Of a stretch of 64,000 nucleotides of DNA, positions 1 through 64,000 are shown in pieces. The notes beneath the pieces were generated by a model. That model was not told where the DNA came from and searched no databases. It saw only the letters and a program-made list of their open reading frames with translations. This DNA comes from Leisingera sp. ANG-M1 (lineage in GTDB: Bacteria > Pseudomonadota > Alphaproteobacteria > Rhodobacterales > Rhodobacteraceae), in NCBI RefSeq assembly GCF_000813745.1, contig NZ_JWLC01000010.1, positions 64,522 to 128,521 on the forward strand. The letters are read 5' to 3'. How positions within the stretch are numbered: position 1 is the first letter of the stretch; each line of letters opens with the position of its first letter. A program made the translations under genes and the position numbers.

Positions 1-2064
1 GCCGCTGCCGCTGGTCATCGCGTCGTTACCAGTGCCGCCGTCCAGCTTGTTGTCACCGTCGCCGGCGTTCAGGGTGTCGTTTCCGTCGCGGCCAAACAAC
101 TGGTCTCCGTCAAGGCCCGTGGTGATCGCATCGTTTCCGTCACCGCCGTCCACTTTGTTCCTGCCGTCGCCGGCTGTGATGCTGTCGTCGCCGCCGCCGC
201 CGAGGATCTTGTCAGCATCGGCCCCTGCGGTGATCGTGTCATTGCCGGTCCCGCCGGTCAGCTGGTTTTTACCGTCGCCGCCCAGGATCACGTCATTGCC
301 GTCGCCGCCGTAGAGTTTGTCGCTGCCGTCGCCGCCATCCAGGCTGTCATCGCCCAGGCCGCCGTACAGACGGTCATTGCCGCGGCCGCCGGTCAGCGTG
401 TCATCGCCATCGTAACCATACAACTGGTCATTGCCGTTGCGCCCTTCGATCTGGTTGTCTTCGCCGTTGCCATAGCCTTTGTCTGCCGCGGCACCGAGAA
501 TGATGTTTTCGATCACCGAACCTTCGCTGACGGTCAGCGTCTTGGAGCCGATTTTGCCGGACACACCGCTTTCCAAGGTAATTGTGGCTCTCAGGGTGAC
601 CTGGCTCAGGTCCAGCGTATCAACGCCGCCGTTTGTGTCCGTGACAGTGCCAAGCACGTTGGTCCAGCCCGGCACAAAGCTGTCGGTGAAGACATAGGTA
701 TTGTCGGGCGAGGGCGGCGGCGGCGGCGGCGGGGTGTCGCCGCTGTCGATGATTTCCGCCAGATCCGCATTGGCGGCGACACCTGCCAGGAACGCCAGCT
801 GGGTGTCCGAGCCATTGTGGGATACCACCAGCCACGAGCCGCCGCTGCCTGCCTGCAGCGAGACGATGCCATCGCCGGCAGCATCGCTGCCGGAATATCC
901 GATTGCCTCAAGCGCGGCAGTGATGTCGACCCGGTCGCCGGCTGCGAGATCAAAATCCGTGATGGTATCACCGGCCTCGCTCAGCGCGGTGTAGACAAAC
1001 CGGTCGGCACCGGTGCCGCCGCTGAGAGTGTCCGCGCCGGCACCGCCGATCAGAATGTCGTTGCCTTCACGCGCATCGATGATGTCATTGCCGCTGCCGC
1101 TTTCCAGCCGGTTGTTGGCGGAGTTGCCGATCAGGTGGTCATTGCCGGAACCGGTCACGGCATTCTCGATCACGGTGCCGCGGGCGATGGAGAAGTTGCC
1201 GGTCAGGCCGTTGAGGTTGGAAAAGGTCTCTGCATTCAGGTTCAGCATCTGGTCAGAGCTGCGCGAACCGAGGTCAATGGTGTCGGTGCCGCCGCTATCG
1301 ACCAGTGACGCGGCCCAGGTGCCCGACAGGTCCATGCCAAAGCGGCCGGTGGTTTCGTTGTCGCCGTAGGTGGTGTTGCCGGTTTCCACGTTCGCGGGGG
1401 TGCCATAGAGGTGGTGAATCGCCGCGATGTCGGCCAGCTGCGCGGTCGCGAGATATGCGAAACTTGCATCAACGGCGGTGTTTTCGCTTTGGTGGAAATA
1501 GGACATCACCGACATTTGCCAGCTGTCGTTGGCAAATTCTGCATCCGCACCATAGCTGGCGCTGCCATTGTAGTTGCCGGTATGGCCCAGGCCCAGAGCA
1601 TGGCCGATCTCGTGCACGAATGTCTGGTAATAGTAGTTGCTGTTGCTGCTGGACCAGTTGGTGTTCACATTGATGTGCGAGCTCAGGATGGTGCCATTGC
1701 TGACCGAGGAGCTGGCCCAGGCGCCGGATTGATTGTCATCAAAGGTGATTTTGGCGCTGCCAGTGGTTTCGGTAAAGGTGATCCCGCTCAGCGCGGTCCA
1801 GCTTTCCAAGGCTTTGCGGGCCGCATCCTTGCCGGTTGCGTTCAAGCCGCTGAGGTTGACGGTCAGCTCGCCGCCGGCCTGGACATCGAAGGAGCGCTGG
1901 GTCCGGCCAGTGTCCTCCCAGTAGCCCTGGTAGAGGTATTGGGCGATCTGGTCGACGGTATAGGTTGGCTTGCCGGCGGAATCACCGCCGCCGCTGGATC
2001 CTGATCCGCTGCCGTCGGTGATTTCAGGTATTCTGTGCTGGGCTTGGCCGCAATATTCACACAT
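1..2064 (-). CDS. Serralysin-like secreted zinc metalloprotease with RTX repeats (C-terminus beyond window)
   Basis: The frame is open from ATG 2064 to base 1 (688 codons seen), so the C-terminus is missing. The zinc site HEIGHALGLGH is at residues 151-161 and a Met-turn (SVMSYF, Met187) follows; together these define the M10B serralysin family. Two Ca-binding nonapeptide blocks (GGxGxDxLx type) are seen, one around residues 300-350 and one from about 540 to the window edge. Between them lie a T1SS-target-like segment and a seven-proline linker near residue 445. There is no Sec signal, as expected for type I secretion by an ABC exporter, which is not encoded here. The start has AGGATGG upstream. 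A second RTX block makes it longer than classical serralysins of about 470 residues. Family is certain; the protein substrate is unknown. Confidence 0.93.
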   Translation of the reverse strand, partial: MCEYCGQAQHRIPEITDGSGSGSSGGGDSAGKPTYTVDQIAQYLYQGYWEDTGRTQRSFDVQAGGELTVNLSGLNATGKDAARKALESWTALSGITFTETTGSAKITFDDNQSGAWASSSVSNGTILSSHINVNTNWSSSNSNYYYQTFVHEIGHALGLGHTGNYNGSASYGADAEFANDSWQMSVMSYFHQSENTAVDASFAYLATAQLADIAAIHHLYGTPANVETGNTTYGDNETTGRFGMDLSGTWAASLVDSGGTDTIDLGSRSSDQMLNLNAETFSNLNGLTGNFSIARGTVIENAVTGSGNDHLIGNSANNRLESGSGNDIIDAREGNDILIGGAGADTLSGGTGADRFVYTALSEAGDTITDFDLAAGDRVDITAALEAIGYSGSDAAGDGIVSLQAGSGGSWLVVSHNGSDTQLAFLAGVAANADLAEIIDSGDTPPPPPPPSPDNTYVFTDSFVPGWTNVLGTVTDTNGGVDTLDLSQVTLRATITLESGVSGKIGSKTLTVSEGSVIENIILGAAADKGYGNGEDNQIEGRNGNDQLYGYDGDDTLTGGRGNDRLYGGLGDDSLDGGDGSDKLYGGDGNDVILGGDGKNQLTGGTGNDTITAGADADKILGGGGDDSITAGDGRNKVDGGDGNDAITTGLDGDQLFGRDGNDTLNAGDGDNKLDGGTGNDAMTSGSG

Positions 2065-2091
2065 GGGGGTGTTCCATCCTAGATCGTTAAT

Positions 2092-2496
2092 TTACAAGGG
2101 AAATTCAGTGTGCCGAACCAGTTGAACGGCGAAGTCCGCGAGGCTGTCCGGGGTCAATTTCCCGTCCATGACCGAATGTTCGATCACCGGGCCCTGGCCG
2201 TTGCGGCCATCCCGGTGCTGCCAGGCCAGATAGCCGGAGATCCAGTCGGGGGACTGGTTCTGCCCGACATAGCGCAGGGTCAGGCCAGGGGAGCTTGCGG
2301 GCTCATCGGCACTGGTAACTTCACTGCCCGGGAAGCGGCTGTTCAATTCACCGGCCAGCGCCGCGCACAGGGGCTGTTGCAGGGGGGCGCCGCACTGCAG
2401 CTGAATGGTCTGCTCCGGGCTGGCAAGGACAGCGGAGCCGCTGACCAGCAGCCAGATTGCTGCGGAACAGCTGGAGAGTTTTCCAGGTGGCATCAT
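2092..2496 (-). CDS. Small exported protein preceding the serralysin gene
   Basis: A 134-residue protein with an N-terminal signal peptide (hydrophobic core about residues 12-24, likely cleavage after Ala25). The mature part has two cysteines (Cys35 and Cys44) that could form a disulfide, and no family I recognise. It is co-directional with the serralysin gene and ends 27 bp before that start, so the two are probably co-transcribed. Serralysin loci in other bacteria often carry a periplasmic inhibitor (Inh/AprI) of similar size, but I see no Inh/MliC-type sequence here, so an inhibitor or chaperone role is only a contextual guess. ATG 2496 and ATG 2493 are both possible starts. Confidence 0.7.
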   Translation of the reverse strand: MMPPGKLSSCSAAIWLLVSGSAVLASPEQTIQLQCGAPLQQPLCAALAGELNSRFPGSEVTSADEPASSPGLTLRYVGQNQSPDWISGYLAWQHRDGRNGQGPVIEHSVMDGKLTPDSLADFAVQLVRHTEFPL

Positions 2497-2624
2497 AGAG
2501 GGGGTGCTCGCTCAGACGGTGAAAAGGATCAGGTTCAGTCCTGCGCCGTTCTGGCTGCACAGACTCAGGTCTAGATGCGGAATCAGGCGAAATGGCGGTT
2601 AAGAAGCGGGCAACATTTAGACGG

Positions 2625-2642
2625 CGTTAACCCTCGTTAACC
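2625..2642. promoter_or_regulatory. Tandem CGTTAACC motif, possible CtrA-type site
   Basis: CGTTAACC occurs at 2625-2632 and again at 2635-2642, one helical turn apart. TTAA-spaced repeats resemble alphaproteobacterial CtrA sites, but the spacer is 6 bp rather than the usual 7. It lies upstream of the small exported-protein gene. Weak evidence. Confidence 0.25.
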
Positions 2643-2697
2643 AATTGATAAGGATTGGCAGTCCGGAGGTATGGGCGGCCTGCGTCAATGAGAGCTT

Positions 2698-2743
2698 TTG
2701 CAAATCATTCTCAATTTCATTGACAGTTGAGAATGATTTGCAA
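2698..2743. promoter_or_regulatory. Mur/Fur-type operator and promoter of sitABCD
   Basis: A perfect 17-bp inverted repeat has arms 2698-2714 and 2727-2743 and a 12-bp spacer. Each arm carries ATTCTCA/TGAGAAT, the core of Fur-superfamily sites. A -35-like TTGACA at 2720-2725 starts in the spacer and an AATAAC -10-like hexamer sits near 2742, so the right arm occupies the -35/-10 gap. This is typical of metal-dependent repression. Given the downstream genes, Mur (Mn) or Fur is the likely regulator; that part is inference. Confidence 0.75.
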
Positions 2744-2781
2744 TAACGATGCATCAACAACAGTTTGATATGGAGAATCGG

Positions 2782-3684
2782 ATGTTCCCCAACCTGCTCA
2801 AGACGGTCTCTGCAGCCGCCTTTGCAGCCGTTGCTGCCAGCGCCGCAATGGCCGAGGACAAGATGAAAGTTGTCACCACCTTCACCGTGATCGCCGATAT
2901 GGCGGCCAATGTGGCGGGGGACGCGGCCGAGGTGGTTTCGGTCACCAAGCCGGGCGCCGAAATTCACGGCTACGAGCCGACCCCGCGCGACATCGTGCGG
3001 GCTTCGGATGCCGACCTGATCCTGTGGAACGGCATGAATCTGGAGCTGTGGTTCGAGCAGTTCCTGACCAACCTGGATGGTGTGCCGTCGGTGACGCTGA
3101 CCGATGGTATCAGCCCGATCCCGATTGCCGAGGGCTCCTATGAAGGCAAACCCAACCCGCACGCTTGGATGGGCCTGGATAACGCGCTGATCTACATTGA
3201 TAACATCGTCGAGGCCTTTGCCGAGCACGATCCGGAAAACGCTGCGATCTACGTCAAGAATGCAGGTGAATATAAGGACAAGCTGCGCGCCACCATCGAG
3301 CCGCTGCGCCAGGCGATTGCCGAGATCCCTGAAGACAAGCGCTGGCTGGTAACCTGCGAAGGCGCCTTTAGCTACCTGGCCCGCGATTTCGCGATGAAGG
3401 AACTGTATCTGTGGCCGATGAACGCCGACCAGGTCGGGACTCCGCAGCAGGTGCGCGGCGTGATTGATGGTGTGCGTGCCAATAACATCCCGGTGGTGTT
3501 CTGCGAAAGCACCGTCAACACCGCCCCGGCCGAGCAGGTCGCTCGTGAAACCGGCGTGGCCTATGGCGGCGAGCTCTATGTCGACTCGCTCAGCGAAGCG
3601 GACGGCCCGGTGCCGACCTACCTGGATCTGCTTAGGGTCACCTCGCAGGCCGTGGCCCGCGGCCTGACCTCGGTGACTAATTAA
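2782..3684 (+). CDS. sitA: Mn/Fe ABC transporter periplasmic binding protein
   Basis: Cluster A-I metal-binding protein, 300 residues, capturing Mn(II) or Fe(II) in the periplasm. The signal peptide spans residues 1-24 (ends AMA). The four expected ligands are visible: His62, His127 (NPHAWM), Glu193 and Asp268. Start ATG 2782 is chosen because GGAG lies 6 nt upstream. The in-frame ATG at 2749 falls at or before the expected transcription start. It is the first gene of sitABCD, behind the inverted-repeat operator. Mn is favoured from the SitABCD type; ZnuA is less likely because the long His-rich loop is absent. Confidence 0.93.
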   Translation: MFPNLLKTVSAAAFAAVAASAAMAEDKMKVVTTFTVIADMAANVAGDAAEVVSVTKPGAEIHGYEPTPRDIVRASDADLILWNGMNLELWFEQFLTNLDGVPSVTLTDGISPIPIAEGSYEGKPNPHAWMGLDNALIYIDNIVEAFAEHDPENAAIYVKNAGEYKDKLRATIEPLRQAIAEIPEDKRWLVTCEGAFSYLARDFAMKELYLWPMNADQVGTPQQVRGVIDGVRANNIPVVFCESTVNTAPAEQVARETGVAYGGELYVDSLSEADGPVPTYLDLLRVTSQAVARGLTSVTN

Positions 3685-3708
3685 GCCCTTAGGTTCTCAT
3701 ATCCTTTT

Positions 3709-3732
3709 GCCCCGCAGCGCAAGTTGCGGGGC
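3709..3732 (+). terminator. Intra-operon hairpin between sitA and sitB
   Basis: GCCCCGCA (3709-3716) and TGCGGGGC (3725-3732) form an 8-bp GC stem with an 8-nt loop, followed by a T-rich tract. It probably causes partial termination or 3' protection, so that the binding protein is made in excess over SitBCD. Confidence 0.6.
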
Positions 3733-3783
3733 GTTTCATTTCACAAAGCACAATTTCTGTGTGTAACTCTGCAGGACAGCCTC

Positions 3784-4686
3784 ATGCTTGATGCCAGCGA
3801 GACCCACATTATGAACACCAGCGCCATGACCGCCGAGGGCGGTATCGCCGCCGAAAATGTCACGGTGACCTACCGCAACGGCCACACGGCGCTGTGGAAC
3901 GCCAGTTTTGCAATTCCCCGCGGCACGGTGACCGCGCTGGTCGGGGTGAACGGCGCAGGCAAGTCGACTCTCTTCAAGGCAATCATGGGCTTTGTCCCGG
4001 CTGCGCAGGGCGAAATCAGCATCCTCGGCATGTCCGTCAAACAGGCGCTGCGCAAGAATCTGGTCGCCTATGTGCCGCAGTCCGAGGAGGTCGACTGGGC
4101 CTTCCCCGTGCTGGTCGAGGACGTGGTGATGATGGGCCGCTATGGCCATATGGGTTTCCTGCGCCGCCCCAAAGCTGCCGACCATGAAGCCGTCGACCAG
4201 GCGCTGCGCCGGGTCAATATGCAGGACTTCCGCCACCGTCAGATCGGCGAGCTGTCCGGCGGTCAGCGCAAGCGGGTGTTCCTGGCCCGCGCTCTGGCCC
4301 AGAACGGGCAGGTGATCCTGCTGGACGAGCCGTTCACCGGCGTCGATGTGAAGACCGAGGAGCAGATCATCGCCCTGCTGCGGGAATTGCGCGCCGAGGG
4401 CCGGGTGATGCTGGTCTCGACCCACAATCTGGGCAGCGTGCCCGAGTTCTGCGACCGGACCGTGCTGGTCAAAGGTACCGTTCTGGGCTTCGGGCCGACC
4501 GAGACCACCTTTACCCGGACCAATCTGGAACACGCTTTTGGCGGCGTGCTGCGCCATTTCACCCTGGGCGGCGATGCGCTGCATGACGATGGCGATACCC
4601 GTGAGGTCACCATCCTGACCGACGACGAACGCCCCTTTGTCCAATACGGCGAAAAGACCCAGACCAGCGAGGGCGGCAAGCCGTGA
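3784..4686 (+). CDS. sitB: Mn/Fe ABC transporter ATPase
   Basis: 300-residue cytoplasmic ATPase of the SitABCD importer. Walker A (GVNGAGKST), the signature LSGGQRKRV and Walker B (VILLDEP) are intact, followed by the switch histidine in STHN. The ATG at 3784 is taken as start because AGGACAG precedes it; the in-frame ATG 3811 has weak pairing. The stop overlaps the sitC start (TGATG), indicating translational coupling. The C-terminal tail of about 60 residues beyond the ABC core is typical of this subfamily. Confidence 0.93.
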
Positions 4687-5564
4687 TGGAATACCTGCTG
4701 GAGCCGTTCTCCTACGGCTATATGACCAATGCGATGTGGGTTTCGGCCCTGGTCGGCGGCGTCTGCGCCTTTCTGTCGGCCTATCTGATGCTCAAGGGCT
4801 GGTCGCTGATCGGCGACGCGCTCTCGCACTCGGTGGTGCCGGGCGTGGCCGGTGCCTACATTCTGGGTCTGCCTTTCGCGCTGGGCGCCTTCATTGCCGG
4901 GGGGCTGGCGGCCGGGGCGATGCTCTTCTTATCGGAACGCTCCGGCCTCAAGGTGGACGTGATCATCGGCCTGATCTTCACCTCTTTCTTCGGGCTTGGC
5001 CTGTTCATCGTCTCGATCAGCCCGATGTCGGTCTCGGTGCAAACCATCACCATGGGCAACATCCTGGCGATCACGCCCGAAGACACGCTGCAGCTGGCGA
5101 TCATCGGCTTTGTCTCGCTGGCAGTGCTGCTGGCGAAATGGAAAGACCTGATGGTCACCTTCTTTGACGAAAACCACGCCCGCACAATCGGCCTGCAGCC
5201 CGGGCTGTTGAAGGCGGTGTTCTTTGTGCTGCTGTCGGCCTCTGTCGTGGCGGCAATGCAGACTGTGGGTGCGTTTCTGGTGATTGCCATGGTGGTCACC
5301 CCCGGAGCCACAGCCTATCTGCTATGCGACCGCTTCCCCCGGTTGATCATGGTGTCGGTGCTGATCGGCGCTGCAACAAGTTTCTTCGGCGCCTATGCCA
5401 GCTACTTCCTGGACGGTGCCACCGGCGGCATCATCGTGACGCTGCAAACGCTGATCTTCCTGGGCGTCTTCATCTTTGCGCCGAAACACGGGTTGCTGGC
5501 CGCCAAGCGCAAGGCGCGCGAGGCGCTGAAACGCGGCCCCGTTGCACAAGAAGGGGCTGCGTGA
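4686..5564 (+). CDS. sitC: Mn/Fe ABC transporter permease
   Basis: ABC-3 family membrane permease of 292 residues with eight or nine hydrophobic segments, forming the channel with SitD. It contains the family loop GWSLIGDALSHSVVPG near residue 40, also seen in SitD. ATG 4686 overlaps the sitB stop; GTG 4683 is an alternative. The stop (5562-5564) overlaps the sitD start in the same way. Two different permeases in one operon is the standard SitABCD layout and separates it from the single-permease ZnuABC. Confidence 0.92.
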   Translation: MEYLLEPFSYGYMTNAMWVSALVGGVCAFLSAYLMLKGWSLIGDALSHSVVPGVAGAYILGLPFALGAFIAGGLAAGAMLFLSERSGLKVDVIIGLIFTSFFGLGLFIVSISPMSVSVQTITMGNILAITPEDTLQLAIIGFVSLAVLLAKWKDLMVTFFDENHARTIGLQPGLLKAVFFVLLSASVVAAMQTVGAFLVIAMVVTPGATAYLLCDRFPRLIMVSVLIGAATSFFGAYASYFLDGATGGIIVTLQTLIFLGVFIFAPKHGLLAAKRKAREALKRGPVAQEGAA

Positions 5565-6424
5565 TGGACCTCGATACACTGCTGATGCCGTTCCAATTTG
5601 CGTTCATGCAGAACGCGTTTCTGATCTCGCTGATCGTCTCGGTGCCCACAGCACTGCTCTCTTGCTTCCTGGTGATGAAGGGCTGGGCTCTGATGGGCGA
5701 TGCCGTCAGCCATGCGGTGCTGCCGGGCATCGTGCTGGCCTATGTGCTGGGCTTCCCGCTGCTGATCGGCGCCTTTGCGGCCGGCATGCTCTGCGCGGTG
5801 GCCACCGGCTTCCTGGCCGGCAACAGCCGGGTCAAGCAGGACACAGTGATGGGGGTGGTGTTCTCGGGCATGTTCGGGTTGGGCATCGTGCTTTATGTTG
5901 GCCTTGAGACAAACGCGCATCTGGACCACATCCTGTTCGGCAACATGCTGGGGGTGGAGCCGGACGAGCTGTGGACCGCGGGCATCATCTCGCTGGTGGT
6001 TGGCGCGGCGCTGGTGCTGAAGTGGAAAGACCTGCTGCTGCACAGCTTTGACCCGGCGCAGGCGCAAGCCTCGGGCCTGCCGGTGACGGTGCTGCATTAC
6101 GGACTGCTGGCAGCGCTGTCGCTGACCATCGTGGCAACACTCAAGGCGGCGGGGCTGATCCTGGCGATCGGGCTGCTGATCGCACCGGGCGCTGTGGCCT
6201 TCCTGGTGGTGCGCAAGTTCAGCACCATGCTGTGGGTCTCGGTCCTGATCTGCATGTTCTCGATGCTGGCGGGCACCTATGCGAGCTTCTTCCTTGACAG
6301 TGCTCCGGCGCCGACCATCGTGCTGATCCTGACTGTGCTGTTCATTCTGGCTTTTGTGCGCAGGCTGTATCTGACCCATCGAACGTCGATGCACCGGACC
6401 AAGGACCCCTCTGGGATCGCGTGA
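5564..6424 (+). CDS. sitD: Mn/Fe ABC transporter permease, second subunit
   Basis: ABC-3 family permease of 286 residues, paralogous to SitC (shared GWALMGDAVSHAVLPG loop) and predicted to heterodimerise with it. ATG 5564 overlaps the sitC stop, so I reject the longer upstream reading. It is the last gene of the operon. It converges on the LysR gene with one base between the two stop codons, and no terminator hairpin is visible there. Confidence 0.92.
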   Translation: MDLDTLLMPFQFAFMQNAFLISLIVSVPTALLSCFLVMKGWALMGDAVSHAVLPGIVLAYVLGFPLLIGAFAAGMLCAVATGFLAGNSRVKQDTVMGVVFSGMFGLGIVLYVGLETNAHLDHILFGNMLGVEPDELWTAGIISLVVGAALVLKWKDLLLHSFDPAQAQASGLPVTVLHYGLLAALSLTIVATLKAAGLILAIGLLIAPGAVAFLVVRKFSTMLWVSVLICMFSMLAGTYASFFLDSAPAPTIVLILTVLFILAFVRRLYLTHRTSMHRTKDPSGIA

Positions 6425-6425
6425 A

Positions 6426-7340
6426 TCACGCGGTTCTCGAAGCAACCATCTCCAAAAGCCATTGCCGCACAAGTTCCGCGTTGGGCACCAGATCCTGGCT
6501 CTTGGACCACACCAGGTAGAAGCCTGCCCCGGTGGTCCAGGACCATTCCTTGCGCGCCGCCAGAAGCCCCTGTTTGATCAGCGGCTCAGTCACATGCTGC
6601 CAGCCAAAGGCAAAGCCCTCGCCGGCAATGGCCGCCTGCAGCACCAGGGCATAGTCGTTGAGCCGCATGCCCGCGGCCGGCGGTCCGCCTGTCACCCCAA
6701 AGTGTGCAAACCACTGTTTCCAGCTGGGGCGTTCGCGGATCGGCTCCTCCAGATGGATCAACCGCTCGTGCAGCAGGTTCGGCACGGTGGCCAGATTGAC
6801 GGCCGAGGCCATCACCCGCGGACTCGCCACCGGATAGATCACCTCGGGCGCAATCAGAGCCGAGTGGCAGTCCGGCCAATTGCCATCCCCCCGCCGTACC
6901 GCCAGCGAGATGCCTTCGGTATTAATGTCCGGTTCCCGGTCCGAGCTCTGCAGCCGCAGGTCGATACCGGGATGCGCCTCGTGCAGCCGGGTCAGCTTTG
7001 GCATCACCCAGTAGTATGCAAAAGCCGAGGAGCAGTTGAGCGTGACATGGTCATTCCGCCCGAATTGCCGCACCGCCTTGGCGGACGCCAGCACGTCTTC
7101 CAGAGCCTTTGAAACGTCAGTGTAAAGCCGCATACCCGCACCGGTCAGCTCCACCTTGCGGTGGCTGCGGCGGAACAGAACCACGCCCAATGACGCTTCC
7201 ATCTGCTTGATTGCCGCACTGACGGCAGGCTGCTGCACGTTCAGTTCTTCCGACGCACGGGTAAAGGAGCCGTGCCGGGCGGCGGCTTCGAAGACGATCA
7301 GGTGGCGGGGGCTGGTGAGGAGTTTCCACAGTTCTTGCAT
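6426..7340 (-). CDS. LysR-family regulator, GcvA-like
   Basis: 304-residue LysR regulator with an N-terminal winged helix-turn-helix (SFTRASEELNVQQPAVSAAI region, residues 23-42) and an effector-binding periplasmic-protein-like domain. The spacing and SSAFAYYWVMPKL segment resemble GcvA-type regulators. It diverges from the MttB-like gene with 95 bp between starts, so it is the natural regulator of that operon, probably with a quaternary amine or derivative as co-inducer (inference). ATG 7340 is preferred over an upstream TTG at 7349. Confidence 0.88.
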   Translation of the reverse strand: MQELWKLLTSPRHLIVFEAAARHGSFTRASEELNVQQPAVSAAIKQMEASLGVVLFRRSHRKVELTGAGMRLYTDVSKALEDVLASAKAVRQFGRNDHVTLNCSSAFAYYWVMPKLTRLHEAHPGIDLRLQSSDREPDINTEGISLAVRRGDGNWPDCHSALIAPEVIYPVASPRVMASAVNLATVPNLLHERLIHLEEPIRERPSWKQWFAHFGVTGGPPAAGMRLNDYALVLQAAIAGEGFAFGWQHVTEPLIKQGLLAARKEWSWTTGAGFYLVWSKSQDLVPNAELVRQWLLEMVASRTA

Positions 7341-7435
7341 AATTCTCAATTATCCAAACGATCAGATTTTTCAACCGTCACAAATTGGGACGGCAGAGAT
7401 AGTTTGATTCATCACTTGAGATTTTGGAGAGCCCC

Positions 7436-8956
7436 ATGGCCCGACGCGCCCGCGCCTCGCGCGACAGAACCACTGCCCCCGCCGGTGCCCCCGCATCCCC
7501 CTGGATCCAGCGGACACTGCCGTTCTTTGACGTGCTGGACGAGGAGAAGCTGGTCAAGATCGAAGCCCAGGTCGACTGGATCTTCGAAGAGGTCGGCATT
7601 GCCTTCCGCGACGATCCCGAAGCGCTCAGGATCTGGAAAGAGGCCGGCGCGCGGATCGAAGAGGATACCGTGCGGGCAGATGCCCAGTGGATCCGGTCGC
7701 TTTGCGCCAAGGCGCCGCGGGAGTTCACCCAGCTGGCCCGCAACCGCGCGCGCTCGGTCACCATTGGCGGCAACAACCAGGTGTTTGCACCGATCTACGG
7801 TGCGCCGTTTGTACGTGATCTGGAAGGCGGCCGCCGCTATGGCGACATGGAGAGTTTCGAGAAACTGGTGAAGCTCACCTATATGCATCCGAACCTGCAT
7901 CACGGCGGCTTTGTGATCTGCGAACCCTGCGACGTGCCGGTGAGCAAGCGCCATTTCGACATGCTTTATGCCCATATGACGCTGAGCGACAAACCGCATC
8001 TGGGCGCCATCACCGAAATGTCCCGCGCGCAGAACAGTGTCGACATGGCCGAGATCGTCTTTGGCAAGGATGTCATGGATGAGAACTGCGTGATCATGGG
8101 CAATGTGAACACCAACTCGCCGCTGCTGGTCGACAAGGTGGTGACCGAGGCGATCCGGGTCTATTCCGCACGCGGGCAGGGGATCGTCGTTGTGCCCTTC
8201 ATCCTGACTGGTGCGATGGGGCCGGTTTCCACTGCTGCATCCGTGGCGCAGGCGATGGCCGAAGCGATGATGGTCTGCGCCTTCAGCCAGCTGGTGCGCC
8301 CGGGCGCGCCGTTTGTGCTGGGAAACTTCCTCAGTTCCATGTCGCTGAAGTCCGGCGCGCCGACCTTTGGCATGCCCGAGCCGGTGGTGTCGAACTATGC
8401 AATTGGCCAGCTGGCCCGCCGTGCAGGCCTGCCGCTGCGCTGCGGTGGCTCGCTGACTGCCTCCAAGATCGAGGATGCGCAGGCGGCCTATGAAAGCGCT
8501 GACTCGATGCATTCCACAATGCTGGCCGGCGCCAACTTTGTGCTGCACGCGGCTGGCTGGATGGAAGGCGGCCTGTGCACCGGGTTCGAGAAGCTGATCA
8601 TGGATGCGGACCGTCTGGGCTCCTACCAGAAAGTGCTGAGCCAGGGCCTGGACACCAGCGACGAGGCCTTTGCCCGCGATGCCTATGGCGAGGTGGAGCC
8701 GGGCGGGCACTTCCTGGGCTCAGCCCACACCATGCGCAACTATCAGACTGCGTTCTATGAGCCGAAACTCAGCGACAGTGAGAACGTCGAAAGCTGGGAA
8801 GACGGCGGTTCCAAGGACATGCGCCGCCGCGCCTATGAACGCTGGAACGAGATGCTGAACCAGTATGAAGCGCCGCCGATGGATGACGCGGTGAAGGAAG
8901 AGCTGGCCGCCTACGTCGCCCGCCGCAAGGAAGAGATCCCGGATGCGTGGTACTGA
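7436..8956 (+). CDS. MttB-family (trimethylamine methyltransferase-like) protein, non-pyrrolysine
   Basis: 506-residue member of the trimethylamine methyltransferase (PF06253) family, recognised over its length by segments such as HPNLHHGGFVICEPCD, GAMGPVSTAASVAQ and TFGMPEPV. Pyrrolysine-containing MttB reads through an in-frame UAG; this frame has none, so it belongs with non-Pyl homologues (MtgB/MtpB type) that demethylate betaines. No corrinoid protein gene lies nearby, although characterised enzymes need one. GGAG 6 nt before ATG 7436 sets the start. The neighbouring enolase and GcvT-like flavoprotein suggest stepwise breakdown of an N-methylated compound. Substrate unknown. Confidence 0.85.
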   Translation: MARRARASRDRTTAPAGAPASPWIQRTLPFFDVLDEEKLVKIEAQVDWIFEEVGIAFRDDPEALRIWKEAGARIEEDTVRADAQWIRSLCAKAPREFTQLARNRARSVTIGGNNQVFAPIYGAPFVRDLEGGRRYGDMESFEKLVKLTYMHPNLHHGGFVICEPCDVPVSKRHFDMLYAHMTLSDKPHLGAITEMSRAQNSVDMAEIVFGKDVMDENCVIMGNVNTNSPLLVDKVVTEAIRVYSARGQGIVVVPFILTGAMGPVSTAASVAQAMAEAMMVCAFSQLVRPGAPFVLGNFLSSMSLKSGAPTFGMPEPVVSNYAIGQLARRAGLPLRCGGSLTASKIEDAQAAYESADSMHSTMLAGANFVLHAAGWMEGGLCTGFEKLIMDADRLGSYQKVLSQGLDTSDEAFARDAYGEVEPGGHFLGSAHTMRNYQTAFYEPKLSDSENVESWEDGGSKDMRRRAYERWNEMLNQYEAPPMDDAVKEELAAYVARRKEEIPDAWY

Positions 8957-9013
8957 GGCAACCATTTCTTCACGCATATGCACAGGTGATGCAGGGGACA
9001 GACAGTTGCCCCG

Positions 9014-9046
9014 GCACCCCCTGTGCACCCCCTGTACACCCCCTGT
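9014..9046. repeat. Three tandem 11-bp repeats
   Basis: Three direct copies of (G/A)CACCCCCTGT at 9014-9024, 9025-9035 and 9036-9046, plus a partial fourth (GCACC). They sit 52 bp before the enolase-superfamily start in the 141-bp gap after the MttB-like gene. Possible iterated protein-binding site, or simple slippage. Confidence 0.8.
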
Positions 9047-9097
9047 GCACCGGCAAGGCGATTTTGACGGCCTTTCCGGGCGGTGGAGGCCGCGCGT

Positions 9098-10273
9098 ATG
9101 ACCAGGCTGCGTATCACCGGGCTGCGGGCAACCCCCGTCAACATCCCGTTGGAAAAGCCAATGTGGTGGACTGGCGGACATTATCCCGGCACTTCAAAAA
9201 CCATCATTGAGGTGGAAACCGACCAGGGTCTGCTAGGCCTGGGCGAGGCGCCGTCTGTCGATGTGGTGGACAGCATCCACGCGATGGGCGAGCGGCTGAT
9301 CGGGGCCGACGCGCTGGATATCGCAGGCTGTGAAGCCCTGTGCGTGCCGCCCTGGCAGATCGTGCAGAACACCGACGACAGCTCGGTCGTGAAGGCCTTC
9401 GGTGCAATCGAAATCGCCCTGTGGGATCTGCGCGGCAAGGTGGCTGATGAGCCGCTCTACCGGCTTTTGGGCGGGGCCGTGCGCAAGGAGATCCCGTTCA
9501 CCGAATATTTCGGCTACCGCGATGGCGGCGAGATGGAGCCGCAAGCGGTGGCCGACTACTGTCTGAGGATGCAGGAAGAGCATGGATCGACCATGTTCGA
9601 GGGCAAGCTGATCCTGGGCGATCCTGAGCTGGAGATCGATACGGTCAAGGCGCTGCGCGAGACCCTGGGGCGCAAGGCGATGCTGCGGCTGGACAGCAAT
9701 ATGCAGTACTCGCTGCCCACCGCGATGCGCCTGTTCCGCGAGATCGAGCCTTATAACATCCGCAACTACGAAGACCCGGTTGCGACGTTTGAGGAAATGG
9801 CGGAGCTGCGCCGCCACTTCACCATTCCGATTTCAACCCATGTGCCGGACATCCGCCGCGCGGTGGCGCTGGGTGCGCCTGACTACATCGTCACCAATTT
9901 CGCGGTGCTGGGCGGGATTGCCCGGGCTGTGCGCTTCATCGGCGCCTGCGAGGCGATGGGCGTCGGCTTCTGGTGCTACTCGGGCGATGCGGGCATTGCC
10001 ACAGCGGGCTATCTGCATATGTCGGCTGCGATGCCCTGGATCACCGAGCCAAGCCAGTCGCTGTTCCGCTGGCAGATCGGCGATGTGATCGAAGGCGGCC
10101 CGTTCCGCCAGAAAAACAACGTGATTGCCGTGCCCGAAGGGCCGGGCCTGGGGGTGACCCTGGACCGCGGCGCCCTGCAGCACTGGCACAGCCATCTGGT
10201 CGAGAACGGACCGCTCGACCACTTTTATGACCCTGCAAAACCCGGCCGTTTCCGCCGTTTGCCCCTGAACTGA
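9098..10273 (+). CDS. Enolase-superfamily enzyme (mandelate racemase/glucarate dehydratase-like)
   Basis: 391-residue enolase-superfamily protein with an N-terminal capping domain and a C-terminal barrel. Metal-ligand motifs are seen: LRLDSN (first Asp) and NYEDPV (Glu), followed by an ISTHVPD segment. The second barrel strand has a single lysine (EGKLIL) rather than the classical KxK. The reaction should begin with proton abstraction alpha to a carboxylate (racemisation, epimerisation or dehydration); the substrate cannot be named. Enolase-superfamily epimerases for betaines such as hydroxyproline betaine are known, and the demethylase context makes that kind of role plausible. GGAGG at 9085-9089 selects ATG 9098 over GTG 9083. 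Confidence 0.85.
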   Translation: MTRLRITGLRATPVNIPLEKPMWWTGGHYPGTSKTIIEVETDQGLLGLGEAPSVDVVDSIHAMGERLIGADALDIAGCEALCVPPWQIVQNTDDSSVVKAFGAIEIALWDLRGKVADEPLYRLLGGAVRKEIPFTEYFGYRDGGEMEPQAVADYCLRMQEEHGSTMFEGKLILGDPELEIDTVKALRETLGRKAMLRLDSNMQYSLPTAMRLFREIEPYNIRNYEDPVATFEEMAELRRHFTIPISTHVPDIRRAVALGAPDYIVTNFAVLGGIARAVRFIGACEAMGVGFWCYSGDAGIATAGYLHMSAAMPWITEPSQSLFRWQIGDVIEGGPFRQKNNVIAVPEGPGLGVTLDRGALQHWHSHLVENGPLDHFYDPAKPGRFRRLPLN

Positions 10274-10284
10274 GGACAAAACCC

Positions 10285-12759
10285 ATGTCAGACAATTTTG
10301 CCCAATCGACGCTCAACATCCACAAGGAGGAGAGCACAGGCGACAAGAAGCTGCCGAGCCACGCCAAGGCGGTGATCATCGGCGGCGGCGTTGTTGGCTG
10401 CTCGATCCTGTTCCACCTGGCCAAATTCGGCTGGAAGGACGTGGTGCTGCTGGAGCGTGACGAGCTGACCTCCGGCTCCTCCTGGCACGCTGCGGGGCAG
10501 ATCCATACGATTTCGTCCGATCCCAACATCTCGCGCCTGCAGAGCTATACCATCGATCTGTACAAGGAGATCGAGGAAACATCCGGCCACAGCGTTGGCC
10601 TGCACATCACCGGCGGTTTCTACTTGGCCTCGAACAAGACCTGGTACGATTACCTGAAGCGGGAACGCTCCAAGGCGCGCTACATGGGCCTGAACCAAGA
10701 ATTCATCAGCCCCAAGGAGGTGGCCGAGCGCCATCCGCTGATTGACCCGAAACATTACCACGCGGCGCTGTGGGATGATCAGGACGGCGATCTGGACCCA
10801 TCGGGCGCGACCTATGCATTCGCGAAATCCGCCCGGGTGCATGGCGCGCAGTATTTCACCCATACTCCGGTGACCGGTACCACCCAGCGCCCGGATGGCA
10901 GCTGGGATGTGGTGACCCCGCGGGGCGTCATCAATGCCGAGCATATCGTGAACTGCGGCGGCCTGTGGGCACGTGAGGTTGGCCATATGCAGGGCATCAA
11001 CCTGCCGGTGCAGCCGATGGAGCACCACTATCTGATCACCGACAAGATCGACGCGGTGGCCAACCACCCGACCCGCCTGCCGGCCGGTATCGACTATGAG
11101 GCGAACATCTACTTCCGGCAGGAACGTCAGGGCATGCTGCTGGGTACCTATGAGCCGAAAGGTACACCCTGGAAAGTGGACGGCACCCCCTGGGACTTTG
11201 GCCACGAGCTTCTGCAGCCTGATTTGGACCGGATTGCCGACCGTCTGGAAATGTCGTTTGAACGTATCCCGGCGATCGGCGAGGCGGGCATCAAGGATAT
11301 GATCAACGGGCCGTTCACCTTCGGTCCCGATGGCAACCCGATGATCGGCCCGGTTCCGGGCATGAAGAACTACTGGTGCGCTGTGGGCGTGATGGCGGGC
11401 TTCTGCCAGGGCGGCGGTGTCGGCCTGACCATGGCCGAGTGGATGATCGACGGTGAGCCTTCGATCGACGTCTGGGCGATGGATGTGGCGCGGTTCGGCG
11501 ACTTTGCGACCCCCGACTGGGGCACCGTGAAGTCGACCGAGAATTACGAGCGCCGCTTTGTGATGACCTTCCCGAACGAGACGCTGCCGAAGGGCCGGAT
11601 GCAGAAAACCACCGCGCTTTATGACCGGCTGGTCGCCAAGGGCGCGCGGATGGGGCAGGGCTTTGGCCTGGAGAACGCGCTGTGGTTTGCCGATGGGCCG
11701 GAGGATGCGCATGAAGAGCCTACTTTCCAGCGCAACCGCTCGCACGACTATGTGGCGCGCGAGGTCAAAGCCGTGCGCGAGGCCGTGGGCGGCATTGAAG
11801 TTGCCAACTTTGCCAAGCATGAGTTCAAGGGCGCAGGCGCACGGGCCTATCTGGACCGGGTGCTGGCGGGCTATGTGCCCAAACCCGGCCGCCTGACCCT
11901 GACACCGATGCTGACGCCCAAGGGCAAGCTCTATGGCGATCTGACCGTGGCCTGCCTGGCTGAGGATCATTTCATGCTGTTCGGCTCCGGCACCATGCAG
12001 GAGGCGCACCGCCGCTGGTTTGAAAAGGACCTGCCCGCAGACGTGGCCTACCAGAACGTCTCGGACGATTGGCATGGTATTGCGCTTTCGGGTCCGAAAT
12101 CGCGGGAGCTGCTGCAGCGGATCACCCGCGAGGATGTCTCGGGCGAGGCGTTCAAGTTCCGCGACCTGCGCCAGACCTTTGTTGGCGGCGTGCCGGTGAT
12201 CCTGAACCGGATCAGCTTCTCGGGCGAGCTGGGCTATGAGATCTACTGCAAGCCGCAGTACCTGCTGCGCCTGGCGGAAGCGATCGAAGATGCCGGGGGT
12301 GATCTGGGCTACCGTTGGTATGGCGCGCGGGCGCTGATGTCGATGCGCCTGGAGAAGGGCTGGGGTGTGTGGACCCTGGATTTCCGTCCTGACTTTGACG
12401 CGGTGGAAAGCGGCATGGATGTCTTCATCAATTGGAAGAAGGATTTTGTTGGCAAGGAGGCCGCACTTGCTGCCAAGGAAGCCGGTCCGAGCCGCAAGCT
12501 GGTCACCATGACCATCGACGTGGACGGCATCGATGTCTCCAACGACGAGGCGATCCTGAAGGATGGCGAGGCAGTGGGCTACATCTCCTCCGGCGGTTAT
12601 GCGCATCACGCGCAGACCTCGATGGCGATGGGCTATGTTTCGGCGGAGCACACCGGTGCGGGCACCAAGCTGCAGGTCGAGATCCTGGGCGAGATGTATG
12701 ACGCTGAAGTGCTGGGCGCGCCGATCTATGACGCCAACGGCGCCAACATGCGTGCCTGA
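10285..12759 (+). CDS. FAD-dependent demethylating dehydrogenase with GcvT-like domain (dimethylglycine/sarcosine dehydrogenase type)
   Basis: 824 residues. The N-terminal half is a DAO-type flavoprotein with Rossmann motif GGGVVG (residues 33-38), Glu57 for FAD ribose, and SSWHAAGQ with His68 at the position that binds FAD covalently in dimethylglycine/sarcosine dehydrogenases. The C-terminal half is an aminomethyltransferase (GcvT) fold that in relatives takes the methyl carbon onto tetrahydrofolate. Expected reaction: oxidative N-demethylation giving 5,10-methylene-THF. It starts 11 bp after the enolase-like gene and ends 22 bp before the regulator, so it is in one operon. The exact N-methyl substrate is not determined. 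Confidence 0.9.
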   Translation: MSDNFAQSTLNIHKEESTGDKKLPSHAKAVIIGGGVVGCSILFHLAKFGWKDVVLLERDELTSGSSWHAAGQIHTISSDPNISRLQSYTIDLYKEIEETSGHSVGLHITGGFYLASNKTWYDYLKRERSKARYMGLNQEFISPKEVAERHPLIDPKHYHAALWDDQDGDLDPSGATYAFAKSARVHGAQYFTHTPVTGTTQRPDGSWDVVTPRGVINAEHIVNCGGLWAREVGHMQGINLPVQPMEHHYLITDKIDAVANHPTRLPAGIDYEANIYFRQERQGMLLGTYEPKGTPWKVDGTPWDFGHELLQPDLDRIADRLEMSFERIPAIGEAGIKDMINGPFTFGPDGNPMIGPVPGMKNYWCAVGVMAGFCQGGGVGLTMAEWMIDGEPSIDVWAMDVARFGDFATPDWGTVKSTENYERRFVMTFPNETLPKGRMQKTTALYDRLVAKGARMGQGFGLENALWFADGPEDAHEEPTFQRNRSHDYVAREVKAVREAVGGIEVANFAKHEFKGAGARAYLDRVLAGYVPKPGRLTLTPMLTPKGKLYGDLTVACLAEDHFMLFGSGTMQEAHRRWFEKDLPADVAYQNVSDDWHGIALSGPKSRELLQRITREDVSGEAFKFRDLRQTFVGGVPVILNRISFSGELGYEIYCKPQYLLRLAEAIEDAGGDLGYRWYGARALMSMRLEKGWGVWTLDFRPDFDAVESGMDVFINWKKDFVGKEAALAAKEAGPSRKLVTMTIDVDGIDVSNDEAILKDGEAVGYISSGGYAHHAQTSMAMGYVSAEHTGAGTKLQVEILGEMYDAEVLGAPIYDANGANMRA

Positions 12760-12781
12760 TCCGAGCAGGGGAGCGGAAACC

Positions 12782-13765
12782 ATGACCAAACCCATGCGGA
12801 AGCTCCCCGAAGCGGCCGAGGCCGTGCCGGCCTGCCGCTGCGTCTTCCTGCTGCTGCCCACCTTCTCGCCGCTGGACCTGTCCAGCGCGGTAGCAGCGCT
12901 GGAGGCTGCGAACAGCCATGACGGGACCGCGCGCTATGACTGGCGCGTGGTCAGTGAGGACGGCTTATCGGTCACTGCGCCTAACGGGCTGAGCGTGGCA
13001 GTGGACGGCGGCTTGCCGGATCTGACCCGTGGCGACATGGTCTTTGTCTGCGGCGGCCAGGGGTCCGAGCCGGGCGTCTCACTGAAGGTGCTGGGCTGGC
13101 TGCGCAAGGCGCAGCGCATGGGGGTGACCCTCGGTGCGCTGGGCGGCGGGGTGCTGGCGCTGGCGCGCTCTGGCCTGCTGGCCGGGCGCCAGGTGTCGGC
13201 CCATTGGGCGCTGCGGGCAATCCTCTCCGAAGCCCATCCGGACGTGGAGGTTAGAAGCTCGCTGTTCACCATGGAAAGCAAGCTGATCACCTGCGCCGGC
13301 GGCACCGCCACCGTCGACATGATGCTGAACCTGATCTCGGATCACTGCGGCCCGGAGGTGGCAACCGGGGCTGCAGATCTGATGGTCTGCTCCTCCGCCC
13401 GCAAGGGCAGTCAGGACCAGACCATTTCCGAGTACGGCCGCGCAGGCGTGCGGCACGAAAAGCTTGCCGCTGCGCTCAGCCTGATGCGCAGCAACCTGGA
13501 GGAGCCTTTGACCCCGGGCGGCATCGCCGATCTGGTCGGCCTTTCGGTGCGCCAGCTTGAACGGCTGTTCTCGAAATACCTGCAGACCACGCCCAAGGTC
13601 TATTACACAAGGCTGCGGCTGGACTATGCGCGCAGCCTGCTCTTGCAGACCAACATGCGGATCATCGACGTGGCGCTGGCGTCCGGCTTCAACAGCCAGA
13701 CCCATTTCGCCAAGGTCTACCGCCGCTATTTCGGCAAGTCGCCGCATCAGGAACGGCCGTTCTGA
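12782..13765 (+). CDS. GlxA-type AraC regulator (GATase1-like plus AraC HTH)
   Basis: 327 residues: an N-terminal DJ-1/PfpI (GATase1-like) sensor domain, about residues 15-190, and a C-terminal AraC/XylS double helix-turn-helix, residues 225-325 (IADLVGLSVRQLERLF and IDVALASGFNSQTHFAKVYR). This architecture is shared by GbdR and CdhR, activators of betaine and carnitine catabolism in Pseudomonas, which fits the upstream demethylation genes. A GGGGAG run lies just before ATG 12782. It is the last gene of the operon and is followed by a strong hairpin. Confidence 0.9.
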   Translation: MTKPMRKLPEAAEAVPACRCVFLLLPTFSPLDLSSAVAALEAANSHDGTARYDWRVVSEDGLSVTAPNGLSVAVDGGLPDLTRGDMVFVCGGQGSEPGVSLKVLGWLRKAQRMGVTLGALGGGVLALARSGLLAGRQVSAHWALRAILSEAHPDVEVRSSLFTMESKLITCAGGTATVDMMLNLISDHCGPEVATGAADLMVCSSARKGSQDQTISEYGRAGVRHEKLAAALSLMRSNLEEPLTPGGIADLVGLSVRQLERLFSKYLQTTPKVYYTRLRLDYARSLLLQTNMRIIDVALASGFNSQTHFAKVYRRYFGKSPHQERPF

Positions 13766-13773
13766 GGGCCGCT

Positions 13774-13800
13774 GCGCTGGGCTGACGGTCAGCCCGGCGC
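13774..13800. terminator. Bidirectional terminator hairpin
   Basis: GCGCTGGGCTGA / TCAGCCCGGCGC forms a stem of about 12 bp (one T-G pair) around a CGG loop, between the converging AraC-type and DUF1348 genes. Confidence 0.7.
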
Positions 13801-13817
13801 TTTGCAAACCTTAGCGG

Positions 13818-14291
13818 TCAGAGGCCCAGGTCGCTGAGGCCCGGGTGGTCTGCCGGGCGGGGGCCTTGCGGCCAGTGGAACAGGCGGTCCGCCTCGGCGA
13901 TCTTCAGATCGTTGATCGAGGCAAACCGGTGCGCCATGCGGCCGTCTACGGCAAATTCCCAGTTCTCATTGCCATAGGACCGGTACCACTGGCCGGAGGC
14001 ATCGTGCCACTCGTAGGCATAACGGACGGCAATGCGGTTGCCATCAAAGGCCCAAAGCTCCTTGATCAGCCGGTATTCCAGCTCACGGTCCCATTTGCCA
14101 GCCAGGAAGGCCTGCACCGCATCGCGGCCCTGGGGAAAATCGGTGCGGTTCCGCCATTTGGTGTCCGGAGTATAGGCCAGTGCGACGGCCTCGGGGTTTC
14201 GGCTGTTCCATCCATCCTCAGCGGCGCGGACTTTGGCAATTGCAGTTTCGCGGGTGAATGGCGGCAGCGGCGGGCGGGGGGCTTCTGTCAT
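13818..14291 (-). CDS. DUF1348 / NTF2-like (SnoaL-fold) protein
   Basis: 157-residue single-domain protein of the DUF1348 family in the NTF2-like superfamily, recognised by [32 protein letters not shown] and [21 protein letters not shown] segments. The family has no established reaction; members are often linked to TetR regulators. Here a TetR gene diverges and the two share paired operators. Start at ATG 14291; the upstream in-frame codons overlap the operator. Cytoplasmic, no signal. Confidence 0.85.
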
Positions 14292-14298
14292 GTTTGTG

Positions 14299-14341
14299 TA
14301 CCGATCTGTTAACTTTCGATGCAAAGGTGTACAGATCGGTA
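14299..14341. promoter_or_regulatory. Paired TetR-type operator
   Basis: TACCGATCTGT (14299-14309) and its exact reverse complement ACAGATCGGTA (14331-14341) face each other across 21 bp, about three helical turns centre to centre. Each arm is itself nearly palindromic around GATC, so each could bind a dimer. The site lies just upstream of the DUF1348 start and on the tetR side of the intergenic region. Confidence 0.7.
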
Positions 14342-14469
14342 AATGATTTCAAGAGTGTCAGCGCGAAAACTCGCAGGACAGAAGCGCGGCTGTTGGGGTC
14401 GGAGACGGGAAATGGCTGAAAACAAGGGGGTTATCTTGACCCGCCCGGCGCAGATAATATTCACTGGCT

Positions 14470-14490
14470 GGGACGGAAACTGTCCCACTG
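14470..14490. promoter_or_regulatory. Small hairpin next to the tetR ribosome site
   Basis: GGGACGG-AAA-CTGTCCC, a 7-bp imperfect dyad (one G-T pair), lies directly before the GGAG of the TetR gene. It could be a further operator or a leader hairpin; function unknown. Confidence 0.35.
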
Positions 14491-14498
14491 GAGCGTTC

Positions 14499-15062
14499 AT
14501 GCGGCCCAACAAACGTGCCGAGCTGATTCGAAAATCGTTGGATCTATTCTACCGGAACGGCTTTCACGCCACCGGCATGGACTTGGTGGCGGCTGAAACC
14601 GGGGTGTCGAAAACCTCAATCTACAAGCATTTCCGCTCCAAGGAGGAGCTGATCCTGGCGGTGCTGCAACTGCGGGACGAGGATTTCCGTGGCTGGCTGT
14701 TTCAGCGGCTGGAGGAGCTGGCGGATACGCCCCGCGGACAGCTGGAAGCGTTGTTCGATGCGCTAGGGGAGTGGTTCGAACAGCCGGGGTTCCAGGGCTG
14801 CATGTTCATCAAGGCCAGCGCCGAATATCAGGCCGGCGAGGATCCGATCAACATGCAGTCGGCCGGGCACAAGCGATTGCTGCAGGAGCATTTCGCAGGC
14901 CTGGCTGCTAAGGCCGGGGCGCAGGAACCCGCGGCGCTGGCCCGGCAGCTTATGATCCTGAAGGAAGGCGCCATTGTGCTGGCAGCGATGAACCACAGCC
15001 CGGCTCCGGCCGGAGACGGGCGCCAAGCGGCGCTGGCCTTGATCGACCTGGCAATCAGATAG
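14499..15062 (+). CDS. TetR/AcrR-family regulator
   Basis: 187-residue TetR-family repressor. The N-terminal HTH includes TGVSKTSIYKHFRSKEEL (about residues 35-52); the C-terminal ligand domain matches the YxAF/PsrA-like group (GWFEQPGFQGCMFIKA segment). ATG 14499 is chosen for the GGAG 5 nt upstream; a longer reading from 14343 has no ribosome site and would overlap the operator. It probably represses both itself and the divergent DUF1348 gene. Inducer unknown. Confidence 0.87.
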   Translation: MRPNKRAELIRKSLDLFYRNGFHATGMDLVAAETGVSKTSIYKHFRSKEELILAVLQLRDEDFRGWLFQRLEELADTPRGQLEALFDALGEWFEQPGFQGCMFIKASAEYQAGEDPINMQSAGHKRLLQEHFAGLAAKAGAQEPAALARQLMILKEGAIVLAAMNHSPAPAGDGRQAALALIDLAIR

Positions 15063-15121
15063 CTGTCACCAGAACCGTCAGGCAGGATTGCCGTCGGAAC
15101 CTCTGTCTTCATTTTCAGGAA

Positions 15122-15136
15122 GGGTGGTAGCGGAGG
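15122..15136. repeat. 15-bp direct repeat of the tRNA-Met 3' end (att-like, left)
   Basis: GGGTGGTAGCGGAGG is identical to 27015-27029, which is the last 12 nt of tRNA-Met (acceptor strand plus CCA) and 3 flanking bases, in the same orientation. Imperfect similarity extends further left (TTTCA.GA). The two copies bracket 11.9 kb lying on the 3' side of the tRNA, the geometry of tRNA-targeted integration. No integrase remains. Confidence 0.6.
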
Positions 15137-15304
15137 TGTGTTTTGGGCGCAAACCCCACCTTGTGAGCCTTTTGCCGGTTCATATTAAACAAGAGAGGGC
15201 GATTTGAAATTGCGGCGATGTTCTTACGAAGATTTTGCTGGCCGCGTATGCAGATCCGCTGCGGCAGGGTTGTTCTGTACTGAAACTGTCAGGGGCCGAA
15301 ACCC

Positions 15305-16759
15305 CTAACTGCGCAAGCGAATTGCTACATTTTTTGTTTGAACATAGTTCAATAACGCCTCTCGGCCCTTTTCACGTCCATAGCCGGACTGGCCGTAGCC
15401 GCCAAACGGGGTTTCAACACCGCCTGCGTACCACTCGTTCACATAGACTTGTCCGGCGCGCAATTGGCGGGCTGCCTGCGTGGCGCGGTCAAGGTCGCGG
15501 GTGAAGACGCCGCTGGCCAGACCGAAGGGGGTACTGTTGGCGATTTCGACCGCCTCGGCGGCGGTGCGGAATTTCAGAACCGACAGCACCGGGCCGAACA
15601 CTTCTTCGCGGGCGATGGACATGCCGGGGGTGACATCGCACAGGAGCGTCGGCTCCATGAAGGCACCCGGCAGATTGAGCTTGCGGCCGCCGGCGGCGAG
15701 GCGGGCGCCTTCTTCTGTTGCCTGTGCCACCATGCGCGCCGCCCGGTCGCGCTGAGACTCCGATACCAGAGCCCCCATGTTCGGACCAAATGCTGCTCGG
15801 TCGATTCCGGGGCCGACGGACAGCGACCGGGCCAGAACCGAAATGCGCTCCACCAATTCATCATGGCGGCTTTCATGCACGATGACACGGCTCATGGCCG
15901 AGCAGACTTGGCCTGCGTTGAAATAGATCCCCCAGCGCACGTCGCTCTCAAACGCCTCTAGGTCGGCATCTTCATGCACGATGGCGGCGGATTTTCCGCC
16001 GAGTTCCAGCACGCAGGGCACCACGTTCTGCGCCGCCGCCGTTGCAATTGCGATGCCGGTGGCGACCGAGCCGGTAAAGACCAGCTGGTTGATCTGCGGG
16101 TGCGAAGACAGGGCCGCTCCGGCCTGATGCCCCAACCCGCACAGTATGTTCACGGCACCTGCCGGTAGCCCTGCGGCTTCGGCTGCATGGGCAAACCAAG
16201 CATTTACCAGCGGTGTCAGCTCTGGAGTTTTGATCACAGCTGCGTTGCCGGTGGCCAGCGCCGCCGACAGTGAGCGGGCGGTCATTTCCAGCGGGTAGTT
16301 CCAGGGGATGATCTGGGCCGAGACGCCATAGGGCTCATGGGTGGTGAAGTCGAAATAGCCAGCCCCCAGCGGGATTGAGCGGCCTTCGACCGTTTCTGCC
16401 TGGTTGCCATAGTATTCGAAATAGCGTGCAGCACCTTCGACTTCCATCCGGGCTTCCCACAGCGGCTTGCCCTGCTCAAGCGTCAGCACCGGGGCAATGT
16501 CATCGATGTGATCCAGCAGATAGCGGCCCATCGCTCTGACCATGCGTCCGCGCTCAACCGGCCGCAGATCGCTCAGCGCTCCGGAAAGATGCACCCGCCG
16601 CGCAGCCTGTACGGCCCGGTCCACGTCTGCGGCATCCGCCAGTGCATGTTCTGCCAGCTTCTGGCCGGTGCCTGGGTTGATCACATCGATCCGGCCAGCG
16701 CCGCCGTCTGCCCAGGCGCCGTCGATATAGTTCTGCCAAAAGGGCTTTATGTCCCGCAC
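15305..16759 (-). CDS. NAD(P)-dependent aldehyde dehydrogenase, aminoaldehyde/betaine-aldehyde type
   Basis: 484-residue ALDH oxidising an aldehyde to an acid with NAD(P). Glu252 (LELGGKS) and nucleophile Cys286 (AGQVCSA) are present, with the IIPWNYPL cofactor motif near residue 150. The segment around the nucleophile (GQVCSAMSRVIVHES) resembles betaine-aldehyde and aminoaldehyde dehydrogenases of the ALDH9/10 type more than generic succinate-semialdehyde enzymes; this is a judgement by eye. It is the last gene of the hydroxylase-aldolase-PrpD operon, 63 bp after PrpD, and is proposed to oxidise the aldehyde released by the aldolase. Confidence 0.9.
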   Translation of the reverse strand: MRDIKPFWQNYIDGAWADGGAGRIDVINPGTGQKLAEHALADAADVDRAVQAARRVHLSGALSDLRPVERGRMVRAMGRYLLDHIDDIAPVLTLEQGKPLWEARMEVEGAARYFEYYGNQAETVEGRSIPLGAGYFDFTTHEPYGVSAQIIPWNYPLEMTARSLSAALATGNAAVIKTPELTPLVNAWFAHAAEAAGLPAGAVNILCGLGHQAGAALSSHPQINQLVFTGSVATGIAIATAAAQNVVPCVLELGGKSAAIVHEDADLEAFESDVRWGIYFNAGQVCSAMSRVIVHESRHDELVERISVLARSLSVGPGIDRAAFGPNMGALVSESQRDRAARMVAQATEEGARLAAGGRKLNLPGAFMEPTLLCDVTPGMSIAREEVFGPVLSVLKFRTAAEAVEIANSTPFGLASGVFTRDLDRATQAARQLRAGQVYVNEWYAGGVETPFGGYGQSGYGREKGREALLNYVQTKNVAIRLRS

Positions 16760-16822
16760 AGGTCTTCTCCCCGATGCTGCCGGATGGGTTGCGTTGGATC
16801 GCAGTGCTAAGTTGCCGGGTGC

Positions 16823-18139
16823 TCAGCTTCGGTAGCTGAGCTGTGCGAACATTCCGCTCAGGTCCCGGCTCTCCGGCAGCGCTTCGATGCTTGCCAGGAG
16901 AGTTCGAGCCTTGTCCTGCCCCATGACAGGTTCCGTCAGGCGCAGGAATTTTTCGCGGATCACGCTGTGGCTCACCCGGTTTTCGGGGTCGCCCTGGGCT
17001 TCGGTGACGTCAGACGTCAGGGTGCGCCCGTCGGCCAGCGAGATATGCGCCTGGGCAAAGCGGCGCGCCGGGAAGGCCTCGTTAAAGGCATCGGTTTCTT
17101 CGATCGCGACCATACGGGTCAGGCGCAGAATGTCCGGGTTGCTGAGGCCGGGTTCCATCACTTCACTCACACCGATCGTGCCAGCCACAAGCGCGGCGCC
17201 GACCGAGAAGGGCAGAGAATACTGGGCCTGTTCGGTGGTGGTAGGGATGGCGTTCAGGCGCTTGGCTTCGTGAAAGCTTTCGATCCGGATGGCGGTGATG
17301 TCTGCAGCGGCGAAGTCATGCGCGCGGCGCAGCGCCATTACCGCTTCGGCAGCGGGCTGGGCCCAGCGGCAGACGGGATAGAGCTTGATGTACTGGTCCT
17401 GGATGTACCAGTTTTGCCCCAGGTCGCCCCAGATATCTGCGAGGTCTTCGGCCTCCATCGAAATTGCAGGCGCTCCGGTGAACCCGTCACGGGCAAGATA
17501 GGCGGCGGAAACACCGGCCATCGAGCCCCAGCCGGAACCGTCCCGGACCATGGTCGGCGCGTCGATGCAGCGCATCATCTGGCTGCGTGGCCCGTTGTAT
17601 TCCGCAATTCCCAGCGCTTCGCGGGTGCGGGCGGCGTCCAGGCCCAGGACGCGGGCGCCCATCGCTGCAGCTGCCAGCGCCACCCAAGCGCCAGAGGTGT
17701 GGTAATCGCAGACACTGCGGTGCAGCGCGATGCCGGCGCGGGTGCCGATTTCATAGCCGATGGTGACGAGGGTCAGGAATTCCTCCGCGTCGCTCAAACC
17801 TTCGGCCTGGGCCAGCGCAATGGCGGCGGGAATGACACCGCAGCCGACATGGCCCTTGGTCAGCTTGTGCCCGTCATGGGCATCCAGCGAGTCGATGGTT
17901 GTGGCGTTGGCCAGCGCCGCACCGGCGGCGCTGGCGGTCTTGCCTTCCGGCCAGATCTGCGCGGCCTGGCCGCCGAACATGGTTTGCGCATGGCCGCCGA
18001 TGATCCGCGACATATCCGTCTGCACCGCGCTCATGGCGACGCCAAGGGTGTCCACCAGGGCGCGCACGGCGTCCTGCACGGCTGCTTGTGGCAGGTCCTC
18101 GTAGCGGGTGTTCAGGATGAAACTGATGGCATCGGTCAT
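16823..18139 (-). CDS. MmgE/PrpD-family protein (copy 1)
   Basis: 438-residue MmgE/PrpD protein, a family that includes 2-methylcitrate dehydratase and cis-aconitate decarboxylase. Typical features are DSLDAHDGHKLTKGH near residue 85, CDYHTSGAW and PRSQMMRCID. It is closely similar to the second PrpD gene at 24503. The likely role is (de)hydration or related chemistry on a small carboxylate, but the substrate is unknown. It follows threonine aldolase by 31 bp in the same operon. Start ATG 18139 (MTDAISF); a longer upstream reading runs through the aldolase gene and is rejected. Confidence 0.87.
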   Translation of the reverse strand: MTDAISFILNTRYEDLPQAAVQDAVRALVDTLGVAMSAVQTDMSRIIGGHAQTMFGGQAAQIWPEGKTASAAGAALANATTIDSLDAHDGHKLTKGHVGCGVIPAAIALAQAEGLSDAEEFLTLVTIGYEIGTRAGIALHRSVCDYHTSGAWVALAAAAMGARVLGLDAARTREALGIAEYNGPRSQMMRCIDAPTMVRDGSGWGSMAGVSAAYLARDGFTGAPAISMEAEDLADIWGDLGQNWYIQDQYIKLYPVCRWAQPAAEAVMALRRAHDFAAADITAIRIESFHEAKRLNAIPTTTEQAQYSLPFSVGAALVAGTIGVSEVMEPGLSNPDILRLTRMVAIEETDAFNEAFPARRFAQAHISLADGRTLTSDVTEAQGDPENRVSHSVIREKFLRLTEPVMGQDKARTLLASIEALPESRDLSGMFAQLSYRS

Positions 18140-18170
18140 GCGGGTATCCTTGGTAGCAGGCAGGGCCGGG

Positions 18171-19220
18171 TTAGCTGGAGGTGAAAGACCGGAAGGCGGC
18201 GATGGCAGAGTCCAAAGCGCCGTCGTCCACATCCCGGTGCAGAACCATCCGGATCGCCGGCGACTGGCCGCCGATCTTGATACCTGCCTGTGCCATGTGG
18301 CCAATGAGGCGGGCGTGGTCTCCGGCCTTGGGCGTGAGGAACACCATGTTGGTCTGCGATGAAACCTCGCCGATCCCGGTCGCGCGCAGCGCTTCAGCCA
18401 GGCGGGCCGCCCGGGCGTGATCACTGACCAGTTCCGGCACGTGATGCTCCAGCGCATAGAGGCCGGCCGCGGCCAGCACGCCGGACTGCCGCATCGCGCC
18501 GCCGAGGATTTTTCGGTTGCGCCGGATCTGGCCCATCAGGGCATCGGGGCCAACCAGAACCGACCCTGCAGGCGTGCCCAGCCCTTTGGAGAGGCAGACG
18601 GAGATGGTGTCGAAAGGTGCGGCAAAGGTGGCGGCGTCGCAGCCCAAGGCAGTGATTGCATTGAACAGACGGGCGCCGTCCAGATGCACAGCCAGCCCGG
18701 CGTCACGTGCCACATGCACGCCTGCCTCGATCCGCTTCAGCGGCACAACCCGGCCGCCGACGCTGTTTTCAAGGCTCAAGAGGCGGCTGCGGGCGTAATG
18801 GGGATCGTCCATCTTGATCGCAGCGGCGATCCGGTCAGGATCCAGGCCGCCGTCCTCAGACGTTGTAACCGGCACCATCGAGACACCTGCCAGAACCGAC
18901 GCCCCTGCCGCCTCGTCGCAGTAAAGGTGATAGCGGTCGCCGCTGATCATCTCATCGCCGCGGCCGCAATGGGCCATAACGGCAGCCAGGTTGCTTTGCG
19001 TGCCGGTGGGGAAGAACACCGCAGCGTCCTTGCCCAGACGTGCCGCAAGCTCCTGTTCCAGGCGGGTGACCGTCGGATCTTCACCATAGACATCATCCCC
19101 CAGCGGCGCGGCCATCATCGCTTCGCGCATGCCGGCGCTGGGTTTGGTCAGCGTGTCGCTGCGAAGATCGCAGATGCAGTTGGTGGCTGCATCTGCGGCG
19201 GTGTAACCATAGAGGCTCAT
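18171..19220 (-). CDS. ltaE: Low-specificity threonine aldolase-type PLP enzyme
   Basis: 349-residue fold-type I PLP enzyme of the beta-eliminating lyase/threonine aldolase family, which cleaves beta-hydroxy-alpha-amino acids to glycine and an aldehyde. HLDGAR (Asp181, Arg184) and the PLP lysine Lys212 in CLSKGLG are intact, as are DLRSDTLTKP at the start and GDDVYGEDP near residue 41. The start overlaps the stop of the upstream 2OG-hydroxylase gene by 4 bp (ATGA), so the two products are made together. That coupling argues that its physiological substrate is the hydroxylase product, not simply threonine (inference). Confidence 0.92.
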   Translation of the reverse strand: MSLYGYTAADAATNCICDLRSDTLTKPSAGMREAMMAAPLGDDVYGEDPTVTRLEQELAARLGKDAAVFFPTGTQSNLAAVMAHCGRGDEMISGDRYHLYCDEAAGASVLAGVSMVPVTTSEDGGLDPDRIAAAIKMDDPHYARSRLLSLENSVGGRVVPLKRIEAGVHVARDAGLAVHLDGARLFNAITALGCDAATFAAPFDTISVCLSKGLGTPAGSVLVGPDALMGQIRRNRKILGGAMRQSGVLAAAGLYALEHHVPELVSDHARAARLAEALRATGIGEVSSQTNMVFLTPKAGDHARLIGHMAQAGIKIGGQSPAIRMVLHRDVDDGALDSAIAAFRSFTSS

Positions 19221-19894
19221 TCGGTGACCTGATCGTAAGCCAGCGCTGCAACAATATGCACACGGTGCTTTTCGCCGCCATTCAGGGCGGTGTGATAGGC
19301 GCGGGTGTCGGTGAAATAGACCGAACCGTCGGCGGGCAGGTGGGTCACGTGGTGATTCACGATGAACAGCGAGCCGGGGTTCGAGATCAGCGGGATGTGC
19401 AGGCGCGGTTCCGGGTCGCGGTGCCAGGAGTTGCAGTTATACAGCCCCTTGGACAGGATCCGGGTGCGGCCGATCGGGAAGCGTTTGCTCAGCTCCTCGT
19501 GCACATATTCGAAATAGGTGCCCTTGAACTTCGGGTTGAACTCGGAAAAGTCGATTTCCGGCACCAGATCCTCGCGCGGTTCTTCGACATAACGCTCATC
19601 GGCGCGCAGCCAGTAGCGGCCCGACAGGTCGTTGGTGGTCCATTCCGTCTGGCCCGGGCGCTGGGTCAGCGGCAGCGCGGCAAAGCCCTGGTCCTGCATT
19701 CCGCCCATGAAGGCTTCGCGTTTCAGGCACTCTTCCAGAGCTTCCTGCAGCTTTTCGATGTCGAATTTCAGATCCAGCCGGGCAATGCCGGGGCCGGGCA
19801 CGAACTCCGCAACCGATGTGTAATCGGGCATTTCGGACATGGCATTCTGGATCAGCTCGACGTCACTGTCCTGGATCTGTGGCATGAAGGTCAT
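19217..19894 (-). CDS. Fe(II)/2-oxoglutarate-dependent hydroxylase, Asp/Asn beta-hydroxylase fold
   Basis: 225 residues. The C-terminal half matches the aspartyl/asparaginyl beta-hydroxylase fold: metal motif His158-x-Asp160 (WHRD), RLHIPL at 164-169, distal His201 and Arg211 placed to bind 2-oxoglutarate. Members hydroxylate protein residues or free amino acids (for example proline cis-4-hydroxylases). ATG 19894 is chosen for GGGAG 8 nt upstream. It is first in the operon and overlaps the aldolase start, suggesting it beta-hydroxylates an amino acid for aldol cleavage. Substrate not determined; no signal peptide, so cytoplasmic. Confidence 0.8.
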   Translation of the reverse strand: MTFMPQIQDSDVELIQNAMSEMPDYTSVAEFVPGPGIARLDLKFDIEKLQEALEECLKREAFMGGMQDQGFAALPLTQRPGQTEWTTNDLSGRYWLRADERYVEEPREDLVPEIDFSEFNPKFKGTYFEYVHEELSKRFPIGRTRILSKGLYNCNSWHRDPEPRLHIPLISNPGSLFIVNHHVTHLPADGSVYFTDTRAYHTALNGGEKHRVHIVAALAYDQVTE

Positions 19895-20278
19895 TGCGGC
19901 ATCTCCCAAAAAAGGCGCGTTGTTTCCTCAAGCCATATTCAGATTTCGCGGTTTGGGAAGCTGGATTTTTTCATCAGGTGATCACCAAAACGCATCAAGT
20001 CGCGGCAAGATCTGGTGCCTGGTCTGATTTGACAGGGGCCGGGCAGAGGGGGGCGGCATGGGTTGTCCAGGTACGCTTCGCCTTTAACATGATAAAACAA
20101 AACATCTTTTTCCGATTTGGCCGAAGGCGCGCGGGATGCTCTGCGGAGCGAACCTGCCAAACAGGGAAAGGCCCGGAAAACGCCCGCAGCCACGCCCGTG
20201 AATAAATTTCATTGCGCGGGAATTTTCTTGGGGGGGCAGCACGGCTCACCCGGGGCTTGGTGCGGGTTGCGGAACTGC
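19895..20278. promoter_or_regulatory. 384-bp gene-free region upstream of the hydroxylase operon
   Basis: No convincing coding frame. It holds the perfect palindrome GGTGATCACC at 19977-19986, about 85 bp before the hydroxylase start, and CATCAAGTC at 19993-20001. That 9-mer recurs at 21223-21231 in front of the LysR gene, so both may be part of a LysR target. The rest shows nothing I can assign. Confidence 0.4.
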
Positions 20279-21175
20279 TTAGCCCGGCTGGCTGGCCGCC
20301 TGCATCTGCCCCAGGAACCAGTTCCGCATTCGCTCGACCCGGACTACGCCGACTTTGGCTTCCGGTGTCAGCAAATAGTATGCGCTGTCGGCGGCCTTAA
20401 AGGGGTGGACCTGCACCAGGCTGCCATTCTGCAGTTCCTTGCGGATCAGGATCTCTGGGATAATGGCGATGCCATGGCCGTTCTTCGTTGCATCGATCAG
20501 CATTTCGAACTGGTTGAACATCGGGCCGATGATTTTGCGCGGCAGCTTGACGCCCTGCAGCTTGAACCAGATCTGCCAGGACAGCGGCCGGGTGGAATGC
20601 TGCAGGATCCGGTGCTCCAGCAGGGCCTCGGGATTCTCCAGCGGTTCGGGGAACTGGTCCGGCGCACCCGCCACCACCAGAACATCGCTCATCAGCCGGT
20701 CGGCACGGTAGCCCGGCCAGGATACATCGCCCTGTGCAAAGGCCAGATCCACCAGGCTGGGGTCGATCTCGGAGTTCTTCAGATAGGTGACAAGGTTCAG
20801 CGTATGGCGGATCTTTTCCGCCTCCGGCCCCATGATCAGCGGCATCAGCCAGCGGCTGCCCAGGGTCGGGTAGACGCCGATGTTCAGACTGCCCTCGGCA
20901 CTGTCATGCGATTTGGTTTTCAGAATGGTCAGCTCCAACTCCTCCAGGAGCGGTGACAGTTCAGCCAGCAGGTTGCGGCCGGCTGCAGTCAGCTTGACCC
21001 GTTGCTTGGAGCGGGTGAACAGCGACTGGCCGACAAAAGCCTCCAGGATCTGGATCTGACGGCTGACCGCACTTTGGGTCACGTTCATTTCCTCAGCGGC
21101 GCGTGCAAAGCCTTCGGTTTTTGCCGCCGCTTCGAAGCAGAGCATGGAAGTGATTGAGGGGATGCTTCGTCGCAT
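20279..21175 (-). CDS. LysR-family regulator
   Basis: 298-residue LysR regulator with N-terminal HTH (GFARAAEEMNVTQSAVSRQI) and effector domain, GcvA-like in layout. It lies upstream of and co-directional with the hydroxylase-aldolase-PrpD-ALDH operon, and diverges from the DUF1127 gene and the amino-acid importer. It is therefore the likely regulator of both halves of the block. The 170-bp upstream region holds a TTCAG..TTTTTCG / CGAAAAACTGAA dyad around 21252-21290. Confidence 0.88.
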   Translation of the reverse strand: MRRSIPSITSMLCFEAAAKTEGFARAAEEMNVTQSAVSRQIQILEAFVGQSLFTRSKQRVKLTAAGRNLLAELSPLLEELELTILKTKSHDSAEGSLNIGVYPTLGSRWLMPLIMGPEAEKIRHTLNLVTYLKNSEIDPSLVDLAFAQGDVSWPGYRADRLMSDVLVVAGAPDQFPEPLENPEALLEHRILQHSTRPLSWQIWFKLQGVKLPRKIIGPMFNQFEMLIDATKNGHGIAIIPEILIRKELQNGSLVQVHPFKAADSAYYLLTPEAKVGVVRVERMRNWFLGQMQAASQPG

Positions 21176-21366
21176 AGGGGGCCTTGCCTTCTGAAATCCC
21201 TGTTTAAATAATGCTGAAATCTCATCAAGTCATTCCCCAATTCTAATATTTTTCAGAGTTTTTCGGGTGTAGTGCTTCGAAAAACTGAAGCTGGAAGATT
21301 CCCTCAGGATTTTCGGCTTCGGCTTTCGGTGCCGACTTCGGCGCAATGAGCAAGAGGAGACCGCTC

Positions 21367-21591
21367 ATGCAGATGACACGAACGAACAGTGCGGGGGTAC
21401 ATGAGGCCAGCCTGGCTGCAGCTTGGCTGTCCGGGCTTTGGCAGCGCCCGGTGAATGCCCTGAGGCGGCTGGCCGATCATGAGCGCACGCTGCTGGCGCT
21501 GGCAGAACTGAGCGATGATCAGCTCAAGGATATCGGTCTCAACCCGCGCGACCTGTCCGCGGACCTGAAGACTGCCGCGCATCGGAGGTGA
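21367..21591 (+). CDS. DUF1127 (YjiS-like) small protein
   Basis: 74 residues. The C-terminal DUF1127 domain is recognised by RRLADHERTLLALAELSDDQLKDIGLNPRDL. These small Arg-rich proteins are common in alphaproteobacteria; some affect RNA turnover and phosphate or stress responses, but no molecular activity is firm. AGGAGA 6 nt before ATG 21367 sets the start; the upstream ATG 21346 lacks a site. It is followed by a strong terminator and so is a separate unit from the importer. Confidence 0.85.
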   Translation: MQMTRTNSAGVHEASLAAAWLSGLWQRPVNALRRLADHERTLLALAELSDDQLKDIGLNPRDLSADLKTAAHRR

Positions 21592-21604
21592 GCGGTGCAT
21601 TGGC

Positions 21605-21630
21605 GAAACGGGCCGCCGCCGGCCCGTTTC
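21605..21630 (+). terminator. Terminator after the DUF1127 gene
   Basis: GAAACGGGCC / GGCCCGTTTC, a perfect 10-bp stem with a 6-nt loop, 14 bp after the DUF1127 stop. Confidence 0.75.
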
Positions 21631-21777
21631 TAGCCTGGTCCCGGCCGGAGGGGCCGCCCTTGGGACTGCTGCGCCGATCGGCGCAGAAAAACATTCATCC
21701 GGAACAAATTTTTTTCCCTGCGAATATCGCGCGGCCGCGGGCAAGTTCCCGGCACAGATTCAACATGGGAGATTCAC

Positions 21778-22614
21778 ATGGCCTGCACGAGACGCGCATT
21801 CACCCTGGCCGCAGCCCTGACCGCCGCCGCCTTCACCGCGGGTGCCAGCCTGGCCGGCGAGGCGCTGGACCGGATCACATCGGAAAATACGCTGAAAGTG
21901 GCGACCGATGCCAACTGGGCGCCGCAAAGCTTTCTGAACGACAACAACGAAATGGACGGCTTCGACGTCGATGTGGCCCGCGAGCTGGCCAAGCGCCTGG
22001 GCGTAGAGGTTGAGTTCGTGACTCCGGCCTGGGATATCATCACCGCAGGCAACTGGAACGGCCGCTGGGATGTATCGGTGGGCTCGATGACCCCGACCAA
22101 GGCGCGCACCGAGGTATTGGAATTTCCTGCTGTCTATTACTACACCCCGGCCGCCGCCGCGGTGCACAAGGACAGCCCCGCCGCCAATCTGGCGGACCTG
22201 AGCGGCAAGAAAATGGGCGCGACCACCGCCAGCGTTTTCGAGCTCTATCTGCAGCACGATCTGACTATTGACGCGGCTGGTGTGCCGTCGTTTGAATACC
22301 AGATCGAGCCGGGCGAGCTGCGCTCCTACAAGGACTCGACTGCGGTGATGGATGACCTGCGCCTGGGCGACGGCACCCGCCTGGACGGCATGGTCGGCTC
22401 GCTGCCTGCGATCCTCAACGGCATCGAAAACAACTATCCGATCAAGATTGTGGGCGACCCGGTATTTTACGAGCCGCTGGCGATTGCCATCGACAAGGGC
22501 GATGCCGAACTGAACGCTAAGCTCACTACCATCGTTGAAGACATGCGCGCCGACGGCACGCTGAGCGCGCTCAGCGAGAAGTGGTACGGCATCGACTACA
22601 CCAGCACGAAATAA
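21778..22614 (+). CDS. Polar amino-acid ABC transporter binding protein
   Basis: 278-residue periplasmic solute-binding protein family 3 with a signal peptide (cleavage near residue 26, SLA-GEA). It has the family elements LKVATDANWAPQSF, FDVDVARELAKRLGV and SVGSMTPTKAR; the arginine of the last is the usual alpha-carboxylate contact. It imports an amino acid or derivative with the next two genes. The ligand cannot be read by eye. A hairpin separates it from the permease gene, as is common for binding proteins made in excess. Its setting makes it the probable importer for the hydroxylase-aldolase pathway. Confidence 0.9.
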   Translation: MACTRRAFTLAAALTAAAFTAGASLAGEALDRITSENTLKVATDANWAPQSFLNDNNEMDGFDVDVARELAKRLGVEVEFVTPAWDIITAGNWNGRWDVSVGSMTPTKARTEVLEFPAVYYYTPAAAAVHKDSPAANLADLSGKKMGATTASVFELYLQHDLTIDAAGVPSFEYQIEPGELRSYKDSTAVMDDLRLGDGTRLDGMVGSLPAILNGIENNYPIKIVGDPVFYEPLAIAIDKGDAELNAKLTTIVEDMRADGTLSALSEKWYGIDYTSTK

Positions 22615-22625
22615 AGGAATTTCCG

Positions 22626-22652
22626 ACTGGCCCGCTCTGAGCGCGGGCCAGT
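22626..22652 (+). terminator. Intra-operon hairpin after the binding-protein gene
   Basis: ACTGGCCCGC (22626-22635) and GCGGGCCAGT (22643-22652), a perfect 10-bp stem with a 7-nt loop, between binding-protein and permease genes. Likely partial terminator or mRNA-stabilising hairpin. Confidence 0.65.
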
Positions 22653-22670
22653 TGGTCTTGGAGGCAGGAC

Positions 22671-23642
22671 ATGCTTTACGCAGATACCGTGGTCAGTGAT
22701 CCGCTGGTCCACAAACCCAAAGTAATTGCCGCGATGCTCGCCGCCGCGGCTGTTTTTTTTACCGTGCTGAACCTCAACGGCACCGTGTTCGGCGAACTGA
22801 TGCGCCCAGTCATCGGCGAACCGGCTGAGGCCGGGTATTACGGCCAGTTTGCCATCGGCGTGGTGCTGGCGCTGCTGTTCACCCTGAACGTGGTGGTGAT
22901 CGGCTTCCTGAAGTTCCGCCTTCAGGTCGTCATTGTCTGGCTGCAGCTTCTGTGCTTGTTCCTTGCTTTCTTCTACGGCTTCAACCTGGACTTCGAGTTT
23001 ATCCGCAAGAAGGTCTGGTTCATGGTCAGCCAGGGCGTGTTCACCACGCTTTATGTCTCTGCGATCTCGATTGCGCTGGCCTCGGTTCTGGCCATCATCG
23101 GGGCGGTGGCAAAACTGTCCTCCAACGGTTTTGCTTATGCCATCGCCAGCTTCTACACGTCCTTCTTCCGCGGCCTGCCGCTGCTGATGCAGGTCTACCT
23201 GATTTATCTGGGCTTGCCGCAGCTGGGCTATGTGATCGACGCAGTGCCTGCGGGCATCCTGGCGCTGACCCTGTGCTACGGCGCCTATATGACTGAGATC
23301 TTCCGGGCCGGCATCCAGTCGATCCCCAAGGGCCAGTGGGAGGCCTCGCGCTCGCTGGGCTTCAAATTCGGTCTGACAATGCGCCGCATCATCCTGCCGC
23401 AATCGCTGCCGCTGATCATCCCGCCGACAGGCAACCAGTTCATCGCCATGCTGAAAGACAGCTCGCTGGTCTCAGTGATTGGCGTTTGGGAGCTGATGTT
23501 CCTGGCCCGCACCCTGGGCAACAAGACCTTCCAGCACATGGAAATGCTGATCACTGCGGCGCTGATCTATTGGATGCTGTCGATGTGCCTGGAGCTGATC
23601 CAGGGCCGGATCGAGCGCCATTTCCGCACCAAGAGCCACTGA
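22671..23642 (+). CDS. Polar amino-acid ABC transporter permease
   Basis: 323-residue inner-membrane permease of the HisM/GlnP family. The C-terminal 200 residues carry the transport domain with the EAA loop ([21 protein letters not shown] region), which contacts the ATPase. The N-terminal 110 residues add about three extra membrane segments, making it longer than usual permeases of about 230 residues. Only one permease gene is present, so it probably works as a homodimer. It follows the binding protein and precedes the ATPase by 13 bp. Confidence 0.9.
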
Positions 23643-23655
23643 GGGAGCCCGTGTC

Positions 23656-24396
23656 ATGAACAAACCGGTCATCGAAATGCGCGGCGTGAACAAGTGGTAT
23701 GGCACCTATCACGCACTGCGGAATGTCAACTTCACTGTCAGCAAGGGTGACAAGATCGTGATCTGCGGGCCTTCGGGCTCCGGCAAATCCACCTTGATCC
23801 GCACCCTGAACTGGCTTGAGTCGCATCAGGAAGGCGAGATCACCGTCGACGGCATCCGCCTGCATGAAAAGATGAAGGACATCGACAAGGTGCGGATGGA
23901 AGTGGGCATGGTGTTCCAGCACTTCAACCTGTTCCCGCATCTGTCGGTGCTGGAAAATCTGATGGCGGCGCCCATGTGGGTGCGCGGCGTGGCCGAGGCG
24001 GAGGCGCGGGAGACTGCGATGAAATACCTCGAACGCGTCCGCATTCCCGAGCAGGCGGACAAGTTTCCCGGCCAGCTGTCTGGCGGCCAGCAGCAGCGGG
24101 TTGCGATTGCGCGCAGCTTGTGCATGAACCCCAAGGTGATGCTGTTCGACGAGCCGACCTCGGCGCTGGACCCGGAGATGGTTTCCGAGGTGCTGGATAC
24201 CATGGTGGAGCTGGCGCAGGACGGCATGACCATGGTCTGTGTGACGCACGAGATGGGCTTTGCTAAGGCGGTGGCGGACCGGGTGATCTTCATGGATGCC
24301 GGCGAGATCATCGAGGAGAACGACCCGGTACAGTTCTTCGAGAACCCGCAAAGCGAGCGGACCCGGACCTTCCTGAGCCAGATCCTGCAGCATTGA
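23656..24396 (+). CDS. Polar amino-acid ABC transporter ATPase
   Basis: 246-residue GlnQ/HisP-type ATPase. Walker A (GPSGSGKST), signature [15 protein letters not shown], Walker B (VMLFDEP) and switch His in VTHEMGF are intact. ATG 23656 is 13 bp after the permease stop with a GGGAG site. It completes a binding protein-permease-ATPase importer; the second MmgE/PrpD gene follows. Confidence 0.93.
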
Positions 24397-24502
24397 CGCG
24401 CAGCTTCGGATACGGCTGAACTTGCCGAAGCCCGATGCGGCAGGTTCAGCGGTTATCGATTCCGTCTGGCCCCGGATGCAGCAAACGCGCGGAGGAGGCG
24501 CA

Positions 24503-25852
24503 GTGCAGATGGCCCTGAAATTCGACCGGTTTGCAGAACAGCTGGCTTATGAAGATCTGCCGGAACAAGTTCTGTGGACGCTGCGGCGGTCCTTTCTGGA
24601 CACCATGGGTGTGGCGGCTGTTGGTGCAACTACGGAACTCTCGGGCATTGCCCGCCGGGTGGCGCCGATGATTTTTGGCGCAGGCAGTGCCGGCGCCGCG
24701 CAGATGCTGATGGACGGGTGCACGGTCAGCCCGGCCGGCGCCGCAATGGCCGGAGCCTTCACCATCGACTCGATTGACGCCCATGACGGGACCACGCCCT
24801 GCAAGGGCCATGCGGGTTCGGCGATCTTTCCGGCGATGATTGCCATGGCTCAGGCCGGCAGGCAGGAAATGGATGGCAAGCGGTTTGCCGAAATTCTGGC
24901 CGCGGCCTATGAAATCTCTTACCGCGCCGGGCTGGTGCAGCATGCAACTTGCGCCGATTACCACACCTCCGGCGCCTGGACTGCGGTTGGAGTTGCAGCC
25001 GCCGGCGCCAAGCTGCTGGGCGGCTCTGCGGAACAGATCCGCCAGGCTGCGGGCATCGGCGAATACCACGGACCGCGCAGCCAGATGATGCGCTGCATCG
25101 ATCACCCGTCGATGGTGCGCGACGGAGTTGGCTGGGGGGCGCCCTCTGGCGTCACGGCTGCCTATCTGGCGATGGAGGGCTTCACCGGCGCTCCGGCCCT
25201 CACCTGCGAGGGTGAGGAGGGCGCGGACTTCTGGGCGGATCTTGGCAGCGGCTGGCGGCTGGTGGACCACACCCATTACAAGGCCTACCCCTGCTGCCGC
25301 TGGGCGCATCCCTCGCTGGATGCGGTGCAAGAGATAATGCAGTCTCATGGCCTCAGCCACGACCAGGTCGAGGGCGTGGAAATCCGCACCTTCCACTACG
25401 CCACCCGGCTTGCCGGGCACGAGCCGCAGAACCAGGATGAATTTGCTTATGCCATCGCTTTCCCGGTGGCCGCGATGATCGTGCGCGGCCAGGTGGGGGT
25501 CGAGGAGCTGAGCGAAGCGGCACTGCGGGATCCGGACATCCTGCGCGTCAGCCGTGCCGTCACGCTGATCGACGACGCCGAGATGACACGGATCAGCACG
25601 GACAAGCGCTGGGCACAGGTCACTCTGGTGCTGAAAGACGGCCGCCGGATCGAGGACGTGCCGCGCACCCCGCGCGGTGACGCTGACCTGCCGCTGAGCG
25701 ATGCGGAGATCGTGCAGAAGTTCCATCTGCTGGCTGCGCCGGTGCTGGGGCAGGCTCGGGCTGAAGCGCTTGCAGAGCTGGCCTTGCAGTTCGACAGCCT
25801 GGACACGACCCGCTTCCGGCAGCTCCTCGACCTGTGCTGCCAGCCGGTCTAA
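24503..25852 (+). CDS. MmgE/PrpD-family protein (copy 2)
   Basis: 449-residue MmgE/PrpD protein, clearly paralogous to the one at 16823-18139 (shared CADYHTSGAW, GPRSQMMRCID, MVRDGxGWG and FTGAPA segments). Activity within the family is dehydration or decarboxylation of small tricarboxylates and relatives; substrate unknown. It follows the importer genes in the same direction by about 100 bp. AGGAGG at 24493-24498 fits GTG 24503 at close spacing or ATG 24509 at 10 nt, so the start is uncertain by two codons. Confidence 0.87.
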   Translation: MQMALKFDRFAEQLAYEDLPEQVLWTLRRSFLDTMGVAAVGATTELSGIARRVAPMIFGAGSAGAAQMLMDGCTVSPAGAAMAGAFTIDSIDAHDGTTPCKGHAGSAIFPAMIAMAQAGRQEMDGKRFAEILAAAYEISYRAGLVQHATCADYHTSGAWTAVGVAAAGAKLLGGSAEQIRQAAGIGEYHGPRSQMMRCIDHPSMVRDGVGWGAPSGVTAAYLAMEGFTGAPALTCEGEEGADFWADLGSGWRLVDHTHYKAYPCCRWAHPSLDAVQEIMQSHGLSHDQVEGVEIRTFHYATRLAGHEPQNQDEFAYAIAFPVAAMIVRGQVGVEELSEAALRDPDILRVSRAVTLIDDAEMTRISTDKRWAQVTLVLKDGRRIEDVPRTPRGDADLPLSDAEIVQKFHLLAAPVLGQARAEALAELALQFDSLDTTRFRQLLDLCCQPV

Positions 25853-25894
25853 ATTGGCACCTGCGCCAGCCTTTCTGTTCACGGACTTCCTGTC

Positions 25895-26797
25895 ATGCCA
25901 CGCAAAATTCCGCCCTTTGCCGCCATCCGTGCCTTTGAAGCTGTCGCCAGGCTGGGCCGCAATGTGGATGCGGCGCAGGAGCTGAATATCACCGCCTCGG
26001 CGATCAGCCATCAGGTGCGGGCACTCGAGGCCTTTGTTGGCACGCCGCTGTTCCAGCGCGGCAGCGGCCAGCAGTCCGAGCTGACCGAGGAGGGCCGCGC
26101 GCTTCTGGCGCCGGTAACGCAGGCGCTTGATGCTATGGACTCGGCCTTTGCCCGCTACACCGGAAAAACGCTGGAGCAGATGATTTCGGTGCATATGTAT
26201 CAATCGCTGGCAAACATGTGGCTGATCCCCAAGCTTCCAAAGCTGCGCGAAGCCCTGCCAGGGTTGACCCTCCGGATCGTCACGATGCCCGAAGAGATCA
26301 ATCTGAGCGGCAGTGATGTAGACCACGCGATTGTCTTTTCTAACAAGCCGCCGCAGGAGACCCGTTGTGTCAAATTGTTTGACGAACTGATCCAGCCGGT
26401 GTGCTCGCCGGACTATCTGAAGTCCCGCACCGGGCCTTTGCGGCCCGAGGATATGGTGACCGAGCCGCTGATCCGCAGTCAGCACCATGCAAACGAATGG
26501 GGGCGCTGGTTCAACGCTGCAGGCCTGGGTGATCAGCCTTGGAAGCCGGTTGCGGAAATGGATAACCGCTCCAACGCGCTGCAGGCTGCGGCAAGCGGTC
26601 TTGGGTGGGCAATGGACCGGCGGCCGTTTGGTGAAGAGCTGCGCCGCAGCGGTCAGCTGGTGGCTCCGATCGACCTCGCAGTACAGACCGGGTATGCATA
26701 CTACTTGCTAACTTCCTACCGTGCAGAAGGTTCACCTGCAGCAACCCAGTTCCGCAATTGGCTGATACGCAATTGCACTCAGCAATTTGCGGTTTGA
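25895..26797 (+). CDS. LysR-family regulator
   Basis: 300-residue LysR regulator with HTH (NVDAAQELNITASAISHQV) and a GcvA-like effector domain. It lies 42 bp after the second PrpD gene and is probably co-transcribed with it. It is the last gene before tRNA-Met and thus the right-most gene of the proposed island. Together with the LysR gene at 20279 it gives the block two regulators of its own. Confidence 0.88.
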   Translation: MPRKIPPFAAIRAFEAVARLGRNVDAAQELNITASAISHQVRALEAFVGTPLFQRGSGQQSELTEEGRALLAPVTQALDAMDSAFARYTGKTLEQMISVHMYQSLANMWLIPKLPKLREALPGLTLRIVTMPEEINLSGSDVDHAIVFSNKPPQETRCVKLFDELIQPVCSPDYLKSRTGPLRPEDMVTEPLIRSQHHANEWGRWFNAAGLGDQPWKPVAEMDNRSNALQAAASGLGWAMDRRPFGEELRRSGQLVAPIDLAVQTGYAYYLLTSYRAEGSPAATQFRNWLIRNCTQQFAV

Positions 26798-27014
26798 GTC
26801 TAAGCCTGTCTATTTCCATTTCCCGGCGACATTTTGAGCCGGTGTTTTACCGCTAGCAGGCCCATGCTGGCGGAGGGCGGATGCGACCCCTCAATCCGTC
26901 AGGAATTCAGATTTGGCGTCGCAACGCTAATGCCAATCTGTGCGAATTCTGGCACTGCTCCGCAGCCACGGTAAAATCTCGGCCGCAAGGTGCACTTCAC
27001 TGATTTCAAGAGAG

Positions 27015-27029
27015 GGGTGGTAGCGGAGG
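27015..27029. repeat. 15-bp repeat at the tRNA-Met 3' end (att-like, right)
   Basis: GGGTGGTAGCGGAGG, identical to 15122-15136. It covers the last 12 nt of the tRNA and 3 bases beyond. Confidence 0.6.
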
Positions 27030-27094
27030 AGGGACTTGAACCCCCGACACGCGGATTATGATTCCGCTGCTCTAACCAACTGAGCTACTCCGCC
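27018..27094 (-). tRNA. tRNA-Met (CAT), elongator type
   Basis: 77-nt cloverleaf on the minus strand with CCA encoded. Acceptor GGCGGAG pairs with CTCCGCT (one G-U pair). The D-arm is TAGCTCAGTTGGTTAGAGC and the anticodon stem GCGGA/TCCGC encloses the loop ATCATAA, anticodon CAT. The T-arm is GTCGGGGGTTCAAGTCCC. A G1-U72 pair and the absence of the initiator three G-C pairs favour elongator Met; a lysidine-modified Ile tRNA is the alternative. Its 3' end is the apparent integration site of the block to the left. Confidence 0.93.
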
Positions 27095-27271
27095 GCTCGC
27101 TGTGTGGAGGCGATTTACGGAATGCCGCGGGCCGGGTCAAGCGGAAAAACTGCAGAAATGCGGATTCTGGGAGTTTTTTTCCGGAAGGGAGCAATATGTC
27201 TGCAAAAGCAACGAGTTGCGTGAAGGCAGACGCTGGCGCGCATGTAGCGGCCAAGCGCTCAGGCCGACGGC

Positions 27272-28072
27272 TTAGTCCGGCAGTTCGTCCAGGGCGGCCA
27301 GCGCGGGCAGCGGCAGCTGGTCCAGCAACTGGAACACTTGGCTGCGGCAGGCCTCTCCGGCCCAGTCCGCCGGGTGAAAGCTGGCGGGCAAGTCCGGGTG
27401 GCGCAGAACCACGCGGCGCCAGCGGTGCACGATCAGGGTGCGCAGGGTACCGGTCTGCGAGGGCGTCAGCCCCGGCGGCGGCGGGGTGATCCGGCTCAGG
27501 TCCTGCTGCAGGGCGGCGCAGGCCTCGCGCAAATGTTTCGGGAACAGCCGGGTCTTGAGCCAGCCGGGTACCGCGATGTTGCTGACCTCGGCGGCCATCA
27601 GGTCATTCAGGCTGCGCGGCATCGGGCCGTGGCCAAGGGCGGTGGTCCGGTTCACAGCCACGTAGTTGGGCAGCAGCAGCACCTCATCCAGAGTGGCCTG
27701 TCCGGTGCCGTCCTCGGCAACAAGCAAATGCCAGTCGCTGGGCGCAGCGGCGCGGCGTTCATAGATCCGCGGCGTGACGGCGGCGGATTGGCTGCGGCCG
27801 TATTCGGTCAGGTAATGCACCGAGGCGCGGCCTGCGCGGGCGCTTTCGATCCAGCCGTCTTTGCGCAGCCGGTGCAGCGCCACCCGAATTGCTTCGGGCT
27901 TGATTCCCATCGGTGTGATGATCCGGGTCAGCGCGCCGCCGCTGATCTGGGCGCCCTTCTCCTGGGCCAGATCGCCGAACAGCGACACGATCACCGACCA
28001 GACCCGCTGGTTCTGCGGGTCGTTCAACTGCTGTACGGCGGTGTCAAACCAGGGGTTATGCTGTTCGTTCAT
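27272..28072 (-). CDS. paaX: PaaX-family repressor of phenylacetate degradation
   Basis: 266-residue PaaX protein: N-terminal winged helix (about residues 20-85, with ALTRIITPMGIKPEAIRVALHRLRKDGWI) and the PaaX C-terminal domain. In Enterobacteria and Pseudomonas PaaX represses paa genes until phenylacetyl-CoA binds. It lies just downstream of paaZ on the same strand (85 bp gap). The start is uncertain: ATG 28072 or ATG 28084, neither with a good ribosome site. A PaaR-type regulator is encoded in the same cluster, which is notable. Confidence 0.88.
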   Translation of the reverse strand: MNEQHNPWFDTAVQQLNDPQNQRVWSVIVSLFGDLAQEKGAQISGGALTRIITPMGIKPEAIRVALHRLRKDGWIESARAGRASVHYLTEYGRSQSAAVTPRIYERRAAAPSDWHLLVAEDGTGQATLDEVLLLPNYVAVNRTTALGHGPMPRSLNDLMAAEVSNIAVPGWLKTRLFPKHLREACAALQQDLSRITPPPPGLTPSQTGTLRTLIVHRWRRVVLRHPDLPASFHPADWAGEACRSQVFQLLDQLPLPALAALDELPD

Positions 28073-28156
28073 AGGGATAAACATAGTTCGCCCGGACGGG
28101 TTAGACCAGTCCAGGCGAAGGGCAGTGTTACCGCTGCCTACCACTTTTGCGCTGGT

Positions 28157-30190
28157 TCAAAAGGCATTCATGGTCAGCAGCTCGTATTCCGCAACCAGGT
28201 CGTTCTCCTGGTTGGTCAGGGTCACATGCCAGCGGACTTCACCGTATTCCTCGTTGCGCGGGGTCTTTTTCTTGACGGTGAGGCGCACCTTGATGCTGTC
28301 GCCGGCTTCGACCGGCTTCATGAAGCGCAAGCTGTCGAGGCCGGTATTGGCCAGAACCGGGCCTTCGTCCGGCTGCACAAACAGACCTGCCGCAAAGGAC
28401 AGGATCAGGTAGCCATGGGCGACGCGGCCCGGGAAGAACGGGTTCCGCTTGGCAGCTTCGTCATCCATGTGGGCATAGAAGGTGTCGCCGGTGAAATGGG
28501 CGAAGGTTTCGATGTCCTCCATAGTGACGATGCGCGGGGCCGTGTGCAGGGTCTCGCCGATCGCCAGTTCGCCGAATTTGCGGGTGAAGGGGTGGGCAGG
28601 GCCTTTCGCCTCGGTGCCGCCGGGCACCCATTTCTCGCCGATCGCTGACAGGATGTCCGGCGAGCCCTGAATGGCGGTGCGCTGCATGTAGTGTTTCACG
28701 CCGCGCACGCCGCCCATTTCCTCGCCGCCGCCGGCGCGGCCGGGGCCGCCGTGCACCATGTGGGGCAGCGGGGAGCCGTGGCCGGTTGATTCCTTCATCG
28801 AGTCGCGGTTGTTGAAATAGAGGCGGCCGTGATAGGCGCCGGCGCCGATGGCAACCTCGCGGGCGACGGCAGGATCATGGGTGATGACCGAGGCCACCAG
28901 CGAACCCTGGCCGCGGTTGGCGAGGTCAATTGCGTGGTCGAGGTTGCGGTAGCCCATTATGGTGGAGACAGGGCCGAAGGCCTCGGTGTCGTGCACTCGC
29001 TGGGCCTTGTCCGGGTCGGCGCAATGGAACAGCATCGGCGGTACAAAGGCGCCTTTTTCGGCATCGGCGCCCGCAACGGTGAAATTCGCCGGGTCGCCAT
29101 GGACCAGTTCCGCCTCCTGGCCGATGATCGCAGCCTTCTCCAGCACGTCGCGTTTCTGGCTGTTCGAGACCAGCGCGCCCATGCGGGTGCTCTCCAGGCG
29201 CGGGTCGCCGATTTGGGTCTTTGCAAGGCGGCCTGAAAGCGCTTCGATCACCGCATCGACTTGTGCCTGCGGTGCGATGATGCGGCGAATGGCGGTGCAT
29301 TTCTGGCCCGCCTTGGTGGTCATCTCGCGGCTGACTTCTTTGACGAACAGATCGAACTCCGGCGTGCCGGGCAGGGCATCGGGGCCGAGGATCGAGGCGT
29401 TGAGGCTGTCTTGCTCAGCCACGAAGCGCACAGAATTTTCCAGGATTACGGGATTGGCGCGCAGCTTCAGCGCGGTACTGGCAGAGCCGGTGAAGCTGAC
29501 GACATCCTGCATGGTCAGATGGTCCAGCATATCGCCGAGGCCGCCGGAGACCAGCTGAAGTGCACCTTCAGGCAGGATGCCGCTGTCGAGCATCAGTTTC
29601 ACTGCCAACTCTGTCACATAGCAGCTGTTGGTGGCGGGCTTCACGATGGCCGGGACGCCGGCCAGCAGCGTGGGCGCGAGCTTCTCCAGCATGCCCCAGA
29701 CCGGGAAGTTGAAGGCGTTGATATGCACCGCAACGCCGCGCAGCGGGGTGCAGATGTGCTGGCCCAGGAAGGTGCCGTTGCGGGAGAGTTGCTCCACATC
29801 GCCGTCGAGGTAGACATGGCCATCCGGCATCTCGCGGCGGCCTTTGGAGGCAAAGACAAACATGGTGCCGATGCCGCCGTCGATGTCGATCATGTGGTCA
29901 GACTGAGTGGCCCCGGTATTGAAGCTGAGGTCATAGAGCGCCTGCTTGTGCTGGCCTAGGTGCATCGCCAGCGCCTTCAGCATGCGGGCGCGGTCGTGGA
30001 AGGTCAGCTTGCGCAAGGCCGGGCCGCCCACGCTGCGGGCGTAGTCCAGCATGGCCTGCACGTCGAGCGCATCATTGCCGGCGCTGGCGATCACTTCGCC
30101 GGTGATGGCGCTGGCGATGCCGCGGGCGCCGACACCGGGTGCGACCCATTGACCGGCGGCAAAGCTGGAAATTTCTAGAAGGCTCATCAT
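28157..30190 (-). CDS. paaZ: Bifunctional oxepin-CoA hydrolase / 3-oxo-5,6-dehydrosuberyl-CoA semialdehyde dehydrogenase
   Basis: 677 residues, full length for PaaZ. An N-terminal ALDH domain (residues 1-520) carries the catalytic Cys motif [11 protein letters not shown]-terminal MaoC-like hydratase domain (540-677) has [18 protein letters not shown] and the [12 protein letters not shown] hydratase motif. It opens the oxepin-CoA ring of the aerobic phenylacetate pathway and oxidises the resulting semialdehyde. AGGA precedes ATG 30190. It diverges from paaG across a region containing a PaaR-like palindrome. Confidence 0.95.
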
Positions 30191-30253
30191 GCTGTCCTTT
30201 TCGTCAGGCCGGCTGCGCGCCGGCTGGCTGGAATCTGATGTGAAGATATATTG

Positions 30254-30267
30254 ACCGTCCGGTCGGT
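30254..30267. promoter_or_regulatory. PaaR-type operator
   Basis: ACCGTCCGGTCGGT is a 14-bp dyad (only the two T positions mismatch) in the divergent paaZ-paaG region. The form ACCGnCCGGnCGGT fits TetR-type PaaR sites, and a TetR/PaaR gene closes the paaG operon. Confidence 0.6.
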
Positions 30268-30314
30268 TTATGCAAGAAGTTTGTCAAACACGCTGTCAGC
30301 AGGGTGAGGGAGAG

Positions 30315-31100
30315 ATGAGCGATACGATTCTGGTAATGGATCACGGCGGCTGGGTAGAGATCACCCTGAATCGTCCGGACCGCCTGAACAGTTTTAACGA
30401 GGAGATGCACCTCGCACTGCGGGCCGCGCTGGAGGCTGCGCGCGATGGCGGTGCCCGCGCGGTGCTGCTGACCGGCTCTGGGCGCGGTTTTTGCGCCGGG
30501 CAGGACCTGGGCGACCGCGACCCGCGCAAGATAGACGGGCCACCGGACCTGAGCCAGACTGTGCGCACCTTTTATGCGCCTCTGGTGCGGCTGATCCGAT
30601 CGCTGAACTTTCCTGTGATCTGCGCAGTCAACGGCGTGGCCGCCGGGGCAGGCGCCAATCTGGCACTGGCCTGCGATATGGTGCTGGCGGGCGAAAGCGC
30701 CAAGTTTATTCAGTCGTTTTCTAAGGTTGGCCTGATCCCGGACACCGGCGGCAGTTGGCATTTGCCGCGGCTGCTGGGGGAAGCGCGCGCCAAGGGGCTG
30801 GCGCTGACCGCCGAGCCGCTGCCTGCCAAAAAAGCTGAGGACTGGGGCCTGATCTGGAAGGCGCTGCCGGATGAGGAACTGATGGCTGAAGCCCGCGCCA
30901 TGGCAGAGAGGTTTGCGAATGGCCCGACGCTGGGTCTGGGCCTTACCAAGAAGTGCATCCAGGCAGCGGCGGTCAACACGCTGTCAGATCAGCTAGAAAT
31001 CGAAGCGAACGCGATGAAGACCTGCGGCGAGAGCGCGGATTACGCGGAAGGCGTTGCCAGCTTCCTTGAGAAGCGCGCCCCTGAGTTCAAGGGCAAGTGA
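30315..31100 (+). CDS. paaG: Enoyl-CoA hydratase/isomerase PaaG (epoxyphenylacetyl-CoA isomerase)
   Basis: 261-residue crotonase-fold protein. The oxyanion-hole segments CAGQDLG and NGVAAGAGANLALACD are present, and the aspartate in GLIPDTGGSW sits where the PaaG isomerase acid lies. It converts ring-1,2-epoxyphenylacetyl-CoA to oxepin-CoA, the substrate of the divergent PaaZ. GGGAGAG directly precedes ATG 30315. The stop is 2 bp from the paaI start. PaaG is favoured over PaaF or PaaB-type hydratases by the SWHLPR context and by its neighbours. Confidence 0.9.
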   Translation: MSDTILVMDHGGWVEITLNRPDRLNSFNEEMHLALRAALEAARDGGARAVLLTGSGRGFCAGQDLGDRDPRKIDGPPDLSQTVRTFYAPLVRLIRSLNFPVICAVNGVAAGAGANLALACDMVLAGESAKFIQSFSKVGLIPDTGGSWHLPRLLGEARAKGLALTAEPLPAKKAEDWGLIWKALPDEELMAEARAMAERFANGPTLGLGLTKKCIQAAAVNTLSDQLEIEANAMKTCGESADYAEGVASFLEKRAPEFKGK

Positions 31101-31102
31101 CC

Positions 31103-31528
31103 ATGACCCCAAAGGAACGCGCCGAAAAATCCGCCGCCGCGATGTGGGCGGATGACCATGCGTCCAAGTGGGCGGGGATGGAGATCACCCATGTGGACGA
31201 GGGCGAGGCCACGCTGGAGCTGACCATCGCCCAGCACCACTGCAACGGCCACGGTATCTGCCACGGCGGCGTGACCTTCATGCTGGCCGACAGCGCCTTT
31301 GCTTTTGCCTGCAACAGCCGGAACCAGTCGACGGTGGCGCAGCATAATGTGATCAGCTTCACCGCGCCTGGACGCTTAGGCGACCGGCTGACTGCCAAGG
31401 CTCGCGAGATTTCCCTGACCGGGCGCAGCGGTATTTATGACGTGACAGTTAGCAATCAAAACGGCCAGCAGATCGCCGAATTCCGGGGCTTTTCCCGGGC
31501 GGTCAAAGGCCAGTTGTTTGACGAATAA
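31103..31528 (+). CDS. paaI: Hydroxyphenylacetyl-CoA thioesterase PaaI
   Basis: 141-residue hotdog-fold acyl-CoA thioesterase. It has the PaaI signature NGHGICHGGVTFMLADSAFAFACNS with catalytic Asp/Asn-Gly region and TVAQHNVISF. It hydrolyses dead-end aryl-CoA esters and so releases CoA from the phenylacetate pathway. It lies between paaG and paaK with 2 and 15 bp gaps. ATG 31103 is preferred to GTG 31097, which would overlap the paaG stop. Confidence 0.93.
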   Translation: MTPKERAEKSAAAMWADDHASKWAGMEITHVDEGEATLELTIAQHHCNGHGICHGGVTFMLADSAFAFACNSRNQSTVAQHNVISFTAPGRLGDRLTAKAREISLTGRSGIYDVTVSNQNGQQIAEFRGFSRAVKGQLFDE

Positions 31529-31543
31529 GGTGTGGAGGACGCC

Positions 31544-32854
31544 ATGGAAGACCTGAGCCCCAAGAAGGGTGAATTGGACCCGATCGAGATCGCTTCGATC
31601 GACGAAATCCGCAGCCTGCAGCTGGAGCGGCTGAAATGGTCGCTGCGCCATGCCTATGACAACGTGCCGATGTACAAGCAGCGGTTCGATGAGGCCGGCG
31701 TGCATCCGGACGACCTGCAGGAGCTGAAGGACCTGGCCAAGTTTCCCTTCACCTACAAGAACGACCTGCGGGATAATTACCCGTTTGGCCTGTTTGCCGT
31801 CCCGCGCGAGCAGATCATCCGCCTGCATGCCTCCTCCGGCACCACCGGCAAGCCGACCGTGGTGGGCTATACCGCAAATGACATTTCCAACTGGGCGGAC
31901 CTGGTGGCGCGGTCCCTGCGTGCCTCGGGCCTGCGCAAGGGCGACATGGTGCATAACGCCTATGGCTACGGGCTGTTCACCGGGGGGCTTGGTGCACACT
32001 ATGGCATCGAACGTCTGGGCGCGACCGTGGTGCCGATGTCGGGCGGCCAGACCGAAAAGCAGGTCGGCCTGATCACTGATTTCAAACCTGACGGCATCAT
32101 GGTGACGCCCTCCTACATGCTCAACATCCTGGAGCAGTATCACAAGGTGGGCATGGACCCGCGGGAATGCTCGCTGAAGGTCGGCATCTTTGGCGCCGAA
32201 CCCTGGACCGATGCGATGCGTAAGGAGGTTGAAGAGGCCTTTGATATGCATGCGGTCGATATCTACGGCCTGAGTGAAATCATGGGACCGGGAGTGGCGA
32301 ACGAATGCGTCGAGACCAAGGATGGCCCGGTGATCTGGGAGGACCACTTCCTGCCCGAGATCATCGATCCGGAAAGCGGCGAGGTGCTGCCGGATGGCGA
32401 GTTGGGCGAGCTGGTGTTCACCACGCTGACCAAAGAAGGCCTGCCGATGGTGCGCTACCGCACCCGCGACCTGACCCGCCTGCTGCCGGGCACCGCACGC
32501 TCGATGCGGCGGATGGAGAAGATAACCGGCCGCAGCGACGATATGATCATTCTGCGCGGTGTCAACGTCTTCCCCAGTCAGGTCGAGGAGCAGCTGCTGG
32601 CGACCGGCGGCCTCGCGCCCTATTACCAGATTGAGCTCTACAAATCCGGCCGCATGGATGCGATGCGGGTGTTTGTGGAGGCCAATCCGGATGCAACGGA
32701 TGAGCTGAGCCGGACCGCTGCGGCGCGGATGCTGACCAAGCGGATCAAGGATATGGTTGGCGTTTCCACCGAGATCATTGTAGGCGACCCGGGTTCTGTT
32801 GAGCGCAGCCAGGGCAAGGCCAAGCGCGTCGTCGACAACCGCGGTAAGGAGTGA
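31544..32854 (+). CDS. paaK: Phenylacetate-CoA ligase
   Basis: 436-residue AMP-forming ligase that activates phenylacetate to phenylacetyl-CoA, the first step of the pathway. It has the adenylate P-loop SSGTTGKPTVVGYT (about residue 94), the YGLSEIMGPG motif and TRDLTRLLPG, with the C-terminal subdomain carrying GRSDDMIILRGVNVFP. GGAGGA lies 4 nt before ATG 31544. It is 3 bp upstream of paaR in the same operon. Confidence 0.95.
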   Translation: MEDLSPKKGELDPIEIASIDEIRSLQLERLKWSLRHAYDNVPMYKQRFDEAGVHPDDLQELKDLAKFPFTYKNDLRDNYPFGLFAVPREQIIRLHASSGTTGKPTVVGYTANDISNWADLVARSLRASGLRKGDMVHNAYGYGLFTGGLGAHYGIERLGATVVPMSGGQTEKQVGLITDFKPDGIMVTPSYMLNILEQYHKVGMDPRECSLKVGIFGAEPWTDAMRKEVEEAFDMHAVDIYGLSEIMGPGVANECVETKDGPVIWEDHFLPEIIDPESGEVLPDGELGELVFTTLTKEGLPMVRYRTRDLTRLLPGTARSMRRMEKITGRSDDMIILRGVNVFPSQVEEQLLATGGLAPYYQIELYKSGRMDAMRVFVEANPDATDELSRTAAARMLTKRIKDMVGVSTEIIVGDPGSVERSQGKAKRVVDNRGKE

Positions 32855-32857
32855 GAC

Positions 32858-33454
32858 TTGGCCCGCACGATTGCAAAAGACCACGATCAGAAGCGCGCGC
32901 AGATCCTGAAGTCCGCAGCCAAAGTATTTGCGGAGTCAGGCTATGACCGCGCGTCGATGACCCAGCTGGCGCGCGAGTGCGGGATCTCCAAGGCGAACAT
33001 CTACCACTATTACGACAGCAAGGATGCCGTGCTTTTCGGCCTCCTTGATACTTACCTGAGCGATCTGCGTGACCGGGTTTGCGGGGTGGATCTGGATGGT
33101 TTTTGTCCCGAGGACCGCCTGCGCCGTATCGTGGGGGAGATTATGGCGGCCTATCAGGGAGCGGATCACGAGCACCAGGTGCAGATCGGTGCAATGGGGG
33201 CGCTGCCGGAGGAGGAGCAGAAGCTCTTGCGCGCCTATCAGCGCGAGATGGTGCAGTTCATGAGCGATGCTCTGGAGGCGGTTGCCCCGGATGTCTTCGA
33301 CGGCGAATCTGCCAAGCTGCGCGGTGCCACCATGTCGGTGTTCGGCATGCTGAACTGGTACTACATGTGGAATTCCGGTGCCGGCTCAAAGGCACGCGAG
33401 GACTATGCGCGGCTTGCTGCCGAGCTGGTTTTGAACGGAGTCAGAGGGCTTTAA
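32858..33454 (+). CDS. paaR: TetR-family regulator PaaR, TTG start
   Basis: 198-residue TetR regulator with HTH SMTQLARECGISKANIYHYYDSKDAV (about residues 29-54). Position at the end of the paaGIK operon and the ACCGnCCGGnCGGT palindrome upstream of it identify it as PaaR, the phenylacetyl-CoA-responsive repressor known from several proteobacteria. The start is TTG 32858: AAGGAG at 32846-32851 is correctly spaced and no ATG is near. PaaR assignment is from context; TetR family is certain. Confidence 0.88.
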   Translation: MARTIAKDHDQKRAQILKSAAKVFAESGYDRASMTQLARECGISKANIYHYYDSKDAVLFGLLDTYLSDLRDRVCGVDLDGFCPEDRLRRIVGEIMAAYQGADHEHQVQIGAMGALPEEEQKLLRAYQREMVQFMSDALEAVAPDVFDGESAKLRGATMSVFGMLNWYYMWNSGAGSKAREDYARLAAELVLNGVRGL

Positions 33455-33558
33455 CGGCTTATGGCGCCTTGCACGAAAACTTGAAGCGAATCCGCGGCAG
33501 AGTTTGTTTTGCGTTAAGGGCGCCCCGCGCTAGCCTTCTAACTTCATTGGAGGGTGAG

Positions 33559-33774
33559 ATGGCAAAACCGGAAAGTTTCTCGAAATTCTACTTCAACAAG
33601 GTCGGCCTGGGCGAGGCCTGCGGCTGCGCCGAGCGTGCAATAGATATGTATGAATTCGACCGCCAGGCCGGAATGCCCGAGGTGGCCTCGGGCAAGCGCA
33701 AATTTTCCTGGAAAGGCTTTGCGCTGAAATACGGGCTGGTGTCCCGCTACAAGTTTTCGTCTGACGTCAGCTAA
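33559..33774 (+). CDS. Small conserved-looking protein, unknown
   Basis: 71 residues with a strong GGAGGGTGAG ribosome site directly before ATG 33559 and a stem-loop terminator after it, so it is a true monocistronic gene. It is hydrophilic and basic at the ends, with a Cys-Gly-Cys motif (GEACGCAERAIDMYEFD) and a C-terminal WKGFALKYGLVSRYKFSSD segment. No signal or membrane segment. I do not recognise the family. CxC could bind a metal or be redox active, but that is a guess. Confidence 0.75.
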   Translation: MAKPESFSKFYFNKVGLGEACGCAERAIDMYEFDRQAGMPEVASGKRKFSWKGFALKYGLVSRYKFSSDVS

Positions 33775-33796
33775 GCAGCGGCTGACACAGCCTGGG

Positions 33797-33830
33797 CGCG
33801 CCAGCGGGTTCGTGGTGGACCGCTGGCGCG
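33797..33830 (+). terminator. Terminator after the 71-residue gene
   Basis: CGCGCCAGCGG / CCGCTGGCGCG, a perfect 11-bp stem with a 12-nt loop, followed by AGGCTTTTCTT. It could also serve trpS on the other strand. Confidence 0.8.
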
Positions 33831-33839
33831 AGGCTTTTC

Positions 33840-34868
33840 TTACAGGGAGACCGGCGGCACCATGCCGACGATGTCATAGGTCTTGCGCAGGATCGGCGCG
33901 GTGATTTCGCGCGCACGCTGCGAGCCGCGGGCCAGGATCTTGTCGATTTCATCCTGGTTGTCCATCAGGCGGGCCATCTCGGTGGAGATCGGCGCCAGTT
34001 TCGACACTGCCAGATCGGCCAGCATCGGTTTGAACTCCGAGAACTGCTTGCCGCCGACATCGGCCAGCACCTGATCGACGCTCTGCTCGTTCAGAGCGGC
34101 ATAGATGTTGACCAGGTTGCGGGCCTCGGGCCGCTCTTCCAGACCTTTCGCTTCCGACGGCAGCGCCTCCGGGTCGGTCTTGGCCTTGCGGATCTTCTTG
34201 GCGATGGCGTCGGCGTCATCGGTCAGGTTGATGCGGGAGGCATCGGACACATCCGACTTCGACATCTTCTTGGAACCGTCGCGCAGGGACATAACCCGGG
34301 TGGCGGCACCTTCGATGACCGGCTCGGTTTCCGGGAAGAAATCGACGCCGTAGTCGTGGTTGAACTTGATGGCGATGTCGCGGGTCAGCTCCAGGTGCTG
34401 TTTCTGGTCCTCGCCCACCGGCACATGGGTGGCGTGGTAGACCAGAATGTCCGCCGCCATCAGCGCCGGGTAAGCAAACAGACCCAGCGAAGCGTTCTGC
34501 TGGTTCTTGCCCGCCTTGTCCTTCCATTGGGTCATCCGCTGCATCCAGCCCATGCGGGCGACGCAGTTGAAGATCCAGGCCAGCTGCGCGTGCTCGGGCA
34601 CCTGGGACTGGTTGATCAGGATGGATTGCTCCGGGTCGATACCTGCGGCGATGAAGCCTGCGCACAGCTCGCGGGTGGATTTCATCAGGTCCTTGGGGTC
34701 CTGCCAGACGGTGACCGCGTGCAGGTCGACCATGCAGTAGATGGTCTCAAAATCCTGTCCCTGCATGTCGACAAAGCGCTTCATCGCGCCGAGATAATTG
34801 CCGAGATGCAGGTTGCCCGTGGGCTGGATGCCCGAGAACACACGCGGGGTGAAGGCGGATTCGCTCAT
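33840..34868 (-). CDS. trpS: Tryptophanyl-tRNA synthetase
   Basis: 342-residue class I aminoacyl-tRNA synthetase charging tRNA-Trp. The HIGH-equivalent is GNLHLGNY (residues 18-25) and the KMSKS loop (KKMSKSD) is intact. Length is normal for bacterial TrpS. ATG 34868 gives the standard N-terminus ([13 protein letters not shown]). It diverges from the rhomboid-like gene. Confidence 0.97.
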
Positions 34869-34969
34869 TAGGGCGGAACTCCCGTCTGGAAATAGCAACC
34901 CCGGTGGCTTACCCATGGGGCCAGGATAGGTCAACAGGCGCGGGAGATTCCGTGCCGCAAGGAGCCCGG

Positions 34970-35656
34970 ATGAGCAGCCAGCCCCATAACGCCGCAGTGA
35001 ACCCTTTGCCCGCCGCCGTGGTGGCGCTGGTGCTGATCATCATGGGGATAGAGGCGGTGTTCTCACTTGGCGCCCGCGGCATTCTGGGCGATGCCTCGGC
35101 AATCGGATGGCGGCTGGAGGCGATCCAGTCTTATGCGTTCTCCAGCGAGATATTCTGGTGGATGCAGGAGAGCGGCCGCTGGCTGCCCGAGCATCTGAAG
35201 CGCTTTGTCTCTTACATCTTTGTGCATGGCACCTTCACCCACGCGCTGTTTGTCTGCGTCTTTGTGCTGGCGATGGGCAAGATGGTGGGCGAAGTGATGG
35301 GGGATCTGGCAATGGTTCTGATCTTTCTCTTGTCCGGTGCGGGCGGCGCGCTGGGCTATGCGCTGGTGATTTCGGACGGCCAGCCCTTGATCGGCGGCTT
35401 CCCGGCGGTCTACGGGCTGATCGGAGCCTTCACTTTCCTGCTGTGGCGCTCGCTGGCTCTGGTTGGGGCGCAGCAAAGCCGGGCGTTCTCGCTGATTGCC
35501 TTCCTGATGGGGGCACAGCTGCTGTTTGGCCTCTTGTTTGGCGGCCAGAAGGATTGGGTTGCGGATCTGGCGGGGTTTGCCACCGGCTTTGGCCTGTCGT
35601 TCTTCCTGGCGCCAGGCGGCTGGGCACGGATCCGCAACCGGATCCGCCACGACTGA
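34970..35656 (+). CDS. Rhomboid-like membrane protein lacking catalytic dyad
   Basis: 228 residues with six or seven membrane segments and rhomboid topology ([20 protein letters not shown] corresponds to the family HLxxN region). The active-site GxSG position reads GGFPAVYG, so the serine is Phe144, and the helix that should carry the catalytic histidine reads WVADLAGF with Asp199 in that place. It should therefore be a proteolytically dead rhomboid, possibly binding membrane substrates. GGAG 5 nt before ATG 34970 sets the start. Confidence 0.78.
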
Positions 35657-35740
35657 CGGCGGGGGCTCCCGCCCGCTGTCAAAGCCCTAAAGGGCATTTC
35701 CAGCCGTTGGGCCGGGCAGCGCGCTTGCGCGCGCTGCGTC
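35657..35740 (-). repeat. Structured intergenic repeat, copy C
   Basis: Read on the minus strand: a perfect 9-bp hairpin (35729-35737 with 35716-35724), CCGGCCCAACG (35715-35705), about 30 nt, then GCGGGCGGGAG (35676-35666). Same order of elements as copies at about 51069-51149 and 54011-54090. Confidence 0.6.
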
Positions 35741-35884
35741 AGTTTTGCCGAGAAGCGCTTCAGGGGCAGGTTTGCCCTGAAGGCGCCTTGCTGATTGTAG
35801 GATTGGCCAGTCCCGCCTCAAAGGTGAACCGCGCGTGCCGCGCGGCCGCCGTCGCGGCCCTTGACCCGGGACCGGCCGGAAGGA

Positions 35885-36082
35885 TCAGCTCTGCTTGTTC
35901 AGCGGGCACGTGTTGAGGCCGAGAATCTGATAGAGCGGGCAGTACCCCATCAGGCCGGTGGCCAGCGGCACCAGGCCGATCAGCCCCCACAGGGTTTGCG
36001 GGCCGATGAAAACCAGCGACAGCAGGGCTAGGCCGAAAATAATGCGCAGAGTGCGGTCGAGGGGGCCTTCGTTGCGGGGCAT
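35885..36082 (-). CDS. DUF2892 inner-membrane protein
   Basis: 65 residues with two membrane segments and the DUF2892 pattern: N-terminal NEGPLDRTLRIIFGLALL and C-terminal GYCPLYQILGLNTCPLNKQS with two cysteines. The same domain forms the membrane tail of YgaP-type rhodaneses, hinting at sulfur or cyanide handling, but stand-alone members have no proven role. It lies downstream of a Crp/Fnr regulator gene, with a 15-bp palindrome between. Confidence 0.85.
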   Translation of the reverse strand: MPRNEGPLDRTLRIIFGLALLSLVFIGPQTLWGLIGLVPLATGLMGYCPLYQILGLNTCPLNKQS

Positions 36083-36149
36083 TGCTTTGTCCTTTCGAAC
36101 TCACGTTAAGGGTTGCGATTCCGTTCTAGGCCGCTGTACCCGCGCAGTC

Positions 36150-36164
36150 GGTGACAGTGTCACC
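36150..36164. promoter_or_regulatory. Perfect 15-bp palindrome upstream of the DUF2892 gene
   Basis: GGTGACA-G-TGTCACC, 70-80 bp before the DUF2892 start and just after the Crp/Fnr regulator stop. The TGACA/TGTCA halves could suit a Crp/Fnr-type dimer, or it may be a small terminator. Confidence 0.45.
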
Positions 36165-36169
36165 AAGCC

Positions 36170-36757
36170 TTAGCATTTGTCTCTGGCAATCTTTTCCAGC
36201 CCGCTGCGGTCCAGGATGCGCAGGCTACCGCGGCTGGTCTCCACCAATCCCATGCGGGCGAATTCGCGCAGGCGGCGGGTGACAAATGCGCGTCCCGACG
36301 CTGTTTCAGCCGCCAAGGCGTCATGGGTGGTGCGGATGCTGCCGCCATCCCGGGAAAGCCGCAGCAGCGCCCGGGCCAGTCGGGCGTCGAAACCTGTGAG
36401 CGCGACATCCTCCACCAGCTGCTCGTAGTCGGCAAAGCGGCGGGCGATGGCTGTGAGGACTTCGGTCCGGAAACTGCTGTCTTCGGACATTGCCTGGCGG
36501 AATTGCGCGTGCGGGAGGATTTCGCCTTGGAGGGCTGTTTCCGCAATCCCTTCCGCGGAGTATGCGCGGTCCTCTGTCAGACAGGCAAAGGTCTGCAGGC
36601 AGACATCGCCCGGCCCGACCCGATAGAGCACGACTTCGCGGCCATTGGCGGCCGTCAGAGTGACTTTGATGCTGCCGGAGGTGAGGCGAACGAAGCCCGG
36701 GCACTCCTGCCCCGGTTGGAACAGCACAGTGCCGGCAGGGCAGTGGAGGCGGCTCAT
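36170..36757 (-). CDS. Crp/Fnr-family regulator
   Basis: 195 residues: an N-terminal cyclic-nucleotide-binding-like beta-roll (1-120) and a C-terminal winged helix (TTHDALAAETASGRAFVTRRLREFARMGLVE). It lacks the N-terminal iron-sulfur cysteines of FNR and clear cAMP-binding residues, so the signal is unknown; Cys45 and Cys51 in the roll could be redox-active. The start overlaps the murJ stop by 4 bp. The palindrome before the neighbouring DUF2892 gene is a possible target. Confidence 0.88.
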   Translation of the reverse strand: MSRLHCPAGTVLFQPGQECPGFVRLTSGSIKVTLTAANGREVVLYRVGPGDVCLQTFACLTEDRAYSAEGIAETALQGEILPHAQFRQAMSEDSSFRTEVLTAIARRFADYEQLVEDVALTGFDARLARALLRLSRDGGSIRTTHDALAAETASGRAFVTRRLREFARMGLVETSRGSLRILDRSGLEKIARDKC

Positions 36758-38304
36758 GCCTGCTTTCGGCGGCTGAGGGCGCTGCGGAATTCCGACAGGC
36801 GGAAAGCGCCTAAGGTCTGGCCGGCGGCGAAGTAGACAGCACCGCCAAGCACCACCAGGCCCAGCAGGGAAAGATAGCGCCAGTAGTCCAGCATGAACAG
36901 CCAGCTGCCCCAGGCGGCCACGGCATAGAGCACTGCGCCCATGACCACAGAGGCGGCCAGGATGCGCCAGGCGCGGCTGTGGAAGCGGGCGTCGAAGCGG
37001 GTCTCAGCGCCCATGCGGCGGGCGCCCAGGGCCAGAAGCACGACCATCGCCCATCCGGCCGCTGAGGCGGCGATGGCGGGGGCAATCCAGCCAAATACCG
37101 GCTTTAGGCCAAAGGCCAGCGCCGCGTTGACCAGCATTGCCACCAGCGCGTAGCGGAACGGGGTCTTGGTGTCCTCCCGGGCGAAATAGAGCGGCTGCAG
37201 CACCTTTTGCAGCATGAAGGCCGGCAGCCCGGCACCATAGATGGCGACGGCCAATGCGATGGCGGCCACATCCTCGGGGCCGGTGGCGCCGCGTTCGTAG
37301 AGCACCGAGACCAGCGGCAGCGGCACAGTAATGAAGGCCACGGCGGAGGGGACAGCCAGCAGCAGGGAAAACTCGCCGGCGCGTGACAAGGCGTCCTGCG
37401 AACCCGCGCTATCGCCTGCCCGCAGGCGGCGGGAGAGGGCAGGGAGCAGCACGATGCCGACCGCGATGCCGACCACGCCCAAGGGCAGCTGATACAGGCG
37501 GTCGGCGATGAACAGCCAGCTGGCAGCTTTTTCGATGTCCGAGGCAACATATTGCCCGACCACCAGGTTGATTTGCGTAACGCCCATGGCGAGCGCAGCT
37601 GGCACGGCGACCCGCACCAAGCTGGACATCTCGGCATTCCAGTGCGGCAGACCGGGGCGCAGGGTGATGCCTGCGCGGGCCGAGGCCATCCAGACGAGGG
37701 CCAGCTGAGCCACACCTGCCACCGGTATGGTCCAGACCAGCCAGAGAACGACGTCTCCGCCCAGTACCGCGCCTGCGGTCATGGCTGCGCAGGCAAAGAT
37801 GTTGAGCAGAACCGGCGCAGCAGCAGCTGCCGCGAAACGTCCGGTGGCGTTCAGTACGCCCGAGAACAGCGCTGCCAGCGACATGAATAGGATATAGGGG
37901 AAGACGATGTAGCCATACCCCACCGCAATATCGAAACGCGCGTCTCCAACAAAGCCGCCGGCGGTCAGCCAGACCAGCCCCGGCATGAACACCATGCCGA
38001 GCCCCACCAGCGCCAGCACCGCGGCGGCCAGCAGGTTGAAGGCTTGCTGGGCATAGGTGCGGGCGTCTTCGCCGGCCTCATAGCGTTTGGCAAAGGCCGG
38101 CACGAAGGCTGCGTTAAAGGCGCCTTCGGCAAAGAAACGGCGGAACATATTGGGCAGGCGGAAGGCCACGATAAAGGCATCCAGCACCGGCCCCGGGCCG
38201 ATGAAGGCGGCAATCAGGATCTCGCGGGCAAAGCCCAGCACGCGGCTGGCCAGCGTCCAGAACCCGACGGTCAGGAAGCCCGAAAGCAGTTTGATCGGCT
38301 TCAT
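36754..38304 (-). CDS. murJ: Lipid II flippase MurJ (MviN)
   Basis: 516-residue MATE-like membrane protein with about 14 membrane segments that moves lipid II across the inner membrane for peptidoglycan synthesis. The N-terminus (SGFLTVGFWTLASRVLGFAREI) and RLPNMFRRFFAEGAF in the second helix region are diagnostic. The start overlaps the glnD stop by 4 bp (ATGA), and the stop overlaps the next regulator start. This glnD-murJ pairing is common in alphaproteobacteria. Confidence 0.95.
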   Translation of the reverse strand: MKPIKLLSGFLTVGFWTLASRVLGFAREILIAAFIGPGPVLDAFIVAFRLPNMFRRFFAEGAFNAAFVPAFAKRYEAGEDARTYAQQAFNLLAAAVLALVGLGMVFMPGLVWLTAGGFVGDARFDIAVGYGYIVFPYILFMSLAALFSGVLNATGRFAAAAAAPVLLNIFACAAMTAGAVLGGDVVLWLVWTIPVAGVAQLALVWMASARAGITLRPGLPHWNAEMSSLVRVAVPAALAMGVTQINLVVGQYVASDIEKAASWLFIADRLYQLPLGVVGIAVGIVLLPALSRRLRAGDSAGSQDALSRAGEFSLLLAVPSAVAFITVPLPLVSVLYERGATGPEDVAAIALAVAIYGAGLPAFMLQKVLQPLYFAREDTKTPFRYALVAMLVNAALAFGLKPVFGWIAPAIAASAAGWAMVVLLALGARRMGAETRFDARFHSRAWRILAASVVMGAVLYAVAAWGSWLFMLDYWRYLSLLGLVVLGGAVYFAAGQTLGAFRLSEFRSALSRRKQA

Positions 38305-41141
38305 GTATCCGCCCGCTTGGCGCCCTCGGCGATCGCCTCGCGCAGTTTCTTCTCCAGCGTCCGCTGCTTGGACGCGGCATGGTATTTCAGGCCGAACATG
38401 TCCTTCACATAGAAGGTATCCACCACCTGCTCGCCATAGGTCGCAATCACCGCATTGGCGATATAGACATTGGCCGCCGCCAGCGAGCGGGCAAGATCAT
38501 AAAGCAGCCCGGGCCGGTCGCGAGTGTCGACTTCGATGATGGTGTAGATCTCGGAGCCGTCATTGTCGAAGGTGATATGGGTCGGCACCTTGAAGGCCTT
38601 CTCGCGCTTCTTGATCTTGTCGCGGGATTTCAGCGCGTCGCGGGTGATCACTTCGCCTTTCAGGGTCTTTTCGATCATCTGCTTGAGCCGGTGCAGGCGC
38701 AGCGGATCAAAGGGATGGCCGTCGGCGTCCTGGATCCAGAACGCGTCGGTCACGTAGCCGTCCTTGGTGGTGTAGGAGCGGGCGTCCACCACATTGGCCC
38801 CGACCAGCGCCAGGGCGCCCGCGATGCGGGCAAAGATGCCGGGGTGGTCTTCCATCACAAAGGTGGCGCGCGTCGCGTCCCGGTCCTCGTCCGGATAGAG
38901 CCGGATCATCACCTCGCCCGGGTCGCCCTTGGTGGTGAAGTCGCGCAGCATCTCGGCAAAATCCACATGGGCGGTAATATGCAGCCCGTGCCAGTAGGGC
39001 GGATAGTGGCGGGCGGTTTCGGTCTTGAGGTCCGCCTTCGGCCAGTCCGGCAGCGCCTCGCGCAGGGCTTTCTTGGCGGCAGTGCCGCGCTGCTCGCGGT
39101 TCAGTGCCTCCATGCCGTCTTCGAGCGCGGCGCGGGTGTGCTTGTAAAGCGCGCGCAGCAGGGCGGCCTTCCAATTGTTCCAAGTGTCGGGGCCGACGCC
39201 GCGGATATCGCAGACGGTCAGCAGCAGCAGCAGGTCGAGCCGTTTGACCGTTTGCACCGCCTTGGCAAAATCCCGCACCGTGCGCGGATCGGCGATGTCG
39301 CGTTTCTGCGCCATGTCCGACATCAGCAGATGATAGCGCACCAGCCATTCCACGGTCTCGCATTCAGACTGCTTCAGCCCCAGCCGCGGCGCCACTTTGC
39401 GGGCGATCTGGGCGCCCAGGATCGAGTGGTCCTGCTCGCGCCCCTTGCCGATGTCATGCAGCAGCATCGCCACCATCAGCACCTTGCGGTTCAAACCTTT
39501 ACGCAGGATCGAGGAGGACAGCGGCAGCTCATCCTCCAGCTCGCCGCGCTCGATTGCGGCAAAGTTGGCGATCACCTGGATGGTATGCTCATCCACCGTG
39601 TAGGAGTGGTACATGTTGAACTGCATCATCGCCACGATCGGCTCGAACTCGGGCAGGAAGGCGGACAGTACGCCCAGTTCGTTCATCCGCCGCAGCGCGC
39701 GTTCCGAGTTACCGTGTTTCAGCAGCAAATCGAGGAAGATCTGCCGGGCTTCCGGGTCCTTGCGCATATCGTCGTCGATCAGGTGCAGGTTTGCCGTCAC
39801 CAGCCGCATTGCATCCGGGTGGATCAGCATGCCGGTGCGCAAGGCTTCCTCAAACAGCCGCAGCAGGTTCACCCGGTCGGAGAGGAACTTGTCCGGATCC
39901 AGCACATCCAGCCGGTTGTGCACCACCTTGTAGTCCGGTTTGATCCGCGGACCGCGGCGGAAGATGCGCTGCAGCAGCGGCGCGCCTTTCTGCTGGCTCG
40001 CCTCCAGCTTGGTCAGGAAGATCCGGGTCAGGTCACCCACACGGGTTGCGTGGCGGAAATACTCCTGCATAAAGACTTCCACGCCGCGGCGCCCGGCCTT
40101 GTCCTCGTATCCCATGCGGCTGGCGACCTCGACCTGCAGGTCAAAGGTCAGCTGTTCGGTGGCCCGGCCGGTGGCCAGATGCAGATGCGAGCGCACCGCC
40201 CAGATGAAAGTCTCGGCCTTGGAAAACAGTTCCAGCTCTTCGGGGCGGAACAGGCCCAGCGGCACCAGTTCCGCGGCGTCCTGCACGTGGTACAGATACT
40301 TGGCAATCCAGTAGAGCGACTGCAGGTCGCGCAACCCGCCCTTGCCCTCTTTCACATTGGGCTCGACCATGTAACGCTGGCCTTGCTTGACGTGGCGGGC
40401 GTCGCGCTCGCCCAGCTTGGCCTCGATGAATTCGCGGGTGTCCTGTGAGAACAGTTCGGTTTTCAGCCGGTTGTCCAGCTCTTCCGCCAGCGGCTTGTGA
40501 CCGGCCAGAAAGCGGTGCTCCAGCATTGCTGTGCGGATGGTGTAATCCTCGCCGCCGAGCCGGATGCAGTCCTTGATGGTGCGGCTGGCATGGCCGACCT
40601 TCAGGCGCAGGTCCCACAGGATATAGAGCATGGATTCAATCACGCTCTCCGCCCAGGCGGTGATCTTGTAAGGCGTGATGAACAAGAGATCGACATCCGA
40701 GGCCGGGGCCATCTCGCCGCGGCCGTAGCCGCCGACCGCCATCACTGCGATACGCTCGCCCTGGGTGGGCGTGGCCAAAGGATGCAGGATGCCGCTCGCG
40801 ACATACAGAGCCGTGGTCACCAGCCCGTCGGTCAGGAAGGTGTAGGAACGGGTCAGGTCGCGCGCCGCAAACGGCTTGGCGGCAAAGGCCTCGGCAATGG
40901 CCGCGCGTCCCGCCTTGTTGGCCGCGCGCAGGATTTTCACGGTTTCCCCGCGCAGAGCCGAAGGGGCAATGTCCTCGGCCAGGGCCTCGATCTGCGCCCG
41001 CACCGCCTTAGCGTCAAAGATGGCGCCGGGGTCGCAGATCAGCGGCCCCAGCGGTTCGGGAAAGCCATTGGCGGAAGGCCGCGGGGACGCGGCGGCGGGC
41101 TCAGAACCCGGCGCCTGCGAAGCTGCTTGGGGCTGGGTCAA
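38301..41141 (-). CDS. glnD: PII uridylyltransferase/uridylyl-removing enzyme
   Basis: 946 residues, the nitrogen-status sensor that uridylylates PII proteins. The nucleotidyltransferase motif GGYGRG (137-142) with SDVDL (148-152) is intact. The HD domain has LLHDIGKGREQDHS, and two C-terminal ACT domains bind glutamine (each begins in a DHPGIFARIA or DRPGLLYDLA segment). The N-terminal 40 residues are Pro/Ala-rich and overlap the 3' end of the LppC-like gene by 41 bp in another frame. No later start keeps the conserved CDPGAIFD segment, so the overlap is probably real. Confidence 0.96.
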   Translation of the reverse strand: MTQPQAASQAPGSEPAAASPRPSANGFPEPLGPLICDPGAIFDAKAVRAQIEALAEDIAPSALRGETVKILRAANKAGRAAIAEAFAAKPFAARDLTRSYTFLTDGLVTTALYVASGILHPLATPTQGERIAVMAVGGYGRGEMAPASDVDLLFITPYKITAWAESVIESMLYILWDLRLKVGHASRTIKDCIRLGGEDYTIRTAMLEHRFLAGHKPLAEELDNRLKTELFSQDTREFIEAKLGERDARHVKQGQRYMVEPNVKEGKGGLRDLQSLYWIAKYLYHVQDAAELVPLGLFRPEELELFSKAETFIWAVRSHLHLATGRATEQLTFDLQVEVASRMGYEDKAGRRGVEVFMQEYFRHATRVGDLTRIFLTKLEASQQKGAPLLQRIFRRGPRIKPDYKVVHNRLDVLDPDKFLSDRVNLLRLFEEALRTGMLIHPDAMRLVTANLHLIDDDMRKDPEARQIFLDLLLKHGNSERALRRMNELGVLSAFLPEFEPIVAMMQFNMYHSYTVDEHTIQVIANFAAIERGELEDELPLSSSILRKGLNRKVLMVAMLLHDIGKGREQDHSILGAQIARKVAPRLGLKQSECETVEWLVRYHLLMSDMAQKRDIADPRTVRDFAKAVQTVKRLDLLLLLTVCDIRGVGPDTWNNWKAALLRALYKHTRAALEDGMEALNREQRGTAAKKALREALPDWPKADLKTETARHYPPYWHGLHITAHVDFAEMLRDFTTKGDPGEVMIRLYPDEDRDATRATFVMEDHPGIFARIAGALALVGANVVDARSYTTKDGYVTDAFWIQDADGHPFDPLRLHRLKQMIEKTLKGEVITRDALKSRDKIKKREKAFKVPTHITFDNDGSEIYTIIEVDTRDRPGLLYDLARSLAAANVYIANAVIATYGEQVVDTFYVKDMFGLKYHAASKQRTLEKKLREAIAEGAKRADT

Positions 41142-42267
41142 TGATCACGACCTTCTGTTCTTGGACGGTGGCAACAGCCAGGCCGCGCTCGTTGGTGCCA
41201 TCCGGCAGCAGACGGAAAATGCCGCCGGCCCCCTGGAAGCCTGCGCCTTGGGTCAGCGCGCCCGCAGTCAGGGCATCGGATTTCCCGGCTGCAACCAGGG
41301 CGCCGATGGCAGCAATACCATCATAGGCCAGGCTGCCGATGGAGTGGGGGGCTCCGCCGTAGCTGGCCTGATAGCGGGCGCTGAACTGCTGCACCTTGCC
41401 CTGGTCGGGCATGGCAAACCAGCCGCCCTGCACGCCGGGCAGGGCCAGGGTCTGCGCGGGAATGTCCCAGCGGGTGAGGCCGATATACTGCTTCTCGGCC
41501 GGATCGACCCCGGCTTCGGGCATCAGCTGCGCCAGCAGCGGCAGGGCGCCTGCTGTGGTGGCGGTCAGGAAGACCGAATCCGCTTTTGCTGCTTCATTCC
41601 GGATCGTGGGAATGGCATTGATCACCCCCTGCTGCGACAGCTCATAGCCAACGCTGCCGGAGATATTGGCCCCGGTCTGGCCGGCGGCCCGCTGGATAGC
41701 CGAGCGCCCGGCCACTCCGGCTGCGTCATTGCCGCTGACGACCAGGATATTGCCCTTGCCGCTGCGGGCCGCAAATCCGGCCAGACGGCGTGCGGTGTTG
41801 TCAAAGGTCGGCCCCAGGATAAAGACATTGCCGCCTGCGATGGCGGGATTGTTGGAGAACGCCAGGACGTTGACGCCGCGCTGCCGGGCTGCGATGCCGG
41901 CTGCATTGGCGGCTTCGGCATAGACCGGGCCCAGGATCACCCGGGCGCCGTCCTTCAGCGCCTGCTGCGCCGCGCCGGTGGCCACTTCCGGGCTGCCCGC
42001 GGTGTCATAGACCCGCAGGTCGATCTGCACGCCGTCCAGATCGGCAATCGCCATCCGCGCCGCGTTTTCCAGGCTTTGCGCAAGTACGCTGTCGCCCTGC
42101 TGCGCCGAACCGCGCGGCACCAAAAGCGCCACCGGGACCGGCTTCGAAGTGTTGATGGTCGGGCCGGTGCCGATGGCAACCGGGTCGCAGGCAGCCAAAG
42201 CTATTGCGGAAACCGCCGCGGCGGCTGCCAATGCCGCCTTGCGGGCGCGTTTGAAAACAGCAAACAT
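41101..42267 (-). CDS. Penicillin-binding-protein activator-type lipoprotein (LppC/LpoA C-terminal domain)
   Basis: 388 residues with a lipoprotein signal: lipobox LAAC with Cys27. The rest is a periplasmic-binding-protein type 1 fold as in the C-terminal domain of LpoA (LLVPRGSAQQGDSVLAQSLENAARMAI, ILGPVYAEAANAAG). In gammaproteobacteria LpoA activates PBP1A from the outer membrane; alphaproteobacterial versions lack the N-terminal TPR part, as here. An amino-acid-binding function cannot be excluded. It diverges from rsmI, the typical arrangement. ATG 42267 is chosen because the signal peptide begins there. Confidence 0.85.
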   Translation of the reverse strand: MFAVFKRARKAALAAAAAVSAIALAACDPVAIGTGPTINTSKPVPVALLVPRGSAQQGDSVLAQSLENAARMAIADLDGVQIDLRVYDTAGSPEVATGAAQQALKDGARVILGPVYAEAANAAGIAARQRGVNVLAFSNNPAIAGGNVFILGPTFDNTARRLAGFAARSGKGNILVVSGNDAAGVAGRSAIQRAAGQTGANISGSVGYELSQQGVINAIPTIRNEAAKADSVFLTATTAGALPLLAQLMPEAGVDPAEKQYIGLTRWDIPAQTLALPGVQGGWFAMPDQGKVQQFSARYQASYGGAPHSIGSLAYDGIAAIGALVAAGKSDALTAGALTQGAGFQGAGGIFRLLPDGTNERGLAVATVQEQKVVIIDPAPSSFAGAGF

Positions 42268-42355
42268 AATGGACTTGAAACTCCGTTCTCCCGGCGCCGC
42301 TGCGCCGCGTGGATTTAAGGGCGGATCATAAACGACCAAAAAGGCGGGTCCAGCG

Positions 42356-43213
42356 TTGAATCACCAGAATGTCATATTGTCTCCCGGGCTTTACTTTGTT
42401 GCCACGCCGATTGGCACCGCCCGCGACATTACCCTGCGTGCGCTGGACGTGCTGGCCTCGGCCGATGTGCTTGCCGCCGAGGATACACGCTCATTGCGCA
42501 AGCTGATGGAGATTCACGGCGTGCCCCTGGGCGGGCGGCGGATCGTCGCTTACCATGATCACAGCGGCGCCGGTGCCCGGGCCAAACTGCTGGATGCGAT
42601 TACCGAAGGCAAATCCGTCGCTTATGCATCCGAGGCCGGGATGCCGCTGATTGCCGACCCGGGCTATGACCTTAGCCGGGCGGCGGCTGAGGCAGGCCAC
42701 AAGGTCACCTGCGCACCCGGAGCCTCGGCTGCAGCGACGGCTCTGACCCTGGCGGGGCTGCCGTCTGATGCGTTTTTCTTTGCAGGCTTCCTGCCCAATG
42801 CTTCCGGAGCCCGGCGCAAGCGGCTGGAGGAGCTGCGCGAAATCCCCGGCACGCTGATTTTCTATGAATCACCCAAACGGGTTGCCGCTTCGGTGGCCGA
42901 CATGGCCGCGGTGCTCGGCAACCGCCCGGCGGCGCTGGCGCGGGAGCTTACCAAGAAATTCGAGGAGGTGCGCCGCGCGCCGCTGGCCGATCTGGCTGCC
43001 GGGCTGGAAGAGAGCCCGGTCAAAGGCGAGATCGTGCTGCTGGTCGACCGTGCGCAGGAAGCCGAGGTGAGCGAGGGCGATCTGGAAAGCGACCTGCAGG
43101 CGGCCTTGCAAAGCAATTCGGTGAAGGACGCAGCGGGCATCGTCGCGGAAATGCACGGGCTGCCGCGGCGCAAAGTTTATCAGCTCGCCCTGCAGCTGGC
43201 CAAAGGCGGCTGA
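42356..43213 (+). CDS. rsmI: 16S rRNA (cytidine-1402-2'-O)-methyltransferase, TTG start
   Basis: 285-residue SAM-dependent methyltransferase with the tetrapyrrole-methylase fold. It has the RsmI motifs LYFVATPIGTARDITLRAL, AAEDTR, EAGMPLIADPG and GASAAATALTLAGLP. It methylates C1402 in the ribosomal P site. No ATG is available near the N-terminus, so TTG 42356 (with AAGGCGGG upstream) is the start. It is 3 bp upstream of yraN, a conserved pairing. Confidence 0.95.
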   Translation: MNHQNVILSPGLYFVATPIGTARDITLRALDVLASADVLAAEDTRSLRKLMEIHGVPLGGRRIVAYHDHSGAGARAKLLDAITEGKSVAYASEAGMPLIADPGYDLSRAAAEAGHKVTCAPGASAAATALTLAGLPSDAFFFAGFLPNASGARRKRLEELREIPGTLIFYESPKRVAASVADMAAVLGNRPAALARELTKKFEEVRRAPLADLAAGLEESPVKGEIVLLVDRAQEAEVSEGDLESDLQAALQSNSVKDAAGIVAEMHGLPRRKVYQLALQLAKGG

Positions 43214-43216
43214 GGC

Positions 43217-43591
43217 TTGGCCGGCCCCCGTCAGCACCGCGGTGCCCGCGCGCATCTGTCCGGTGAGGCCGCGGAAGAGATCGTCGCCCGCCATTACGAA
43301 GCCTGCGGCTATACCGTGGCCGAGCGCCGCTGGCAGGGGGCTGGAGGCGAGATCGACTTGATCCTGCGCGGGCCCGATGAACTGGTGTTTGTCGAGGTAA
43401 AGCACAGCGCCACCAGCAGCGCCGCCGCTCTGCGGATCACACCCCGCCAGGTGGAACGCATCTATGCCAGTGCCGGGCAATATCTGGAAAACGAACCGCA
43501 AGGGCAGCTGACGCCGGTGCGCTTTGATGCGGCGCTGGTGGACGGCAGCGGCGCGGTTGAGATTATCGAAAACGCCTTTGGGATGGAGTGA
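43217..43591 (+). CDS. UPF0102/YraN-family putative nuclease
   Basis: 124 residues with the UPF0102 pattern: GEAAEEIVARHYEACGYTVAERRWQ, then GGEIDLI and VFVEVKH, which form the Asp-(Glu-x-Lys) set of a restriction-endonuclease-like fold. Nuclease activity on DNA is reported for some members, but the cellular role is unsettled. The start is TTG 43217 with GAGG in front, only 3 bp after rsmI. Confidence 0.88.
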   Translation: MAGPRQHRGARAHLSGEAAEEIVARHYEACGYTVAERRWQGAGGEIDLILRGPDELVFVEVKHSATSSAAALRITPRQVERIYASAGQYLENEPQGQLTPVRFDAALVDGSGAVEIIENAFGME

Positions 43592-43662
43592 TCTGCTCCT
43601 GACCCATTGAACCCGGGGCGGCGCTGGGCCATGTATTCGTGCAGTTTACAAGGGATACTGCC

Positions 43663-44598
43663 ATGAAAATCGCCTTTCAGATGGACCCTATCATGGGCGT
43701 GGACATCAATGCGGACAGCAGCTTCCGCCTGGCCGAGGAAGCTCAGGCGCGCGGCCATGAGCTGTTCTTCTACACCCCCGACCATCTGGCCTATCAGGAA
43801 GGCCGCATCACCGCCCGGGGGCAGGATATGACCGTGCAGAGGGTGGCCGGAACACCGGCAGTGCTGGGTGAAGAGCGTGAGGCGGATCTGGCGGATTTCG
43901 ACGTGGTCTGGCTGCGCCAGGACCCGCCGTTTGACATGCACTACATCACTTCGACCCACCTTCTGGACATGCTGAAGGGCCAGGCACTGGTGGTGAATGA
44001 TCCGTTCTGGGTGCGCAACTATCCGGAAAAGCTGCTGGTGCTGAACTTCCCGGAGCTGACGCCGCCGACCACCATCGCCCGTGATTTGCAGACCATCAAG
44101 GCCTTCAAGGAAAAGCACGGCGATGTGATCCTGAAGCCTCTTTACGGCAACGGCGGCGCCGGCGTGTTCCGGCTGGATGCCAACGACCGCAACCTCACCT
44201 CGCTGCATGAGCTGTTCACCGGCTTCAGCCGCGAGCCGCTGATCGTGCAGAAGTTCCTGCCCGATGTCAGCAATGGTGACAAACGGGTGATCCTGGTCGA
44301 CGGTGAGCCGGTTGGCGCGATCAACAGGGTGCCCGCGGCAGGCGAGACCCGCTCCAACATGCATGTGGGTGGGCGGCCCGAGAAGATCGGCTTGAGCGAG
44401 CGCGATCTGGAGATTTGCGCCGCCATCGGCCCGCTGCTGCGCGAAAAGGGCCAGATCTTTGTCGGCATCGACGTAATCGGCGACTACCTGACCGAGATCA
44501 ATGTGACTTCGCCCACCGGCATTCAGGAGCTGGAGCGCTTTGACGGCGTCAACATCGCTGAAAAGGTCTGGCAGGCGATCGAAGCCAAGATCAGCTGA
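43663..44598 (+). CDS. gshB: Glutathione synthetase
   Basis: 311-residue ATP-grasp enzyme joining gamma-glutamylcysteine and glycine. The N-terminal [10 protein letters not shown], the [10 protein letters not shown] substrate segment, the Gly-rich loop [12 protein letters not shown] and the metal-binding INVTSPTG near the C-terminus are all present. Normal length. AAGGG precedes ATG 43663. The stop overlaps the start of the following esterase gene. Confidence 0.97.
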
Positions 44599-45506
44599 TG
44601 AGCTGGCAGCGCCGGGCCATAAACGCATGGATGCGCTATGGCATGAAGCCGGTGCTGCAGCACACCAGCAGTCCGGATCTGGCGCGGCGGGTGTTCGAGC
44701 TGATGGCGCCGCGTCTCTACCCGGCTCTGCCCCACACCCGGCTGCTGCCGCGGCCCGCGCCGCTGCCGCTAACCTTGGTTTCCGCGGGCAGGCCTCGCGG
44801 GGGACGGATCATCCTGTTCCTGCATGGCGGCGCCTATCTGGCGGGCAGCGCCCGTGCCTATCAGGGGATGCTGTCCCGCTTGTCGCTGGCCGCCGGGCTG
44901 GAGATTGCAGTGCCGGATTACCGGCTGATGCAGGACGCGCCCTTCCCAGCGCCTTTTGAGGACGCCATGGCGGCCTGGCACTACCTGCGCGGCTCTGGCT
45001 ATGAGGCAGGGGATATCCTGCTGGCAGGTGACAGCGCGGGCGGCGGCTTGGCGCTGGCCTTGCTGGCCGGGCTCCTGGCACACAATGAGCGGCCAGCGGG
45101 CCTTGTTGCCTTTTCCCCCTGGTGCGATCTGACACTGAGCGGAACCAGTATCCAGGGCAACCGGGATAAGGATGTGATCATCCCGGCTGGGCGGATGAAG
45201 GAAGCCGTTGATCAGTATCTATCGGGTGCCGATCCTGCGGACGGGCGCGCCTCGCCGCTGTTTGCCGCCTTCCCTGATCCGCCGCCGGTGCTGATCCAGG
45301 CCGGAAGCACCGAAGTGCTGCTGTCGGATTCGCAGCGCATGGCTGCAGCGCTGGAGCAGGCGGGCGGCCAGGTGCGGCTCAGCATCTGGCGGAATGTGCC
45401 GCATGTCTGGCAATTCATGGCCGGCCATCTGCCGGAAGGGCAGGCGGCGCTGGAGGAGGCGGCGGAGTTTGCGGCCTCGGTTTTTGCCGCCGGCCGGACG
45501 CCATAA
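44598..45506 (+). CDS. HSL-type alpha/beta-hydrolase (esterase)
   Basis: 302-residue esterase of the hormone-sensitive-lipase family: oxyanion HGGAYLAG (about residue 76), nucleophile Ser in GDSAGGG (about residue 141), and a C-terminal catalytic His in VPHVWQFM. The acid is probably the Glu of AGSTEVL. It hydrolyses short carboxylic esters; the natural substrate is unknown. It is translationally coupled to gshB (TGATGA). Confidence 0.9.
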   Translation: MSWQRRAINAWMRYGMKPVLQHTSSPDLARRVFELMAPRLYPALPHTRLLPRPAPLPLTLVSAGRPRGGRIILFLHGGAYLAGSARAYQGMLSRLSLAAGLEIAVPDYRLMQDAPFPAPFEDAMAAWHYLRGSGYEAGDILLAGDSAGGGLALALLAGLLAHNERPAGLVAFSPWCDLTLSGTSIQGNRDKDVIIPAGRMKEAVDQYLSGADPADGRASPLFAAFPDPPPVLIQAGSTEVLLSDSQRMAAALEQAGGQVRLSIWRNVPHVWQFMAGHLPEGQAALEEAAEFAASVFAAGRTP

Positions 45507-45522
45507 CCGCAAGGGGGATACG

Positions 45523-45542
45523 CGCCCGCTGCACGGCGGGCG
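45523..45542. terminator. GC hairpin between converging esterase and comM genes
   Basis: CGCCCGC / GCGGGCG with loop TGCACG; no clear T-tract. Confidence 0.5.
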
Positions 45543-45579
45543 GGCGCGTGCCGGGCGTCAGGGCCCGGCGGGGCACATC

Positions 45580-47082
45580 TCAGACCGGCAGGCGGAAGCT
45601 CAGAGCTTCGGCAATATGCTGGCGCATCACACGGTCTTCGCAGGCCAGGTCAGCAATTGTGCGCGCCACCCGCAGCACCCGGTGATAGCCGCGTGCGCTT
45701 AGGCCAAAGCGCTCAGCAGCACGGATCAGCAGTTCGCGGCTTTCGCTGTCCGGGGCTGCGATCTGTTCCAGCACTGCGCCTTCGGCGTCGGCGTTCTGGC
45801 GCAGGCCCGGGTGATCGGCGAACCGCGCGGCCTGCATCTCCCGCGCAATGGCTACCCGCTGCGCCGTTTCGGCTGAGCCGCCAATGCTGGGCGGCAGTTC
45901 CAGGGCCGCCACATCCACCTGCGGCACGTCCAGATGCAGGTCAAAGCGGTCGAGCAGAGGCCCGGATATCCGCCCCAGGTAATCCGCACCGCAGACGGGG
46001 GCGCGGGAGCAGGCCCGGTTCGCATCCGCCAGATAGCCGCATTTGCAGGGATTGGCTGCAGCCACCAGCATGAAACGGCTGGGGTATTTGATGTGAGCGT
46101 TGGCGCGGGCCACCATCACCTCGCCGGTTTCCAGCGGCTGACGCAGGGTTTCCAGCACGGAACGGCCAAATTCCGGCAGCTCGTCCAGGAACAGGACACC
46201 ATTGTGGGCGAGGCTGATTTCACCTGGCTGCGCCCGCCGCCCGCCGCCGGCAATTGCTGCCATCGAAGCGGTGTGATGCGGCTCGCGGAAGGGGCGGATC
46301 CGGCTGATGCCGCCTTCCTCAATCAGCCCGCACAAGGAATGGATCATTGAGGTTTCCAGCGCCTCGGCCGGTGACAGCGGCGGCAGGATCGAGGGCAGCC
46401 GGGCCGCCAGCATCGACTTGCCCGAGCCAGGCGGGCCGACCATAAGAATGTGGTGCCGCCCGGCGGCTGCAATCTCCAGCGCCCGTTTGGCCTGCTCCTG
46501 GCCCTTAACGTCCCGCAGGTCCTTGCCGCCATGGCTGCACACCGCCACACCGGGGGTTGAGGGTTCGATGCGCCGCTGGCCGGTGAAATGCTGCACCACT
46601 TCAGTTAGCGCGGCGGCGCCAATGACCTGAGCCGCATCAACCCAGGCAGCCTCCGGTCCTGAAAGTTTCGGGCACAGCAGCATCCGGTTTTCTTCCGCTG
46701 CAGTGACCGCAGCGGGCAAGGCGCCGGTGACGGGCATCAGCTTGCCGTCCAGCGACAATTCTCCAAGAGCGATGGTTTCTTCGGCCTTTTCTGCCGGGAT
46801 TATGCCGATTGCTGCCAGCAGGGAGAGCGCAATGGGCAGGTCGAAGTGGCTGCCTTCCTTGGGCAGGTCAGCGGGCGACAGGTTTACGGTGATCCGGCGC
46901 GACGGCAGCGCTATGGACATTGCTGCAAAGGCGGCCCGTACTCTCTCCCGCGCCTCGGAGACGGCTTTGTCCGGCAGGCCAACCACGGAAAAGGCAGGCA
47001 GACCGGGGGCGACGGCGCATTGCACCTCGACCACGCGGGCCTCAACCCCTTGGAATGCTACGGTGTAGGAACGTGCTGTCAT
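45580..47082 (-). CDS. comM: ComM/YifB-family AAA+ protein (Mg-chelatase-like)
   Basis: 500 residues: an N-terminal Lon-protease-like domain (YTVAFQGVEARVVEVQ), a AAA+ core with Walker A GPPGSGKS (about residue 222) and VLFLDELPEF, a zinc-type ANPCKCGY insert, and a Mg-chelatase-like C-terminus. ComM is a hexameric helicase that drives branch migration during natural transformation. A perfect 11-bp inverted repeat covers the start codon and upstream sequence. Start ATG 47082; a longer reading is not supported. Confidence 0.93.
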   Translation of the reverse strand: MTARSYTVAFQGVEARVVEVQCAVAPGLPAFSVVGLPDKAVSEARERVRAAFAAMSIALPSRRITVNLSPADLPKEGSHFDLPIALSLLAAIGIIPAEKAEETIALGELSLDGKLMPVTGALPAAVTAAEENRMLLCPKLSGPEAAWVDAAQVIGAAALTEVVQHFTGQRRIEPSTPGVAVCSHGGKDLRDVKGQEQAKRALEIAAAGRHHILMVGPPGSGKSMLAARLPSILPPLSPAEALETSMIHSLCGLIEEGGISRIRPFREPHHTASMAAIAGGGRRAQPGEISLAHNGVLFLDELPEFGRSVLETLRQPLETGEVMVARANAHIKYPSRFMLVAAANPCKCGYLADANRACSRAPVCGADYLGRISGPLLDRFDLHLDVPQVDVAALELPPSIGGSAETAQRVAIAREMQAARFADHPGLRQNADAEGAVLEQIAAPDSESRELLIRAAERFGLSARGYHRVLRVARTIADLACEDRVMRQHIAEALSFRLPV

Positions 47083-47114
47083 TTCTCCCAGCCTCCTGCG
47101 GTTCTGGGAGAAAT
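47081..47114 (-). promoter_or_regulatory. Hairpin spanning the comM start codon
   Basis: On the comM mRNA, ATTTCTCCCAG is followed by a 12-nt loop (AACCGCAGGAGG) and CTGGGAGAAAT, whose last two bases begin the ATG. The stem is a perfect 11 bp. AGGAGG in the loop is 9 nt from the ATG; a second GGGAGAA is buried in the stem. Possible translational control. Confidence 0.6.
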
Positions 47115-47196
47115 GCTTGGCAATCGTGGTTTCCGAGTCGTTAACGCGGGCTGCGGCCAGAAGCGAATTCACGCAGAATTCGCGCTGGCGCGCGTT

Positions 47197-47880
47197 TTAA
47201 TCCAGCATCCAGGGGCGCCGCGGCAGGTCCCGTGCGTAAGGCTCCGGGTCATAGCTGACCTCATGCGCCTGCTCTTGCCAGCGCAATACCGCCGGGTCTG
47301 AGAGCAGCAGTTTGCAATAGGCCCGGGTTGCGGCAGAAACCGGCAGTCCATAGCCCATGATGCGTGCCGCCACAGGTGTGTAGAATACATCCGCCAGCGA
47401 ATAGGCGCCGAACAGATAGCCCTCAGCTTGGCCGGACAGATTACGGGCGTGCGCAAACAGCGTCTCGATCCGCTCCAGATCCGCCTTCACCGCGGCGGAA
47501 ACCTCAAACCCTTCGTACATATGCGCTAGCTGCATCGGGCATTCGCCGCGCAGGGCAGCAAAGCCGCCCACCATTTCCGCCGCCAGCCAGCGGGCGGTGG
47601 CCCGAAGCGCCGGGTCTGCCGGCCACAGGCCTGCCTCGGGATGGTTTTCGGCCAGCGTCTCGGCAATGGCGAGGCTTTCGCCGATCACCGTGCCTTCGGA
47701 GGTGCGCAGGGCGGGCACCAGACGGGCCGGAGCCAGGTGCGCCATGTCCGCTGCCATGGTTCCGGAATAGAGCCCCACCATATGCACGGAATGGGGCAGG
47801 GAAAATTTCTCGAGCATGAGCCAGCCGCGCAATGACCAGCTGGAGAACATGCGATCGCCAATATAGATTTCATAAGCCAT
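47197..47880 (-). CDS. Glutathione S-transferase-family protein
   Basis: 227 residues: an N-terminal thioredoxin-like domain with the SSWSLRGWLMLE helix and VPALRTSEGTVIGESLAIAE (glutathione-binding Glu-Ser pair), and an all-helical C-terminal domain with FGAYSLADVFYTPVAAR. It conjugates or reduces with glutathione; substrate unknown. A perfect palindrome lies 22 bp upstream, suggesting its own regulator. Confidence 0.9.
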   Translation of the reverse strand: MAYEIYIGDRMFSSWSLRGWLMLEKFSLPHSVHMVGLYSGTMAADMAHLAPARLVPALRTSEGTVIGESLAIAETLAENHPEAGLWPADPALRATARWLAAEMVGGFAALRGECPMQLAHMYEGFEVSAAVKADLERIETLFAHARNLSGQAEGYLFGAYSLADVFYTPVAARIMGYGLPVSAATRAYCKLLLSDPAVLRWQEQAHEVSYDPEPYARDLPRRPWMLD

Positions 47881-47901
47881 GGCAGCAGGCTACTGTCTTG
47901 T

Positions 47902-47921
47902 ATTCCATTTCAAAATGGAAT
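47902..47921. promoter_or_regulatory. Perfect palindrome upstream of the GST gene
   Basis: ATTCCATTT-CA-AAATGGAAT, 9-bp arms with a 2-bp centre, 22-41 bp before the GST start. It looks like an operator for a dimeric repressor (MarR or IclR type). It is A/T-rich and lacks a T-tract, so a terminator is less likely. Confidence 0.55.
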
Positions 47922-47938
47922 GTTTGTGATAGGTGCGT

Positions 47939-48520
47939 TCACGGGCGGTGATTGATCGCGCCGGACTGCCAGCCATCCGGCCCCTGTGCAACTTCGCTGA
48001 CCGAAAGATTGTCGATCTTATGGCCAAAGGCTTCTTCTGCCGTCAGCACCTGCGCCCGCTGGATCTGGGTCAGGATCTGCCCGAAATGCCCCACAACGAT
48101 CAGATTGCGCCCCCGGTGCGCTGCAATCAGCCCGTCAATGGCGGCATCCACACGGGCACAAACCTGGTTCCAGCTTTCGCCGCCGGGCGGGGTCACATCG
48201 CCGGGTGTTTCCCAATAGGCGCGGATGCGCTCGGGATCCTCGGCATCGACCTCGGCCCAGGTCCTGAGCTCCCAGGCGCCAAAGTGGATCTCGCGCAAGG
48301 CTTGCACATGTGGCAGGCGGTCCCGGCTGCCTTGGATGGCGGTAGCGGTGTCTGCCGCCCGGGACAGGTCCGAAGAGACCACCAGCGCGTCGGCGGGCAG
48401 ATAGGCCGACAGGCGCTCCAGCGCGGCAGTATCTGACAGATCAGCAGGCAGGTCGGACCAGCCAACCATGGATTTGGCATGGGTCGGCCCGTGCCGGATC
48501 AGGTACAGCCGGGTGATCAT
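47939..48520 (-). CDS. Histidine phosphatase-family protein, CobC-like
   Basis: 193-residue phosphoglycerate-mutase-like phosphatase: RHG motif (LYLIRHGPTHAKS), LSRAADTA, a catalytic Glu in REIHFGAWE, and the second His in VVGHFG. The start overlaps the cobU stop by 4 bp, so alpha-ribazole phosphatase (CobC) in cobalamin nucleotide-loop assembly is the best guess. The family is broad, so the substrate is inferred from context only. Confidence 0.85.
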   Translation of the reverse strand: MITRLYLIRHGPTHAKSMVGWSDLPADLSDTAALERLSAYLPADALVVSSDLSRAADTATAIQGSRDRLPHVQALREIHFGAWELRTWAEVDAEDPERIRAYWETPGDVTPPGGESWNQVCARVDAAIDGLIAAHRGRNLIVVGHFGQILTQIQRAQVLTAEEAFGHKIDNLSVSEVAQGPDGWQSGAINHRP

Positions 48521-49035
48521 AGCGCCCCCTTCAGAACCAGCGGCAAGCCCGCGGTGACCTGCACCACGGTGTCCGCCCGCGCAGCGAGTGCGATGTTGAG
48601 CCGCCCCTGCGCCTCGCGGAAGCGGCGTGCCAGCTTGTTCTCGGGCACGATGCCGAGGCCGGTTTCGTTGGAGACAATCACCAGATCCGCCTTGCAGCTT
48701 TCCATGGCCGACAGCAGTTCCGTTTGCGCAGCCTCCAGATCATGCTCTGCCAGAAGATGATTGGTCAGCCACATGGTGGCACAGTCCATCAGGCAGATTT
48801 GCCCCGGCCCCAAGGGCGTCAAAACGCTGGCAGCGGTTTCTGGCTCCTCAACAGTGGCCCAGCCGGCACCCCTTTGTTGCAGATGTCGGGACACTTTTTC
48901 GCGCATTTCAGCGTCAAAAATCTGTGCAGTTGCCCAGTAAACTCTGTCTTTTCCAGTGTTTACGCAAACCTGCTCGGCAAAGGCCGACTTGCCCGAGGCG
49001 GCCCCCCCCAGAATAAAAGTTACATTTGCAGGCAT
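48517..49035 (-). CDS. cobU: Adenosylcobinamide kinase/guanylyltransferase
   Basis: 172-residue bifunctional enzyme of the vitamin B12 lower-ligand pathway (CobU/CobP). It has P-loop GGAASGKS (residues 10-17), YWATAQIFDAEMREKV, LMDCATMWLTN and VSNETGLGIVPE, all diagnostic. It phosphorylates cobinamide and transfers GMP to it. Coupled to the CobC-like phosphatase. I see no cobalamin riboswitch in its 277-bp upstream region. Confidence 0.95.
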   Translation of the reverse strand: MPANVTFILGGAASGKSAFAEQVCVNTGKDRVYWATAQIFDAEMREKVSRHLQQRGAGWATVEEPETAASVLTPLGPGQICLMDCATMWLTNHLLAEHDLEAAQTELLSAMESCKADLVIVSNETGLGIVPENKLARRFREAQGRLNIALAARADTVVQVTAGLPLVLKGAL

Positions 49036-49152
49036 TTTTTGCTAACCTGTAAGTACCGAAGCCGTTCCTGTGGGTAACCGCAGGGCCCGGTGAAGACAAG
49101 AGACCGCAGTGTCCCGGGGTTCCAATTTTTAAGGCCGGGAAAGTCTGCGCAG

Positions 49153-49204
49153 GGGCCAAAACACATTTTTTCTTTAGCGGTTTTGGCCCGAGGATGGGCC
49201 AAAA
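49153..49204. promoter_or_regulatory. Competing hairpins upstream of rpoH
   Basis: GGGCCAAAAC (49153-49162) can pair with GTTTTGGCCC (49180-49189), whose TTTTGGCCC can instead pair with GGGCCAAAA (49196-49204). The two stems exclude each other. They sit 109-160 bp before the rpoH start in the 277-bp divergent cobU-rpoH region. Possible leader regulation or nested operators. Confidence 0.55.
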
Positions 49205-49312
49205 GCCATATCCTGCGCTGATGCTGCGGGCCTGCGGAAGATCCGGGCCCCCAATTGTTCCAAACGCGTCCCCAGGCGGCAGTTTGTTAATTAGTTTCCG
49301 GGGGGAAAACAC

Positions 49313-50191
49313 ATGGCACTTGATCATACACTCGAAAACCCATTGCCAAGACAGGCGATGAAGGCGGAACTGCTGGATGCAGAAACCGAATTGCGCCTGG
49401 CCTATGCCTGGCGCGACGACCGCGACGTGAAGTCGCTGCACCGTCTTATCAACGCTTATATGCGCCTGGCGATTTCCATGGCGGCCAAGTTCAAGCGTTA
49501 CGGCGCGCCGATGAATGACCTGATCCAGGAGGCCGGCCTTGGCCTGATGAAGGCTGCCGACAAGTTTGATCCGGACCGCGGGGTGCGGTTCTCGACCTAT
49601 GCGGTCTGGTGGATCAAAGCGTCGATCCAGGACTACGTGATGCGCAACTGGTCGATGGTGCGCACCGGCTCGACCTCGTCGCAGAAATCGTTGTTCTTCA
49701 ACATGCGCCGGGTGCAGGCGCAGCTGGAGCGCGAGGCGCGGACGGCTGGGATGCGGTTGGACCGCCATCAGCTGCATCAGAAGATTGCCTCTGAAATCGG
49801 CGTGCCGCTGCGCGACGTCGAGATGATGGAGGGGCGTCTGTCGGGGGCGGATTTCTCGCTCAACGCGGTGCAGTCCACCGACGAGGAGGGCCGCGAATGG
49901 ATCGACGCGCTGGAGGATGACGCCACCCAGGCCGAGGAACTGGTGCAGGAGCGCCATGACCGCCGCCAGCTGCGCAAATGGCTGGTGTCGGCGCTGCAGG
50001 CGCTGAACGAGCGCGAGCGCTTCATCATCACCGAGCGCAAGCTGCGCGAGCGGCCGCGCACGCTGGAAAGCCTTGGCACAGAGCTGGGCCTCTCCAAGGA
50101 ACGGGTGCGCCAGCTGGAGGCGGGTGCCTTCCAGAAAATGCGCAAATGCCTTGAAAGCCAATCGCGCGAGGTGCACAGACTGCTTTCATGA
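49313..50191 (+). CDS. rpoH: RpoH-type (sigma-32) alternative sigma factor
   Basis: 292-residue sigma-70 family factor. It has region 2 (AYMRLAISMAAKFKRYG, DLIQEAGLGLMKAADKFDPDRGVRFSTYAVWWIKASIQDYVMRNW), the RpoH box QKSLFFNMRR, and region 4 ending in LGLSKERVRQLEAGAF. In Rhodobacterales two RpoH paralogues are common, one serving heat shock and one (RpoHII) photo-oxidative stress. The N-terminal form suggests RpoHII, but this is by impression. The start has a GGGGGG run upstream. It overlaps chaN by 4 bp. Confidence 0.93.
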   Translation: MALDHTLENPLPRQAMKAELLDAETELRLAYAWRDDRDVKSLHRLINAYMRLAISMAAKFKRYGAPMNDLIQEAGLGLMKAADKFDPDRGVRFSTYAVWWIKASIQDYVMRNWSMVRTGSTSSQKSLFFNMRRVQAQLEREARTAGMRLDRHQLHQKIASEIGVPLRDVEMMEGRLSGADFSLNAVQSTDEEGREWIDALEDDATQAEELVQERHDRRQLRKWLVSALQALNERERFIITERKLRERPRTLESLGTELGLSKERVRQLEAGAFQKMRKCLESQSREVHRLLS

Positions 50192-51024
50192 GAAAGCGGT
50201 TTCAAACTCTGAAAATGATCGCAAGCGCCGCCGTTCTGGCGGCGCTTTGCCTGTCCGGTGCCCGGGCTGAAGGATTGCAGGCAGCGGTCCAGGCCATGCG
50301 CGGCGCGGACGTGATGGTTCTCGGCGAGGTGCATGACAACCCGCAGCACCACTTGAACCAGGCCGCACTGCTGCAGGCGCTGCAGCCCAAGGCCGTGGTC
50401 TGGGAGATGATCACCCAGGCGCAGGCGGCCGGGCTTGATACGGGCAGACTGGATGAGCCTGCCTATGTGGCCGGGCAATTGGACTGGGCGCAGTCCGGCT
50501 GGCCGGATTTCAGCCTCTACGCACCGGTCTTCGCGGCCGCCAATGGGGCCCGCCAGTATGGTGCCCTGGTGCCGCGTGCCGAGGCTTCCTCGGCGCTGCA
50601 GCAGGGCGTGGCTGTCTATTTCGGCCCTAAGGCTGCGGCCCGGTTCGGCCTGGACCAGCCTCTGCCCGCAGCCGAACAGGCAGCACGCGAGGCAGACCAG
50701 CTGGCCAATCATTGCAATGCCATGCCTGCGGAAATGCTGCCGGTGCTGGTGGATTTCCAGCGGCTGCGCGACGCGGCGCTGGTGGCGGCTGCAGAAGCGG
50801 CGCTGAAGGACACCGGCGGCCCGGTGGCGGTGATCACCGGCAATGGGCACGCCAGAAGCGATCGCGGGCTGCCGGTCTATCTCGCCAAGGCGCGCCCGTC
50901 CCTGACGGTCGTGAGCCTGGGGCAAAGCGAGGGCGGCAGCATTTCAGGTGTCTTTGACCGTGTTCTCGACTCCGCGCCAGTGGAGCGCCCGGACCCTTGC
51001 CTGGCCTTCAGAAACAGCGGCTGA
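50188..51024 (+). CDS. ChaN-family (haem-binding uptake, Tiki-like) exported protein
   Basis: 278 residues with an N-terminal signal peptide (ends about residue 27, ARA). The ChaN/DUF399 domain has VLGEVHDNPQHH (about residues 45-56) and a C-terminal GNGHAR; these His/Glu motifs match the metal-binding set of the TIKI-like fold. ChaN of Campylobacter binds haem, and roles in iron uptake or peptide cleavage have been proposed. Start ATG 50188 overlaps the rpoH stop, which is unusual and implies stress co-regulation. Confidence 0.85.
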   Translation: MRKRFQTLKMIASAAVLAALCLSGARAEGLQAAVQAMRGADVMVLGEVHDNPQHHLNQAALLQALQPKAVVWEMITQAQAAGLDTGRLDEPAYVAGQLDWAQSGWPDFSLYAPVFAAANGARQYGALVPRAEASSALQQGVAVYFGPKAAARFGLDQPLPAAEQAAREADQLANHCNAMPAEMLPVLVDFQRLRDAALVAAAEAALKDTGGPVAVITGNGHARSDRGLPVYLAKARPSLTVVSLGQSEGGSISGVFDRVLDSAPVERPDPCLAFRNSG

Positions 51025-51068
51025 AAGCCTTGGGTACCCCCGCAAGCGGGCTGCTTTTGCGCGCAACC

Positions 51069-51149
51069 GCGCCGGGCGCAGCCCGGCGCCCGGCCCAACG
51101 CCGCCAGGGGCAGGGGCCTTAGCCCGTGCCGCGCGGGGGCGGGAGGAGC
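51069..51149 (+). repeat. Structured intergenic repeat, copy A
   Basis: Perfect 9-bp hairpin (51069-51077 with 51081-51089, loop GCA), CCGGCCCAACG (51090-51100), about 34 nt, GGGGGCGGGAG (51135-51145). It lies between chaN and coaBC. Confidence 0.6.
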
Positions 51150-51260
51150 CGCTGATACCGGGATGTATGACTGAGCAGGATGGGAAAACCGTTTCCCTCT
51201 GCCGCTGCAGCGCAGTAAAGTCGCCTGAATCCGGGAGCAAGCTGGGGCAGGGGTGCAGAA

Positions 51261-52457
51261 ATGCTGGCTGGCAAACATATTCTTCTGATCATCGGTGGCG
51301 GCATTGCGGCCTATAAGTCGCTGGAGCTGATCCGGCGCCTGCAGGACCAGGGCGCCCGTGTGACCCCGGTATTGACAAAGGCCGGTGCAGAATTTGTCAC
51401 GCCGCTGTCGGTTTCGGCGCTGGCCGGAACTGCGGTGCATCAGGAGCTGTTCGACCTGACCTCCGAGGCGGACATGGGCCATATCCAGCTGTCGCGCAGC
51501 GCCGATCTGCTGGTTGTTGCCCCGGCAACGGCGGATCTGATGGCCAAGATGGCGCAGGGGCACGCCAATGACCTCGCGTCGACCTTGCTGCTCGCCACCG
51601 ATACTCCGGTCTTGCTGGCGCCTGCAATGAATGTCCGCATGTGGGAGCATCCTGCAACCCGGCGCAATGCCGAGACGCTCAAAGGGGATTGTGTTTCCTT
51701 TGCAGGCCCCAACGAGGGCAGCATGGCTTGCGGCGAATTCGGTCCGGGCCGGATGGCCGAACCCGAAGAAATTCTCGCGGCCATTGCCGCCAGGCTCACG
51801 GACGGCCCGCTGAGGGGCAAGCGCATACTTGTCACCTCCGGCCCGACCCATGAGCCGATCGACCCGGTCCGCTACATCGCAAACCGTTCCTCCGGGGCGC
51901 AGGGGGCAGCAGTGGCCCGTGCTCTGTGCGAAGCGGGGGCTGAAGTGGTATTTATCACGGGCCCGGCAGCGGTGCGCCCGCCTGAAGGGGTGCAGGTGGT
52001 GGCTGTGGAAAGCGCCCGCGAAATGGAGGCCGCGGTGCAGGCGGCGCTGCCAGCGGATGCTGGCGTCTTTGCCGCCGCGGTGGCGGATTGGCGGGTGGCC
52101 AGCGCCTCGGACCGGAAGCTGAAGAAATCCAAGGACGGGCTGCCGGTGCTGGAGTTCGCCGAAAACCCGGACATTCTGAAAACCGTCTCGCAAATGAAAG
52201 AAGGCCGCCCGGGGCTGGTGGTCGGCTTTGCTGCGGAAACCAACGACGTGGTGGACAACGCCACCGCCAAACGCAAGCGCAAGGGCTGTGACTGGATCGT
52301 CGCCAATGATGTTTCGCCCGGCACCGGCATCATGGGCGGCAGCGAAAATGCGGTGACCCTGATCTCGGAAGACGGGGCTGAGGAATGGCCGCGCATGGGC
52401 AAGGATGAAGTCGCCCGCAAGCTGGCCGAGCGGATCGCTGCGGCGCTGGCCGGCTGA
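51261..52457 (+). CDS. coaBC: Bifunctional phosphopantothenoylcysteine decarboxylase/synthase
   Basis: 398 residues. The CoaC flavoprotein half (1-180) shows [18 protein letters not shown], a catalytic His in [17 protein letters not shown] and the [11 protein letters not shown]ys segment. The CoaB half has [21 protein letters not shown] and the NDV segment. It makes 4'-phosphopantetheine for CoA in two steps. Normal length. It precedes dut by 37 bp, the usual neighbour in many genomes. Confidence 0.97.
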
Positions 52458-52494
52458 ATTTGAGTATTTCCGGAAAGATGAAAGAGGAACAGTG

Positions 52495-52950
52495 ATGGTT
52501 GTCATCCGTGTGATCCACGATGAGGGCGCGGACCGGGATGTGCCGCTGCCCTCTTACGAGACGTCCGGCGCGGCGGGTGCGGATATCCGGGCCAATTTCC
52601 CGGACCGGGAGACACTGACGCTGGCCCCCGGTGCAAGGATGCTGGTGCCGACAGGGCTGCGTATCGAAATCCCCGCAGGTTACGAGGTGCAGATCCGGCC
52701 CCGGTCCGGCCTGGCGCTGAAACATGGCATTACCCTGCCCAACACCCCGGGCACTATCGACAGCGACTACCGCGGCCCGCTGGGGGTGATCCTGCTGAAT
52801 GCGGGGCAGGAGCCCTTTGACATCGCCCATGGCGACCGCATCGCCCAGATGGTGGTGGCGCCGGTGCTGCAGGCGCGGTTTGAGCTGGTAGGTGCGCTCT
52901 CCGGCACGGCCCGCGGCGCGGGCGGTTTTGGCTCCACCGGCAAAGCCTGA
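52495..52950 (+). CDS. dut: dUTP diphosphatase
   Basis: 151-residue trimeric dUTPase. The five motifs are seen: [36 protein letters not shown] (motifs 2-3), GDRIAQMV and the C-terminal GAGGFGSTG. It hydrolyses dUTP to dUMP, preventing uracil incorporation. AGAGGAA precedes ATG 52495; the earlier in-frame codons overlap coaBC and are rejected. The stop overlaps the next start (TGATG). Confidence 0.97.
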
Positions 52951-53990
52951 TGCTGCGCATCCTCTTTCTCGCGGCGCTGGTCTGGTGGGGCGGGCGCTTC
53001 CTCGGCCTGCCGCGCAATCTGCGCATCGCCGTACTGGCGGTGCTTTTTGCAGCGGTGATCACGGTTCAATTGACCCTGCCCGCGGGGCACCCGCTGCGCG
53101 AAGGCACCGGCGGTTCTGTGTCCTCGTGGCTGCTGCTGGGCGGCTTGGCGCTTGCGGCCGGGTTTTATGCGCGTATCGTGGCGTCTCTGAAATCCCGCGC
53201 CCAGCCTCAGGACAGCCCGATGAGCCAGCCCGCCAGCACTTTCACCGAAACCGAGCTTGACCGCTATGCCCGCCATATCGTTTTGCGGGAACTGGGCGGA
53301 CCGGGGCAGAAGAAGCTGAAAAAGGCCCGGGTTCTGGTCATTGGTGCAGGCGGGCTGGGTGCGCCAGCCTTGCAATATCTGGCGGCGGCCGGAGTCGGGA
53401 TCATTGGCGTCGTCGACGATGATGTGGTCGACAATGCCAACCTGCAGCGCCAGGTGATCCACCGCGACGAGGATATCGGCAAGCCCAAGGTGTTTTCGGC
53501 TCAAGCTGCCATGGAAGCGCAGAACCCTCACGTCGAGGTCCGCCCCTACAACCGCCGGCTGACCGAAGATATCGCAGCCGGGCTGTTTGCGGAGTATGAC
53601 CTGATCCTCGACGGCACGGATAATTTCGAAACCCGCTACCTGGCCAACCGCACGGCGGCGGCGTTGGGGAAGCCGCTGATCTCCGGAGCCTTGTCGCAGT
53701 GGGAAGGCCAGCTCAGCGTCTTCAACCCGGCCAAAGGCGGCCCCTGTTACCAGTGCATTTTCCCGGAAGCGCCGGCGCTGGGCCTTGCTCCCAGCTGTTC
53801 CGAGGCGGGCGTGATCGGTCCGCTGCCCGGCGTTGTCGGTTCGATGATGGCCGTGGAAGCGGTCAAGCAGATCACCGGTGCAGGCGCAGTGCTGCGCGGC
53901 GAGATGCTGATCTATGACGGGCTCTATGGCGAAACACGGAAAATCCGCCTGTCCCCCCGCGCGGACTGCCCGGTCTGCGGCGCAGGCTGA
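52950..53990 (+). CDS. moeB: MoeB/ThiF-family adenylyltransferase with N-terminal membrane extension
   Basis: 346 residues as one frame. Residues 1-85 contain about three membrane-like helices not usual in MoeB; from Met91 the normal MoeB begins (TETELDRYARHIVLRELGG). ATP motif GAGGLG, the Cys region QCIFPEAP and zinc Cys pairs (CYQC, CPVC) are present; there is no rhodanese domain. It adenylates the C-terminus of MoaD or ThiS-type proteins. AGGA lies 7 nt before the internal ATG at 53220, so two products or a recent fusion are possible. It is coupled to dut by a TGATG overlap. Confidence 0.88.
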   Translation: MLRILFLAALVWWGGRFLGLPRNLRIAVLAVLFAAVITVQLTLPAGHPLREGTGGSVSSWLLLGGLALAAGFYARIVASLKSRAQPQDSPMSQPASTFTETELDRYARHIVLRELGGPGQKKLKKARVLVIGAGGLGAPALQYLAAAGVGIIGVVDDDVVDNANLQRQVIHRDEDIGKPKVFSAQAAMEAQNPHVEVRPYNRRLTEDIAAGLFAEYDLILDGTDNFETRYLANRTAAALGKPLISGALSQWEGQLSVFNPAKGGPCYQCIFPEAPALGLAPSCSEAGVIGPLPGVVGSMMAVEAVKQITGAGAVLRGEMLIYDGLYGETRKIRLSPRADCPVCGAG

Positions 53991-54010
53991 CCGGAGTGTC
54001 CGGCGAATCC

Positions 54011-54090
54011 GCCGCGCGCCGCCAGGCGCGCGGCCGGGCCCAACGCAGGGACGGGCATCTTTGATGCACGCGCCCGGGGGCGGGAGAGCT
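54011..54090 (+). repeat. Structured intergenic repeat, copy B
   Basis: Perfect 10-bp hairpin (54011-54020 with 54025-54034, loop GCCA), CCGGGCCCAACG (54034-54045), about 30 nt, GGGGGCGGGAG (54076-54086). It lies between the converging moeB and Cys/Met-metabolism genes. Confidence 0.6.
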
Positions 54091-54096
54091 GCGCGG

Positions 54097-55305
54097 TTAC
54101 AGAACCCGGTCGAGATCGGCAATCAGGTCTTCTGCATCCTCCAGGCCGGTTGACAGGCGGAAAATGCCGTCGCCCGCATAGGCGCGGTAGTCCGCCTCCT
54201 GTGCCGGATCCAGGCGGAAGGAAGTGTCCATCAGTCCTGCCGTTTCCATCCAGAACACCAGTGAGCGATGGTGGCCCAGCGACACCGCATAGTGAATGAC
54301 TTGCAGCTGCTCGATCATTTTCTGAGCCGCAGCCCGGCCCGCAGCCACATCTCCTACCTGAAAGGCAATCATGCCCGAGGTATTGGACATCTGCGTCTGC
54401 ACCAGTTCCCGCTGCGGATGCGAGGCAAGGCCGGGATAGATCACCCGGGTGACCCGGGGATGTGCCTCCAGCCATTCCGCCACCGCCTGGGCGCCTGCCT
54501 CATGCGCCTTCATCCGCAGGGGCAGCGTGCTCATGCCGCGGGAGATCAGCCAGGCGTTGAATGGCGACAGAACACCGCCGTGATGGATCGCAGCCTCCAG
54601 CCGCATCTTTCCGATCAGTTCGGCAGAACCAGCGACCGCCCCGCCCACTGCATCGCCATGGCCGCCGATGTACTTGGTGATTGAATGCATCACCAGATCA
54701 ACCCCCAGCGCCTGCGTGTCCATCCCCAGCGGCGAGGCAAAGGTCGCATCGCAGCTCAGCAGGGCACCGCCGGAATGGGCGATGTCTGCAACGGCCTTCA
54801 AGTCCGTCAGCCGCAGGATCGGATTCACCGGGCTTTCCGAATGGATCAGCTTGGTGTTGGGCCGCATTTCGGCAGAAACAGCTTCCAGATCCGACAGGTT
54901 CACGGCAGAAACCTCGATCCCCATCCGCGGCAGCGTGTCCCGCGCCAGCTCAGCAACGCCGGCATAAGACACATCCGACACGATCACATGGTCGCCAGCT
55001 GACAGGAACGTCAGGAAGATCGCCGCCGCCGCCGCCATACCCGACGCGGTGCACAGGCAATCTTCGGTCCCTTGCAGCGCAGCAATCTTTGCTTCCAGCG
55101 CGGCCACATTCGGATTGCTCCAGCGGGCATAAAGATAAGCCGGATCTTCACCAAGGTCATGCGCCGAAAACCCGGCAACATTCTCTGTCACAAAGGTCGA
55201 GGACATATGCAGCGGCGGTGCCGAAGCGCCGGTGGCCGGATCCGGTGCCTCTCCGGCATGGATCGCGGTGGTTTGAATGCCCTTGTAGATGTCGCCCTTG
55301 GCCAT
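54097..55305 (-). CDS. Trans-sulfuration PLP enzyme (Cys/Met metabolism family)
   Basis: 402-residue Cys/Met-metabolism PLP enzyme with Lys211 (MHSITKYIGGHGDAVGG) as the Schiff-base lysine, YARWSNPN near residue 60 and the ASGMAAAAA loop. The family covers cystathionine gamma-synthase, cystathionine lyases, methionine gamma-lyase and O-acylhomoserine sulfhydrylases. The sequence does not settle which; cystathionine beta/gamma-lyase or methionine gamma-lyase is most likely. Monocistronic, converging on moeB. Confidence 0.9.
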   Translation of the reverse strand: MAKGDIYKGIQTTAIHAGEAPDPATGASAPPLHMSSTFVTENVAGFSAHDLGEDPAYLYARWSNPNVAALEAKIAALQGTEDCLCTASGMAAAAAIFLTFLSAGDHVIVSDVSYAGVAELARDTLPRMGIEVSAVNLSDLEAVSAEMRPNTKLIHSESPVNPILRLTDLKAVADIAHSGGALLSCDATFASPLGMDTQALGVDLVMHSITKYIGGHGDAVGGAVAGSAELIGKMRLEAAIHHGGVLSPFNAWLISRGMSTLPLRMKAHEAGAQAVAEWLEAHPRVTRVIYPGLASHPQRELVQTQMSNTSGMIAFQVGDVAAGRAAAQKMIEQLQVIHYAVSLGHHRSLVFWMETAGLMDTSFRLDPAQEADYRAYAGDGIFRLSTGLEDAEDLIADLDRVL

Positions 55306-55415
55306 CGAATCCTCCTGAAGTTCTGCAAAATCTGGACAGTTCTGTACGGGCTTTGCAAGCCCAATTGCAGCGCCCTGGCTTTCCCGTTAGCGTTCCCGGC
55401 AAAGGAGACCCGTAT

Positions 55416-57431
55416 ATGTCCAATCCGCTTCTGTCCCGCTGGGACACGCCGTTTGAAATTGCCCCGTTTGCATCCATTTCCGATGACGATTTCGCACCTG
55501 CGCTGGAGCAGGCGCTGCAGGACCACAACGCGCAGATCGACGCCATTGCCGGCAGCACCGAGGCGCCAGGCTTTGCCAATGTGATCGAAGCCCTGGAAAC
55601 CCCGTGCCGCGCGCTGGAGCAGGTGCTGGGCGTGTTTTTCACCGTGGCTGGCGCAGACAGCAATCCTAAGCGGGAAGAACTGCAGCGGGAATTTTCCCCC
55701 AAGCTTGCTGCGCATTTCTCCGCCATCACTGCCAACAAGGCGCTTTATGCCCGGGTCAAGGCGGTCTGGGAGCAGCGCGAAGACCTGGACCTCACGGACG
55801 AGCAGCAGCGCGTTCTGATGCTCACCCACCGCGGCTTTGTCCGCGGCGGCGCGGCGCTGGAGGGCGAAGCTGACACGCGGATGCAGAAGATCAAAGGGCG
55901 TCTGGCGACGCTCGGCACTGAGTTCACTCAGAACCTGCTGGCGGACGAGCGTGAGTGGTTCTTGGAACTCACCGAGGATGACCTGGAAGGCCTGCCGGAA
56001 TTTGTGGTGAGTGCTGCCCGCGCGGCCGGCGAGGAGAAGGGCAAGGATGGCCCGGTGGTTACCCTGTCCCGCTCGCTGATTACCCCGTTTCTGCAGTTCT
56101 CCCCGCGCCGCGATCTGCGCGAGAAAGCCTTCAACGCCTGGGCTGCCCGCGGCGCCAATGGCGGGGATACTGACAATCGCGCTATTGCAGCTGAGATTCT
56201 GGCCTTGCGGGCGGAGCGCGCACAGCTTCTGGGCTATAAGAATTTCGCAGCCTACAAGCTGGAAACCGAAATGGCTAAGACGCCGGAGGCGGTGCGCGGC
56301 CTCTTGATGGACGTCTGGGGGCCGGCCAAGACCCGCGCCGATGCGGATGCCCAGGTGCTGACGGCCATGATGCAGGAGGATGGCATCAACGGCGATTTGG
56401 AGCCCTGGGACTGGCGCTACTATGCCGAAAAACGCCGCAAGGCCGAGCATGACCTGGATGAAGCAGCGCTGAAACCCTACCTGCAGCTTGACCGGATGAT
56501 CGAGGCCAGCTTTGCCTGCGCCAACCGTCTGTTCGGGCTGGAGTTTGCACCGCTGGATGTGCCGCTCTACCACCCCGACTGCCGCGCCTGGGAGGTGACC
56601 CGGAACGGACAGCATGTGGCGGTCTTCATCGGCGACTATTTCGCGCGCGGCTCCAAACGATCCGGCGCCTGGTGCTCGGCGATGCGGCAGCAGGCGAAAT
56701 TCCCTGAGGTGCAGGCACCGGTGGTGATCAACGTCTGCAATTTCGCCAAGGGAGACCCGGCGCTTCTGTCCTGGGACGACGCCCGCACCCTGTTCCACGA
56801 GTTTGGCCACGCGCTGCATCAGATGCTGTCCAACGTGACCTATGAAAGCATCTCGGGCACCTCTGTGGCACGCGACTTCGTAGAACTTCCGAGCCAGCTT
56901 TATGAGCACTGGCTGGAAGTACCGGACGTGCTGCACGAGTTTGCAACCCACGCAGAAACAGGCGAACCGATGCCGCAGGAGATGCTGGAGAAAGTGCTGG
57001 GCGCGGCCAATTTCGACATGGGTTTCCAGACGGTGGAATATGTGGCCTCCGCGCTGGTCGATCTCGCTTTCCATGACGGAGCCGCACCGGCCGACCCGAT
57101 GGCAAAACAGGCCGAGGTGCTGGCAGAGCTCGGTATGCCCCGCGCCATCATCATGCGCCACGCCACCCCGCATTTCGCCCATGTCTTTGCCGGTGACGGC
57201 TACTCCTCGGGCTACTACAGCTACATGTGGTCCGAGGTGATGGATGCCGACGCTTTTGCAGCATTTGAAGAGGCAGGCGGTGCCTTTGATTCAGAGCGCG
57301 CCAAAGCGCTGGAGGAGCATATCCTCTCCACTGGCGGCTCTGTGGACCCCGCAGAGCTCTACACCGCTTTCCGCGGCCGCTTGCCTGGGGTCGAAGCGCT
57401 GCTGAAAGGCCGCGGCCTGGCTGCAGAATAG
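55416..57431 (+). CDS. M3-family oligopeptidase (oligopeptidase A/Dcp type)
   Basis: 671-residue zinc peptidase with HEFGHALH (HExxH) and the downstream Glu in the FVELPSQLYEHW segment, typical of M3A. It degrades short cytoplasmic peptides. Length and the N-terminal NPLLSRWDTPFEIAPF match PrlC/Dcp-like enzymes. GGAG upstream of ATG 55416 (AAAGGAGACCCGTAT) sets the start; a longer reading runs antisense to the PLP-enzyme gene and is rejected. It is followed by a long perfect hairpin. Confidence 0.95.
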   Translation: MSNPLLSRWDTPFEIAPFASISDDDFAPALEQALQDHNAQIDAIAGSTEAPGFANVIEALETPCRALEQVLGVFFTVAGADSNPKREELQREFSPKLAAHFSAITANKALYARVKAVWEQREDLDLTDEQQRVLMLTHRGFVRGGAALEGEADTRMQKIKGRLATLGTEFTQNLLADEREWFLELTEDDLEGLPEFVVSAARAAGEEKGKDGPVVTLSRSLITPFLQFSPRRDLREKAFNAWAARGANGGDTDNRAIAAEILALRAERAQLLGYKNFAAYKLETEMAKTPEAVRGLLMDVWGPAKTRADADAQVLTAMMQEDGINGDLEPWDWRYYAEKRRKAEHDLDEAALKPYLQLDRMIEASFACANRLFGLEFAPLDVPLYHPDCRAWEVTRNGQHVAVFIGDYFARGSKRSGAWCSAMRQQAKFPEVQAPVVINVCNFAKGDPALLSWDDARTLFHEFGHALHQMLSNVTYESISGTSVARDFVELPSQLYEHWLEVPDVLHEFATHAETGEPMPQEMLEKVLGAANFDMGFQTVEYVASALVDLAFHDGAAPADPMAKQAEVLAELGMPRAIIMRHATPHFAHVFAGDGYSSGYYSYMWSEVMDADAFAAFEEAGGAFDSERAKALEEHILSTGGSVDPAELYTAFRGRLPGVEALLKGRGLAAE

Positions 57432-57462
57432 CAGGCGTCCCGCTGGGCGGTGTCTTGGAAAT

Positions 57463-57521
57463 GGGTATTTGGGACCAGAAAGAAGCAGAAAACTCTAGCT
57501 TCTTTCTGGTCCGCAATACCC
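57463..57521. terminator. Long inverted-repeat terminator
   Basis: GGGTATT, a 2-bp interruption and a 15-nt arm (57472-57486) pair exactly with 57498-57512 and AATACCC (57515-57521), giving 22 paired bases around an 11-nt loop. It lies between the converging M3 peptidase and GhrA-like genes. Confidence 0.8.
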
Positions 57522-57558
57522 TGGGGTGAGCGCTTGCCAAGCGCAAGGGGCGAAGCCC

Positions 57559-58491
57559 CTAATAGCCGAGGCTGCGGTCGACCAAGTGCAAGAGCGGCTC
57601 GCCGGCCTCGCCGCGGCGGATGTTTTCGGCGATCACTTCCGCAGCCGTGCTTTCCCGGGTTTCCGAGGCGATATGCGGAGTCACCGTCACATTGGGATGC
57701 GCCCAATAGGGATGCTCCGGCGGCAGCGGCTCAACACGGAACACGTCCAGAGTTGCGTGGCCTGCCTGGCCGCTGTCCAGCGCCGCCAGAAGCGCCTCGT
57801 CATCAATCAGCGGTCCGCGGCCCGGGTTGATGATCCTGGCACCCTTGGGCAGCATGGCCAGCGTTTGCGCATTCAGCGTGTTCTCGGTGGCGGGCGTGTC
57901 CGGCAGCAGCAGTATCACGATTTCCGCCCGCGCCAGCGCCGCCTGCAGACCTTCGGCTCCGGCAAAGCAAGTGACGCCTTCGACATCCTTTTGCGTCCGG
58001 CTCCAGCCGGAAACCTGGAACCCAAGTGCTGCCAGCGCCTTAGCTGAGGCGGTTCCAAGCGCGCCCAGACCCAGCACCGTCACGTGGCGATCCTTGGCCA
58101 GAGGCGGGATGTGGCGGTGCCAGCGGCCCTGCAACCCATGGATCTGCATGTCCATGCCCAGGTGATAGCGCAGCGTATGGCCCACCACCCATTCGGTCAT
58201 GCCTTGCTCCAGACCGGTGTCGACCATCCGGGTGAGCGGTACATTGGCGGGAGCCACAGGCACGATTTTTTCAACACCGGCCCACATGCTCAGGATTGCT
58301 TTCAACCGGGTGAAAGGGGTGAAATCGCTGACTGGCCCGCTGGGGGCGTAGACAATGTAATCTACTTCTTCTGGTGCGAATTCGTTGCGCAGATCTGCGT
58401 CGACGCCCAGCCGGGCCAGCTCCGCCTTCAACAGCGGCTCATAGGTTGGCCAGCCGTCCGGGCGGCCTGCAAACAGCACATTGACGGTCAT
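57559..58491 (-). CDS. ghrA: 2-hydroxyacid dehydrogenase, glyoxylate/hydroxypyruvate reductase A-like
   Basis: 310-residue D-2-hydroxyacid dehydrogenase. NAD(P) motif GLGALG (about residue 141), the catalytic Arg in INPGRGPLIDD, Glu in DVFRVEPLPP and His in TPHIASET. The MTEWVVGHTLRYH segment and overall length match GhrA. It reduces glyoxylate or hydroxypyruvate. It is 18 bp downstream of rodA on the same strand, so may be read with the shape operon. Confidence 0.88.
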   Translation of the reverse strand: MTVNVLFAGRPDGWPTYEPLLKAELARLGVDADLRNEFAPEEVDYIVYAPSGPVSDFTPFTRLKAILSMWAGVEKIVPVAPANVPLTRMVDTGLEQGMTEWVVGHTLRYHLGMDMQIHGLQGRWHRHIPPLAKDRHVTVLGLGALGTASAKALAALGFQVSGWSRTQKDVEGVTCFAGAEGLQAALARAEIVILLLPDTPATENTLNAQTLAMLPKGARIINPGRGPLIDDEALLAALDSGQAGHATLDVFRVEPLPPEHPYWAHPNVTVTPHIASETRESTAAEVIAENIRRGEAGEPLLHLVDRSLGY

Positions 58492-58509
58492 GAAAACTCC
58501 CTGAATTTC

Positions 58510-59661
58510 TTAGCGTGAGGATTGCCGCGGGCGGTGGATGTTGGCGCTTTGAACAATGCCGAAGGCGCCCAAAAGCACCAGCATTGCCGAACCGCCATAG
58601 GACACCATCGGCAGCGGCACGCCAACCACCGGTGCCAGGCCCATCACCATCGACATGTTCACGGCAAAGAACAGGAAGAAGGTGATGGCGATGCCGAGGA
58701 TCACCAGCGAGGAGAACCGGTCTTTGGTGGCAATGGCCGAGGCAATGCAGAACAGAATGATCAGCATATAGATGAACAGAAGGGTGAAGCCGCCGATAAA
58801 GCCGAATTCCTCCGCCAGGGTGGTAAAGATGAAGTCGGTGTGTTTTTCCGGCAGGAAATTCAGCCGCGATTGCGTCCCCTGCATGAAGCCGCGCCCGGAC
58901 CAGCCGCCTGACCCCAGTGCGATCTTGGACTGGGTGATGTGGTAGCCTGCGCCAAGCGGATCCTGCGAGGGGTCCAGAAACGTGTCGATGCGGCGGAACT
59001 GATAGTCTTTCAACAGTTGCCATTCGGTACCGCGGCTTTGGAACACGGCGCTGACCAGCCCGACGCCGGCGGCAATCACTGCGGCGAAATAGGCCCAGTG
59101 GACACCGGCCAGAAACATCACCCCGCCACCCGCTGCCATCAGCAGGATCGAGGTGCCAAGGTCCGGTTGCTTCAACACCAGCGCGGTCGGGATCAGGATC
59201 AGAGCCACCGGCAGCAGCACCCACAGGGGCCGCGAGGTTTTCTCCGCGGGCAGCCAGTCGTAATAGGCAGCCAGCAGCATCACCAGGGCGATTTTGGTGA
59301 CCTCCGAGGGCTGCAGCCGCATGAAACCAATGTCGATCCAGCGCTGCGCGCCCATGCCGACGGTGCCGAACAGTTCCACCGCGACCAAAAGGCCGAGAGA
59401 GCCCAGATAGGCCAGCACTGAAACATTGCGCCAGAACCAGATCGGGATCATCGCCACCACGAACATGACGCCGAGGCCCAGGGCAAAGCGCTTCACCTGC
59501 GGTTCAACCCAGGGACTGAAAGACCCGCCCGCGACCGAGTAAAGCATCAGGAAGCCGACGCCGGAAACGGTGATCAGCAGCAGCAGCAGGCCCCAGTTCA
59601 GGTAGAGGATCTTGCGGAAGCCGGAGGGCGTGGATTTGGCGTGATACTCAAGATAGCTCAT
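58510..59661 (-). CDS. rodA: Rod-shape SEDS glycosyltransferase RodA
   Basis: 383-residue SEDS-family membrane protein with about ten membrane segments, polymerising lipid II for side-wall growth with PBP2. Family marks are KQPDLGTSILL, SGRGFMQGTQSRLNFLPEKHTDFIF and the C-terminal GVPLPMVSYGGSAML. The start overlaps the mrdA stop by 4 bp. Confidence 0.96.
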   Translation of the reverse strand: MSYLEYHAKSTPSGFRKILYLNWGLLLLLITVSGVGFLMLYSVAGGSFSPWVEPQVKRFALGLGVMFVVAMIPIWFWRNVSVLAYLGSLGLLVAVELFGTVGMGAQRWIDIGFMRLQPSEVTKIALVMLLAAYYDWLPAEKTSRPLWVLLPVALILIPTALVLKQPDLGTSILLMAAGGGVMFLAGVHWAYFAAVIAAGVGLVSAVFQSRGTEWQLLKDYQFRRIDTFLDPSQDPLGAGYHITQSKIALGSGGWSGRGFMQGTQSRLNFLPEKHTDFIFTTLAEEFGFIGGFTLLFIYMLIILFCIASAIATKDRFSSLVILGIAITFFLFFAVNMSMVMGLAPVVGVPLPMVSYGGSAMLVLLGAFGIVQSANIHRPRQSSR

Positions 59662-61604
59662 GCGCGGCTGCTCCGGCTGCCCAGCGGGCGCTTGACCCTT
59701 TCGCGCTCCAGCCGCTCCTGCTGCGCCTTGATGCGGCTGCGGTCGGCCTTGGGGTAGGCCTCCAGCGGCGGGGTGCCATCGTAAAGCGCCTGCAGCATCA
59801 CGTCGCGGGCAATCGGCGCGGCCGCCTTGGAGCCGCCGCCGCCGTGTTCGACGACCACAGCCACTGCGTATTTAGGGTTGTCATAGGGAGCAAAGCTCAC
59901 GAACAGCGCGTGGTCGCGGCGTTCCCAGGGCAGGTCCTCGTTGCGGATCACACCCGCCGCGCGCTCGGCGGCGGTGATGTTGCGCACCTGGCTGGTACCG
60001 GTCTTGCCTGCCATCCGCATGCCGTCGCCGATGATGCGCGACCGGTAGGCGGTGCCGCGGCGGTCGTTGCTGACCGAATACATGCCCTTGCGCACCATGC
60101 GCAGGTTGTTTTCGCTGACGCCCAAGGGCTCGCCCGCGCCGTTCGGCTGCTCGACGCCATCAAGCGTTTTCAGCAGCCGCGGGGTGACGCTGCGGCCGGT
60201 GGCGATCCGGGCGGTCATTACCGCCAGCTGCAAGGGGGAGGCCAGCATAAAGCCCTGGCCGATCGAGACGTTCGCAGTATCGCCGACCAGCCAGTCCTTG
60301 CCGTAGGAGCGCTCTTTCCACTCTTTGGTCGGGGTGATCCCCTGCGCCACCGCCGACATCGGCAGGTCGTGTTTGATGCCGAGGCCGAATTTGTTGGCCA
60401 TTGCCGAGATCTTGTCGATCCCGGTTTTGATCGCCACGTCGTAGTAATAAACGTCGCACGACCTCTTCAGCGAAGCGTTCAGATCCACATGCCCGTGGCC
60501 GGCCCGTTTCCAGCAGTGAAAGCGGCGGCCGGCGACTTTCAGATAACCGGGGCACCAGACGGTTTCTTCCGGCCCGACCACGCCTTCCTCCAGCGCCGCC
60601 AGCGCGGTGATCATCTTGAAGGTGGAGCCGGGCGGGTAGGTGCCTTGCACGGTCTTGTTGGACAGCGGGCGGTAGTTGTCCTCGGTCAGCATCCGGTAGT
60701 CGGCCACCGAGATGCCACGCACAAACAGGTTAGGGTCGAAACTAGGCGAGGAGCAGATCGCGCGGATGTCGCCGTCCTCGCAGTCGATCACGACCGCTGC
60801 GGCGCTTTCCCGGCCCAGCCGCGCCTGCACATAATTCTGCAGCCCGGCGTCAATGGTCAGCTGCATGTCCGCACCCGAGATCCCCTCGCGCCGGTCCAGC
60901 TCACGCATCACCCGGCCGGTGGCGTTGACCTCCACCCGCTTGGCGCCGGCCTTGCCGCGCAGCACATCCTCGCGCTTGGCCTCAAACCCCACCTTGCCGA
61001 TCTGGAAACGCGGGATCAGCAGCACCGGCTCGGGGTCTTCCATCTTGCTCAGGTCATAGTCCGAGACCGGGCCGACATAGCCCACCACATGGGCAAAATC
61101 ACCAAGCTGCGGGTAGACACGGGTGAGGCCGACCTCGGGCGTGACGCCGGGCAGGGCAGGGGCGTTCACCGCCACTTTGGAGATATCCTCCCAGCCGATC
61201 CGGTCGGCCAGTGTGATCGGGAGGAACGGCGGCGAGCGGCGCATTTCGGTACGGGCGCGCTCCAGGTCCTCGGGATCCAGCGGCAGCAGGTTCGAGAGTT
61301 TGGCAATCACCTCTTCCACGTCGCCGGCATCCTCGGGCACCACGGTGATTCGGTAAGAAGGCGAGTTCTGCGCGATGATCAGCCCGTTGCGGTCAAAGAT
61401 CTGTCCGCGCGCGGGCGGCAACAGGCGGATGTTGATCCGGTTCTCCTCGGCCAGCAGGCGGAATTCATCGGCCTGATCCACCTGCAGATAGCGCATCCGG
61501 GCTGCCAGACCGCCGGCAAAGGCCAGCTGCAGCCCGCCCAGGAACAGCGCCCGCCGGGTCATTCTGCCATGAGAGGCATCGGTATCCTTGGAATTGCGTT
61601 TCAT
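59658..61604 (-). CDS. mrdA: Penicillin-binding protein 2
   Basis: 648-residue class B PBP, the transpeptidase partner of RodA. It has an N-terminal membrane anchor (residues 17-37), a dimerisation domain, and a transpeptidase domain with SxxK in PPGSTFKMI, SxN-equivalent SCD (LKRSCDVYYYD) and KTG in AGKTGTSQ. A CW..C insertion typical of PBP2 (CPGYLKVAGRRFHCWK) is present. The start overlaps the mreD stop by 4 bp; a longer reading within mreD is rejected. Confidence 0.96.
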   Translation of the reverse strand: MKRNSKDTDASHGRMTRRALFLGGLQLAFAGGLAARMRYLQVDQADEFRLLAEENRINIRLLPPARGQIFDRNGLIIAQNSPSYRITVVPEDAGDVEEVIAKLSNLLPLDPEDLERARTEMRRSPPFLPITLADRIGWEDISKVAVNAPALPGVTPEVGLTRVYPQLGDFAHVVGYVGPVSDYDLSKMEDPEPVLLIPRFQIGKVGFEAKREDVLRGKAGAKRVEVNATGRVMRELDRREGISGADMQLTIDAGLQNYVQARLGRESAAAVVIDCEDGDIRAICSSPSFDPNLFVRGISVADYRMLTEDNYRPLSNKTVQGTYPPGSTFKMITALAALEEGVVGPEETVWCPGYLKVAGRRFHCWKRAGHGHVDLNASLKRSCDVYYYDVAIKTGIDKISAMANKFGLGIKHDLPMSAVAQGITPTKEWKERSYGKDWLVGDTANVSIGQGFMLASPLQLAVMTARIATGRSVTPRLLKTLDGVEQPNGAGEPLGVSENNLRMVRKGMYSVSNDRRGTAYRSRIIGDGMRMAGKTGTSQVRNITAAERAAGVIRNEDLPWERRDHALFVSFAPYDNPKYAVAVVVEHGGGGSKAAAPIARDVMLQALYDGTPPLEAYPKADRSRIKAQQERLERERVKRPLGSRSSRA

Positions 61605-62140
61605 CGGCGGCTCACCAGGGTTTCGGCCTCGGCAGGAGACAGTTTGCGCACGCCCAGAATAGTCTGGCTGACCCAAACCGCCAGCGGATAGGCAAGGATC
61701 GTCATCACAATCTGGATCACAGTCAGGCTGATCGGTGCTTGTTCCACGCCGAACAGCACCAGCACCAGCCGGTTCAGCGTGGCAATGCCAGTGAGCACCA
61801 GCGCCACTGTCAGCCACTCGCTGGCAAAGGTGCTTTCGCGGTGCGGTGCAGCGCGCGCTTTCAGGAGCCCGCAGCCGAGCACTGTGAGCAGCGCCAGCAG
61901 GCCGGGCGGACGCAGAAAAAGCAGATCGGCCAGCAGCATCACCAGGGCAATCGATAGGGCGGGCACAAAGTCCGGCCGCCGCAGCGACCAGGCCATGGCC
62001 AGCAGCAGCAGGAAATCCGGCGGCGCCCAGAACCGCGGCGCAGTGTCGAGCGGCAGCAGGTGAAAAAACATGATCAGCAGCGCCAGGCCTGGAAAGGCCA
62101 GGCGCATGGTCCAGATCCGCGCGGGCGACGTGTTAGCCAT
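61601..62140 (-). CDS. mreD: Rod-shape protein MreD
   Basis: 179-residue inner-membrane protein with five or six hydrophobic segments, weakly conserved as is normal for MreD. Position between mreC (8-bp overlap) and mrdA (4-bp overlap) makes the assignment firm. It links MreBC to the elongation machinery. Confidence 0.9.
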   Translation of the reverse strand: MANTSPARIWTMRLAFPGLALLIMFFHLLPLDTAPRFWAPPDFLLLLAMAWSLRRPDFVPALSIALVMLLADLLFLRPPGLLALLTVLGCGLLKARAAPHRESTFASEWLTVALVLTGIATLNRLVLVLFGVEQAPISLTVIQIVMTILAYPLAVWVSQTILGVRKLSPAEAETLVSRR

Positions 62141-63074
62141 TGCCGGCCTCAGCCGGGCTCTCGGCGCTGTCTGCTCCCAGCCCCTCGGGCCGCGGCTGCG
62201 GCACCGGATCGCCGGGCAGTGCGCCGACCAGCCCGCCGGGGTCCTGGATTACTTGGGTGCCGTGATGGCGCAGCACCCGCAGGAATTCCAGCCGCTCGTA
62301 GTCAGCCGACAGGCGAACCCGCATCCGGCCGGAGCGGTCCTTGGCCACTTGGCCGATCAGCAGCCCGGCGGGAAACACCGAGCCATCACCGGAGGAAATC
62401 ACCCGGTCGCCCGGGCGCACCAGGTCCGGGTTTTCCAAAAAGCTCAGCAAAGGGGCCGCGTTGTTGTCGCCGGTGACCAGCGCGGTCTGCCCCGAGGGCT
62501 GGATGGTGGCGGGCACTGCACTGGCAGCGTCGGTCAGCAGGATCACCCGCGCGGTATCGCGCCCGGTACCGGAAATCCGGCCGACCAGGCCGATGCCGTC
62601 CATTGCCGCCCAGCCGTCATGCACCCCGTCGCGGCTGCCCACATTCAGCAGCACCGATTGCCGGAACGGCGAGCCGCTGTCGGCCATCACCACCCCGGTG
62701 ATATAGGTGAGCTGCGGATCGAGCCGCACGTTGTTGAGGTCCAGAAGCCGGGCGTTTTCCTGTTCCAGCTGCAATGCAGCCTCTTTCCAGGCCCGCATCT
62801 GCCGCAGCTCGCTGCGCAGCTCTCGGTTTTGCTCAGCCAGCCGCTGATAGCTTTGAAAATCGCGGACCAGGTTGATCGCGGCAGTGACCGGCACCATCGC
62901 CCAATCCATGCTGGGCACCACACGGTCCACCACCTGCGCCCTGAAGCGCTCCACCCGCGGGCTGTCAATCCGCCAGACGATGAAAACAGCAAACAGGAAC
63001 AGGCACAGCACCACCGTCAGCAAGCGCCGCAGCGGGGTGGCGTAATCGTCGTGCTGTGACTTGTCCTTTGCCAC
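62133..63074 (-). CDS. mreC: Rod-shape protein MreC
   Basis: 313 residues: a short cytoplasmic N-terminus, one membrane helix (about 18-36), a coiled coil (about 70-110, LAEQNRELRSELRQMRAWKEAALQLEQENARL region), then the periplasmic beta domain with GVVMADSGSPFRQSVLLNVGSRDGV. It activates PBP2/RodA. A Pro-rich tail ends the protein. It lies 33 bp downstream of mreB. Confidence 0.95.
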   Translation of the reverse strand: MAKDKSQHDDYATPLRRLLTVVLCLFLFAVFIVWRIDSPRVERFRAQVVDRVVPSMDWAMVPVTAAINLVRDFQSYQRLAEQNRELRSELRQMRAWKEAALQLEQENARLLDLNNVRLDPQLTYITGVVMADSGSPFRQSVLLNVGSRDGVHDGWAAMDGIGLVGRISGTGRDTARVILLTDAASAVPATIQPSGQTALVTGDNNAAPLLSFLENPDLVRPGDRVISSGDGSVFPAGLLIGQVAKDRSGRMRVRLSADYERLEFLRVLRHHGTQVIQDPGGLVGALPGDPVPQPRPEGLGADSAESPAEAGNG

Positions 63075-63107
63075 GTCTCTCCCTTCAGCCGCTTTGCGGA
63101 CCGGGGT

Positions 63108-64000
<893 letters not shown>

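Follow-up and report, generated by a model that had tools for sequence, protein, structure and literature searches.

A hydroxylase-aldolase gene pair in a putative amino-acid catabolic module of Leisingera sp. ANG-M1

In the guanitoxin pathway of cyanobacteria, the hydroxylase GntD precedes GntG, and in the breakdown of 2-trimethylaminoethylphosphonate by TmpA and TmpB, a methylated amine first undergoes Fe/2OG hydroxylation and the hydroxylated product is then cleaved oxidatively. In eukaryotes, TMLH, HTML aldolase, and TMABA dehydrogenase act in succession on trimethyllysine, the same compound as laminine of brown algae. The MmgE/PrpD superfamily includes the IDS-epimerase (so named in PDB entry 2hp3), the substrate of which is a dicarboxylic imino acid. 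A passage of PMC10367076 gives GntG as the retro-aldol enzyme of guanitoxin biosynthesis, and the aldolase investigated here passes the GntG model; hydroxylation followed by retro-aldol cleavage is therefore not confined to eukaryotes. Here, we compare these systems with a locus in a 64,000-nucleotide stretch of Leisingera sp. ANG-M1 DNA (the window).

The hydroxylase and its pairing with an aldolase

Four genes on the reverse strand encode an Fe(II)/2OG hydroxylase of the Cpz10/AspH fold (225 aa; 19217..19894), a GntG-family PLP-dependent L-threonine-type aldolase (349 aa; 18171..19220), a first MmgE/PrpD family protein proposed to be an epimerase or dehydratase (16823..18145), and an aldehyde dehydrogenase (ALDH; 15305..16759; PF00171). 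The sequence-only reading had described this gene set with the right positions, and the ORFs of hydroxylase and aldolase overlap by 4 bp. The hydroxylase is related to Cpz10 in both sequence and fold, and the fold and Fe/2OG site (HxD...H, Arg) of the Asp/Asn beta-hydroxylase family (PF05118) are present; the Pfam score of 19.9 bits lies under the gathering score of 22.6, and a whole-genome search with PF05118 was silent, and equally so in controls. An oxygenase of the AspH type rather than the TMLH/BBOX type, as originally proposed, is thereby borne out. The Cpz10 residues D72, R102, and R121 appear in the main text of the Cpz10 paper only in a list of mutants. From its fold, residues, and partner gene, the predicted hydroxylase would act on the beta-carbon of an amino-acid-type substrate. 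Its family is large, with 7466 relatives at E <= 0.001 (7633 candidates scored), and among the best 120 listed, nearly all of those that carry a name from their source are called "hypothetical protein" or have a generic hydroxylase name.

Most of the 80 hydroxylase loci belong to Rhodobacterales, Rhizobiales, and Kiloniella-like bacteria, and marine names are frequent among the sources. In 42 of 78 loci, the gene directly downstream of the hydroxylase, on its strand, is an aldolase, with stop/start overlap geometry in 27 of these 42; an MmgE/PrpD gene was found downstream in 24/78. Eleven of the 78 have MmgE/PrpD and lack an adjacent aldolase, most of these beside oligopeptide-type transporters; neither gene was detected in 20/78 within the stretch examined per locus, some contigs being short. 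The full four-gene set recurred in a single locus (1/78), so that the expectation of four genes kept together elsewhere holds for the hydroxylase-aldolase core and largely fails for the complete set. Plasmid records yielded a single distant relative (29%, Streptomyces), and a scan of viral contigs, which detects close relatives only, yielded none.

The aldolase passes the GntG model NF041359 (395.9 bits vs 230) and the low-specificity L-threonine aldolase model NF007825 (362.4 vs 312), and has the PDB relatives 3wlx/4lnj. Stand-alone aldolases of the same family are present in other Rhodobacteraceae; inspection by eye of their surroundings in ten genomes showed no other hydroxylase that would betray a substrate. 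The aldolases adjoining the hydroxylase fall into separate well-supported clades (L071 and L082 versus the rest), and the place beside the hydroxylase has thus been taken repeatedly by different aldolase lineages. Among 149 family genomes, the four that encode the hydroxylase all encode an aldolase scoring 200 bits or more, compared with 18/149 overall (P = 1.6e-4; P = 1.3e-3 when the window's own genome is left out). We conclude that the pair is a genuine module. The adjacency, the repeated recruitment, and the co-occurrence support the earlier proposal that beta-hydroxylation comes first and that glycine is then lost in a retro-aldol step.

The genes could instead be loose neighbors, the hydroxylase acting on a peptide or small molecule and the aldolase being an ordinary threonine aldolase unconnected to it. 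The stand-alone aldolases would fit such an arrangement. Of the hydroxylase genomes without an adjacent aldolase, 24 were searched: seven encode none of this kind, which would fit it too, while 16 encode one elsewhere, in favor of the pairing. Direct same-strand adjacency in more than half of the loci, repeated recruitment, and the co-occurrence statistics speak against it and make it improbable. The hydroxylase may nevertheless also feed something else, since neither aldolase nor MmgE/PrpD was detected in those 20/78 loci and 7/24 genomes have no aldolase of this kind.

The aldehyde dehydrogenase and the nature of the substrate

In an alignment with E. coli GabD, BetB, and PatD, the ALDH carries Arg162 at the position of the BetB/PatD Trp, and this Arg is kept in all 119 motif-bearing sequences out of the 120 closest homologues. 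We take Arg162 and Glu158 to lie in the stretch lining the substrate tunnel, and the Trp of BetB and PatD is part of the aromatic box. The best model is that of betaine-aldehyde dehydrogenase (BADH), below its cut-off (TIGR01804, 416 vs 668.6), as are NF009725 (400.4 vs 593) and NF010000 (389 vs 615); with no Trp and no curated model passed, the signature is not that of a betaine-aldehyde or trimethylaminobutyraldehyde dehydrogenase. The alignment places Arg162 opposite GabD Arg164, which corresponds to Arg213 of human succinate-semialdehyde dehydrogenase (SSADH), a residue that passages of PMC2823781 and PMC10599462 give as a ligand of the succinic-semialdehyde carboxylate. The three such ligands (human Arg213, Arg334, and Ser498) correspond to E. 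coli Arg164, Arg282, and Ser445; the ALDH keeps the first, has Phe280 as the second, and aligns a Gly with the third. An SSADH identity is likewise unsupported, as two of the three ligands are missing and TIGR01780 reaches 346.4 vs 646.35.

The retained Arg nonetheless lends something to a tentative reading in which amino- or diamino-dicarboxylates are catabolized and MmgE/PrpD converts one stereoisomer into another. Diaminopimelate, for instance, would yield glutamate semialdehyde, and 2-aminoadipate succinic semialdehyde, in each case along with glycine. The dicarboxylic substrate of the IDS-epimerase, a PrpD relative, would also suit this reading, as would the amino-acid (SBP_bac_3) or oligopeptide (SBP_bac_5) importers in the loci, which murein peptides would require. 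Set against this are the loss of the remaining GabD ligands (Arg282 to Phe280, Ser445 to Gly), Glu158, which lies four residues before Arg162 and may neutralize its charge, and the methylated-amine neighbors, which dicarboxylate catabolism leaves without explanation.

Hydroxylase and ALDH occur independently of each other: of 60 other family genomes searched, two encode a near relative of the ALDH (E <= 1e-180) and both lack the hydroxylase, while such a relative is absent from a genome with hydroxylase and aldolase (G008). In two hydroxylase genomes (L146 and L147), however, the same ALDH subfamily (69% and 66% identity) adjoins an aldolase unlinked to the hydroxylase, which supports the proposed place of the ALDH as the step after the aldolase. 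In both, the gene after this aldolase encodes a protein resembling DmdA (367 and 379 bits), the ALDH lying two genes off on the opposite side. S-methylmethionine might then be converted to glycine and dimethylsulfonioacetaldehyde, the latter oxidized to dimethylsulfonioacetate and demethylated by folate- or corrinoid-dependent enzymes; a passage of PMC9814697 reports oxygenation of L-methionine as a side activity of Cpz10. This route is very unlikely, as only two related loci point to it, the DmdA-like scores lie under the cut-off of 410, and no DmdA-like gene was seen beside the operon in the window, except for the GcvT-type domain of a DMGDH-like protein.

Methylated-amine genes (MttB-like, enolase-superfamily, DMGDH/GcvT-like, and GbdR-like) occupy 7439..13765 on the forward strand and are a possible user of the module's product. 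MttB genes lie near the hydroxylase in 10/80 loci against 2.6 expected (P = 2.2e-4), an expectation in which a mean density was used for 32 loci; the other 48 alone, which include every positive, give 10 vs 1.8. After collapsing related loci, the enrichment falls to P = 0.0035 and 0.035. The MttB orthologue of the window occurs in 11/48 hydroxylase genomes vs 8/148 others, with 10 of the 11 outside the stretch examined around the hydroxylase. Given this modest enrichment of MttB genes, an amino acid of onium or zwitterionic type is still plausible and serves as our hesitant first guess at the substrate, although the weaker enrichment over all 80 loci slightly lowers the odds of this and of trimethyllysine.

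For trimethyllysine, named in the sequence-only reading, the hydroxylase would form 3-hydroxytrimethyllysine, the aldolase would release glycine and 4-trimethylaminobutyraldehyde, the ALDH would yield gamma-butyrobetaine, and the MttB/DMGDH-type neighbors would demethylate it. Besides the MttB counts and BADH as the best, if sub-threshold, ALDH model, passages of two papers are compatible with it: a gamma-butyrobetaine methyltransferase, MtyB, is among the MttB relatives (PMC12478193), and E. coli LtaE may show side activity on hydroxytrimethyllysine (PMC8085414). Several observations weigh against it: Arg162 replaces the BetB/PatD Trp, most MttB orthologues lie outside the examined surroundings of the hydroxylase, the enrichment drops on collapsing, and PrpD has no evident role in the route. 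No TMLH (TIGR02410) in the genome exceeds the cut-off, the best score (192.1 vs 268.3) belonging to TmpA. The sole gamma-butyrobetaine hydroxylase match over cut-off (G000:C77), considered as evidence of a carnitine route, was discarded, as the gene is TmpA (596.6 vs 400) and is followed by TmpB (364 vs 300); two weaker matches remain under cut-off (256.6 and 199 bits), the second scoring 208.5 vs 400 with the TmpA model. Trimethyllysine as the substrate thus found no support in the ALDH signature or the TMLH models, and we regard it as unlikely.

MmgE/PrpD proteins, transporter, and regulators

An amino-acid ABC transporter operon on the forward strand, divergent from the hydroxylase operon, comprises an SBP_bac_3 substrate-binding protein (21778..22614; PF00497), a permease (22671..23642; PF00528), an ATPase (23656..24396; from ORF and sequence), and, as its last gene, a second MmgE/PrpD family protein (24422..25852; Pfam). 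A LysR-type regulator is encoded upstream of the hydroxylase (20279..21175, reverse strand; PF00126, PF03466) and a GcvA-like LysR regulator at 25895..26797 on the forward strand (NF008352, 225.2 bits, below the cut-off of 288). LysR relatives adjoin the hydroxylase in many loci, the arrangement being divergent in Leisingera. Relatives of the binding protein occur near the hydroxylase in L011, L012, L032, L033, and the gammaproteobacterial L081 (61% identity), and those of the ATPase (80-91% identity) in L011, L012, L030, L032, and L033; the association of transporter genes and hydroxylase thus extends to a gammaproteobacterium. The nearest solved relatives of the binding protein are ancestral reconstructions and binders of glutamine, cystine, and nopaline, none of which stands out.

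Both MmgE/PrpD proteins exceed the cut-offs for PF03972 (151.4 and 125.7 bits for proteins 1 and 2) and PF19305 (112.4 and 117.2 bits), and they share 43.9% identity over 408 residues; in L013, both genes follow hydroxylase and aldolase in succession. Curated models gave no support for a 2-methylcitrate dehydratase PrpD identity (31.7 vs 950 and 18.5 vs 575). The solved relatives of the first are Bacillus IRG1 and the IDS-epimerase (62-66 bits); both proteins score 62-67 bits against the IDS-epimerase with cis-aconitate decarboxylases equally close, and the PDB comparison favors neither epimerase nor decarboxylase. The IDS-epimerase relative and the presence of another copy within the transporter operon faintly suggest epimerases, whose most likely substrate would be the amino acid itself and which would deliver the stereoisomer accepted by hydroxylase and aldolase.

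Proposed scheme and comparison with described systems

We consider it probable that the locus as a whole is a catabolic amino-acid module with import, beta-hydroxylation, retro-aldol cleavage, aldehyde oxidation, and MmgE/PrpD epimerases. The predicted chemistry of beta-hydroxylation, glycine-releasing retro-aldol cleavage, and aldehyde oxidation is well supported. The transporter would import an L-alpha-amino acid that bears a charge at its distal end, and the hydroxylase would use O2 and 2-oxoglutarate to place OH on the beta-carbon. The repeated pairing strongly suggests that the aldolase cuts the C2-C3 bond, releasing glycine and leaving an aldehyde shortened by two carbons, which the ALDH, judging from the operon and its second, unlinked pairing with an aldolase, would oxidize to the carboxylate.

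Once defined, the substrate would add an unrecognized compound to those known in marine dissolved organic nitrogen, give an MmgE/PrpD subgroup its first role, and make hydroxylase and aldolase a compact enzyme set for amino-acid shortening. A widespread undescribed bacterial route of this kind, shortening an amino acid by glycine and fed by MmgE/PrpD epimerases, is a speculative prospect; in its boldest form, with trimethyllysine or another onium substrate, early carnitine-synthesis chemistry would have been reached independently with an AspH-fold oxygenase and its product used by MttB-type demethylases. No comparable bacterial gene set was found among the listed titles and abstract starts of open-licence PMC literature, which is weak evidence of absence.

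The module is an altered form of a known logic in a likely catabolic setting. Its reaction order is that of eukaryotic TMLH, HTML aldolase, and TMABA dehydrogenase, as had been noted from the sequence, and GntG provides a bacterial parallel to this logic. It differs from the eukaryotic route in its Cpz10/AspH oxygenase, MmgE/PrpD proteins, importer and regulator, and an ALDH signature unlike the betaine-aldehyde type. The guanitoxin cluster, despite the shared aldolase family (NF041359), serves natural-product biosynthesis, while the transporter, LysR, and ALDH here point to catabolism. In the biosynthesis of the antibiotic caprazamycin, an aldol enzyme first forms the C-C bond and Cpz10 acts afterwards, whereas the aldolase of the module would break a bond after hydroxylation. 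TmpA/TmpB, encoded in the same genome (L091), likewise combine Fe/2OG hydroxylation with subsequent cleavage, but there the first oxygenase is of the BBOX type, the cleaving enzyme (TmpB) is an oxygenase too, and the genes are unrelated. For the MmgE/PrpD step, the IDS-epimerase offers a solved relative of both proteins, with the cis-aconitate decarboxylases equally near.

Gene order in the window and its surroundings

In Leisingera sp. ANG-M1 (5.37 Mb, 91 contigs), four minus-strand genes of the window encode, in order, a Fe(II)/2OG hydroxylase of the Cpz10/AspH fold (225 aa, 19217-19894), a GntG-family threonine-type aldolase (349 aa, 18171-19220), an MmgE/PrpD protein (PrpD1, 440 aa, 16823-18145) and an aldehyde dehydrogenase (ALDH, 484 aa, 15305-16759). 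The coordinates confirm the arrangement noted in the sequence-only reading, including the overlap of the first two genes, which share an ATGA; gaps of 25 and 63 bp separate the aldolase, PrpD1 and ALDH genes. A LysR gene (20279-21175, minus) lies 384 bp upstream of the hydroxylase gene, and divergent from it on the plus strand is an SBP_bac_3-type ABC transporter operon (21778-24396), at the end of which stands a second MmgE/PrpD gene (PrpD2, 24422-25852, plus), followed by a GcvA-like LysR gene. The adjoining region holds paaZ (27272-30190; TIGR02278, 989.9 vs 562.8 bits) beside the gene of a regulator resembling PaaX, and a DUF1348 SnoaL-like protein (216.9 bits) is encoded at 13818-14288, between the ALDH side and methylated-amine genes.

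Pairing of hydroxylase and aldolase

A genome-contig scan with the hydroxylase gave 80 loci, the best 80 of 103 relatives, with the closest named ones in Leisingera, Ruegeria and Phaeobacter (92-95% hydroxylase identity); neighbours were counted in the 78 loci whose sequence extends 1.1 kb or more beyond the 3' end of the hydroxylase gene. The expectation that the genes are kept together elsewhere held for the first two, as an aldolase gene lies immediately 3' on the same strand in 42 of the 78 loci, counted singly though many are close kin (27 pairs with stop/start overlap geometry), but largely failed for the ALDH, whose subfamily occurs near the hydroxylase in one locus (L011). A PrpD1 relative was found within 1.6 kb downstream in 24/78 loci (13 with the aldolase, 11 without), and neither partner was detected beside the hydroxylase in 20/78. 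The kinship shows in fourteen loci (L014-L025, L027, L028) that have one neighbouring gene family in common, with dnaX near most of them.

Among 149 Rhodobacteraceae genomes, the hydroxylase is present in four and an aldolase scoring 200 bits or more in 18; all four hydroxylase genomes have the aldolase, at most 2.4 kb away (P = 1.6e-4), and without the window's own genome the figures are 3/3 against 17/148 (P = 1.3e-3). Thirty-six loci have no aldolase gene next to the hydroxylase gene; of 24 of their genomes that were searched, 16 encode an aldolase scoring 200 bits or more at another site (in pieces in three cases), one has a fragment, and seven gave weak matches or none. In a phylogeny of 72 aldolases, three rows of which (L112-L114) duplicate other loci in the set, the hydroxylase-linked sequences fall in separate well-supported clades, well-supported branches force at least four changes of the label "linked", and those of L071 and L082 group with aldolases unlinked elsewhere. 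That different aldolases have come to stand beside one hydroxylase more than once is the strongest indication that the hydroxylase product is a beta-hydroxy amino acid, which we consider likely, as is the proposed sequence of beta-hydroxylation, retro-aldol cleavage and aldehyde oxidation.

The same genome carries a second hydroxylase-aldolase locus (L094, C56:211500-228500), where the hydroxylase is in pieces (about 8142-8740, its frame broken by several stops), the aldolase is intact (7093-8142, 61% identical) and a dnaX-like gene, named by eye, is nearby as in Leisingera. A sulfatase-family gene occurs near the hydroxylase in five loci (L042, L044, L055, L057 and L081, the last copy matched to Pfam).

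MmgE/PrpD proteins and the aldehyde dehydrogenase

PrpD1 and PrpD2 are 44% identical and about equidistant from cis-aconitate decarboxylases and IDS-epimerase (49-69 bits), and the 2-methylcitrate dehydratase models are not passed. Because one copy stands in the transporter operon and the other in the enzyme operon, we prefer a role on the imported amino acid, on which they would act as epimerases. An MmgE/PrpD gene directly follows the hydroxylase, with no aldolase, in L049-L051, L053, L064, L076-L080 and L083, most of which adjoin an oligopeptide-type ABC transporter.

The ALDH falls below the cut-off of all 25 ALDH models listed. In an alignment with GabD, BetB and PatD of E. coli, its Arg162 matches Arg164 of GabD and a Trp of BetB and PatD, presumably part of the aromatic box of betaine-aldehyde dehydrogenases; Arg occupies this position in 119/119 motif-bearing ALDHs among the 120 closest homologues. 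The substrate carboxylate is bound by Arg213, Arg334 and Ser498 in human SSADH and by Arg164, Arg282 and Ser445 in E. coli (PMC11353897, PMC10599462, PMC2823781). The window ALDH keeps the first ligand only, the second being Phe280 and the third Gly, and has Glu158 four residues N-terminal of Arg162. As a sequence signature, these residues disfavour a trimethylammonio-aldehyde and favour an anionic or zwitterionic aldehyde.

A paralogue in the same genome is 79% identical, and relatives of 78-80% occur in 2 of 60 other family genomes; all three are neighbours of a Rieske oxygenase gene and lie close to a DMGDH-like gene (in L141 the Rieske protein scored 160 vs 670 bits for the GbcA model, the other two being alike by eye). 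In two alphaproteobacterial hydroxylase genomes (those of L073 and L057), ALDHs 69% and 66% identical to the window's lie near an unlinked aldolase (L146/L147). Between the two is a ferredoxin reductase of HcaD type, a name given by a model match in L146 only, and a DmdA-like protein is encoded on the aldolase's other side. The ALDH is no fixed partner of the hydroxylase, because the two family genomes with 78-80% relatives lack the hydroxylase, and another (G008) has hydroxylase and aldolase without the ALDH.

The paralogue belongs to a dense methylated-amine cluster (L140, C27:18000-37413), several genes of which were named by eye: MttB-like, aminotransferase-like, enolase-superfamily, DMGDH-like and Rieske-like genes, a TmpA/BBOX-like oxygenase that scores under the cut-offs, and a small protein with a carboxymuconolactone decarboxylase-like relative in L141.

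Methylated amines and comparison with known pathways

An MttB gene occurs in 10/80 hydroxylase loci against 2.6 expected (P = 2.2e-4), the expectation being taken from each genome's own count at 48 loci and, for the remaining 32, from the mean of those counts; with Kiloniella counted once the figure is 8/78 (P = 0.0035), and after further collapse 6/76 (P = 0.035). On the 48 loci alone it is 10 against 1.8, which flatters the enrichment because no positive is omitted from them. Orthologues of the window MttB (E <= 1e-230) are found in 11/48 hydroxylase genomes against 8/148 family genomes other than that of the window (P = 0.001), in groups that differ in kinship and share at least two genomes; 10 of the 11 lie outside the locus stretches around the hydroxylase. 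MttB relatives are described as demethylating glycine betaine, gamma-butyrobetaine, carnitine and further compounds (PMC12478193). Taken together, the enrichment, the orthologue distribution and these relatives therefore keep a methylated onium amino acid in play as substrate, and no more.

The window's genome has 18 full-length MttB-family genes plus pieces of a broken one, a number that none of the 48 hydroxylase genomes put through the same search reaches (0-16 matches). It also carries a TmpA/TmpB pair for trimethylaminoethylphosphonate breakdown (L091, C77:356000-374500, at 8154-9887), whose TmpA also scores above the cut-off of TIGR02409, the model for gamma-butyrobetaine dioxygenase (426.4 vs 414.75), so that this model alone would misname it.

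Among the open-licence PMC papers listed, no description was found of this gene set with its transporter and MmgE/PrpD partners. The suggested parallel with the conversion of trimethyllysine to gamma-butyrobetaine stands as far as reaction order goes, whereas Arg162 in place of Trp disfavours the trimethylammonio-aldehyde; on these residues trimethyllysine is a possible substrate that the ALDH does not favour. Carnitine biosynthesis has reportedly not been observed in prokaryotes, and LtaE is mentioned as a possible hydroxytrimethyllysine aldolase of E. coli (PMC8085414 for both). The logic of hydroxylation and retro-aldol cleavage is already known: GntG performs a retro-aldol step of guanitoxin biosynthesis (PMC10367076), and the window aldolase exceeds the GntG model cut-off (395.9 vs 230 bits), while in the caprazamycin pathway the partner of Cpz10 is a transaldolase that uses threonine and works towards bond formation (PMC9814697).
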